Shown: piece after piece, positions 1-38,278 of the stretch
Position numbering within the stretch: position 1 is the stretch's first letter
Layout: every line of letters starts with the position of its first letter
NCBI GenBank assembly: GCA_015060705.1
Contig: SUXY01000029.1
Location: 1-38,278, forward strand
Source of the DNA: Bacteroides sp.
GTDB taxonomy: Bacteria; Bacteroidota; Bacteroidia; Bacteroidales; Bacteroidaceae
DNA length: 38,278 nt
Direction of reading: 5' to 3'
The notes under the pieces: model-generated
The model's input: only the letters and a program-made list of their open reading frames with translations
What the model was told of the DNA's origin: nothing
The model's database searches: none
Position numbers and translations under genes: made by a program

Positions 1-614
1 TGAACTGTACGACAGCCAATGCCGAGTCTAAAGAAAGGATGCGCTTGTAGTCGCTCATGCCGATGGTGCTCAGTCCTGTTTCCACATAGAATTCACCCAT
101 AGTGGTAAAATTACCGAAGCGGAACGGCTTTTCCTTCCACGATTCGTAAGGCACGTTGCTGTTGAAGTTCTTCTGTGTCAGGAGAGTCGCCTTTTCTTCA
201 TCGCCATCGATGAAGGCCTGACGGATTTCATCCAGTACGTGAGCCGATTGCTTGTTCACGTCCCAATAGGCTTTCGGGCCTGCCGAGGTATTCGGACCTC
301 CACGCCACAAGGTCTTTTCATTGAAGGTGATGCGTTCGGCTTCTACCGAACCCATGATGTTGGCACCCAAGCTACCGTTACCGATAGGGAGGGATTGCGA
401 TTCCCAATCGGCATCCGGATTTTGAGCCGTATCACCTGCCGATTCCGGTTTGTTTTCACCCTTCCACATCTCCGGTGTGTTGCCGAACCAGATAGCCTTG
501 TTCTCCAAGGTAATTGGTTTGTTGAACCAGATAGAAAGACCACGGGTATAATCAGTGGCATGTACGGAGAGAGCCAGACATGCCATGATTGCTGTTTGAT
601 AAATCTTCTTCATA
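1..614 (-). CDS. GH95-family glycoside hydrolase (alpha-L-fucosidase type), N-terminal part only
   Basis: The gene begins with ATG at 614 and runs off the left edge, so only about 204 N-terminal residues are visible. It starts with a signal peptide (MKKIYQTAIMACLALSVHA), so the product should be periplasmic or secreted. The stretch around residues 65-105 contains PIGNGSLGANIMG followed by FNEKTLWRGGP. This is the conserved beginning of the GH95 N-terminal domain, a family that hydrolyses alpha-1,2-L-fucosides and some alpha-L-galactosides. The catalytic residues lie in the missing C-terminal part, so the exact substrate cannot be judged. It lies 3 bp beyond the stop of the CxxCH lipoprotein gene and is probably co-transcribed with it. 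Confidence 0.85.
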
Positions 615-617
615 CTA

Positions 618-2096
618 TTATTCGGTTAAGTTAGACTTTATTTTCACTTGTTCTTTCTCGTTGTCTAGTATTTTTTGTATCAATGTGTATCGTCCTGTTT
701 CTACTTTACCTTTCACCAATTCAGGTATATTGAAGGAATTCATGCATTCCTGATAGAAGTCACCTCTTTCCTGAGGAAGCACGAATGGTTTTCCTACAGT
801 TCCGTTAGCATCGATGTAAGCGATGTAGGGACGGGTATGCAAACCGTCTGTCCGTCGGCTGCTGAATACGATCCAACGTCCGTTACTGCTCCAACTATGA
901 TAACTTTCTACACTAGGACTATTCAATGCTTCCAAATTTACAGACTTGTATCCATTGGGTACGTCCAACATCCAAAGGTCTGCTTCCTGATGCCAGATAG
1001 GAAAAGTGGCATGGTTGGCTAACGTTACCATCAGGAACTTTCCGTCTGGCGACATGCGGGGGAAAGATACGCTTTTACCCATTTTTTCCGCATGGAATAG
1101 TGTATCCACTTGATGGCCGAATGTCCTTGTCTTTTCATCGAAGCTGATGGCACATAGATGGTATTTCAGTGCTTCAATGCTGTCGGGTAAAGCTTGCTTG
1201 CGTGCAGAACAGAAATACAGGGTCTTTCCGTCTGCGGAGAACGAAGGGAATGTCTCGAAACTCTCCTCTCCGAATGTCAGGGGAGTGGTAATGATTTCGT
1301 TTCGTACCACGTCATAGACTACCACATCCGATGCTAAATCCATTACTTCAATGCGGTTAGCATGGTTCGTGTGGAAGAGTTGCTTGGTGTCGTTTATCGA
1401 AAAGGCTATATAATTCCCGCTTGGATGCCAATACGGATAGACCAATGCAGACATTGTTTGTTCTGTCTTGGTCTCTAGTTTCCGGATGTTACCATTATCC
1501 ACTAAAATAGTTCCGGCATGTTTGGCACGCAAGTGGAACATCATCTTTTCCGGATTCTGTACACAGAAGGAATGACAGTTCATGCAGTTTCGGTCGGTCT
1601 GTGTATTCTCTAGAATAGCGGTTTCTTCGAAGTTCTCCAGGTTTCGCTGATAAATTCCCATTTCGTTCCACAACGTATAGCCTGGAGGTATTAGGCGGTA
1701 GACTAGATATGGATCTATTTCTTCTTCTGCAAAACGGAAGGTGAAAGACCGATAGGCAATCCACTTTCCGTCTTCCAGTCTGCAATGCTTCACTTCCACT
1801 TGTTCATTTTTGCTTGCCCAGTCTTTCCAGGCATTCAGTGCTGGAATGATGGCTCCATCTTTGCAAATGCCCGAAATGCTCTTTCCTTTGCATGTTAACA
1901 CCAAAGCTTCTTGTCCGTCTTCTGCATCGACATAGAAATTGAGGGGAGCGATATTGGGAGGTACTACCATGTCTGCGTACTCCTCTACCAGAGGGGAGGG
2001 GCTGTCTACAGAGGAAAATACTTTTACTTCTTGGCTACAAGAAATAAATAGGCCGACGGTTATTCCTAGAAGCAGGAGATATAAACAATTCTTCAT
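618..2096 (-). CDS. Lipoprotein with one CxxCH haem motif and a TolB-like beta-propeller
   Basis: The ATG at 2096 gives MKNCLYLLLLGITVGLFISC, a lipoprotein signal with a lipidated Cys near residue 20. A longer TTG start at 2108 would overlap the upstream gene. Near residue 171 the sequence reads NCMNCH, a single c-type haem-attachment motif. The following 300 residues hold repeated propeller-like phrases (YWHPSGNYIAFSI, PSFSADGKTLYFCS, PRMSPDGKFLMVT, SWSSNGRWIVFSS) typical of TolB/WD40-like blades. Homologues in Bacteroides are often labelled cytochrome c biosynthesis or TolB-like proteins, without a proven role. The start lies 4 bp after the stop of the DUF6057 gene, so the two form a translationally close pair. 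I infer an extracytoplasmic redox or sensing role, but the substrate is unknown. Confidence 0.75.
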   Translation of the reverse strand: MKNCLYLLLLGITVGLFISCSQEVKVFSSVDSPSPLVEEYADMVVPPNIAPLNFYVDAEDGQEALVLTCKGKSISGICKDGAIIPALNAWKDWASKNEQVEVKHCRLEDGKWIAYRSFTFRFAEEEIDPYLVYRLIPPGYTLWNEMGIYQRNLENFEETAILENTQTDRNCMNCHSFCVQNPEKMMFHLRAKHAGTILVDNGNIRKLETKTEQTMSALVYPYWHPSGNYIAFSINDTKQLFHTNHANRIEVMDLASDVVVYDVVRNEIITTPLTFGEESFETFPSFSADGKTLYFCSARKQALPDSIEALKYHLCAISFDEKTRTFGHQVDTLFHAEKMGKSVSFPRMSPDGKFLMVTLANHATFPIWHQEADLWMLDVPNGYKSVNLEALNSPSVESYHSWSSNGRWIVFSSRRTDGLHTRPYIAYIDANGTVGKPFVLPQERGDFYQECMNSFNIPELVKGKVETGRYTLIQKILDNEKEQVKIKSNLTE

Positions 2097-2100
2097 TGCA

Positions 2101-3843
2101 TTAAACAAATATCAAGTAATACCATACAGTATGACCGAAGGAACGGTGCATTACATTTTTCAGATTCGGATTTTGACGGTTTTGGGCATATTGACGCATG
2201 AACTGGGCATATTGTTCCTTTACCGAGGATGAAACGTTGTACGCTTTCACTTTGTCCGGTTGGTCCAGGGCCATGACCGCTTGTTGGAAAGACAAAGGAA
2301 GTGTCCTGTCCTTTCCCGTTCCATAGTATTTATCCAAAAAGAGCTGGAATCCTTTCAGGTCCTTGTTCATCAGGAAAGACAAACCTAGGTATTCCTTTGC
2401 CTTCCGGTTCTCTGGATTGACTTCGAGGATGTCCTGCAATTCAGGTGCCCAACCATAGAACATGGCAAATCGGTTCTGTTGGCTCAGGCTACGGCGTTTT
2501 TCACCGAGTTCGGCATCTGCTTCTATCGCTTGGTCATTGTGAAGAAACTGGCTGTATTTCTGCGCCCATTTCCGATGGAAAGTAGTTTTGGCTATCAACG
2601 AAAGATATTTTTCCGCTACTGCATGATGGCCGAATATCAGGTTCGTCTTGACTAGGCGTTTCATCGTTTGTATTCCCATGGATTGTGGAAAAGTCACCTG
2701 AGCTTCAAAGGCATGTTGTTGGGCTTCGGCTATACAGCCCACGGTATAATGAATGTCACTGGCCAACAGACGGACAGTTCCGGTAGAGTTGACCGTAGTC
2801 AACAACGAATTCATGCCTTTGGGATAATAATGAAAAGCGCGGTTGGCCAGTTCACCCTTGTTTGCCAATGCCATATTGGCATAGTTCATGAAAAGGTAAT
2901 TGTTCATCGGCTTGTCCGATACGAAGTTAAGGATAGCATCCCAGTCTTCCATGTAGGCATGATGATTCAGTCGCCAGATGTCTTGATTCGATGTGTTGCA
3001 GAAGTTTCCTGCCATTTGCACGAGTAGGGCACTTGGTATCAGCCAACCGGTGCAACAGATGGCCCAACCGGTGATTGGCTTTTTCCAAGATACATACATT
3101 ACTCCACGGGCCAGCAGGAGACACAGAAGCGTAACTCCCCAGGTTGCCCAATGGTAGATAGGCATTTCGGAAATAGATTCATAATAGCATGCAGGAGTCA
3201 GCAGGAATCCGAGGTCGACAACCACCCCTGTGAAATGAATCAGGGCGATTGTAGAAAGGTATAGGGCTGACGGTGCTGCCAGGGTCATAAGCCAATTCTC
3301 TTTTTGGGCGAACAGAATGATACCTGCCGATACATAGACGCATGCTACCGCTCCCAGTCCCCATGTCACCACGGGAATTCCTGCGAGGAACAGCCAACTG
3401 CGGACAGAGGGTCTGCACAGGGAAACCAACCATAGCCCTGCCAAAGCTAATGCCATGGACAATGCTCCCCACCAGTAGAAGTTATGGTCGTAGAGTGACA
3501 GCAACTGACAGGCCGGTACTGCGGTAACCCATGGAATCCATGCTGACATGTCCTTTCCCGGACTCCGTAGCAGTCCTGCCATTGCCACGAACAGTAGGAT
3601 GACCGGTACGGCAAAGGCGGCAGCACCCGTTATCTTTTCGTTGAAGAACTGGACACCCCATGTTCCCAGCCAACGGCCGATGCCTCCCATCCGTTCCAGA
3701 AAAAGAACGAACCAGTCCCGATCACCTACATACAGGTTGGTATGTTCCAGTTGGCACAGTTGGAAAGGAATATGGAGGTGTATTTGCCAAATGGCCAGAG
3801 CCACAAACAGCAGGCTCATGCATACATTGAATCTTTTCATCAT
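2101..3843 (-). CDS. DUF6057 family polytopic membrane protein
   Basis: This is a 580-residue protein whose first half is hydrophobic, with roughly eight to ten membrane segments between residues 7 and 275. The second half (about 285-580) is soluble, helical and TPR-like, with a region rich in MNYLFMNYANMALANKGELA-type helices. It matches what I know of DUF6057 proteins, a Bacteroidetes family with no assigned biochemistry. It sits directly upstream of the CxxCH propeller lipoprotein, with a 4-bp gap, which suggests that the two act together at the cell envelope. A 12-bp hairpin ends 12 nt before its ATG. The start is the first of two adjacent ATG codons. Confidence 0.7.
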   Translation of the reverse strand: MMKRFNVCMSLLFVALAIWQIHLHIPFQLCQLEHTNLYVGDRDWFVLFLERMGGIGRWLGTWGVQFFNEKITGAAAFAVPVILLFVAMAGLLRSPGKDMSAWIPWVTAVPACQLLSLYDHNFYWWGALSMALALAGLWLVSLCRPSVRSWLFLAGIPVVTWGLGAVACVYVSAGIILFAQKENWLMTLAAPSALYLSTIALIHFTGVVVDLGFLLTPACYYESISEMPIYHWATWGVTLLCLLLARGVMYVSWKKPITGWAICCTGWLIPSALLVQMAGNFCNTSNQDIWRLNHHAYMEDWDAILNFVSDKPMNNYLFMNYANMALANKGELANRAFHYYPKGMNSLLTTVNSTGTVRLLASDIHYTVGCIAEAQQHAFEAQVTFPQSMGIQTMKRLVKTNLIFGHHAVAEKYLSLIAKTTFHRKWAQKYSQFLHNDQAIEADAELGEKRRSLSQQNRFAMFYGWAPELQDILEVNPENRKAKEYLGLSFLMNKDLKGFQLFLDKYYGTGKDRTLPLSFQQAVMALDQPDKVKAYNVSSSVKEQYAQFMRQYAQNRQNPNLKNVMHRSFGHTVWYYLIFV

Positions 3844-3855
3844 TCATTTTAGAAA

Positions 3856-3886
3856 GTGAGAGTGTGCGGTGTTTGCACACTCTCAC
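3856..3886 (-). terminator. 12-bp perfect hairpin between glmM and the DUF6057 gene
   Basis: The arms 3856-3867 (GTGAGAGTGTGC) and 3875-3886 pair perfectly around a 7-nt loop. On the minus strand the hairpin lies after the glmM stop and is followed by TTTCT only, a short U-tract. It could be a weak or partial terminator for glmM. It also falls in the leader of the DUF6057 mRNA, just before its start codon, so attenuation is possible. Confidence 0.6.
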
Positions 3887-3914
3887 GCATTCTTGTATCA
3901 AAGCAATTATTCGG

Positions 3915-5303
3915 TTACTTAGCCAAGCTATAAACTACATCCATAATCTTCTGACCGATTTCATCGGCTGCTTCCATGGTAGAAGCTTCAGAATAAACAC
4001 GGATAATCGGCTCGGTATTACTCTTGCGGAGGTGAACCCACTTGTCAGGGAAGTCAATCTTCACACCGTCGATGTCGTTCACTTCTTCATCCTTATACAT
4101 TTCCTTCACCTTGGCCAAGATAGCATCTACGTCTGTGTCAGGAGTCAAGTCGATGCGGTTCTTTGCGATGAAATATGGAGGATAAGTAGCACGGAGTTCG
4201 CTTACGGTCTTTCCTTCGTGTGCCAAGTGGCTCAAGAACAATGCAATACCTACAAGAGCATCACGACCACAGTGGCTTTCCGGATAGATCACACCACCGT
4301 TACCTTCACCACCGATTACTGCATTGGTAGCACGAATTTTAGCAACCACGTTCACTTCACCTACAGCCGATGCATTGTATTCGCAACCATACTTGCGAGT
4401 TACATCACGGAGTGCACGGGTAGAGCTGAGGTTAGAAACGGTATTGCCCGGAGTATGCTTCAATACATAGTCGGCTACGGTTACCAAGGTATATTCTTCG
4501 CCGTACATCTTGCCGTCTTCGCAAATCATCGCCAAGCGGTCAACGTCCGGGTCAACAACGAATGCAACATCGTAGCCACCCTTTGCCATCAAGCCCATGA
4601 TGTCGCCCAAGTTCTTTTCCAATGGTTCCGGATTGTGCTGGAAGTCACCGGTCGGTTCGCAATAAAGACCTTCTACCTTTTCTACGCCCAAGCGTTCCAA
4701 GAGCTTCGGAAGAATCACACCACCCACTGAGTTCACGCAGTCGATAGCCACCTTGAACTTGGCATTGCGGATTGCTTCCACATCGACCAGCTTCAGTGCC
4801 AATACGGCATCGATATGCTTGTCATCGTATGTATTGTCTTCGCGATAGCTGCCGAGATTGTCGATGTCTGCATAGTCAAATTCTTCAGCTGCAGCAATGC
4901 GGAGCACTTCGTTACCTTCTTCTGCATTCAGGAATTCGCCGTGTTCATTCAGCAACTTCAAGGCATTCCACTGACGAGGGTTGTGGCTGGCAGTCAAAAT
5001 GATACCACCACAAGCACCTTCCATAGTCACGGCCAACTCGGTTGTCGGAGTAGAAGCCAAGCCGATGTTCACCACATCAAAGCCCATACCCATCAAGGTA
5101 CCACATACCACGTTCTTCACCATTTCACCCGAAATACGAGCATCACGGCCTACAACGATTTTATTGCTCTTAACAGTAGTTGTCTTACGAATCAGCGTTG
5201 CGTATGCTGAAGTGAACTTTACAATGTCCAGCGGATTGAGGCCTTCGCTTGCGTGGCCACCAATGGTTCCGCGGATACCGGAGATAGATTTGATTAATGT
5301 CAT
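3915..5303 (-). CDS. glmM: Phosphoglucosamine mutase
   Basis: This 462-residue cytosolic enzyme of the alpha-D-phosphohexomutase superfamily probably converts glucosamine-6-phosphate to glucosamine-1-phosphate for peptidoglycan and LPS precursors. It shows the phosphoserine loop TASHNP (Ser106), the metal-binding loop DPDVDR near residue 255, the sugar-binding loop GEGNGG near residue 325 and the phosphate-binding RKSNTEP near residue 430. Its length fits the family. A phosphomannomutase or phosphoglucomutase role cannot be excluded from sequence alone. It lies 21 bp downstream of the GH-D-like gene in the same direction, so it may be in one transcript with it, and the hairpin at 3856-3886 follows it. 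Confidence 0.88.
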   Translation of the reverse strand: MTLIKSISGIRGTIGGHASEGLNPLDIVKFTSAYATLIRKTTTVKSNKIVVGRDARISGEMVKNVVCGTLMGMGFDVVNIGLASTPTTELAVTMEGACGGIILTASHNPRQWNALKLLNEHGEFLNAEEGNEVLRIAAAEEFDYADIDNLGSYREDNTYDDKHIDAVLALKLVDVEAIRNAKFKVAIDCVNSVGGVILPKLLERLGVEKVEGLYCEPTGDFQHNPEPLEKNLGDIMGLMAKGGYDVAFVVDPDVDRLAMICEDGKMYGEEYTLVTVADYVLKHTPGNTVSNLSSTRALRDVTRKYGCEYNASAVGEVNVVAKIRATNAVIGGEGNGGVIYPESHCGRDALVGIALFLSHLAHEGKTVSELRATYPPYFIAKNRIDLTPDTDVDAILAKVKEMYKDEEVNDIDGVKIDFPDKWVHLRKSNTEPIIRVYSEASTMEAADEIGQKIMDVVYSLAK

Positions 5304-5324
5304 AATATGTAAGATTTAAAGTTT

Positions 5325-7925
5325 TTATTTCTTGTCAATACCGTTATAGATGAATACCGATGATGCCGGCATGGTGATGGTCAACGGAGTGTCGATGTCA
5401 ATCTTCTGACCGGTTGCCAAGCCTGCCAATGCTTCCTGTTGGAACGCATCGCTCAGTGTGATGCTGGTCTTCACGTAAGCCGGGATGTCGAGTGCTTCGC
5501 GGAGAGTCAGTGTGATGCTTTGTTCCGATGCTGACGGGTTACGGAGTGTCAATACCGCCTTCTTCGCATTCCAAGCTGCCCAACCGTAGATGTTGGCCTT
5601 TTTGCCGTCCCATGGATTGCCGCCTACCCAGTGGATGTCAGGCAATACATCGGCATTGGCTTCCTGCCATGCGATACAGTCTGCCAAGTCCTTCCACAAG
5701 GCACCACCGTTGATTTCGTTCATCAGCTTGTAGTCGTTGTAGAGTTCCACCATACCCGAACCGCAAGCGAAGGCACAACGCATTTCACGCACGATACCGT
5801 CATAGTCCATATCTTTCGATACGGCACCCCAACGGGAAAGGATGAATCCGTGGGTCATCATCATGTTGATAGGACAGAGCGGAGAGTTCTGTACATAGTT
5901 TTGGTAAACCAAACGGTCACGGTAAGTAATCCAGCGTTCACGGTCGCTGCCTTGGTTGCCTATTTCTGAATAGTCGGCTTCCTGACGCCATACGGCATCG
6001 GTGAATTGGAACCAGAACGGCGATGCCCATGTACCTACAGTGGTATTCAGGAAGATGTCTTCCTTGATTTTACGGGTTTCACGTTCGATGTCGATAATCG
6101 CTTCGGCATTTTCTTCACCTCTTGTACCTGGGTCCGGACCTACGGCACTGAACTGTGCACTGATACCGTCGTACTTGAAGAAGCGGAAGTCATAGTTCTT
6201 GATCATATAGGTACAAGCGTCAAGGAACATCTTGTAGTATTCCGGGTTGCTGAGTTGCATACCGCCTCTGTCTGCCCAATAAGCACGGCGATAGTCACCC
6301 GAGCGACCGTAACCGCCTACCGGACCTAACCATGCACCGATACCGGTACCCATCAAGCGGGCTACTGAATCGATTTCACTGAATCCGTTCGGGAAGTTCT
6401 TGTTGAAAGTCCACGGACCGTAGAAATCCCAACCGTCGTCCCACACGAACGCCTTCACGTTGGTCTTGTACTTGTCGAAGAACTGCTTCTTCCATTCTGC
6501 CACGATGTCAGTACATTGGTCCACATTCATGTTGGTGGTATATTCACGGTCGTTGTTACGGTCGATGTTCAGTTCGTACCAAGAGATGTATACCGGCATG
6601 GCACGCCAAGGCACGGCACGTTCACGTTCGCTGTAAGCCAGGAACGAACGACGGGCTTGACCTTCGGCAATGATACCCACTACGGCACCCACGTTCCATG
6701 TCTTGCCTTTCTGGAGAGTGGTGTTACGGCTCCACAAACCTTGGATAGGAGTGATGCTTTCATTGGTCTTGGCCACTTCGGCCTTTTCTGCCACTTTCAG
6801 TTTCAAATGGATGTCACCGTTCGATACATTTTCTTCGGTCTTGTTTTCGCAGAACAAGCGGAGCTTGAACTGGCCGTTGTAAGGGGTGGTCAGGCTATAC
6901 ACGTTCTTTTCCAACTTGCCACCTGCAAAGCCCTTGTGGTAATCCGATGCCACTACGTTGTTGTCGGCATCCAGCAAGTCCATACCCACGATGCTCAAGC
7001 CACAAGAACCGCTCTTGTAGAGGAATTCGGTAGAGAGTACGCCCGGTTCGTTTACTTCCAGGTTCATGACAATGTTCTTCACGTCGTCACCATAGAAGCC
7101 TAATTCGTTGATACGTTTCGGAATGTTTGTCAATCCTTTCCAGTCGGTCGGGTTCCAAGAGCCGGTCAACATTTCGTTGGCACCAATCTTGTTTTGCCAA
7201 GCCACATTCATTTCTCCGGTCTTTACCGGTACCCAATTGTCATCACCGGTTTGTACATTTCCGGCTGTGTTGATACCTGTCGGAGTTTCCAGACCGGCAA
7301 AGATACGGCTGCTGGCAATTACGGCACCACGGGTGTTACCCACCACTTCCGGTATTGCCTTTCCGTTCTGGTTGTCCACGTTGTAAATCATCGGCACGAT
7401 GGAGTGCATCGCCACGTCTTCCTTGGCGTTGAGATCCAGTTCCGTACGGAGGTAGTGCGAACCGTCACGCAATACGGCGCGCCATACGATGGCCAGGTCT
7501 CCGTATGCAAAGTTGGCCTCAATGGCATGGCCATCGAATTTCTTCGCACCCTTTACGGCATTCTTGTCGCCTTTCAGCGACAGAGGTTGTACGCCTTCCA
7601 ATTTCATTTCCGAAGCCAGTACTTCGGTACCGTCACCCAATCGGATCTTGAAGATTTCCGTACCCGGTTGCAGTCCCAGTTCCGGTGCTCCGGCAAACAT
7701 CAGCTTGCCGTCTTGGGCGATGAACTTGGCGGTCAGCAAGTCGTTGCTGAGTGTAAATTCACCGTTCTGTTCTGTTGTCAGCATAGCCTTTCTCGGTTGT
7801 TTTTCCTGTGGGAAGATAACGGCAGCACCCGGGCTGCTCGGTTGTGTACACGATGTACATACTCCCATGCTCAGCAAGCATAGTGCCAAGCACAGTTTCC
7901 ATTTTTTCATGTAGTTCTTTTTCAT
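5325..7925 (-). CDS. Secreted TIM-barrel glycoside hydrolase, clan GH-D-like (alpha-galactosidase type)
   Basis: This 866-residue protein has a lipoprotein-type leader; the cysteines at 23 and 26 (VCTSC) are candidate lipidation sites. Residues about 50-290 and 400-440 look like a beta-rich N-terminal domain. An inserted beta-sandwich stretch (about 290-385) resembles a carbohydrate-binding NPCBM-like unit. The barrel region carries WDDGWD (496-500), GIGAWLGPVGGYG (about 527-540) and FFKYDGIS (582-589). The DDGW and K-x-D signatures with the Asp of KYDG are what I expect for the nucleophile strand of clan GH-D (GH27/GH36). The exact GH family is not clear, and the C-terminal 750-866 is a beta domain. 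A second in-frame ATG lies at 7910. It follows the DUF5009 gene by 17 bp and precedes glmM. Confidence 0.65.
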   Translation of the reverse strand: MKKNYMKKWKLCLALCLLSMGVCTSCTQPSSPGAAVIFPQEKQPRKAMLTTEQNGEFTLSNDLLTAKFIAQDGKLMFAGAPELGLQPGTEIFKIRLGDGTEVLASEMKLEGVQPLSLKGDKNAVKGAKKFDGHAIEANFAYGDLAIVWRAVLRDGSHYLRTELDLNAKEDVAMHSIVPMIYNVDNQNGKAIPEVVGNTRGAVIASSRIFAGLETPTGINTAGNVQTGDDNWVPVKTGEMNVAWQNKIGANEMLTGSWNPTDWKGLTNIPKRINELGFYGDDVKNIVMNLEVNEPGVLSTEFLYKSGSCGLSIVGMDLLDADNNVVASDYHKGFAGGKLEKNVYSLTTPYNGQFKLRLFCENKTEENVSNGDIHLKLKVAEKAEVAKTNESITPIQGLWSRNTTLQKGKTWNVGAVVGIIAEGQARRSFLAYSERERAVPWRAMPVYISWYELNIDRNNDREYTTNMNVDQCTDIVAEWKKQFFDKYKTNVKAFVWDDGWDFYGPWTFNKNFPNGFSEIDSVARLMGTGIGAWLGPVGGYGRSGDYRRAYWADRGGMQLSNPEYYKMFLDACTYMIKNYDFRFFKYDGISAQFSAVGPDPGTRGEENAEAIIDIERETRKIKEDIFLNTTVGTWASPFWFQFTDAVWRQEADYSEIGNQGSDRERWITYRDRLVYQNYVQNSPLCPINMMMTHGFILSRWGAVSKDMDYDGIVREMRCAFACGSGMVELYNDYKLMNEINGGALWKDLADCIAWQEANADVLPDIHWVGGNPWDGKKANIYGWAAWNAKKAVLTLRNPSASEQSITLTLREALDIPAYVKTSITLSDAFQQEALAGLATGQKIDIDTPLTITMPASSVFIYNGIDKK

Positions 7926-7942
7926 GGTAATTATATGTTAGT

Positions 7943-9079
7943 TTATACTCTCAAAAATAATTTTCGTTTATACAGTTCCCAAAGGATGAAATAGATGATG
8001 CCTACATTGCTCAAGGTCAGCACTACTGAATAATACTCTCCCATGTAGGGTTGTAGTCCGTGTAGGAGGGAATGGCCGATGCAACTGAAATTTACGCACA
8101 TGGTCAGCATGTAGGCTACGATGGAATTCATGCCATATACTTTCAGCCATCCGCTGTATTTCTTCCATCCTTTGTAGTCGATGAGATAATAGAACAAGGC
8201 CATGAGCAGGAAGCAATATCCGCTGCTTACCAAAGTCATCGAACTGGTCCATAGTTTCTTGATGACGGGATGCCATATTCCCCAGATCCATCCGATGGCT
8301 ACCATAGCCGCTCCGATAGCCAACAGGTAGGTCAGTTTTCGTTTAGGCATCCATTCTTTGTCTTTCAGGATATAGCCTGCAAAGGTACCTGTCAGTACGG
8401 TGACACCGAAGTTCAGGCTGCTTAGTATCCAGGTATATCGGTACCAGTCGGCAAAGACCACTTCACCGTTCATCATGGAGGCCCCGTCACGGAATCGTCC
8501 CAATACTTCCCGGTCTATCCATTCGGCCAGGTTCCCGTCGGGGGTGTAGTTTCCACCGCCATAACCTTGGACAGTAATCCATTCCATGGCTCCCCAGAAG
8601 CCGAGTAGCAGTCCGGCTGCTACGATGATTTGTGTACGGATGCGGGTATGTAGGTAGAGCAGACTCGCGATGAGATAGCCCATGGCGATGGCTTGTAGAG
8701 TGTTCGAGTAGAAGTAGATGCGGTTAGGATCCAGTCCCAACAGATTTCCTTGACACATCATGCCGAAGATCCAGAGTAGGATGACTCGTTTCAAGATGCG
8801 TCGGTATACCGATGTTTGGTTGTTTGTATGCTTGTAGCGTGATAGGGCGAACGGAATGGTAATTCCGGACATGAACATGAAAAGGGGCATCACCAAATCC
8901 CAAGGTGAGAATCCTTCCCAGTCCACATGGGTAAAGCACCACATGAAGGAGTGGAACGACGGGGTATCTACAGCACTAGCCAATTGGTGAATAGCTGTCT
9001 CCAGTCCGACGAGCATAAAGAGATCAAATCCTCGGAGTACATCCAGTGACTCCAATCGTTGTGGTTGTTGGTTTTTCAT
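7943..9079 (-). CDS. DUF5009/HGSNAT-like membrane acyltransferase
   Basis: This 378-residue polytopic membrane protein begins with RLESLDVLRGFDLFMLVG and continues with PLFMFMSGITIPFAL. These are the signature parts of the DUF5009/heparan-alpha-glucosaminide N-acetyltransferase-like (NagX) family, with about ten membrane helices. Relatives of HGSNAT acetylate amino sugars across a membrane, but the substrate of the bacterial members is generally unknown. It is the first gene of a likely operon with the GH-D-like enzyme (17 bp apart), which suggests modification or handling of a liberated glycan. A second, divergent DUF5009 gene lies at 33389-34549. Confidence 0.8.
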   Translation of the reverse strand: MKNQQPQRLESLDVLRGFDLFMLVGLETAIHQLASAVDTPSFHSFMWCFTHVDWEGFSPWDLVMPLFMFMSGITIPFALSRYKHTNNQTSVYRRILKRVILLWIFGMMCQGNLLGLDPNRIYFYSNTLQAIAMGYLIASLLYLHTRIRTQIIVAAGLLLGFWGAMEWITVQGYGGGNYTPDGNLAEWIDREVLGRFRDGASMMNGEVVFADWYRYTWILSSLNFGVTVLTGTFAGYILKDKEWMPKRKLTYLLAIGAAMVAIGWIWGIWHPVIKKLWTSSMTLVSSGYCFLLMALFYYLIDYKGWKKYSGWLKVYGMNSIVAYMLTMCVNFSCIGHSLLHGLQPYMGEYYSVVLTLSNVGIIYFILWELYKRKLFLRV

Positions 9080-9104
9080 AGTTTATAAGTTTCTTTTTAA
9101 AAGG

Positions 9105-9145
9105 TTTATGTAATCAAAGTTACATAAATTTCTGATACTTCCGAA
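9105..9145 (-). promoter_or_regulatory. Promoter of the DUF5009/GH operon inside a 24-bp palindrome
   Basis: On the minus strand TAACTTTG (9122-9115) fits the Bacteroides -7 consensus TAnnTTTG. A TTCG at 9145-9142 sits 19 bp upstream, as a weak -33 box. The -7 box lies within a perfect inverted repeat: TTTATGTAA at 9105-9113, spacer TCAAAG, then TTACATAAA at 9120-9128. The 9+6+9 symmetry looks like an operator for a dimeric regulator, with Crp/Fnr-type geometry as an inference. Confidence 0.55.
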
Positions 9146-9246
9146 ATGCATGTTTAACAATTTTCAGGTATCATCGAAATATTCTCGATGTTATACTATT
9201 GTATTTGTTATCATTCATGGCAATGTTTGAAAAGGGAGAAAAACAT

Positions 9247-9281
9247 CATCCCCACTATCCTATGTTGGGGTAGTGGGGATG
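9247..9281 (-). terminator. Rho-independent terminator of the zeta-toxin operon
   Basis: CATCCCCACTA (9247-9257) pairs perfectly with TAGTGGGGATG (9271-9281) around a 13-nt loop. On the minus strand the stem is followed by ATGATGTTTTTC. It lies 30 bp beyond the stop of the 60-residue gene. Confidence 0.75.
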
Positions 9282-9310
9282 AGAGAAATAATCAGAGCCT
9301 GATTATACAA

Positions 9311-9493
9311 TTACTGATACATGGCATTTTCTGCAATGATTTGACGTGCTGGAATATGTTGTATTCCTTTCTTTTCCGTGTAAACGACAACATTCTCATT
9401 GCGTAATGCTTTTTCTTGTAACATTCGTTTCTCTGCCAATTTTAAACCGGCATCGATTTTTTCTATAAAATCTTTAACTTCTTTATCCGACAT
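9311..9493 (-). CDS. 60-residue protein coupled to a zeta-toxin kinase (candidate antitoxin)
   Basis: This encodes a 60-residue, highly charged protein starting MSDKEVKDFIEKIDAG and predicted to be mostly helical, with a C-terminal half rich in beta-prone residues (ENVVVYTEKKGIQHIPA). Its ATG lies 11 bp inside the end of the zeta-toxin-like gene, in another frame, so the two are translationally coupled. A strong terminator follows. I do not recognise a family. The overlap and partner make an antitoxin role plausible, although the order is the reverse of the classic epsilon-zeta arrangement. A regulatory or substrate role is equally possible. Confidence 0.6.
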   Translation of the reverse strand: MSDKEVKDFIEKIDAGLKLAEKRMLQEKALRNENVVVYTEKKGIQHIPARQIIAENAMYQ

Positions 9494-10061
9494 AAGCTTT
9501 GATTTTATTATAAATTGTTTCAGAAACTATTTTTTTATCTGTCATAATTCCACCTTTGGCTATAAAAGTGCGAGGATTATGGCTGTTGTCGTATATCATC
9601 CATAAATCAACTTCTTCCATGAAAAAGTTGAATAGATTTCTTATGCCAGCCACATATCTTCGCTGAATAACATCCAATGGTATATTGTGTCCTCCTTTAC
9701 TTACTCGTTCTGCAACACGCTGTATGGCAAGTTCTGGTGATTCTAGCCAAAAGAATATCAAGTGAACACGGTATCCTTTATCCCTTGCCCTGCGAATAAG
9801 GTTAACATAAGATTTTGTAGCGAGTGTAGTTTCTATAGAGAACGTTGCATCTTGATTCAGTAAGTCCTCTATTCTTTGTAACATCAGTCTACCTGCTTCT
9901 ATAGCTACACTCTCAGGATTAAATGGTGACAATCCTTTGGCTATTTCATCAGCATTAACGAACTCCTTACACTGTAGGATTTCGGGTAGAACTGTATACG
10001 AAGCGGTAGTTTTTCCAGCTCCGTTACATCCACTGATAATATATAAACTTTTATCCATCAT
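9483..10061 (-). CDS. Zeta-toxin-like P-loop kinase
   Basis: This 192-residue cytosolic protein has a Walker A motif GCNGAGKT (residues 11-18), then FVNADEIAKGLSP and SIETTLATKSY, the arrangement of zeta toxin/AAA_33 kinases. Classical zeta toxins phosphorylate UDP-GlcNAc and so block peptidoglycan synthesis. Other members phosphorylate different small molecules. I chose the ATG at 10061; an upstream TTG would add only three residues. It overlaps the downstream 60-residue gene by 11 bp. A -7-like box, TATATTTG, lies only about 4 bp before the ATG, so a leaderless or nearly leaderless transcript is possible. Confidence 0.78.
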   Translation of the reverse strand: MMDKSLYIISGCNGAGKTTASYTVLPEILQCKEFVNADEIAKGLSPFNPESVAIEAGRLMLQRIEDLLNQDATFSIETTLATKSYVNLIRRARDKGYRVHLIFFWLESPELAIQRVAERVSKGGHNIPLDVIQRRYVAGIRNLFNFFMEEVDLWMIYDNSHNPRTFIAKGGIMTDKKIVSETIYNKIKAYVG

Positions 10062-10064
10062 TTG

Positions 10065-10072
10065 CAAATATA
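10065..10072 (-). promoter_or_regulatory. -7 box of the zeta-toxin operon, very close to the start codon
   Basis: The minus strand reads TATATTTG, a full match to TAnnTTTG, immediately upstream of ATG 10061. No good -33 TTG is visible at the expected distance. If used, transcription would begin at or next to the start codon. The remaining intergenic sequence (10073-10287) is AT-rich with no other feature that I can support. Confidence 0.4.
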
Positions 10073-10287
10073 CAGATTTTCTTTAAATAGACTAACATCT
10101 AAAAAAAGAAAACGTTTCTCTTTATTATTTAGTTGTTTGATGTTACAAAGATAGTCATTATAATCAGAAATCAAAAATCATGAATCACAAAATAACTCAT
10201 AACTCTTTTTCTCTCTCCCTTCCAACATGTCATAGAACGCTTTTCTATATCTTTACGGAACTTTTTACGGTTCCACCATCTCATTAT

Positions 10288-11406
10288 TTATTTCTTCAAT
10301 TGATAGCATACCAGCACTTGATTGTCGTCCTCTTTCAGGCTCTTGATACGTTCCAAGCTTTCGGCATCCACTAGCGAAACATCGATGCATCTTTCTACAA
10401 CATCCGGCATGGCTGCATAGATCAACTTGTTTTCATGGATTGCATTAGGAACGGGAAAGAAGGTCTTATCATACGAGTAAGTATAAGTTGTCACCTTCCC
10501 GTTCTTGTCCTGATAGGTGACTCCTCCTTTCTTGTCCTTGACATTCGCCAGGAAGCAGAAGTCAGCATGTGGCAAATGTATTTTGTCCAATAAGAACATC
10601 TTTTCCGTATTCATCATGTATTCCATATAATATTGGAATCCCATGTCTGAGGGCAATTCGTCAAGATTGATGTCATTTTCACCGCCATCGAAGATGACAA
10701 CCGGTTCCATCCGATGCTCCACTTGATTCACCCGATACAACGTGTCGCAAATATAAGTAGGCGAGAAAAAGATTTCTCCCTGATGCTTGAGCAGACGCAA
10801 ATTATTGACAATGGCAGCAGAGTTGGGATGATAATATTCATGCTTGATGCCGAACACACTGTCTTTCGGGACCGAATAATAGGAAGTGTATTCATAATCC
10901 CGGAATAGATAAGTGTCCTTGTCCAACTTGATATGCTTTCGCATTTCTTGCGCCGAATGGATGGAGTCCGGCAATTGCGGGAAATAGCTGTTGACCAGAT
11001 TCAAGTCCATATCGTATTCCCGAATCCGATAACCTTCATAGATACTGATAAGCCCATCGTCCGTGATGTCCATGCTTCTCAGCATATAGTAATCTTCCGG
11101 TCCTTGTCCGTAACGTTTGGCTGTACTCAACAGGAATTTCCCGTTTTCGTCGAACACCAATACGTTCAGCAAGTGATTCTGGATATACACTTTTCCGTCT
11201 TGCATCACCAGTCGCCAGATCTCTTTTATCAAGCTTTCATCCGTAGTTTCCAATGGAATGAGTTTGATGCTTTCCACAAAATCAGAAAGTTCCATCGGGC
11301 GGGCATCTTCAATGTCCACCTTTATCACATGACCGTTCTCATTCATCGGTTCCGAACAGGATACCAATGCTGCACAGATTAATAGACTTAATATCAGTTT
11401 CTTCAT
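10288..11406 (-). CDS. 6-bladed beta-propeller lipoprotein
   Basis: This 372-residue protein has a clear lipoprotein signal (MKKLILSLLICAALVSC, lipidated Cys17). The rest shows the Bacteroidetes 6-bladed beta-propeller pattern: FVESIKLIPLETTDESLI near the start, then NVLVFDENGKFLL and the GQGPEDY phrase characteristic of the BF3164/DUF4934-type propellers. Such lipoproteins are common in Bacteroidetes but their ligands are mostly unknown. It lies 12 bp after a similar gene in the same direction and is the last gene of the susC-led cluster. The pair probably arose by duplication and then diverged widely. Confidence 0.78.
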   Translation of the reverse strand: MKKLILSLLICAALVSCSEPMNENGHVIKVDIEDARPMELSDFVESIKLIPLETTDESLIKEIWRLVMQDGKVYIQNHLLNVLVFDENGKFLLSTAKRYGQGPEDYYMLRSMDITDDGLISIYEGYRIREYDMDLNLVNSYFPQLPDSIHSAQEMRKHIKLDKDTYLFRDYEYTSYYSVPKDSVFGIKHEYYHPNSAAIVNNLRLLKHQGEIFFSPTYICDTLYRVNQVEHRMEPVVIFDGGENDINLDELPSDMGFQYYMEYMMNTEKMFLLDKIHLPHADFCFLANVKDKKGGVTYQDKNGKVTTYTYSYDKTFFPVPNAIHENKLIYAAMPDVVERCIDVSLVDAESLERIKSLKEDDNQVLVCYQLKK

Positions 11407-11418
11407 GATTCGTTATTC

Positions 11419-12669
11419 TTACGGTTCCACAATCACCACCACCGGATTGGCATCATCCGCCAAGTCTTTGAGCGGAGCCAATGCACCTTCCAACTTTACT
11501 TCGGGATCTTCTTCTGTCCATTTCTGGATGTCCTCGATGTTCAGTGCACCTGCAAATTCACCTTGAGCGGAATGGGTGAGAGGTTTGAAAGGAATGAACA
11601 GTGTCAAGTCATCAGTGAATCCTTCGTTATGCTTTCCTATCATCACCGTTCCGGTCTTTTTCCGATAAATGCCATTGCAAAGCTCTACCTTCTTTGGGGC
11701 AAACCATCCTTTGGCACATTCGAAGAAAAGAAGTTCCTCTGTTTCTCCAACGTAGGTCACAACCATGCACTTTTCGCTTTCTGCCACATCGCCATACAGT
11801 TCTCTCGGGAAATGGTATTCGCCTGTCCGGAATATCCATCGGGGGGTGAGCAGCCCTTCCTCGATGGCATAAACAGTATCATTGTAGGCTTCGTGGAAAC
11901 GCATCTCGTCCCCATACGCATAGATGGAAGGATGGTGAACGGGCAGGATATCCTGTCTTTCGCCCGACTTGTATTGGATGAGAAACATTCCATTCGTAGC
12001 AAAGAGTCCGGAACCTAACTGTACGCCTAGTGGCCCTGCTATTGAGATAGGTTGCTTGATGTCTTTGAAGTCCGCTTCTCTATTGGCAGGCAATGCGATG
12101 GAATCCAATGCCGTACCATCGGTGTCGAACCGATAGAGCTTGTCTTTCCATAGGGCAAGATGGGCAAAGACTTGGTTTCCTTGGAAGCTCAGATAGCATC
12201 CTTCGTCCCATTGGAAAGGCAGTTCCAGTTCACCCAAGAACTCCCCTTGCCGGTTGAATCGTATCATCTTTTCGGGTGTACGGTTGAAGTAGATGTCACC
12301 GGTTTCCGGATGGATGTAAGGTATGTTGTCCAAATACTCTTTGGGACCTTGTCCTTTACTGCCTATTTTGCGCAGAAATTTCCCCGTATGCTTGTCGAAG
12401 AGCAAGCAATTACCGGAAGTTGTCACTACCACCATGTCATCCTGTAACTTGATGCCATACGTTCCTCCTACCAGCGATGAGTCGTTGGTTTCCAACGGCA
12501 CATAGCGGATGTTCTTTCCCAAGTGCGAGACTTTCAGTTCCGTCTGATTCTCGAACGCAGAGACAATATCTATCTGTCCCTCCAGTTTCCCACTTTGCGG
12601 AGTGGTGGAGCAAGCGGCCAGTAATAGAGTCAAGGCTCCAGTATGTAGTAGATAACTTTTCTTTATCAT
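11419..12669 (-). CDS. 6-bladed beta-propeller lipoprotein
   Basis: This 416-residue lipoprotein (signal ending LLLAAC, Cys20) shows KNIRYVPLETNDSSLVGG, then LLFDKHTGKFLRKIGSKGQG and GPKEYLD, the same family signature as its downstream neighbour. It is about 45 residues longer than that neighbour. It starts 24 bp beyond the base of the strong hairpin that follows the susCD-lipoprotein genes. Either read-through or a promoter in that short gap must feed it. I infer a cell-surface or periplasmic ligand-binding or signalling role linked to the neighbouring SusC/SusD transporter. Confidence 0.78.
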   Translation of the reverse strand: MIKKSYLLHTGALTLLLAACSTTPQSGKLEGQIDIVSAFENQTELKVSHLGKNIRYVPLETNDSSLVGGTYGIKLQDDMVVVTTSGNCLLFDKHTGKFLRKIGSKGQGPKEYLDNIPYIHPETGDIYFNRTPEKMIRFNRQGEFLGELELPFQWDEGCYLSFQGNQVFAHLALWKDKLYRFDTDGTALDSIALPANREADFKDIKQPISIAGPLGVQLGSGLFATNGMFLIQYKSGERQDILPVHHPSIYAYGDEMRFHEAYNDTVYAIEEGLLTPRWIFRTGEYHFPRELYGDVAESEKCMVVTYVGETEELLFFECAKGWFAPKKVELCNGIYRKKTGTVMIGKHNEGFTDDLTLFIPFKPLTHSAQGEFAGALNIEDIQKWTEEDPEVKLEGALAPLKDLADDANPVVVIVEP

Positions 12670-12692
12670 GCGTTATATTATCAATACTTCGT

Positions 12693-12725
12693 TTTTTTAA
12701 AAAAGGGGGCGTTTCACAACGCCCC
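12693..12725 (-). terminator. Rho-independent terminator after the susCD-lipoprotein genes
   Basis: GGGGCGTT (12706-12713) pairs with AACGCCCC (12718-12725) around TCAC. On the minus strand the stem is followed by a T-rich tract (TTTTTTAAAAAAAC, down to 12693). It may be a partial terminator, because the next gene begins only about 24 bp later. Confidence 0.8.
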
Positions 12726-12816
12726 GCTTCACCATTTAAACATAATTCATTATGTTTTACTATGCAAAACATATAAATCAGTCAGTATATCCACTGATAT
12801 ACAAACATGGATTTTC

Positions 12817-13275
12817 TTATTGATACGGTTCTACCACGATGGTCCAAACCTTCTTGGTACCGTCGGCAGCAGTTACTTCGTATTGATTATCCTTGGTCCA
12901 GTCACCCGGAACACCGAGCTTCGGAGCATCACCGATAGGCTTCATTACAGCAGCAGTTGAAATGGTAACTGCTACAACAGCCTTAGCTTCGGTAAAGTTG
13001 CTTCTTTCTGCTTCCGGAATGTTGGTTGTGGTATAGCGGATGTAGAAAGTATTGGTTTCGAGATCTTGCTGTACCGCTCTAGCCAAACGTACTTGTTTCA
13101 CTTGTTGTTCGCCACTACCTGGAATGACATCGGTGCCATAATAGCGCCAGTAGATTTCACCACTGGTGATGTCACAATCCTTGTAAGTGTCGAGTTCTTC
13201 CAGACCGCTATCGAGGCAGGAAGTCGATACTACTGCCAAAAGCAAGGCAGCTATGATATTAAAAAACTTTTTCAT
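12817..13275 (-). CDS. SusCD-linked lipoprotein, DUF5018-like
   Basis: The start at 13275 gives MKKFFNIIAALLLAVVSTSC, a standard lipoprotein signal with Cys20. An ATG at 13293 adds MKKEKN and is an alternative, and a TTG at 13308 is unlikely. The mature protein (about 130 residues) is beta-rich and ends with an Ig-like fold phrase, YEVTAADGTKKVWTIVVE, common in DUF5018-type domains of SusE/SusF-position proteins. It directly follows susD and precedes a terminator. It is probably a small surface accessory of the SusC/SusD complex, with ligand unknown. Confidence 0.75.
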   Translation of the reverse strand: MKKFFNIIAALLLAVVSTSCLDSGLEELDTYKDCDITSGEIYWRYYGTDVIPGSGEQQVKQVRLARAVQQDLETNTFYIRYTTTNIPEAERSNFTEAKAVVAVTISTAAVMKPIGDAPKLGVPGDWTKDNQYEVTAADGTKKVWTIVVEPYQ

Positions 13276-13301
13276 GTTCTTTTCTTTTTTCATGTTAATA
13301 A

Positions 13302-15269
13302 TTACCAACCTTCATTCTGAACGGCATCCAAACCAAACGCTGTACGAGTATCCAAGAAATCTTGGTCAATAGGGAACAAATAACGTCTTTCTGTAAAGTT
13401 ACGGTTTGCACTATTCAATAATGTTACTTGTCCAATTAACAATTTGGTACGGTCGCGACTGATTTCAATCTTATATGCCGGGCGGTCAAGGTCGGCAATG
13501 ATGCCACCCGGTGTACGGCCGTGATTAGCATAGCCACCATACTTACCCCAACGCAAATAGCTGTAATAGATGTCACCACCTTCGTTACACATTTCGCAGT
13601 TACGCTCGCGGATGTAGTCTGCCCATGCTTCTTCTTCAGTAGTAGCAGTAGAAGGAGTCAAACCACCGTGAGCTACACGGGTTGCATTCAAGGCTTCAAC
13701 AGCAGCAGGGATGTTTTTCTTTAGCAACTGTGCTTCTGCCAAGTTCATGTAGGCTTCACCAAGACGTGCCAAATTAAAGTGAAGGGCCACTTTACTTGCA
13801 TGATAGGCACGTGGTTCCGGGTTTTCAATATTACTCTTTCTCCAATAGTAACCGGTTACAGTATTGTACCAACCACCGTCTTCCTTGTCACGTACACCCT
13901 GTGAAAGGTTACCGCCCAAGTTGGTTTCGATGGTTTCATTCATCCAAGTGGACTTGTCGTGAACGATTGCAGTATAGAAGCGCTTGTCACGACCTTGATA
14001 CATCAAGTCGCTAAGGTCGCGTGTTGCACCTTCATTCAATTGGTGATAACGCAGGAATGTGTCATAACCGTCCTTGGTTTGGCTCAAATCCTGTGGAGTA
14101 GGCATACGGCGTGGGTCACCGTTTATTTGACTGTACTGGTCTACTTGACCGGCTTCTGTAACACTGCTTGCATCAAGCACTGTCACGTTATTCAGATATT
14201 GCGAAGTTTCATACCAAGGCAAGGCTTCGCCTGTCAACTCGTCTGTTACCAAATAATGGTCTACCAAGTCTTGAGTAGGGAAATAGATAGCCCAACCTTC
14301 GAAAGTCTGGCCATTGGCTTGCTTTAAGGCTGTCGGACTCATGGAGTTGTTTACATTATCGGTAGAGATGTTTGGATAAGTACGCATCAACTCGTCAAAG
14401 CTGGATACTTGGGTATTATCCTTGTTACGGTAGTAAGCCCAAAGAATTTCCGGATTGTACAAGTCTGTTTCATTCCACATACTCTTGTTGGGAGCCAAAC
14501 CGGTAGCCAAAGAAATACCACTGTTGTTGACAACATCGTTGGCTGCATTTACGGCAATGTCCAAATATGATGCATCCTTTGTATAAGCATATGCCTGAAG
14601 AGCCGCTCTACTCAAGAATACTTTAGCTGCCCATTTTGTAGGAAGACCAGATGAATTTTCTGCGGGAAGACCATCGGCTGCAACTTTCAAATCTTCAATG
14701 ACATATTTGTAGCTTTCAGCCACGTTGCTTGTCATCGGTATATTGGCAGCTTCCGGGTTTTCGGTGTCGAGAACCATAGTAATCGGTACAAATCTACCTA
14801 CGGAACGTGCTTCATGGAAGAAGATGAGACCACGGAGGAACTTGGCTTGTGCTGTCAAGCTTGCCTTCTCATCTTCACTCAATGTTTCATTGGCTTCCAC
14901 GTTGGAGATAACCAAGTTACATTTTCTCAGCATACCCGGCATACCGTTATTCTTGGTTCCCCATGAATCGTAAATGCTGATACCCAATTCGGTGGTAACA
15001 CCATCAATACCTTCATTTACTTGTGAACACTTGATTGAGTTTGGAGTACGAGACTCCCATACGATAGAACTACCTGAACCGGCATAACCACAATTTTGGA
15101 TTACACCGTCATAGATACTGTTGATAAATGCTTCAACGGTTGCCTTGCTGCTCCAAATGACTTCACCTGTAAAGCTGGAAGCCGGGTTTGTGTCCATGGT
15201 GTCGATACACGACGGCATGGTTACGGCAAGCGTCAAACCTAAGAATCCATATTTGAATATATTTTTCAT
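13302..15269 (-). CDS. SusD/RagB-family outer-membrane nutrient-binding lipoprotein
   Basis: This 655-residue lipoprotein (MKNIFKYGFLGLTLAVTMPSC, Cys21) has the RagB/SusD fold. An N-terminal SusD-like region is visible around LRGLIFFHEARSVGRFVPI, and the C-terminal RagB part contains YMNLAEAQLL, followed by IRERNCEMCNEGGDIYYSYLRWG and RRYLFPIDQDFL. It forms the lid of a SusC transporter on the cell surface and captures ligand for uptake. It lies 12 bp after susC. The substrate cannot be read from the sequence, and no sugar-cleaving gene directly adjoins it. Confidence 0.93.
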   Translation of the reverse strand: MKNIFKYGFLGLTLAVTMPSCIDTMDTNPASSFTGEVIWSSKATVEAFINSIYDGVIQNCGYAGSGSSIVWESRTPNSIKCSQVNEGIDGVTTELGISIYDSWGTKNNGMPGMLRKCNLVISNVEANETLSEDEKASLTAQAKFLRGLIFFHEARSVGRFVPITMVLDTENPEAANIPMTSNVAESYKYVIEDLKVAADGLPAENSSGLPTKWAAKVFLSRAALQAYAYTKDASYLDIAVNAANDVVNNSGISLATGLAPNKSMWNETDLYNPEILWAYYRNKDNTQVSSFDELMRTYPNISTDNVNNSMSPTALKQANGQTFEGWAIYFPTQDLVDHYLVTDELTGEALPWYETSQYLNNVTVLDASSVTEAGQVDQYSQINGDPRRMPTPQDLSQTKDGYDTFLRYHQLNEGATRDLSDLMYQGRDKRFYTAIVHDKSTWMNETIETNLGGNLSQGVRDKEDGGWYNTVTGYYWRKSNIENPEPRAYHASKVALHFNLARLGEAYMNLAEAQLLKKNIPAAVEALNATRVAHGGLTPSTATTEEEAWADYIRERNCEMCNEGGDIYYSYLRWGKYGGYANHGRTPGGIIADLDRPAYKIEISRDRTKLLIGQVTLLNSANRNFTERRYLFPIDQDFLDTRTAFGLDAVQNEGW

Positions 15270-15281
15270 AACTGTGTCTAA

Positions 15282-18200
15282 TTAAAATCCTAAATTAAGA
15301 GTAAACGCCAATGTTCTTTCAATCGGATAGCCATAACCGCCGGTATCTGAGTTTTCCGGGTCAAGACCATACTTGGTTGCTTCAGAGATAGTGAACAAGT
15401 TTTGTCCGGAGATACCTACCTTACATCTGCTCAACCAACCTACCTTCTTCAAGAGCTTGTACTTGAAGTCGTAACCGAATTGGAAGTCCTTCATACGCAG
15501 GTATGCACCATCTATCAACCAGAAGTCGCTGGTCTGATAGTTGTTGGCTGCATTCAACTGGCGGTTTGAAGTCAAACGAGGATATTGGGCATTTCTATTG
15601 TCTGGTGTCCAATAATCTGTCTGATAGTCAAAAGCAATAGGCATTACACCGGTACGGTCACTGTCGATATTGTTTCCGTACAAGTGGAAGCTGGTGGAAC
15701 CTTGGAACAAGGTGCTGAAGTAGAAGCCCTTGTAGCTCAGGTTGATGTTGATACCGAACTGACCGCGTGGCTTCTTGTTGTTACCTAGACGACGACGGTC
15801 TTCATTGGTAATCTGTCCGTCACCATTGGTATCTTCGTACTTAACGTCACCGGCTGTCAAGTAACCGGAGTTGTAAGCGTTGATGAAACCGGCAGAGTTA
15901 TATACATCTTCTGCACTGGTGTAATATCCCAAGTTGTGCAACATTAATGAATGGAATCCTTTTTGCTGTTGGCTTCTTTGATAAGGATTCAATACGCTAG
16001 ATTGTGCTTCACCTTCGTTCAAAGCCCAAAGTTCATTGAAGTAAGTGAAGTTGGCAGAAACGTCATACTTGAAGTCACCGATAGTTTCTCTCCAACCCAA
16101 TTGCGCTTCGATACCGGCACGACGATGTTCGCTTCTAGACTTAACTTTCGGCATACTTACACCGATTACCTGATTCAGGTAGCTTTCGGCTGTAGGTGAT
16201 GTCAAGTAACCCTTTGTCGAATAATAGAAGTAGTCGAACGAACCGTAAAGTCGGCTATTCAAAGAAGCGAAGTCGAAACCGAAGTCCATCTGCTTGGTGG
16301 TGTACCATGTCAAGTCTGGAGATGCCAAGATACCTTCGCTAAAGCCCGGTTGGTATTGACCATTCAATACGAATGCTTGAGAGCTATACTTGTAAGTGGT
16401 CATGTATGAATAACGGCCGGCTGCTGAGTCCTGACCGGTTTCACCGTAAGAAGCACGGAGCTTCAAGCTGTTCAGGATATTTCTTTCTACCAAGTCCTGC
16501 ATGAATTCTTCTGCTGTTACTACCCATCCAAGAGAACCGCTGAAGAAAGTACCCCAACGCTTGCCCGGAGCGAAGCGGTCTGAACCGTCGTGACGGATGC
16601 TGCCTTCTACATAGTACTTGTTGTCATAGCTATACTTCACCTGACCAATCCATGCGGCACGACCTAATTCAGCTTCAGCTGTAGATGTCTTGTTTTCGTA
16701 TGCATCTTGTTCTTCCAACAAACCACCATTGGTTTGGGTATTAGCATCACCAATACCGATTTGGTCGATGTTGAATGCATAGTTGTCACGCTGCAACCAA
16801 TAACCTTCATTCTTTTCGTAGTATTGTTCGAAACCTGCTAAAGCGGAGATGGAGTGTTTCCCAAAATCCTTGGCATATTCGATGAATGCTTGATTGGTAA
16901 ATGAATAACCATTGGAATTTTCATAGCGAAGCAATGGCTTGTTGGCATATTGCGGAGTTTCCGATTCCCAGTCGTATTGGGCAGCATCCTTACGCCACTT
17001 TTTGGTTGAATTGGAATAGTAACGGTAGTTGCTGGCTGCACGAACCTTCAAGCCTTCTACCCAAGGTACTGTCCAAATCAATTCACCCTTACCATTGATG
17101 ACATTGCTGATGGTACGATTGTAACCAGCATCCTTGGCAGTTTCAGCTACCGGATTATCAGTAATGTTGTAAGGTAAACCGAACTTGTTCACACCCGGTA
17201 TACTAGGCAACTTATCGTTGATGTGTGAGAATACTTGATAGTAACTTTCTGCAGTAGATGTGTATGGGTGAGTCTGGTGCTGACGATAACCGTCGATGGT
17301 AGCGTTCACCTGCAAACCGATGGCTTCGATGTTTGAGCTTTGAGCCAAACGGAAGTTGGTACGCTTCATCCAGTGGTTGTCGTTCTTGTAGAGCGAGTTT
17401 TGGTTAACGTGACCCAACGATACATAGTAACGGTTGCTCTCGTTACCACCTGTCAAACGGATTGTATGCTTCTGTTGCGGTGCCCAATCGTTCAATACCA
17501 GGCTACGCCAGTCTGTATTGTTGAAGTTCAAAGGATCTGTACCATTCTTGAAGTGGTTCAGTGCTTCTTGAGTGTATGTAGGTTCCAGACCGTCGTTTTC
17601 ACGGGCAATGTTACCATAGATAGCTCGGTCATAAGCTGCAAGTTTTTCCGGCCAGATACTTGGCTGTGAGAGACTCATGTTGAAGTCGTATTCTACAGTG
17701 GCTTTACCAGCCTTACCTTTTTTAGTTTGTACCTGAATGATACCGTTGGTTGCGCGAGAACCGTACACGGCAGTGGCCGACGCGTCCTTCAAAATGGACA
17801 TGGCTTCGATGTCATCAGCAGACAAATTGGCAAAGTCATCAGATGAACGGATGACACCGTCAATTACATAGATAGGGTCACCACCCCCACGGATAGAGAT
17901 GGCTGGCTTGGAGTTGATACCACCACCCGATGCTTGAACAATCAAACCTGGAGAACGACCGGCCAAACCTTGGGCTAGATTGGTAACCGGCATGTTAGAA
18001 ATCTGTTCTGCCTTTACAGTAGAAACAGAAGCAATCAAGTCACGCTTGCTAGTGCTGGTGTAACCTACTACTACCACTTCGTCCAACTGTTCGGTGTCTT
18101 CTTCCATAGTGAGGTTCATGTGCTGAGCAGAAGCAGCGATGGTGATGGTCTTGTAACCTACATAAGAGATTTCAAGCATGTCACCTACCTTGGCTTCGAT

Positions 18201-18479
18201 TTCGAAGTTACCGTCGAAGTCGGTTACTACACCATTGGTAGTACCCTTCACTACAACAGCCGCACCGATGACACCGAAACCGGTGTTGTCGATTACCGTA
18301 CCTTTGATTTTTGTAGTCTGCTGTACCATTTCAACAGCATCAGCATGACTAACATCGGCAAGAGCAACTTGCGGAGATGCGCATAACAGCAAAGAGCAAA
18401 GTCCTACTCCTGCCATTTTCGAGTAAGTGAGGCCATAAGGTTTGCCCAACTTACGGAGTGAATAAAAATTTTTAGTCAT
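15282..18479 (-). CDS. SusC/RagA-family TonB-linked outer-membrane transporter
   Basis: This 1065-residue protein has a long signal region (cleavage near residue 41), then a carboxypeptidase-regulatory-like domain (about 57-128) with the VVVKGTTNGVVTDFDGNFEI phrase. A TonB-box-like DEVVVVGY (133-140) follows. The plug domain (about 145-250) contains LAGRSPGLIVQ, SIRGGGDPIYVIDGVI and DASATAVYGSRATNGII. The rest is a beta-barrel ending in LAFTLNLGF. It imports a glycan or peptide ligand with its SusD partner, powered by TonB. No STN signalling domain is visible. No hybrid two-component system or ECF sigma factor is in the window, so its regulator is elsewhere. Confidence 0.95.
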   Translation of the reverse strand: MTKNFYSLRKLGKPYGLTYSKMAGVGLCSLLLCASPQVALADVSHADAVEMVQQTTKIKGTVIDNTGFGVIGAAVVVKGTTNGVVTDFDGNFEIEAKVGDMLEISYVGYKTITIAASAQHMNLTMEEDTEQLDEVVVVGYTSTSKRDLIASVSTVKAEQISNMPVTNLAQGLAGRSPGLIVQASGGGINSKPAISIRGGGDPIYVIDGVIRSSDDFANLSADDIEAMSILKDASATAVYGSRATNGIIQVQTKKGKAGKATVEYDFNMSLSQPSIWPEKLAAYDRAIYGNIARENDGLEPTYTQEALNHFKNGTDPLNFNNTDWRSLVLNDWAPQQKHTIRLTGGNESNRYYVSLGHVNQNSLYKNDNHWMKRTNFRLAQSSNIEAIGLQVNATIDGYRQHQTHPYTSTAESYYQVFSHINDKLPSIPGVNKFGLPYNITDNPVAETAKDAGYNRTISNVINGKGELIWTVPWVEGLKVRAASNYRYYSNSTKKWRKDAAQYDWESETPQYANKPLLRYENSNGYSFTNQAFIEYAKDFGKHSISALAGFEQYYEKNEGYWLQRDNYAFNIDQIGIGDANTQTNGGLLEEQDAYENKTSTAEAELGRAAWIGQVKYSYDNKYYVEGSIRHDGSDRFAPGKRWGTFFSGSLGWVVTAEEFMQDLVERNILNSLKLRASYGETGQDSAAGRYSYMTTYKYSSQAFVLNGQYQPGFSEGILASPDLTWYTTKQMDFGFDFASLNSRLYGSFDYFYYSTKGYLTSPTAESYLNQVIGVSMPKVKSRSEHRRAGIEAQLGWRETIGDFKYDVSANFTYFNELWALNEGEAQSSVLNPYQRSQQQKGFHSLMLHNLGYYTSAEDVYNSAGFINAYNSGYLTAGDVKYEDTNGDGQITNEDRRRLGNNKKPRGQFGININLSYKGFYFSTLFQGSTSFHLYGNNIDSDRTGVMPIAFDYQTDYWTPDNRNAQYPRLTSNRQLNAANNYQTSDFWLIDGAYLRMKDFQFGYDFKYKLLKKVGWLSRCKVGISGQNLFTISEATKYGLDPENSDTGGYGYPIERTLAFTLNLGF

Positions 18480-18561
18480 AGTAATAAATTTAATTAGATA
18501 AATTCATGTAGTTTAAATTCCTTTTTTCTGTTAACATAGGTTGTTTATTCTCATAGGCATA

Positions 18562-18599
18562 TAGTTGGTTAAAGGTTTTATAGTTGGTTAAAGGTTTTA
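18562..18599. repeat. Perfect 19-bp tandem duplication upstream of susC
   Basis: TAGTTGGTTAAAGGTTTTA occurs twice without a gap (18562-18580 and 18581-18599), about 85-120 bp upstream of the susC start. It could be a paired regulator-binding site or a slippage product. No consensus TAnnTTTG box is seen between it and susC. Confidence 0.9.
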
Positions 18600-18608
18600 T
18601 TATTCTTG

Positions 18609-18631
18609 GTAAGTTCCCCCGGAACTTACAA
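18609..18631. repeat. Left copy of a 22-bp inverted repeat with palindromic core
   Basis: GTAAGTTCC (18609-18617), CCC, GGAACTTAC (18621-18629) form a 9-bp stem. Positions 18610-18631 are identical to the reverse complement of 25215-25236. The core triplet is CCC here and GGG in the other copy, so the two copies face opposite ways. They bracket the HU/smalltalk/primase module. Confidence 0.92.
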
Positions 18632-18743
18632 CAAGCCTAGTATGCCTTCAGGATACCTCTTTGAAGGATTGGAGAGAAGAAAAAAACAGCGGGAAGCCTC
18701 AGTCATGCAACTGGAGCTTCCCGCTGTTCTGATGGAAGGAAAG

Positions 18744-19226
18744 TTAATAGTTCACTTCAAAACAGGGACAATCTTTCTGTACCTCCGGAAGGTCCCGATG
18801 CCCCACGATACGGGCTTCGGGATAGTCTTCCTTCAAGCGTACCAACAAGCGTTGGAGGGTCAGTTTCTGTTCCGGAGTACGGGTATCTTCCGGCCGGTCG
18901 CGGGCATTCAGTCCGCCCTCGTAGCAGATGCCGATGCTGTGGGCGTTATAGCCCGTGGCATGCGCCCCTACTTGGTAGAGAGGTCGACCGCGGTGAACCA
19001 CCCCGTCGCGGGTGATGTAGTAGTGATAGCCGATGTCGGCGAAGCCACGGGCACGATGGTCACGACGGCAGTCGTCCACGGTGTAACACTGCGTGGCGCG
19101 GGTGGCACTACAATGGATCACGATCAGATCGATGCGGCGGTAGTTCTGGTACTGGCTGCTATGTAGAATGGCGTTACTCATTTTTTTGATGTATGATGTA
19201 TGATTTGCCATCTGGATGGTATTCAT
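18744..19226 (-). CDS. N-acetylmuramoyl-L-alanine amidase (T7 lysozyme-like)
   Basis: This 160-residue protein of the amidase_2/PGRP fold cleaves the amide between MurNAc and L-Ala in peptidoglycan. It shows LIVIHCSAT (first zinc His), GYHYYITRDG, YNAHSIGICYEGG and GHRDLPEVQKDCPCF (second zinc His and the Cys ligand). The loop between that His and Cys is shorter than in many Bacteroides relatives. No signal peptide is evident, as in phage-type amidases that are released by other means. Starts at 19226, 19211 and 19181 are all possible. It follows the smalltalk gene by 10 bp. Confidence 0.88.
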   Translation of the reverse strand: MNTIQMANHTSYIKKMSNAILHSSQYQNYRRIDLIVIHCSATRATQCYTVDDCRRDHRARGFADIGYHYYITRDGVVHRGRPLYQVGAHATGYNAHSIGICYEGGLNARDRPEDTRTPEQKLTLQRLLVRLKEDYPEARIVGHRDLPEVQKDCPCFEVNY

Positions 19227-19236
19227 ATCTCAAGCA

Positions 19237-19344
19237 TTAATTGCAGGCTTGCAGACCGAAGGTGGTCGCTACTGCGGTTAATACGGTAATTACGATTTTC
19301 AGGATTTTACTCCAGATGTTGTTAGTTGGTCTTTCGGTTTCCAT
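19237..19344 (-). CDS. Smalltalk family small protein
   Basis: This 35-residue ORF reads METERPTNNIWSKILK, then a hydrophobic helix (IVITVLTAVATTFGL), then QACN. The layout (charged start, WxKIL, one membrane-like helix ending in a Cys) matches the smalltalk proteins that sit between HU-like and amidase genes in Bacteroides. Its function is unknown. A membrane-active or holin-like role beside the amidase is only an inference. It overlaps no other gene, and the amidase ATG follows after 10 bp. Confidence 0.85.
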   Translation of the reverse strand: METERPTNNIWSKILKIVITVLTAVATTFGLQACN

Positions 19345-19397
19345 ACGGTTTTAGAGTTTTAGATTAATCATTCTATTTTGTCATTCATTTACCCAGT

Positions 19398-19515
19398 TTG
19401 TCATTCAGAGCGAAGCGAAGAATCTCGAGTACATATAGTGGGTGTTACCGAGATTTTTCGGACAGAGTCCTCAACAACACGTCTTCACTCCACTACGTTC
19501 CATTCTGAATGACAA
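19398..19515. repeat. GTCATTC repeat element with inverted ends
   Basis: TTGTCATTCAG (19398-19408) and CTGAATGACAA (19505-19515) are perfect inverted ends. Inside, AATCTCG (19421-19427) and CGAGATT (19449-19455) are also inverted. Related sequence recurs at 22943-23045, and the ends also recur in the hairpin at 20791-20843. It is a small dispersed non-coding element filling the HU-smalltalk gap. Confidence 0.8.
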
Positions 19516-19528
19516 TTACTAGGGAGAA

Positions 19529-20020
19529 TTATTCACCCGTTTGAGTACCTTCTGTTGATTCCTCTTCATCCACGATGGTAACGGTAGATTCCCCGTTCTT
19601 CACGGCCTTCAAGACCTTCTTCTGAACCGAGCGGATAGCCACCAAGTTGAAGGTTGCATCCTCCTTCAGGTTAAGGAACGAGAATCCACGCTCCCAGTTC
19701 ACGTTCACTGCCTTGATGTGAATTTCCGGATTGAACTCATTGGCGGTAAGCGCACCTTCGCTAGAGAAGGAAACATAGAAATTGCCCAAGTCACCCAACT
19801 GTACCTTGGTACCGTTCAGCAACATTTCGCGGAGGCAGTCCACCGCCATGGTGAGTACGGCAGCAATGTCGGAACGTTTGTACACACAACCATGCGTGGC
19901 GATGTGCTTGGCGAACTGGTCGAGGTTCATCACTTCATTGGTCTGGGCGCTCGCATAGTACTTGGCAGGCTCGTTCTTTTCCATCGGATTGTAACGGGCA
20001 GAAACACTGTAATTCAGCAT
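19529..20020 (-). CDS. HU-like DNA-binding protein (HU-HIG type)
   Basis: This 163-residue protein starts MLNYSVSARYNPMEKNEP. It continues with KYYASAQTNEVMNLDQFAKHIA, a helical dimerisation part, and VQLGDLGNFYVSFSSEGA, the beta-strand section of the HU/IHF fold. A C-terminal acidic tail ends in EEESTEGTQTGE. This is the extended HU family typical of Bacteroides, larger than the 90-residue HU. It probably bends DNA or organises the local element. A longer TTG start at 20071 is less likely. Upstream lies a 23-bp-period palindromic array (20075-20151), which could be its binding site or that of another factor. Confidence 0.88.
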   Translation of the reverse strand: MLNYSVSARYNPMEKNEPAKYYASAQTNEVMNLDQFAKHIATHGCVYKRSDIAAVLTMAVDCLREMLLNGTKVQLGDLGNFYVSFSSEGALTANEFNPEIHIKAVNVNWERGFSFLNLKEDATFNLVAIRSVQKKVLKAVKNGESTVTIVDEEESTEGTQTGE

Positions 20021-20059
20021 AATACGTAAGTTTTTTTTAATGGTTAAACAATCGTTTTT

Positions 20060-20151
20060 TTTGATGTACATCTTTCGCCGGAAAGACGTATCGTCTTACC
20101 TCGACAAGACGTATGGTCTTACTGGAGCAAGACGTATCATCTTCCGGCGAC
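20060..20151. repeat. Three 23-bp tandem units, each with an AAGACGTATCGTCTT-type palindrome
   Basis: Units start at 20083, 20106 and 20129, exactly 23 bp apart. Their heads are AAGACGTATCGTCTT, AAGACGTATGGTCTT and AAGACGTATCATCTT. The array is closed by a 9-bp inverted repeat, TCGCCGGAA at 20075-20083 and TTCCGGCGA at 20142-20150. A degenerate unit with the palindrome GATGTACATC (20063-20072) precedes it. The array lies between the divergent HU and DUF4248 genes, and a second such array is at 37177-37258. Confidence 0.9.
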
Positions 20152-20237
20152 AATTCAAAGATACGACATGCGGAGGACGTGTTTGTGAACCCTTGTCCGA
20201 TGGTATGAAAGGATGTGAGATAGAGTAGGTTAAAATG

Positions 20238-20268
20238 TTGTATATGAGGTAGATTATTTGTATCTTTA
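20238..20268 (+). promoter_or_regulatory. Promoter of the DUF4248 gene
   Basis: TTG (20238-20240), a 20-bp spacer, then TATCTTTA (20261-20268) gives a near-consensus Bacteroides promoter 22 bp before the ATG. The last base differs from TAnnTTTG. Confidence 0.5.
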
Positions 20269-20290
20269 TCTCATTAAAACGAGAAAAGAC

Positions 20291-20524
20291 ATGAAAGTAG
20301 AAGAAGAAAAAGAATGGCGAATCCGCCCTTATTACAAAAGTGAACTGGCACAGGCCTATGCACCTTACCTGGCCACCGGCTCTGCCTTGAACCGCTTGGC
20401 GCTATGGATTAGACTCAATGAACCGCTCAGCACCGCCTTGAAGCAAACGGGCTACCGCAGCAAACAGCGAACTTTTACCTCCAAGCAAGTCGCCCTGATT
20501 TTTGAGCACCTGGGGGAACCGTGA
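20291..20524 (+). CDS. DUF4248 family protein
   Basis: This 77-residue protein starts MKVEEEKEWRIRPYYKSELA and continues ATGSALNRLALWI, ending TSKQVALIFEHLGEP. The layout and the EHLGEP end match DUF4248, a small family of probable winged-helix type found next to HU-like and primase or VapE genes in Bacteroides. Its function is unknown; binding DNA as a regulator or replication accessory is an inference. It is transcribed away from HU, with the 23-bp array between them. The ATG at 20291 is preferred over the upstream start at 20258. Confidence 0.82.
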   Translation: MKVEEEKEWRIRPYYKSELAQAYAPYLATGSALNRLALWIRLNEPLSTALKQTGYRSKQRTFTSKQVALIFEHLGEP

Positions 20525-20553
20525 GTGAAACTGCTGATTTATAGAGCAAATAA

Positions 20554-20585
20554 TTTGGAAAACTAATCGGATTTTCGTACGTTTG
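20554..20585 (+). promoter_or_regulatory. Consensus promoter of the 52-residue peptide gene
   Basis: TTTG (20554-20557), a 20-bp spacer, then TACGTTTG (20578-20585) is a full match to the Bacteroides -33/-7 consensus. Transcription would start about 20 bp before the ATG at 20613. Confidence 0.75.
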
Positions 20586-20612
20586 CGATGTAAAATACTA
20601 AACAGAATCATT

Positions 20613-20771
20613 ATGGGAACAAAAGAAACAACAAAAGCGAGTAACGTCAAGATACAAGACTTACGGGACTCTGAAACCAAAAAGGAAACCAAAAAGCCTT
20701 TCAAACTGACTATCGTATCTAAAGAAGAATTGGAAAAACTACGCATTCCGGTATATCCTTACATTTTATAA
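20613..20771 (+). CDS. Unrecognised 52-residue peptide with its own promoter
   Basis: The ORF starts MGTKETTKASNVKIQDL and has a lysine/glutamate-rich centre. It ends in a more hydrophobic KLTIVSKEELEKLRIP followed by VYPYIL. There is no signal peptide, no membrane segment and no Cys. I do not recognise a family. It is preceded by a textbook promoter and followed by a strong 17-bp hairpin, which together argue for a real single-gene transcript. The charged leader-like N-terminus and aromatic tail could suit a modified peptide or a protein-protein adaptor, but no modifying enzyme is adjacent. Confidence 0.65.
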   Translation: MGTKETTKASNVKIQDLRDSETKKETKKPFKLTIVSKEELEKLRIPVYPYIL

Positions 20772-20790
20772 TATATATGTAATAGCTTCT

Positions 20791-20843
20791 AACACTATTT
20801 GTCATTCAGACGACCGAAAGGAAGAAGAATGACAAGTAGTGTT
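20791..20843. terminator. 17-bp hairpin between convergent genes
   Basis: 20791-20807 pairs with 20827-20843 over 17 bp with a single G-T pair and a 19-nt loop. It lies between the peptide gene (plus) and the end of the primase gene (minus), so it probably terminates both. Its stem contains GTCATTC, linking it to the dispersed repeat at 19398-19515. Confidence 0.75.
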
Positions 20844-20869
20844 AACTGATATATCATTCCCTTTTTTTA

Positions 20870-22669
20870 TCAAGTAAAGATTTCCCCCTGTACGGTGCAT
20901 TGATCCAGTTTCTTCCCTAGCCAACAACTATTGTCGAACGGGACCTTGGGGTTGGGAAGGTCGAGGGACTTGGGAGCAATGAAGTTCACGAAGCGGCCGT
21001 TGTGCGTGTTGTAGTAGAACGACGCTACACCCGGCTGACCGAGGTGTCGGAACTTCACCTTCTGCACATGTATCCGCGTGACTCCCTGCGTACGGTTCCG
21101 CTCGATAGCAAGACCGAAATCGGCTTTGTTGAAGAACGATGCCGAACCGCTGATGTCGTACATCGTGGGAACGGGATACAGCCCCGTGGCTGGATCCTTC
21201 TTCATCTTGGTAGGGTGAGCAGCAAGTATCACCAGCACCTGTCGCCGACGGGCAAAACTCCGGAGCTTTTCCAGAAACTCGCTGATGTATTGCGTCTCGC
21301 TCTGTCCTGTCGGGATGAGATGCTCCAGGCAGTTGTACGGGTCGAGAATGAGTACCCGGATACCCTTTCGCCGTACCAGCATCTCCGCCTTTTCCAATAT
21401 CGTATCCACGCGATAGCCTTCTTCGGGCAGGATATCGAAGAAATTGCGCGAGAGATAGCGCAATCCCGATTCATACTCCAGTTCACTCATCACCCCTTGT
21501 TGGAAAGGCTTCCCGACCAACTTTTCCATGAGCTTGGGGATGTGCAGGGTTATGGGGAAATTCTCCGGACTGAACCACGCACAGCGCCAGTCGTACCGAA
21601 TGGATAGGCGTATCGCTACCTCGTCCAGGAACTCACTCTTGCCATCACCGGGAATCCCTGTGACAATCATCAGACGACCCGTTTCCACGCTCAAATGGTC
21701 GTCCAGTTCGCCCATGCCGAGGACGGCTCCTTTCTGAAGACCTTTTTCGAAAAGAGCGGCCAGGTCGTCTTCTACATCGGCAGCGGTGAACACGCCTTCC
21801 ATGGGTACTTCCGGTGCTTCGTTCAAGGCTTTTTGCAAGGATGCTACACCACCTTTCATCAGCAGTTCGTTGGCATCCTTGCAGCCGGGACCATAGCTCA
21901 CGATACGACAGCGTTCTTCGCCCAACCGACGGACGAGTTCGGCGCGGAGTTCCAGTCCTTTGGTATCGGTATCGGCGGCGATGTACACCGTCCGCTTGTT
22001 TTCGAAATGCGTTTCCATGAAATCGTCGAGGAAGGTCAGGTTGGTCTGGGCACCGTTGGGTACGCTGACTACATCGTCCCGTCCTGCCACGAGGAAGGCC
22101 AAGGCATCCATTTCGCCTTCGGTGATGATACATTCCGAGGTATCGCGGATGTGGTCGATGCGCCACGGCACGAGTCGGGCACCGCTTTCGAGCATGAAGT
22201 TTTTTGCTCCGTCGCGGTACTTGCGGTTGATGAGTTCGCCGTCGACCGTATAGGGAAAGACGATGCAGCGTTCCACGTTGCCTGTTTGTGGGAGGGTACG
22301 GCATACCTTGGTGATGTTTTCTTTGGTCAGCACTTCGGCGGGTATACCTCGGGTAGAAAACCAGGTCCGCATGTTTTCGTCCAGCGGTTGTTCGTTGGTG
22401 AGTGGACCGGGCTTTCTGTAGTCTTTTGGGGCTGGTGGTTGGGGCGCTGCCGTTGCCGGTGTGTGGTATAGCTTTTCGGTTTGTCCGAAGAAGAAGGATT
22501 TTCCACAGTGGTGACAGTGTGCGATGCACTTTTCCCAGTCGACGGACAGGGATTTGTCCCGTTTGTTGGTTCTCTCGTTGTGGCAGGCCGGACAGTACTG
22601 TTTTTCCTTCCGTTTGCCGGTTGTGGCGGTTAGGCCAAGTTCTTTTAGTTTGTTGTAATCGATTTTCAT
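20870..22669 (-). CDS. TOPRIM primase-helicase (T7 gp4-like)
   Basis: This 599-residue protein starts MKIDYNKLKELGL; an ATG at 22690 would add seven residues. A zinc finger (C26-x2-C29 ... C52-x2-C55) is followed by the TOPRIM domain with TEGEMDAL (Glu184) and AADTDTKG (Asp233, Asp235). The RecA/DnaB-like helicase domain has Walker A GIPGDGKS (338-345), ILDPYN as Walker B, and ILAAHPTK. This order is the same as in T7 gp4 and mitochondrial Twinkle. It should prime and unwind DNA for replication of the module or a related element. It is the only complete replication enzyme in the module. Confidence 0.88.
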   Translation of the reverse strand: MKIDYNKLKELGLTATTGKRKEKQYCPACHNERTNKRDKSLSVDWEKCIAHCHHCGKSFFFGQTEKLYHTPATAAPQPPAPKDYRKPGPLTNEQPLDENMRTWFSTRGIPAEVLTKENITKVCRTLPQTGNVERCIVFPYTVDGELINRKYRDGAKNFMLESGARLVPWRIDHIRDTSECIITEGEMDALAFLVAGRDDVVSVPNGAQTNLTFLDDFMETHFENKRTVYIAADTDTKGLELRAELVRRLGEERCRIVSYGPGCKDANELLMKGGVASLQKALNEAPEVPMEGVFTAADVEDDLAALFEKGLQKGAVLGMGELDDHLSVETGRLMIVTGIPGDGKSEFLDEVAIRLSIRYDWRCAWFSPENFPITLHIPKLMEKLVGKPFQQGVMSELEYESGLRYLSRNFFDILPEEGYRVDTILEKAEMLVRRKGIRVLILDPYNCLEHLIPTGQSETQYISEFLEKLRSFARRRQVLVILAAHPTKMKKDPATGLYPVPTMYDISGSASFFNKADFGLAIERNRTQGVTRIHVQKVKFRHLGQPGVASFYYNTHNGRFVNFIAPKSLDLPNPKVPFDNSCWLGKKLDQCTVQGEIFT

Positions 22670-22746
22670 ATTTTTATGTATTCTTTTCATTTTTCTTTTG
22701 CCCGAACAAAAGAAAAACGAAACAAAAAGAAAATTCGCCGTCTGCA

Positions 22747-22857
22747 TTTTTTTGCCTACTCCGGCGCTTTATTCCGCTAAACAAAAAGAACTCGCTTCGC
22801 TCAAACAGCTTTTTGTTTTTAACGCTCCATAAAGCACCTCCGCTTAACGGCAAAAAA
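22747..22857. repeat. Long imperfect hairpin centred on AACTCGCTTCGCTCAAACAG
   Basis: The left arm begins TTTTTTTGCC and includes CGCTTTATT and AACAAAAAG. The right arm carries CTTTTTGTTT, ATAAAGCAC and GGCAAAAAAA in the reverse order. The central 20 bases recur in reverse complement, with two changes, inside the hairpin at 23145-23250. The base is next to the primase start region. Confidence 0.75.
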
Positions 22858-22942
22858 AAGAGGCCGGACCTTAATGTTTTCTTGATTTGGGATGCAATAC
22901 TGCTTCGCTCGTTGCGGTGGGTGTTATTTGTACTCTCTTTCT

Positions 22943-23045
22943 TTTGTCATCCAGAACGGAACGTAGTGGAGTGAAGGATCTCGAATACATTCACGTTAAT
23001 GAATTACTGTATGCCACCGAGATTTTCGTACAGAGTCTTCAACTA
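22943..23045. repeat. Second copy of the GTCATTC/AATCTCG element
   Basis: TTGTCATCCAGAACGGAACG, then GTAGTGGAGTGAAGGATCTC and later ACCGAGATTTTCGTACAGAG parallel the element at 19398-19515. There GAACGTAGTGGAGTGAAG appears on the opposite strand (19483-19500). The copy lies between the two long hairpins. Confidence 0.7.
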
Positions 23046-23144
23046 CTCTCCCCCTTGTGAAGGTGGAGAAAAACGAAACCATCCACCTCAAACAGCGAAG
23101 CGCATTTGAGTTCCCCGTTGGAGACCCGGCATTTAGTGGAGAAG

Positions 23145-23250
23145 CGTGAAGAAATTTTTGCCTTTTCCCGTGAAGAAGAAAAAGCTGTTTGAGCGTTAGC
23201 GAGTTCTTTTTCTTTAGGGAAAAGGTGAAAATTTTAGCTTCGGAACGGGA
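23145..23250. repeat. Long imperfect hairpin centred on CTGTTTGAGCGTTAGCGAGT
   Basis: The left arm (GAAGAAATTTTTGCCTTTTC onwards) pairs with the right arm that ends AAAATTTTAGCTTC, with a few bulges. The loop is the reverse complement of the loop at 22747-22857, while the arm sequences differ. The two elements therefore share the loop and the folding but not the stem bases. Confidence 0.75.
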
Positions 23251-23276
23251 GCCGGCAGTCTTTCTTTTTTGTTATC

Positions 23277-23338
23277 TTTTTTCTTTCTGCTGCCAGAAAG
23301 AAAAAAGTAATAGCGGTCAGAACGAAAAAAGTAATAGC
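23277..23338. repeat. 13-bp hairpin followed by a 15-bp direct repeat
   Basis: TTTTTTCTTTCTG (23277-23289) pairs with CAGAAAGAAAAAA (23294-23306). GAAAAAAGTAATAGC occurs at 23300-23314 and again at 23324-23338, 24 bp apart. It lies 20 bp beyond the stop of the DUF4373 gene and may end that transcript. Confidence 0.7.
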
Positions 23339-23357
23339 ACATTGAGAAAGAAAGAAT

Positions 23358-24239
23358 TCAGAAAACCCATTCCTTCCGCAAAGGATTCCAATTCGCCTGA
23401 TCATTCGGCCTTGGCGGCGCATCATCCGGAATCGGAACATCACAATACGAACGCTTCCCCGTTTCCGGATCCCGAAACTCAAACCGATAAGGATCAAGCA
23501 CCTCCGTTTCACGCAAATAACAAACCAGTTTCTTGAAAGTCGCACTACCCGGAGTATTGAAAAAACAAAAATACCGCTTGGCATCCGTAGGCGACTGAAT
23601 ATCCTTCTCGTTTCCAATAGCCTGCACATGTTGTTTGAAAAGATTTAACACCTCATCGAAACGTCTGACAAAAGCCTGCCCCAATCCACTGCGCATCGCC
23701 ATGATCTCCTTCCATTGCTCCTCCTCTTGAAGCGCATTCACATGACGTTCCCAAGCAGGCGTCTCAGGAATAGAAAAATCACCACCATCATCACCCTTAT
23801 CTTCTTCTTTTGATGATGATGATACTTTTACTTTTACTTTTCCTTTTACTTTATCAAAAGATATTGTATCAGAGGCATTACTGATTTCCAGCGACTTAGC
23901 AGCTCTTTTCTTCTGCTTATACGCCTCAAATCGCGCTCTTCTATCTTCCAAAGGCTTCATCAATTCGTTCAATTTAGGCGAATAAAACGTAAAATCATCG
24001 CAAATAAACAAACCGTAATTGTTTATGATGTTGAGTAGTTTGGGAAGGCGTATGTTCAGTTGTCTTCTCAAGGATTTCAGGTTACGAAAATCGCCGATGT
24101 AATCGTCTTGCGTGCGTAGATACTCCATGACGGCCCAATAAATACCATAACCTGTCATACCTTCTTTCTCGATGAGGTGCATTACTTCCGTAGTGTTCCG
24201 CATACTAACCTCGTGCGGAATGTATTGGTCTCGTTTCAT
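23358..24239 (-). CDS. DUF4373 (Lin1244/Lin1753-like) replication-type protein
   Basis: This 293-residue protein opens with MKRDQYIPHEVSMRNTTEVM, then GMTGYGIYWAVMEYLR, the hallmark of DUF4373, a winged-helix domain found in phage and plasmid replication proteins. A low-complexity linker follows (about 125-150, serine and acidic residues). A C-terminal domain (about 160-260) contains DAKRYFCFFNTPGS and resembles the DUF7833 type. It lies downstream of the unknown 204-residue gene and upstream of the primase gene in the same direction. I infer that it recognises an origin or loads the helicase, but this is not proven. Confidence 0.82.
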   Translation of the reverse strand: MKRDQYIPHEVSMRNTTEVMHLIEKEGMTGYGIYWAVMEYLRTQDDYIGDFRNLKSLRRQLNIRLPKLLNIINNYGLFICDDFTFYSPKLNELMKPLEDRRARFEAYKQKKRAAKSLEISNASDTISFDKVKGKVKVKVSSSSKEEDKGDDGGDFSIPETPAWERHVNALQEEEQWKEIMAMRSGLGQAFVRRFDEVLNLFKQHVQAIGNEKDIQSPTDAKRYFCFFNTPGSATFKKLVCYLRETEVLDPYRFEFRDPETGKRSYCDVPIPDDAPPRPNDQANWNPLRKEWVF

Positions 24240-24269
24240 AATTGATTAATTAAGTTTTTCATAACGCCA

Positions 24270-24277
24270 CAAATGTA
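24270..24277 (-). promoter_or_regulatory. Possible -7 box of the DUF4373 gene
   Basis: On the minus strand TACATTTG matches TAnnTTTG, 30 bp before the ATG at 24239. No -33 TTG is seen at the expected distance, so support is limited. Confidence 0.35.
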
Positions 24278-24285
24278 AGTGATTG

Positions 24286-24900
24286 TCAGCAAAGGATTGC
24301 TTTCTTATAATTCCCATAAATCGACGGTTGTTTCTTCGCAAGAGAAACTACATAACTGTCCGTCAGGAGTAGTTTTTCGGCAGCCGCAAGCATCCCTTGC
24401 CATCGGTCCCATTCCTCGGGTTTCATGGCTCCCGGCAACGGATGATCCGACAGGCACTCCTTGTTCAGGCAATGCAAGTCATATCCCGTCCGCACCACCT
24501 TGTTCAGGTGATTGTTGAACGTTCTTTCCTTGTCTTCCAGCTCGATGCGGCATCCGTCTTTCAGGAAAGAATAATACTGCTTGTTGATTTGGTTATGCTT
24601 CAAGCTGGGCGCCAGACCGAGCTTGATCAAGGCACAGTACACCGACAAGAGGAAATCAGTCTCTCCATAGCCTTCTCCCTCTACTTCCATCAGCCTTGTC
24701 CTTTGATTGAAATGGCAATGATGCAACTGCCCAATGCATTGAGCCAGTTGCTGCCGGTCTACCCAATCGTGGAAGATGTGGGTTTTCGGTCTGCCTTTGC
24801 TTCTGGAAGGAACGGCTTCCGTAGTTTCTGTTGCCAACTGCTTGATGATTGCATCAAGCTCATTTCTCATCGCTTCGAGTTTTCTGATAATTTGTTTCAT
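24286..24900 (-). CDS. Uncharacterised module protein with an AT-hook-like GRPKTH
   Basis: This 204-residue protein begins with a helical stretch (MKQIIRKLEAMRNELDAIIK), followed by a basic RSKGRPKTH segment near residues 52-61 that resembles an AT-hook. The remainder is mixed helix and strand, with NQINKQYYSFLKDGC and ERTFNNHLNKVVRTGYD. I do not recognise a family. Its position at the upstream end of the DUF4373 and primase genes suggests a DNA-binding regulator or replication accessory. It is the rightmost gene before the right inverted repeat. Confidence 0.7.
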   Translation of the reverse strand: MKQIIRKLEAMRNELDAIIKQLATETTEAVPSRSKGRPKTHIFHDWVDRQQLAQCIGQLHHCHFNQRTRLMEVEGEGYGETDFLLSVYCALIKLGLAPSLKHNQINKQYYSFLKDGCRIELEDKERTFNNHLNKVVRTGYDLHCLNKECLSDHPLPGAMKPEEWDRWQGMLAAAEKLLLTDSYVVSLAKKQPSIYGNYKKAILC

Positions 24901-25420
24901 AATCTTGAGTTTTTGCGAGAGAAGAAAGCTGTCAGAAAAACGGCCCGAAGTCTAGAATCCTTCCTCCATCCTGCTTCACTCAAGTAAATCTTTTTTATTA
25001 ATTTTAAAGGTTTTCGAAGGATGAAGTTAAGAAGCATAAATAACATTCAAAAGCGTTTTTATTATGTTTAACAATGGGAACGTTTGCGAAAACAATTTTA
25101 AAGATTGGGTACGTTCTCAAAGTTTAATGGATGTTAACGAAAAAGACGCTAAAGGATAAATATTTTGATAAAAGCATGGTTAATAAAGAATAATTTATTT
25201 TCTTTGCAAATGAATTGTAAGTTCCGGGGGAACTTATCTAGACTACTCTTTCTGATGTTATAACCTCTTGGAAATCAATAATAATAACTTCTACTCAAAC
25301 AATCGTATTCTTTTCGGGTTACAATAAAAATGAAAAAAAGAAGTCCCTTCTAGTCTTCTTGCTTTCACATTCGTGGTTGAATTTTAACCTATGAATTGTT
25401 AATCGATAAAGGAAAGGAAT
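24901..25420. other. 520-bp intergenic region between module and recombinase
   Basis: No gene is supported. The right 22-bp inverted repeat (25215-25236) lies here, preceded by AT-rich sequence. An A/G-rich ribosome-binding-like stretch (AAAGGAAAGG) stands just before the recombinase ATG. I see no clear TAnnTTTG promoter for the recombinase. Confidence 0.7.
25215..25237. repeat. Right copy of the 22-bp inverted repeat
   Basis: TAAGTTCC (25218-25225), GGG, GGAACTTA (25229-25236) form an 8-bp stem. With TTG in front, the 22 bases are the exact reverse complement of 18610-18631. It lies 184 bp before the start of the tyrosine recombinase gene. Confidence 0.92.
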
Positions 25421-26578
25421 ATGGGAAAAATTAAGTATCGACCTGTTTATAATAGAAAGAGAAAACTAAACTCACAGGGTAAAGCGTTACTGCAGGTAGA
25501 AGCCTATCTTTCCGGTAAGAGGGCTTGTTTTTCTACCCACATTTATTTGACACCTCGACAATGGAATGAAAAGCGATGTAAGGTAGTTCATCATCCGGAG
25601 GCAGATTCGTTGAATTACATGCTCCAAGCCTTCGTGATGGAACTGGAACATCGGGAAATGGAGTTGTGGAGGAAAGGAGTGGAGGTTACACTAGAACTGC
25701 TGAAACAAGCATTGCGACCGGAAGCGTCGTCATCGTTTCTGGATTTTGTCAAGTTGGAACTGGATACTGCCCGTCTGAAGGAAAGTACGAGAAAGAATCA
25801 GGAATCCACTTGGAAACTGCTAGGAACCTTCCAACCCAAGCTGAAATTCGAAGGAGTGAGTCTTCGCTTTATTCAGGAGTTTGTAAGCTACATGGAAGGG
25901 AAAGGTTTCGGTATTAATACCATTGCCAAACATTTGAAACATCTGCGAACTTTCGTCAATTGGGCCATAGCCAAAGGCAATATAAAGGACGAGGATTATC
26001 CGTTCCGACGCTACCGGATCAAAATGGAAAACGGTAGACATTCTTATTTGACACCAGAAGAGATGAAACGGCTGGAGGATTTGGATTTGGCTGAAGGATA
26101 CCGGTCGTTACAGCATACCCTGGATGCTTTCTTGTTCTGTTGTTATACAGGGTTGCGCTATTCGGATTTTGTTCATTTATCGGAAAAGAATATGGTCAGC
26201 CTGGAAGGGAAAAGGTGGATTGTCTTTTCTTCTGTGAAGACGGGAGTGGAAGTCCGGCTTCCGGTGTATCTGCTCTTTGATGGAAAGGCATGCCGTCTGT
26301 TGGATAAGTATGAGGGCCATTGGAATGAGTTCTTTTCGCTCAAGTCGAATACTTGTGTGAACCATGAACTTCATAGTATCGGGAAGCTGGCAGGCGTCGA
26401 GAAGCATTTTACTTTTCATACGGCGAGACATACCAATGCTACCTTGTTGATTTATCGTGGGGCGAATATCACTACGGTTCAGAAGTTATTGGGACATCGG
26501 AGCGTTACGACGACTGAAATTTATAGCGAGATTATGGGGAAGACCATTGTGCGGGATTTGACGAAGAGTATTGTGTAA
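25421..26578 (+). CDS. Tyrosine site-specific recombinase
   Basis: This 385-residue integrase-family protein has an N-terminal arm-binding domain (about 1-90), with SGKRACFSTHIYLTPRQWNE typical of Bacteroidetes recombinases. A SAM-like core-binding domain (about 103-200) and a catalytic domain with all expected residues follow: Arg246 in TGLRYSDF, Lys273 in SVKTG, His333 and Arg336 in HTARH, His359 in LLGHRS and Tyr368 in EIYSE. It should therefore be active. It lies just outside the right 22-bp inverted repeat and reads away from it. It could act as an integrase of the module or as an invertase at the repeats. It converges with hemG across a strong shared terminator. Confidence 0.92.
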   Translation: MGKIKYRPVYNRKRKLNSQGKALLQVEAYLSGKRACFSTHIYLTPRQWNEKRCKVVHHPEADSLNYMLQAFVMELEHREMELWRKGVEVTLELLKQALRPEASSSFLDFVKLELDTARLKESTRKNQESTWKLLGTFQPKLKFEGVSLRFIQEFVSYMEGKGFGINTIAKHLKHLRTFVNWAIAKGNIKDEDYPFRRYRIKMENGRHSYLTPEEMKRLEDLDLAEGYRSLQHTLDAFLFCCYTGLRYSDFVHLSEKNMVSLEGKRWIVFSSVKTGVEVRLPVYLLFDGKACRLLDKYEGHWNEFFSLKSNTCVNHELHSIGKLAGVEKHFTFHTARHTNATLLIYRGANITTVQKLLGHRSVTTTEIYSEIMGKTIVRDLTKSIV

Positions 26579-26582
26579 AAGA

Positions 26583-26624
26583 AAAAGAATGTGGATGTGC
26601 GTTTTTACACATCCACATTCTTTT
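26583..26624. terminator. Bidirectional terminator between the recombinase gene and hemG
   Basis: AAAAGAATGTGGATGTG (26583-26599) pairs perfectly over 17 bp with 26608-26624 around an 8-nt loop. The A and T runs at the ends give a U-tract in either direction. It overlaps the hemG stop codon by two bases. Confidence 0.9.
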
Positions 26625-27996
26625 ATGAAGCTATCTCCTTGGCAATTCCTGTTGCCTGTCGGATACGGTCTGCCATACCGATGCCTCCCTTGATGTTTCC
26701 TGCCAGGATGAGGCCCGGGTAGCGGATTTGCAATTCCTCAATCATCTTGAAGCGGGCTTCGCTGCTCTTTTCGTATTGCGGAATCGCCTTCTGATGACGA
26801 TGAATTTTGATCAAGTCCGGTTGGGCATCTGCCGGGAATTTCAGCATGGAATGGATGTTCTTCAGAATCATGTCCTTCAGTTTTTCATCACTCCAATCCA
26901 ACATATCCGCATGTCTTACACCTCCGATGAAGAACGAGAACAAGGCGCCTTCCTCCGGTGAACGGCCCACGAAGCAAGCCGACGGGAAGAGAATACCCAA
27001 TACATCTCTTTTTTCTTTGGAAGGTACCAAGCCGCCGAAGGCTCCGAACTGCAAGCCTCGGGTGTTGTGGAAACCGACACTCGCCTGGATAATCGGAGCA
27101 TAATGCAAGTTGCTGATCTGACCGATGTCTTCCTTCGGAATGAACGGCAAGAGGTCGGGGAGGGCGTATGCTCCACAAGTGGTCACCACCTTGTTGGCGA
27201 TGAGGGATTGTTCGCCCTCTGGAGTACGATAGTTGATGAGCCATTGCTTGTCTTGTGGCTGAATTTTCACTTCGCTTGCCGAGAGGGTAATCTGTTCCTT
27301 TCCAATGGCTTTGACCAAAGCTTCGGCCAATCTTTCCAGACCACCTACGGCAGAGAATACCTTCTTGGTAGCCAGTTTATCGCGTTCGCTCTTCGGGAGT
27401 TTCGCCTTGGCGATGGAACCTTTGATGAAGCTACCGTAATCTTGCTCCAGGTTGTAGAGCTTCGGGAGGGCATGACGAGTCACCAACGTGTGAGGATTGC
27501 CGGCATATACACCCGAAAGGAAAGGGTCGACGGCATAGTCTACGAAGGACTTTCCCAAACGGCGGGCAGCCAGTTCGGCCACCGATTCATCCGGGTTGGT
27601 TCCCTTGGCACGGAAAGGTTCACCCAAGATACGGAACTTGTCGTACAGGGTGAAGAGGGGAGTGGTAACGGCACTCACCAATCCCGATGGAAGAGCATGG
27701 AACTTATTGCCTTTCCAAATCCAACGCTTCTTGGATTCTTCGCGGGCAGTTTCCAAGGTACAGTCCGGTGAGAGCGCTGCAAAGAGTTCGGCTACTTCGG
27801 GATAGGATACTACACCGGTATTGGGACCGCTTTCGTACACGAATCCGTTTTCCTGGAAGGTACGGATCTGTCCGCCTGCCCGGTCTTGTCTTTCGATGAT
27901 CTGTATCTTCTTGCCGGCACGGGTGAGCCAGAAAGCGGTGGTGAGTCCGGTCAGTCCGGCTCCGATGATTGCTATGTCGATGTGTGTATGATTCAT
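26623..27996 (-). CDS. hemG: Protoporphyrinogen oxidase (HemY-type)
   Basis: This 457-residue flavoprotein of the amine-oxidase superfamily oxidises protoporphyrinogen IX to protoporphyrin IX, or coproporphyrinogen to coproporphyrin in related types. The N-terminal FAD-binding GAGLTGLTTA motif (12-21), ERQDRAGGQIRTF, YESGPNTG and the C-terminal LAGNIKGGIGMADRIRQA are visible. It lies 30 bp downstream of hemN at the end of the receptor-MFS-hemN operon. The name hemG is used as in many Bacteroides annotations, although the protein is of the FAD HemY type, not the flavodoxin-like HemG of Escherichia coli. Confidence 0.9.
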   Translation of the reverse strand: MNHTHIDIAIIGAGLTGLTTAFWLTRAGKKIQIIERQDRAGGQIRTFQENGFVYESGPNTGVVSYPEVAELFAALSPDCTLETAREESKKRWIWKGNKFHALPSGLVSAVTTPLFTLYDKFRILGEPFRAKGTNPDESVAELAARRLGKSFVDYAVDPFLSGVYAGNPHTLVTRHALPKLYNLEQDYGSFIKGSIAKAKLPKSERDKLATKKVFSAVGGLERLAEALVKAIGKEQITLSASEVKIQPQDKQWLINYRTPEGEQSLIANKVVTTCGAYALPDLLPFIPKEDIGQISNLHYAPIIQASVGFHNTRGLQFGAFGGLVPSKEKRDVLGILFPSACFVGRSPEEGALFSFFIGGVRHADMLDWSDEKLKDMILKNIHSMLKFPADAQPDLIKIHRHQKAIPQYEKSSEARFKMIEELQIRYPGLILAGNIKGGIGMADRIRQATGIAKEIAS

Positions 27997-28026
27997 AATT
28001 AGTTATTGTCTTATTCTTTTTGTCAT

Positions 28027-29391
28027 TTATACAGGTTTCGAGAATGATTTATCGGTTTTCAGCATAAGCTTGTCGAGGGAAGCAGCTACATTCCGCACGA
28101 AGAGCTTTCCTTCAGAAGTCATGCAGATGTGATCGGCATCCCAAGTGATGAGACCGTCCTGGGCGAATTCCTGTAAGCGCTGCTCGTCGTAGGCGGTGGC
28201 TTGCTTGATAGCTTCTACGGACAATGAAAGACGTTGCGCTAACTCTTTCCAACGGATGGTGTAATTACACATCAGCATCTCGATGACTTCGCGGGTGATC
28301 TGTTCATCCTTGTTCAAGGCATATCCTTTGGCTACCGGTAAGTGACCGTTGTCCAATTGCTCGATGTATTCCGGGATGCTCTTGGTATTCTGGATATAGG
28401 CAGTACCCAACTGGCTGATACCGGTCACACCGAACGCATACACTTGTCCGGTGGTACGACGGGTGCAGTATCCCTGGAAATTGCGGTGCAACTGACCGTT
28501 CTTCAAGGCGATGGAAAGCTCGTCGTCTTCCCGCACGAAATGATCCAAACCAATCGGCTGATAACTGGCGTTGCAAAGCACTTCGCGAGCCGCTTCGAAC
28601 ATCTGGCTCTTCACTTCGCCTTGTGGCAAGCCGTATTGTTCGAGCACCTTCTGACGAGGGAACGCCCAAGGAACATGTGCATAAGAGAAGGTCACCAAGC
28701 GGTCCGGTTGGAGTTCCACGGCCTTTTCGATGCTACGGGTAAAGCTTTCCACGGTCTGATGCGGCAAGCCATACAAGAAGTCCATATTGACACTCGCACC
28801 GGCCTTCCGGAGAATGGTCATGATATCGGCTACCGGCATGGCAGGTGCCTTGCGATGTACTGCCTCCAGGACCTTTTCATCGAAGTCCTGAATACCGAGG
28901 CTGAATCGGTTGAATCCGGCTTCGACCAAGGCTTCCCAATCCTTTTCGTTCATCCAACCGGCATGGCACTCGATGGCGATTTCCGGTCTTTCGATGGTCT
29001 CGAAAGCCTCCAATACATGTTTGTTCAAGGCTGCCAATTCGGAAGCAGGCAAGAAGGTCGGTGTACCGCCACCGTAATGGATTTGGGAAATCTTTCGGTT
29101 CTCCCGGATGAGAGGAAGCACCAAGTCGATTTCCTTGTGCAAGGCGGCAACGTATCTTTCCAACGTGTTGTCTTCGGGAGCGGCATACGAGTTGCATCCG
29201 CAGTAGTGGCACAATCTTCTACAGAAAGGGATGTGGAAATAGAAGGACAAGAGTTCGGGTTGTTCTTCGTTGGACGCGATAATGGCATCCTTGTATTCCT
29301 GTTCGCCAAAGTTCTCGTGGAAGAAGTTGGCTGGTGGATAGCTCGTGTAGCGAGGTACCGGGATATTGTATTTATCGATCAGCTTTTGCAT
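28027..29391 (-). CDS. hemN: Oxygen-independent coproporphyrinogen III oxidase
   Basis: This 454-residue radical-SAM enzyme decarboxylates coproporphyrinogen III to protoporphyrinogen IX without oxygen. It shows PVPRYTSYPPANFF, then the CX3CX2CXC cluster (Cys57, Cys61, Cys64, Cys66) in FCRRLCHYCGC and GGGTPTFL, which is typical of true HemN, not of the HemW-type chaperones. It lies 18 bp after the MFS gene and 30 bp before hemG. With these neighbours it forms the last-but-one step of haem synthesis in a locus that also encodes uptake. Confidence 0.93.
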   Translation of the reverse strand: MQKLIDKYNIPVPRYTSYPPANFFHENFGEQEYKDAIIASNEEQPELLSFYFHIPFCRRLCHYCGCNSYAAPEDNTLERYVAALHKEIDLVLPLIRENRKISQIHYGGGTPTFLPASELAALNKHVLEAFETIERPEIAIECHAGWMNEKDWEALVEAGFNRFSLGIQDFDEKVLEAVHRKAPAMPVADIMTILRKAGASVNMDFLYGLPHQTVESFTRSIEKAVELQPDRLVTFSYAHVPWAFPRQKVLEQYGLPQGEVKSQMFEAAREVLCNASYQPIGLDHFVREDDELSIALKNGQLHRNFQGYCTRRTTGQVYAFGVTGISQLGTAYIQNTKSIPEYIEQLDNGHLPVAKGYALNKDEQITREVIEMLMCNYTIRWKELAQRLSLSVEAIKQATAYDEQRLQEFAQDGLITWDADHICMTSEGKLFVRNVAASLDKLMLKTDKSFSKPV

Positions 29392-29409
29392 TGATTTATG
29401 ATGTATGAT

Positions 29410-30615
29410 TTATGATTTATGATTCTCTTTCCGAAATACGGTTAAAATATACACTAATGATGTCACGGCGATACAAGTTTCGAAGAAGAAAAGCCCGTGA
29501 TAGCCGGTCATATCGGCGATGCGTCCACTCAAGATAGCCATGATCATCCCGCTGAGGTGGGTGATGACCGTCTGGATGGTAAAGTCGGTTCCTTCCCGTC
29601 CCGGACGCACACAGTCCATGGCGGTGGTGTACACCACAATGGTAGCCATGCCATAGCTTCCCCACAAGAGGAAGATGCCTCCGTAAAGCAACGGGGTAGT
29701 AGGCTGTGTATAACTCAATGCCAGGAAATAAAGGGTAGCGGTCAGCACAAAGACGGAGAACAGGATACGCGCTCTCCAACGACCGATCTTGTGGATAATC
29801 ATCCCACCTGCAAAGGCGGAGATGAAGCCCACGAACGTACCGGCTACACCACTCATCATGCCGATTTCCTGGACGCTATATCCCAAGTCGACCAGCCACG
29901 GACGAACCATGGCCAAGGTACCGATCAAGCCTGAATAATAGAGGAAAAGGAAGCCGATCTGCTTCCAGATGCCGCGTTGGGTGAAGAAGTAAAGTACATC
30001 GGCTTTCTTGGCCCGTTGTTGCGGAAGCTTGGGGGTAATCTGAATGCCTTTGTTGAAGAACAGCGGCAATAGCATGACCAAAACAAATACCGCCAAGCAA
30101 GGCAGCAAGCTGTTCCAACCAATCTGATGGAAGAGCAACAGGAGAACACCGCTACCTACCATGGAGCCTCCAAAACTACCCATGGACTGCATACTGTTCA
30201 CCATACTCTTGTCCTTCCGACTGAACGAAAGCACTGCCAAGGCATCGGTTGCAATGTCTTGGGTAGCCGAAGCGATGAACGAGATGATAATCAGTGTCAG
30301 GATGGTATAGAAATCCGTCTTGAAATCGAGCAAGGCCACCGAGAAGATTAGGATGGCATAAATCAGCTCAGACGAGAAAATCCAGCGCTTGTAATCGCCC
30401 GTGGTGGCGGTGTGTCTGTCGATAATCGGCGACCAAAGGAACTTGACTATCCAAGGCAATTTGATGAGTTGCAACAACCCGATGGCCGAGAGGGTAAAGT
30501 TCTCCTGGCGCATCATCACCGGGATGACCGTCGAGAAGAAGCTCATCGGAATGGTCTGGGCGATGTACAGACAAAAGAATGTGGCTAAATTGTATGTCTT
30601 TTCTTTGTTGATCAT
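29410..30615 (-). CDS. MFS permease, RhtX/FptX- and AmpG-like
   Basis: This 401-residue inner-membrane protein has about twelve membrane helices. The start (NLATFFCLYIAQTIPMSFFS), TQDIATDALAVLSF and KLPWIVKFLWSPIIDR match the PAT/AmpG branch of the MFS, which includes the siderophore permeases RhtX and FptX. Three bases separate it from the upstream TonB-dependent receptor stop, and hemN follows by 18 bp. The natural inference is that it moves the ligand delivered by the receptor (a siderophore, haem or tetrapyrrole precursor) across the inner membrane. Confidence 0.82.
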   Translation of the reverse strand: MINKEKTYNLATFFCLYIAQTIPMSFFSTVIPVMMRQENFTLSAIGLLQLIKLPWIVKFLWSPIIDRHTATTGDYKRWIFSSELIYAILIFSVALLDFKTDFYTILTLIIISFIASATQDIATDALAVLSFSRKDKSMVNSMQSMGSFGGSMVGSGVLLLLFHQIGWNSLLPCLAVFVLVMLLPLFFNKGIQITPKLPQQRAKKADVLYFFTQRGIWKQIGFLFLYYSGLIGTLAMVRPWLVDLGYSVQEIGMMSGVAGTFVGFISAFAGGMIIHKIGRWRARILFSVFVLTATLYFLALSYTQPTTPLLYGGIFLLWGSYGMATIVVYTTAMDCVRPGREGTDFTIQTVITHLSGMIMAILSGRIADMTGYHGLFFFETCIAVTSLVYILTVFRKENHKS

Positions 30616-30618
30616 GGC

Positions 30619-32706
30619 TTAAAACTGAATTTGAATGTTTCCTCCGAGGGTAAAAGGGCGTCCGGCTTGCGCCAATCCATTTCCTCCACTCTCGAAGTAA
30701 TAGCTGTTATAATGCGTATTCGTGATATTCTTTGCCCAAAGTGCCAAAGTTACGATGCCTTTGGTCGCGGAAATCTTACCGTTCAACAATCCGTAGGAAT
30801 CCTGCTTCTTCCGGTTGTCTTCCTTCCAATAGATAGGTCCCGTTTGGGTGAAGTTAGCACTGAAGGTCAGGCGTTCGATGAGGCTGCACGGATTGAAAAC
30901 AGTGTAATCCACACCTAGAGCCAGCGTATGCTTCGGTACTAACGGAAGATAATTTCCATTGTAATTGATACCCTTGCGCTCATCCTCGTATTTCTTGAAG
31001 GTAGCATGGGTATATCCATAATTGAGTTGGAACATCAAACCATTGATGGGGTTTCCTTGGAAGCTGAATTCGAATCCCTTGCTTACGCTTTTTCCCGCAT
31101 TGCGGAGCAATTGACCGTTTTGAGTAGCCAACATCTGATAGATTTGTTGGTTGCGCCAATCGATCCAGAAGAGGGCAAACTCGGCACTGAAACGCTTGTC
31201 CACAAACGGATGCTTGGCTCCAATTTCATAGTTCCAGCTCGTTTCCGGCTCGAAAGTACGGTCTTCTTCCTGCTCGAACGAAGTGTTGAATCCACCGGTT
31301 TTGTAGCCTTTGGTGACACTGGCATATACCAAACCCGAAGAAGGGAAGATGTATTCCAAGGTGAACTTCGGAGTCAGTTGACTGAAGCTGAGGTCGCTCT
31401 TGAACTGGTCCACCAACGTTTGATTACCATTGGTTATCTTGTGGTAGATGTAATCGTTCGAAGCCTTTTCGTAATCGTATCGCAAACCGAAGGTGAACGA
31501 AAGTCCTTTCACGAACAAGTCATCGAAGGTGGATTGGTGATACAAAGCGGCTCCGTATGTCGGGATATCGTATTGTTTCAAAGTAGTATATCCTTTGGCC
31601 AGGTAATCCATCGGTACGGTATTGTCCACGCCTTGCCAGAAGCCGAATACACCGAACAACCATTTGTATCGGGTGTTGGTGGTCGATTTGATGTTGAACT
31701 CTTCCGAGAACATCTTCTGCTTCATGTCCTGCTTGGCAAAGTAAGTGCTGTTCGGGGTGAAGTCCTGGTCGATGCCTTGGTGGTCGGAAATATATTGGAA
31801 AGCTGCCTGATTCTGGATGCTGTATCCTTTTCCTTCCCATTTGACGCTCAAACCGGTAGTGGAAATGCTTCGCTTGTAGAAACTGTAATCGTTGTAGTTC
31901 ACTTCACCCGGGCGGAGCGTTTCGGGATCGCATACCGCATATGGATAACCGCCCTGATTCAACCGGTCGTACGTGCTGGTCAAGCCGAAAGAAAGTTGCT
32001 CTTTCGGTTGCCATTCCAGGCGGATGCGTGCAGAGCCCGATTGGCTGTCATCGGCTTTCTCGCCCGTGTATTGGTTGGTGAAGAATCCGTCCGTCTGGTT
32101 GTAATTTCCCGAGATAGCAATGCCGAATTTCTCACCCAACTTCTGATAATGCGACACGTTGTAGTTCTGTTGCATGTAGCTTCCAAGCGAAGCCCCGATA
32201 GTTGTTCCTTCGTAACGGAGAGGCGATTTCGTGTAGATATTGATAATGCCTCCCATGGTGTTTCTTCCGTAGAGAGTACCCTGTGGACCACGAAGCACTT
32301 CCATGCGAGCAATCTCGCTGAAGTCGAAATCGAAAGCCGACTTCTCGAAGTAGGGGATACCGTCCACGTACAATCCCACCGAAGGCGAATTGATCTTCGA
32401 ACCGATGCCACGGATAAACACCGGGGAGGTCAACTTCGAGCCATAGTCGGGCATGAACAGATTCGGGATGAAACTACTGAGATCCTTGATAGTTACCGCA
32501 TTCTTGTTCCGGATAGCCGTACCGGTCAGGGTCGATGCAGCCATGGGAGCCACCTTCAAATCCTGCTGTTGCTTGAAAGCTTGGATGACCACTTCGTTCA
32601 TCTGAATATCTCGCATCGAGAACGTATCCTCCCGGGCGACTTGTTGACTCCAAGCCGCCTGTATGCATAGAACCGATAATACGATTATCCAAATGGATTG
32701 CTTCAT
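30619..32706 (-). CDS. TonB-dependent outer-membrane receptor (siderophore/haem type)
   Basis: The ATG at 32706 gives a signal peptide (MKQSIWIIVLSVLCIQAAWS); starts at 32730 and 32748 only extend it. A plug domain follows (about 35-150), with SPVFIRGIGSKINSPSVGLY, then RMEVLRGPQGTLYGRNTMGG. The beta-barrel ends in GGNIQIQF. Unlike SusC it has no carboxypeptidase-like extension and no SusD partner, so it is a classical siderophore, haem or cobalamin-type receptor. It leads an operon with an RhtX/FptX-like MFS permease, hemN and hemG, which favours an iron or porphyrin ligand. Confidence 0.88.
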   Translation of the reverse strand: MKQSIWIIVLSVLCIQAAWSQQVAREDTFSMRDIQMNEVVIQAFKQQQDLKVAPMAASTLTGTAIRNKNAVTIKDLSSFIPNLFMPDYGSKLTSPVFIRGIGSKINSPSVGLYVDGIPYFEKSAFDFDFSEIARMEVLRGPQGTLYGRNTMGGIINIYTKSPLRYEGTTIGASLGSYMQQNYNVSHYQKLGEKFGIAISGNYNQTDGFFTNQYTGEKADDSQSGSARIRLEWQPKEQLSFGLTSTYDRLNQGGYPYAVCDPETLRPGEVNYNDYSFYKRSISTTGLSVKWEGKGYSIQNQAAFQYISDHQGIDQDFTPNSTYFAKQDMKQKMFSEEFNIKSTTNTRYKWLFGVFGFWQGVDNTVPMDYLAKGYTTLKQYDIPTYGAALYHQSTFDDLFVKGLSFTFGLRYDYEKASNDYIYHKITNGNQTLVDQFKSDLSFSQLTPKFTLEYIFPSSGLVYASVTKGYKTGGFNTSFEQEEDRTFEPETSWNYEIGAKHPFVDKRFSAEFALFWIDWRNQQIYQMLATQNGQLLRNAGKSVSKGFEFSFQGNPINGLMFQLNYGYTHATFKKYEDERKGINYNGNYLPLVPKHTLALGVDYTVFNPCSLIERLTFSANFTQTGPIYWKEDNRKKQDSYGLLNGKISATKGIVTLALWAKNITNTHYNSYYFESGGNGLAQAGRPFTLGGNIQIQF

Positions 32707-32784
32707 TAGTAGTCCGTTATAAAGTTTCATGTTGCAAAATAACGTCAACTAACCGATGTATGCAATCCTAATAAATGAGGATTT

Positions 32785-33243
32785 TTAGTTGATTTTAGCC
32801 AAAATCTGCTCTCCATGTGTCTTTGTCTTGATTTCTTTCGGCAAGAATATCTGTTCGACTACCCCTTCTTCATTTAGGATGAAAGTGGTACGGAAAGTCC
32901 CCATGTACTTGCGTCCATACATGCTTTTTTCACCCCACACACCCATGGCTTCCACCAGTTTCTTGTCGGTATCGGCAATGAGGGTAAACGGAAGGTCGTA
33001 CTTCTCAATGAACTTCTGGTGTGATTTTTCATTATCCACACTCACGCCAATCACTTCGTATCCCTTGGCTTTCAGTTCGGCGTAATTGTCGCGAAGGCTG
33101 CATGCTTCGGCGGTACATCCCGAGGTATTGTCCTTCGGGTAGAAATAGAGTACCACTTTCTTTCCCTGATAGTTGCTCAGCAAGATTTCTTCACCTTTTT
33201 CGTTGATGCCCAAGACTTCCGGGGCTTTATCTCCTATGTTCAT
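32785..33243 (-). CDS. bcp: Peroxiredoxin of the Bcp/PrxQ type
   Basis: This 152-residue protein reduces peroxides with a thiol. It contains YPKDNTSGCTAEACSLRD with peroxidatic Cys43 and resolving Cys48, five residues apart as in PrxQ/Bcp, and a C-terminal FRTTFILNEEGVVEQIF strand. The start at 33243 (MNIGDKAPEV) is preferred over the longer 33342 frame. It lies upstream of the receptor gene, 78 bp apart, and is transcribed divergently from the second DUF5009 gene. A probable promoter lies at 33269-33299. Confidence 0.93.
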   Translation of the reverse strand: MNIGDKAPEVLGINEKGEEILLSNYQGKKVVLYFYPKDNTSGCTAEACSLRDNYAELKAKGYEVIGVSVDNEKSHQKFIEKYDLPFTLIADTDKKLVEAMGVWGEKSMYGRKYMGTFRTTFILNEEGVVEQIFLPKEIKTKTHGEQILAKIN

Positions 33244-33268
33244 AATCTGTTCTTTTTGATTTGGTTGG

Positions 33269-33299
33269 CGAAAATACACAAATAAGCGGATATAAACAA
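33269..33299 (-). promoter_or_regulatory. Promoter of bcp
   Basis: On the minus strand TTG (33299-33297), a 20-bp spacer and TATTTTCG (33276-33269) are seen, close to TAnnTTTG with one change. It lies 25 bp before the ATG. Confidence 0.5.
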
Positions 33300-33329
33300 T
33301 AGCTTGGCTTTTAAAAAGGTGGATGATTA

Positions 33330-33360
33330 TTGGCTTTCTCAAGTGTTTTGCCTACTTTTG
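33330..33360 (+). promoter_or_regulatory. Promoter of the second DUF5009 gene
   Basis: TTGG (33330-33333), a 19-bp spacer and TACTTTTG (33353-33360) match the Bacteroides pattern. The ATG at 33389 follows after 28 bp. Confidence 0.65.
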
Positions 33361-33388
33361 TCGAAACGAATCAATTACCCTCGAATCC

Positions 33389-34549
33389 ATGAAAAACACC
33401 CGTATAGCCACAATAGACGTATTCCGTGCCGTCACCATGTTCCTGATGTTGTTTGTGAACGATATTCCCGGATTGAAAAAAATCCCTCATTGGATGCTTC
33501 ATGCCCAGATGGACGAAGACATGTTGGGCTTCTCCGATATCATTTTTCCTTGTTTCTTGTTTGTCATGGGGATGTCCGTTCCGTTTGCTATCTTGAAACG
33601 GGAGGAGAAAGGGGAGTCGATAGGGAATACGTTATTGCATATCTTGGAGCGTACGGTTGCACTGATAGTCATGGGGCTTTTCACCGTGAACCTCGGTTCG
33701 TATGACGGGGCAGCAACGGGATTGCCTTATGCATGGTATGTCATCTTGTTGGTCATATCCATTTTCTTGATATGGAATCTTTACCCCAAAGCTACAGGTA
33801 TGCGGAAGCGTCTGTTCCAAGGCATGAAGATAGCGGGTATCCTGCTGATGGTCGGTCTTTTCTGTATCTATGAAGGAAAGAATGGGGCTGTCTTTGCCCC
33901 GAAGTGGTGGGGGATTCTAGGGTTGATCGGTTGGACGTATTTGGTGACCACTATTGTCTTTTTGATTGTCCGTATCCGGTTGGTTTATATGACATTGGCT
34001 TGGCTGTTGTTCTTGGCATTGACGGTTTTGTCACACAATGGCATGTTGGATTTATCGTCTCTTCCAAGTGATATGACACACCATGCTTTGGGTGTATCAG
34101 GGGCCTTTGCTTCCGTCTTGTTGATTCATTGGGGCGATCGTGAACATCCGTTCAAGTTTATTGGAACCATGATAGGATTGGGCGTATTGATGATGATCTT
34201 GTTCTTCGTTTCTCATCCGTATTGGATTATCTCGAAGATTCAAGCCACTCCGACATGGCTCTTCGTTTGCAATGCCATTTCCTTCTTCATGGTTGCCTTC
34301 TTTTACTACCTCACTGATGTGAAACGAAAAACCGATTGGTTTATGATTATCAAGCCGGCTGGTACGGTGACGCTTACTTGTTACATCATCCCATACTTTT
34401 GGTATGCCGTCCAGCGTTTGTTGGAATTTCACTATCCGTCCTTCTTGTGTGCCGGTGTACCAGGCTTGTGCCGTTCGTTGTTGTTCTCGTTGGTAGTGGT
34501 GTGGATTGCCGGTGCGTTGCTGAAGGTGAATGTAAGGTTGAAGATTTGA
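33389..34549 (+). CDS. DUF5009/HGSNAT-like membrane protein
   Basis: This 386-residue polytopic membrane protein starts MKNTRIATIDVFRAVTMFLM and continues LGFSDIIFPCFLFVMGMSVP, the same family signature as the protein at 7943-9079. There are about ten to eleven membrane helices. The two proteins are distant paralogues. It is preceded by a good promoter and followed by an MNT nucleotidyltransferase gene after 6 bp. The ATG at 33389 lies just after the promoter, so the longer frame starting at 33323 is not used. Confidence 0.8.
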   Translation: MKNTRIATIDVFRAVTMFLMLFVNDIPGLKKIPHWMLHAQMDEDMLGFSDIIFPCFLFVMGMSVPFAILKREEKGESIGNTLLHILERTVALIVMGLFTVNLGSYDGAATGLPYAWYVILLVISIFLIWNLYPKATGMRKRLFQGMKIAGILLMVGLFCIYEGKNGAVFAPKWWGILGLIGWTYLVTTIVFLIVRIRLVYMTLAWLLFLALTVLSHNGMLDLSSLPSDMTHHALGVSGAFASVLLIHWGDREHPFKFIGTMIGLGVLMMILFFVSHPYWIISKIQATPTWLFVCNAISFFMVAFFYYLTDVKRKTDWFMIIKPAGTVTLTCYIIPYFWYAVQRLLEFHYPSFLCAGVPGLCRSLLFSLVVVWIAGALLKVNVRLKI

Positions 34550-34555
34550 TGAATT

Positions 34556-34936
34556 ATGCATGGATTGACTATTGAAGAACTCGAACTTTTGTGTTCTCTA
34601 TTTGCCCGTCAGAAGGAGATAGAGCAAGTCATTTTGTATGGTTCCCGTGCTAAAGGTACGCATAAGCCTTTCTCAGATGTAGATATTACCTTGTTGGGTA
34701 TTGGATTGTCCCGCTCTCACTTGAATCGTTTGATGGCTGATATTGATGAATCCTCTTTGCCTTATTTCTTTGACGTTTCCATTTTGAGCAAAATTACCCA
34801 TCCAGATTTGAGGGAACAAATTGAAAAGACGGGTGTGGTGTTGTATCGGCGTGAGGACAATTCTTTGGTGGGCGGAGCCTTGATTCACCAAAATACTACC
34901 TTGCTGACATGTTCCCATTCCTCTTCTGTCATTTGA
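34556..34936 (+). CDS. Minimal nucleotidyltransferase (MNT), orphan, with an odd C-terminal tail
   Basis: This 126-residue protein has the nucleotidyltransferase core VILYGSRAKG (25-34) followed by SDVD with Asp41 and Asp43, and ends its usual fold near VVLYRRE. MNT proteins commonly pair with a HEPN protein; here MNT AMPylates HEPN as a toxin-antitoxin system in some species, but no HEPN gene is adjacent. About 20 residues after RREDN are coded by DNA that is antisense to the 59-residue gene on the other strand (overlap 34885-34936). The tail may be a by-product of convergent overlap. It follows the DUF5009 gene by 6 bp. Confidence 0.78.
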   Translation: MHGLTIEELELLCSLFARQKEIEQVILYGSRAKGTHKPFSDVDITLLGIGLSRSHLNRLMADIDESSLPYFFDVSILSKITHPDLREQIEKTGVVLYRREDNSLVGGALIHQNTTLLTCSHSSSVI

Positions 34937-35064
34937 GGAAATCGGGTAAGAAGTGTTTGCTTAATTTCTTTTTCCCAACGTGAATCAATCAGTTCACTCC
35001 AACCTTCATCGTCCAAATGGAGTAGATATTTACGAATGTCTATTTTATCTTTCCTGCTTTTCAT
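34885..35064 (-). CDS. 59-residue third gene of the ATPase/DUF4276 operon
   Basis: The ORF encodes MKSRKDKIDIRKYLLHLDDE, then GWSELIDSRWEKEIKQ, a phrase TRFPQMTEEEWEHV and ends KVVFW. It is acidic and helical, with no signal peptide. Its ATG lies 5 bp after the stop of the DUF4276 gene, in the same direction, which strongly suggests translational coupling. It overlaps the 3' end of the MNT gene by 52 bp on the opposite strand. I do not recognise a family. A small regulator or cofactor of the ATPase/TOPRIM pair is the natural guess. Confidence 0.65.
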   Translation of the reverse strand: MKSRKDKIDIRKYLLHLDDEGWSELIDSRWEKEIKQTLLTRFPQMTEEEWEHVSKVVFW

Positions 35065-35069
35065 CAGAT

Positions 35070-35756
35070 TTAATGCAATTCTTTCAATGCGTTTGTTAAA
35101 GAATCATACCATTGGGCAAAACGCGGACACTTGTTATAGATTTTCTCAAATCCAAGAATTTCAATGATGTCTTCGCTATCACCAACTTTGTGATAGTCGA
35201 ATATTTTCATCAATCGTTTGGACGGTGAAGTATCTCTACCTCCGTTAATGTCCTCTGGATTTGGGTATTCGTCATTGATTGATTGTATTTTAGCTAAGTT
35301 TTCTTTATCATCTATTAAAAATTCAAATCCTTCCATACCGGAAAATAACAAAGCTTCAAATTCATATTTTTGGATGTAAGGAATGAATGTTTGTAGATTA
35401 GGGATGGAAGTCTTTAAATCTTCTTTCATGGCAGACTCCACGTCATCAATGGCGTTTCCGTCTGTTGTATGTCCAGGGAAGGAGGTAGGCAGACGGAAGA
35501 AATCAAAAAAAGTAGTAGTTATGCTAACTCCTTGTGAAGCAAAACTTCTTATGTCGTTCTTCAAGTATTCGTAATTAACGTTCCCGCCTTTTTTGTTTAA
35601 TTGTCTATTAGTCATAATTTTACATACTTCTATCGACCAAGGCGTGGTAATTCCTTCGCTTGTGATATATTCGTAAAGTTTAGGGATGATAAGACGATTC
35701 ATTAATTTCACTTCGCTATCACCTTCTACTAATATAACAAGTCTTTTTCCTACCAT
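35070..35756 (-). CDS. DUF4276 TOPRIM-like protein
   Basis: This 228-residue cytosolic protein begins LVILVEGDSEVKLMNRLIIP (Glu11, the first TOPRIM acidic residue). It continues ITTTFFDFFRLPTSFPG (Asp85) and YEFEALLFSG (about 131-140), then INGGRDTSPSKRLM. These phrases define DUF4276, a family predicted to be TOPRIM-like and thus a possible nuclease. The gene lies 12 bp after the AAA ATPase gene and 5 bp before a 59-residue gene. ATPase/TOPRIM pairs (OLD, Gabija GajA, PARIS AriA/AriB) act in phage defence, and I infer a similar role. The activity is unproven. Confidence 0.85.
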   Translation of the reverse strand: MVGKRLVILVEGDSEVKLMNRLIIPKLYEYITSEGITTPWSIEVCKIMTNRQLNKKGGNVNYEYLKNDIRSFASQGVSITTTFFDFFRLPTSFPGHTTDGNAIDDVESAMKEDLKTSIPNLQTFIPYIQKYEFEALLFSGMEGFEFLIDDKENLAKIQSINDEYPNPEDINGGRDTSPSKRLMKIFDYHKVGDSEDIIEILGFEKIYNKCPRFAQWYDSLTNALKELH

Positions 35757-35768
35757 ATTTCCCGTTGT

Positions 35769-36818
35769 TTAAAGTTGTCCTCCAATCAAGTTCTTTTCCC
35801 AAAGTTCACCAGTGCTATATTCATCCAACCATACGGATAAATTCGCTTTATTCAATCTGCGGAAGCACGATGCATGGTCTTTCATGTCTACGGCAATGAT
35901 GTCGTCGGCGTCAAAATTATCTACCAAATTGACGGATTGGGTAGAAATGATAACTTGTGACTTAGTCGATACCTTTTTTATCAGTGTAGCCAATCTATTT
36001 ATGGCTTGTGGATGTAAACCTAATTCAGGCTCGTCGATAATGATGGTTTGTGGAGGTTCCGGTTGCAACAACAAAGTTGCTAAACAGATGAACCGGAGGG
36101 TGCCATCGGACAACTGATATGCGTTGAAATAAGTATCTTCTGCTCCTTTTTGTTTCCACTCTAAACGAATCGTTTCTTCATTCAGGCGATTGGGTTTCAG
36201 GTTGAAGGAGTCGAAGAATGGAGAGACAGCTTTGACATTCATTTCAATACGCTTGAAATGCTTGGGATGCTTCTCTTGTAAAAAATATAAGAAAGCTGCA
36301 ATATTCTCTCCGTCATATCTCAAGAATGTATTGTCGTGAAGTTTGGACCACCCTTTCATGGGCGATTTGTCACCTGCATCATGAAAATGATAAACCTTGA
36401 ATTGGCTTAGTAGGATTTGTAGCCAAGTAGGTACTTTTTCTCCTTTGATAAATACAGAAGGTAAATCTTTCCATTGTTGCTCGTGTAATGAAGCATAACT
36501 ATTCCTCATTATCAAATTGTCTTGTGCTTCTTCTAGCTTGATATTGAACTCGTTTTGATAACCATTTTTTTCAAAGTGCATCTCAATTACAATTTTGCTT
36601 GTTCTCTTCTTTCCCATATAAAGCAATGTGTTGGCACCACCTTTCTTGATGACATAGTCTTGAAGTTCATCCTCAAAAATACTACGCAACAAATTGAATG
36701 TGGAAATGAAATTGGTTTTCCCTATTCCATTTCCTCCTATCAATACGTTTATCGGCATTAACTCAATGTCTTGGTTCTTGATGGACTTGTAGCCTTCTAT
36801 ATGTAGCTTGGTTATCAT
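35769..36818 (-). CDS. ABC-type AAA ATPase (AAA_15/AAA_21, OLD-like ATPase part)
   Basis: This 349-residue SMC/Rad50-like ATPase starts MITKLHIEGYKSIKNQDIEL. It shows Walker A GGNGIGKT (28-35), the ABC signature LSDGT (236-240), Walker B TIIIDEPELGLHP (258-270) and the H-loop region ISTQS (291-295). There is no TOPRIM domain in the same chain, but the next gene encodes a DUF4276 TOPRIM-like protein, so the pair looks like a split OLD-type enzyme. A clear promoter stands 26 bp before the ATG. The gene heads a three-gene operon. Confidence 0.9.
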   Translation of the reverse strand: MITKLHIEGYKSIKNQDIELMPINVLIGGNGIGKTNFISTFNLLRSIFEDELQDYVIKKGGANTLLYMGKKRTSKIVIEMHFEKNGYQNEFNIKLEEAQDNLIMRNSYASLHEQQWKDLPSVFIKGEKVPTWLQILLSQFKVYHFHDAGDKSPMKGWSKLHDNTFLRYDGENIAAFLYFLQEKHPKHFKRIEMNVKAVSPFFDSFNLKPNRLNEETIRLEWKQKGAEDTYFNAYQLSDGTLRFICLATLLLQPEPPQTIIIDEPELGLHPQAINRLATLIKKVSTKSQVIISTQSVNLVDNFDADDIIAVDMKDHASCFRRLNKANLSVWLDEYSTGELWEKNLIGGQL

Positions 36819-36843
36819 ATAACGATTCTTTATTTGCTAAATG

Positions 36844-36874
36844 CAAAAGTAAGATAATAGTTTCAGATTAACAA
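36844..36874 (-). promoter_or_regulatory. Promoter of the ATPase/DUF4276 operon
   Basis: On the minus strand TTG (36874-36872), a 20-bp spacer and TACTTTTG (36851-36844) match the Bacteroides consensus. The ATG at 36818 follows after 25 bp. Confidence 0.75.
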
Positions 36875-37002
36875 GATTGGTTTGATTTTCTTGTTTAATA
36901 TGCATTCATTTTTGAAGAAAAACAACGATTCATTTCCTTTTCTCGAATTACTTCTTTACCTTTTTTCCAATGATGGTTGGGAATAGAGAATAATTTCTCC
37001 TT

Positions 37003-37137
37003 TTGCCGGGGTTGCCGACCTTGCCGGCCTTTTACATAACTTCTATTGACTATATTTTATAATATAATATTTTATAATAAACGATACTCTATCATAATAT
37101 ATATAAAAACAGGTGGCAAGGTCGGCAACCCCGGCAA
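37003..37137. repeat. Opposed TTGCCGnnn arrays around an AT-rich core
   Basis: Three 9-bp units, TTGCCGGGG, TTGCCGACC and TTGCCGGCC, run from 37003 to 37029. The first 23 bases recur as a perfect reverse complement at 37115-37137. The 80 bp 37031-37110 contain only 11 G/C bases. The whole could form a long cruciform. Confidence 0.92.
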
Positions 37138-37176
37138 TCAAGGCTGTTTCCGGCGACAGATAGGGGGCATATGCCT

Positions 37177-37258
37177 GTGCCAGTACGGGCTTCCGCCGAA
37201 GGATGTATGGTCTTATCGTAGTAAGACGTATCGTCTTTCTACGAATGCCCGTACAGCG
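37177..37258. repeat. Second copy of the 23-bp palindromic array, partly degenerate
   Basis: AGGATGTATGGTCTT starts at 37200 and AAGACGTATCGTCTT at 37223, exactly 23 bp apart, and both match the heads at 20083-20143. The preceding unit (37177-37199) ends CTTCCGCCGA, close to CTTCCGGCGA in the other array. An outer inverted repeat GTACGGGC (37183-37190) and GCCCGTAC (37247-37254) encloses them. Confidence 0.85.
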
Positions 37259-37323
37259 TGGAAGATGGACTAGCCCTCTTCACAAGGGGGAGGTTAAAGT
37301 GTCAACAAGTATATCATTCCCAT

Positions 37324-38211
37324 TTAATAATCAACCCGATAATACTCCAACAAAACCTTATACCGATCTTGTGCCGTGAGACAAGTATCCCGCAAATATC
37401 CTTTAATGTCCGGCCATTGTTGTAAGCCACGGTAATAAAACATTTTCAAATCATCGGTGATGATGAAAGGAACATGTCCATTTGCCATGCATTCTTTGAA
37501 CATGATGAGTCGACCAACACGTCCGTTTCCATCTTGGAAGGGGTGGATACATTCGAAACGATGATGTAAGTCCAAAATGTCATCGAACGACTTTTGTTTT
37601 TTGGCATTGTATTCTTTGAGCAATGCTTTCATTTCCTTGCTTACATCCTCCGGAAGACAGGTTTCTCGACCACTCACTTCATTAGGTAATCGTTTGTATT
37701 CACCCACAGCAAACCAATCCTTTCGACTGTCCGATGTGCCTGATTTGAGTATTCGATGTAATTCCTTGATAAATGCTTCAGAAAGCTTTTCTTCGGTCCG
37801 TTCGATGATGAGGTCGATGCATCGGAAGTGATTAGTGGTTTCTATGATGTCGTCCACATTGATGCTTTCTTCCGTTATTCCAATGGTGTTCGTTTCGAAG
37901 ATATAACGGGTTTGTTCGTGAGTAAGTCGACTTCCTTCGATATGATTGGAGTTGTAGGTAAGGTCGATTTGTGTCCGGTGATAAATGCCGCCTTTTAGCT
38001 TCATTTGTTGTTGTTCACGAAGAATGGCTAGTAGTGGCATAATTTTCTTACCCGAAGACTTGCGTGAAGGCAATGTGGCATCTTCGGGTATATTCCATGT
38101 CTTGCCGGTCAGGAATGCACCTTCTATTTTCCCTGTTGCACAATAGTTTCGTGCCGTACGTTCCGATATGCCATACTTCTCGGCAAATTCTCCTACTGAT
38201 ATATACTTCAT
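37324..38211 (-). CDS. HTH-Fic protein (AMP transferase type)
   Basis: The ATG at 38211 gives a 295-residue protein. The N-terminus (MKYISVGEFAEKYGISERTARNYCATG) is an excisionase/MerR-like helix-turn-helix. The Fic domain has the active-site HPFQDGNGRVGR (His223, Asp227, Asn229, Arg231) and an N-terminal inhibitory SNHIEG motif (Ser88 to Gly93), so it is a class II, self-inhibited Fic. Such proteins transfer AMP to target proteins. The DNA-binding part suggests control of its own transcription, which fits the inverted repeat at the promoter. A TTG start at 38256 would add 15 residues and is less likely. Confidence 0.92.
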   Translation of the reverse strand: MKYISVGEFAEKYGISERTARNYCATGKIEGAFLTGKTWNIPEDATLPSRKSSGKKIMPLLAILREQQQMKLKGGIYHRTQIDLTYNSNHIEGSRLTHEQTRYIFETNTIGITEESINVDDIIETTNHFRCIDLIIERTEEKLSEAFIKELHRILKSGTSDSRKDWFAVGEYKRLPNEVSGRETCLPEDVSKEMKALLKEYNAKKQKSFDDILDLHHRFECIHPFQDGNGRVGRLIMFKECMANGHVPFIITDDLKMFYYRGLQQWPDIKGYLRDTCLTAQDRYKVLLEYYRVDY

Positions 38212-38222
38212 GATTCTTCGTT

Positions 38223-38277
38223 TATCGGCAAGTTTTATCGCAGATACTAGGTGCAAATGTAGTATTTCTTGCCGATA
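38223..38277 (-). promoter_or_regulatory. Fic promoter flanked by a 10-bp inverted repeat
   Basis: On the minus strand TACATTTG (38261-38254) fits the -7 box. TATCGGCAAG (38223-38232) and CTTGCCGATA (38268-38277) form a perfect inverted repeat placed on both sides of it, a plausible operator pair. A -33 box would lie past the window edge. Confidence 0.6.
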
Positions 38278-38278
38278 T

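Follow-up and report, generated by a model that had tools for sequence, protein, structure and literature searches.

The window analysed here, a stretch of 38,278 nucleotides from a Bacteroides sp. contig (SUXY01000029.1), contains a susC/ragA gene followed by susD and a gene for a tyrosine recombinase, and between susC and the recombinase gene lies a block of phage-like and replication-type genes, termed the module, enclosed by two inverted copies of a 22-bp repeat (Table 1). The unit bounded by the repeats measures 6627 bp (18610–25236). A previous sequence-only reading of this DNA had placed it at 18609–25237, which captured the repeats themselves and was one base too wide on each side. Its further statements on the geometry proved accurate: the two copies are exact reverse complements, the left one lies 130 bp from the susC start, and the recombinase gene begins 184 bp beyond the right one. 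A megablast search of positions 18480–26620 against plasmid records for a plasmid origin gave no match, Rfam reported nothing at gathering scores for 18000–26700, and no tRNA was found in the window. In the parts of PMC10434189 that carry them, the names of the module genes are scattered across transcriptome tables.

Table 1. Features of the susC–recombinase region in window coordinates.
Feature	Position	Strand	Remarks
susD	13302–15269		after susC
susC/ragA outer-membrane receptor, proposed switched gene	15282–18479	-	TIGR04056, E 1.6e-246
susC leader	18480–18609	-	GCCTATG motif at 18552–18558; similar to L051 leader
Left recombination site (candidate)	18610–18631	+	TAAGTTCCCCCGGAACTTACAA; arms AAGTTC/GAACTT, core CCCCG; outer edge toward susC
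Intrinsic-terminator-like hairpin and U run	18683–18730	-	reads toward susC in assembled orientation
N-acetylmuramoyl-L-alanine amidase (module)	18744–19226	-	PF01510, phrog_822
Smalltalk protein, 35 aa (module)	19237–19344	-	NF033879, PF20096
HU-family DNA-binding protein (module)	19529–20071	-	PF18291
Three palindromic AAGACGTATNNTCTT repeats, period 23	20083–20143	+	between divergent HU and DUF4248 genes
DUF4248 protein (module)	20258–20524	+	PF14053
Toprim and DnaB-like primase-helicase (module)	20870–22747	-	phrog_239, 1.7e-91
Lin1244/DUF7833 replication-initiator-like protein (module)	23358–24239	-	family match
204-aa protein (module)	24286–24900	-	no family match
Imperfect -7 box TTTCTTTG, right inner edge	25199–25206	+	aligned with L051 TAATTTTG box; now points away from susC
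Right recombination site (candidate)	25215–25236	-	exact inverted copy; core CGGGG on + strand
Tyrosine recombinase, proposed invertase	25421–26578	+	PF00589, PF17293, PF13102

In its sites, the repeat pair resembles a susC inverton: both copies have palindromic arms, they share one core, and they stand in inverted orientation upstream of susC. When the window was simulated 60 times with an order-1 Markov model, exact inverted repeats reached at most 17 bp. The sequence AAGTTCCNNNGGAACTT occurs twice in its own genome, both times as a copy of the 22-bp repeat, and TAAGTTCCNNNGGAACTTA is present in two of 61 genomes of the genus, namely its own and G034, where it has another core; in a draw of 399 genomes of the family, which did not include G034, it was found in its own genome only. 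The simulations together with this rarity in genome, genus and family ruled out a chance origin of the repeat. Two exact versions of the site were searched for in viral contigs, and none was found. The window holds two further long inverted pairs, one of 23 bp (37003–37025/37115–37137) and one of 19 bp (19483–19501/22958–22976).

The recombinase carries R246, K273, H333, R336, H359 and Y368, which we take to be the catalytic positions of a tyrosine recombinase and which do not vary among six aligned relatives, in agreement with the previous claim that all catalytic residues are present. The enzyme is presumed to be active. The surroundings of related enzymes were analysed at 45 recombinase loci, representing the window plus 53 fetched loci minus nine without a susC match (L067, L071, L072, L073, L075, L078, L083, L085 and L086), while L046 and L052 were kept although they also have no susC match; a search of genome contigs with the recombinase yielded two distant loci, which were not used. 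An exact AGTTC-N5-GAACT site was present near the recombinase in 18 of the 45 loci, versus two occurrences in 313,657 bp outside, and absent from the other 27, including L047, the second paralogue of G000 itself. The protein next to the right repeat thus belongs to a family adjoining such sites in relatives and has its catalytic residues intact, as in an inverton.

Searching the 61 genomes of the genus for sites of the AAGTTC-N5-GAACTT kind gave 96 sites in total, compared to 77 in a reversed-pattern control (summed control column). Because this is little above the control, single sites are mostly due to chance, and the signal is carried by their pairing. Among 19 site pairs located within 20 kb on the same contig, 14 were inverted with reverse-complementary cores and none was direct, while shuffling led us to expect a mean of 0.23 and a maximum of three matched inverted pairs. 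The five unmatched pairs all came from one cluster (G015:C5), in which, for each of the two sites that lack an exact partner, a partner with one mismatch and a matching core is present. Matched pairs with inverted cores stand before susC genes in the genus.

Because each copy is near-palindromic and the left one lies within the susC leader, the palindromes might be regarded as operators or RNA hairpin elements of leaders with no tie to recombination. This is hardly credible, since the cores vary between loci, yet are reverse-complementary within 14 of the 19 pairs, the sites cluster beside recombinase genes, and an operator has no need of private inverted cores. Two orthologous susC loci keep the site pair without the module. 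At L051, susC is 79–80% and the recombinase 56% identical to those of the window, the architecture is kept with nearly the same spacings, and the sites are 209 bp apart with 192 bp between them. The similarity of the window to this locus includes the leader (none of 300 shuffles was equally good) and ends at 18631, the innermost base of the left repeat. At L225 (susC 82% identical), the module is likewise absent, and the segment is only 179 bp long. The susC relatives at L227 and L228 (73 and 69%) have no site. The sequence-only reading had considered either an inversion of the whole module or a mobile unit with terminal repeats, and this comparison supports the inversion well and speaks against the mobile unit. 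In the latter case, the module would be a mobile element with the repeats as its inverted ends, moved by the adjoining recombinase, in line with the several distinct positions of module relatives in the genus, the phage-like character of some module genes and the recombinase gene beside one end. It was rejected as very improbable because the orthologous susC genes of L051 and L225 have their site pairs without the module, the recombinase of L051 is still beside the sites, and a matched pair, with up to one mismatch allowed, is missing from all 19 module loci examined elsewhere, at least eight of which run into the end of their contig at the module or close to it. Genomes in which the module lacks the repeats, named beforehand as potential counterevidence, were indeed found and count against the mobile-unit half of the proposal only. 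Judging from these sequence comparisons, the repeats are part of the susC switch, which carries the module as a passenger.

The weakest point of reading the locus as a switch is the promoter. A perfect -7 box TANNTTTG is present at neither inner edge of the window segment, and 11 of 16 other segments carry one. In a count of 17 segments drawn from 15 chosen loci, which does not represent a census, 11 had an outward-facing TANNTTTG at one end only, against 169 of 6000 background windows, and in nine susC segments across species, the promoter points toward susC in five and away from it in four. At the window, the TTTCTTTG edge may act as a promoter, and the edge similarities, among them that of the right edge to promoter edges, are weak (9/500 and 5/500 shuffles) and fail correction for the 12 comparisons made; the left edge is also slightly similar to the right edge of L051 (23/500 shuffles). 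The missing perfect box and a segment far longer than the short ones would fit a former susC inverton which is locked or dying, its promoter having been removed by the module insertion and its sites being relics that no longer turn. We regard this as unlikely, because the two 22-bp copies have not diverged, the recombinase retains its catalytic residues, and L225 also lacks a perfect box. Moreover, other loci of the genus have inverted pairs spaced by 15.8 and 18.2 kb, and a long segment need therefore not in itself be an obstacle to inversion.

In our preferred reading, 18610–25236 is probably a susC promoter segment inverted by a tyrosine recombinase, of the type seen in Bacteroidales, which the module has stretched to 6.6 kb. 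The comparison lends good support to the view that the adjoining recombinase inverts the segment as a whole, which would alter the DNA upstream of susC. The recombinase would recognise the AAGTTC/GAACTT arms of both sites, and strand exchange across the matched central bases would then invert everything between them. The phage-like module, which is also present at other loci, would have entered the segment by a presumed route, and the switch would therefore now turn 6.6 kb; as a normally tiny segment would have taken in a phage-like block of about 6 kb, this block probably flips too. Inversion would bring the promoter-like edge to about 130 bp upstream of susC, corresponding to the ON state. 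In the assembled orientation, susC is predicted to be OFF, because a strong terminator at the left inner edge (−33.8 kcal/mol for the hairpin region 18670–18745) is directed at susC, with the promoter-like edge pointing to the recombinase gene.

Switches of this kind are known; the cargo at this locus is unusual. In Salmonella, the Hin switch likewise has a gene-bearing segment that inverts, exceeds the size of a promoter and carries an outward promoter at one end; its recombinase, however, is of the serine type and encoded within the segment, whereas that of the window is a tyrosine recombinase lying outside. The AGTTC-N5-GAACT site class exists in B. fragilis. A tyrosine recombinase of that species, Tsr0667, governs inversions at SusC/SusD clusters as well as at further invertible regions (Nakayama-Imaohji 2009, cited in PMC4747536); the proposed switch of the window resembles it in combining such an enzyme with SusC/SusD inversion, a likeness at the level of description, and the passage on it mentions no phage-like module in the segment, as is present in the window. 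According to the relevant section of PMC5729914, an intergenic ragA/susC shufflon of B. fragilis with an invertible promoter carries inverted repeats where susC homologues begin and shares with the switch proposed for the window the inversion of large segments beside an invertible promoter, but it exchanges alternative susC/susD genes, whereas the window would switch one susC with a phage-like module as cargo. Invertons of gut Bacteroidales are described in sections of PMC11892184 and PMC10939037 as inverted repeats around a promoter motif with invertase genes nearby, many of them near susC/susD; these short invertons are promoter-sized, in contrast to the 6.6 kb with a gene module seen here. 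In a limited search of open-licence literature, a gene module inside an inverton appeared in no title among the matches listed, and a whole-word search for Tsr0667 or AGTTC gave, among the matches listed, titles on other subjects. If our reading is true, susC phase variation also includes gene-bearing segments of several kb, which might escape surveys designed for short invertible promoters. Testable questions are whether the cargo slows or biases the switch, whether an internal terminator defines the OFF state, and whether invertons are preferred landing sites of phage-like modules. The rule derived from the 61 genomes, fixed AAGTTC/GAACTT arms with five-base cores matched within a pair, provides a simple switch test for assembled genomes.

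On a far more tentative level, and with considerable doubt, phage-like DUF4248 modules may repeatedly settle in susC invertons, forming a 'cargo inverton' in which the phase of the receptor and the read direction of a replication/lysis-type module switch together. The closest DUF4248 relative found in the genus outside the own genome (76% identity) lies in the segment of locus L089, where a different module (VapE-like and DUF4248) is located between the same kind of sites. This 3.8-kb cassette contains another replication protein and adjoins a different susC (39%). One of its ends has a perfect promoter facing outward, and the cassette would, as judged from its arrangement, choose between two divergent outer-membrane genes.

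The segment between two AAGTTC-N5-GAACTT palindromes is probably a susC inverton, active or former, i.e., an invertible promoter segment in front of susC, which would have been enlarged to 6.6 kb by the uptake of a phage-like module; its kind is ordinary and its cargo unusual. The 22-bp inverted repeat described as perfect in the sequence-only reading is indeed exact, and the coordinates also confirm that its left copy lies 130 bp upstream of susC, which is followed by susD, and its right copy 184 bp upstream of a tyrosine recombinase gene, whose product combines an arm-binding, a core-binding and a catalytic domain. Simulation of 60 windows gave no exact inverted repeat longer than 17 bp, and the window contains two other exact inverted pairs of 23 and 19 bp. 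The extended palindrome was present in 2 of the 61 genomes of the genus set (its own and G034) and only in its own genome among a 399-genome family draw without G034.

Coordinates of the features in the window and in the comparison loci (L-numbers)
Feature	Locus	Position	Remark
Segment with module	window	18610-25236	
Left repeat copy	window	18610-18631	22 bp
Right repeat copy	window	25215-25236	22 bp, exact reverse complement of left copy
GCCTATG motif	window	18552-18558	between site and start codon; common to susC leaders of L051, L089, L225 and L229
REP-like dispersed repeats	window	19397-19516, 20790-20830, 22944-22983	within module; also in short segment of L051 and other loci
Triple palindromic AAGACGTATNNTCTT repeat	window	20083-20143	period 23; between divergent HU and DUF4248 genes
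Triple AAGACGTATNNTCTT repeat	L089	1285-1345	
Single extra AAGACGTATNNTCTT copy	window	37223	
23-bp exact inverted repeat	window	37003-37025 / 37115-37137	copies 89 bp apart; close to stray AAGACGTAT repeat at 37223
Aligned -7 element TTTCTTTG	window	25199-25206	right inner edge
Three consecutive short site pairs	L132 (G015:C5)	3902-5609	own core each; no susC match nearby
Second recombinase paralogue	L047 (G000:C54)	9848-10993	54% identical; own genome, beside another susC
Inverted site pair	L127 (G020:C1)	4229 and 11573	7.3 kb; next to 31% identical recombinase

Exact AAGTTC-N5-GAACTT sites occurred 96 times in the 61 genomes, little above the 77 matches of a reversed control pattern, so many single sites must be due to chance. 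The pairing of the sites is not, because 14 of the 19 same-contig pairs within 20 kb carried reverse-complementary cores (the five central bases) and none identical direct cores, while shuffled cores yielded on average 0.23 matched pairs and never more than 3. The core sequence varies between loci, as overlap regions of tyrosine recombinases may. Among the short segments examined, most lie immediately before susC genes; L132 and L157 are exceptions. In 11 of 17 segments the motif TANNTTTG, a Bacteroides -7 box, was present as a perfect outward match no more than 80 nt from one site, and in none at both ends; the background was 169 of 6000 windows and, for shuffled ends, 368 of 6800. It is directed at susC in five segments (L051, L128, L130, L133, L160) and away from it in four (L131, L134, L145, L158), as expected of switches caught in either state.

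Relatives of the recombinase (E 1e-40 or better) are encoded in 45 of the 61 genomes, including its own, and a susC match adjoins the recombinase in 42 of 53 retrieved loci. Of 45 recombinase loci, window counted, 18 have the shorter pattern AGTTC-N5-GAACT nearby, vs. 2 occurrences in 313,657 bp outside; the other 27, including the paralogue locus L047, contain no exact copy. An inverted repeat links the DNA upstream and downstream of the recombinase, in or near the flanking susC starts, in 21 of 44 loci tested, a pattern as expected of a shufflon. Because the L127 segment, judged by eye, contains tail-fibre-like and transposition-helper-like genes, it may be a prophage that shares this type of site.

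Comparable systems are described in the literature: SusC/SusD inversion by Tsr0667 (PMC4747536) and a ragA/susC shufflon beside an invertible promoter (PMC5729914) in B. fragilis, numerous invertible regions close to SusC/SusD in surveys (PMC10939037), inverton groups tied to a Bacteroides promoter motif and to invertases encoded nearby (PMC11892184), inverted regions that include SusCD orthologues, as listed in a review (PMC12632263), and capsule promoters with palindromic repeats and adjoining integrases (PMC12118408). Among the matches listed in the literature searches, no title dealt with a phage-like module inside an invertible susC segment.

The main module-free counterpart, L051, shows unchanged gene order, with a susC 79-80% and a recombinase 56% identical to those of the window. 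Its sites, whose cores are CACAA and TTGTG, stand 209 bp from each other (192 bp of intervening DNA), and the gaps measured from the 17-base core are similar, namely about 124 vs. 131 bp to susC and 182 vs. 185 bp to the recombinase. DNA similarity to the window covers the susC leader (0 of 300 shuffles as good) and ends where the left repeat has its inner end (18631); from the right site to the recombinase none was detectable (44 of 300). At L225 (susC 82%), two sites with one mismatch each lie 179 bp from one another, at -322 and -143, and L229 (69%) has a single site with the contig end beyond, while L227 (73%), L228 (69%) and the more distant L230 (56%) and L231 (53%) have no site in 1.1-1.4 kb upstream of susC. 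Because the two closest orthologues, L051 and L225, carry a cargo-free site pair, the module would most simply be an addition in the window lineage.

The module codes for an amidase, a smalltalk protein, an HU-family protein, a DUF4248 protein, a Toprim/DnaB-like primase-helicase, a Lin1244/DUF7833 protein and a 204-aa protein without family assignment. Four of these proteins (amidase, HU, primase-helicase, Lin1244/DUF7833) have matches among phage families, and primase relatives at about 50% identity occur on viral contigs. Relatives of module genes occur elsewhere in the genus, and in L130 a module fragment lies at a distance of about 3 kb from a 407-bp susC segment. The search for the same repeats around the module in related genomes, proposed from the sequence alone, came up empty: none of 19 module loci elsewhere had a matched site pair (at most one mismatch). 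For at least eight of these (L113, L114, L115, L116, L123, L147, L149, L152) the contig breaks off at the module or close by, so a site end could be hidden there.

The sole other gene-bearing case found is L089, a 5.3-kb contig whose sites enclose genes for a DUF4248 protein, 76-77% identical to its counterpart in the window, and for a VapE-like protein. One site is exact and the other has a mismatch, the cores match, and both are contained in a 116-bp inverted repeat (98%). A Pfam-confirmed susC start lies on the left; on the right the contig holds 49 residues of a gene without Pfam identification, which we infer to be a second susC because the leader is shared. A misassembly is a possible source of this arrangement. 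The right end bears a perfect outward promoter match, and the AAGACGTATNNTCTT repeat occurs in 5 of 223 loci compared, namely three copies of the window, L089 and L047 (single repeat in L047).

Of the earlier suggestion that the whole module may invert, the part well supported by these comparisons is that an invertible susC switch exists, or once existed, in this segment; it may still turn and still drive susC. The perfect box TANNTTTG is absent at both inner edges of the window segment. Alignment of the right inner edge with the promoter-bearing edge of L051 was equalled by 9 of 500 shuffles and that with the right edge of L089 by 5 of 500, neither being firm among 12 comparisons, while the left inner edge aligns with neither (64 and 435 of 500). 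The left edge slightly resembles the right edge of L051 (23 of 500, not firm among the same 12 comparisons), which would fit an inverted state. From the edge comparisons and a hairpin with a U run at the left inner edge (-33.8 kcal/mol), which reads toward susC, we predict that susC would be OFF as assembled and ON once the segment has inverted.
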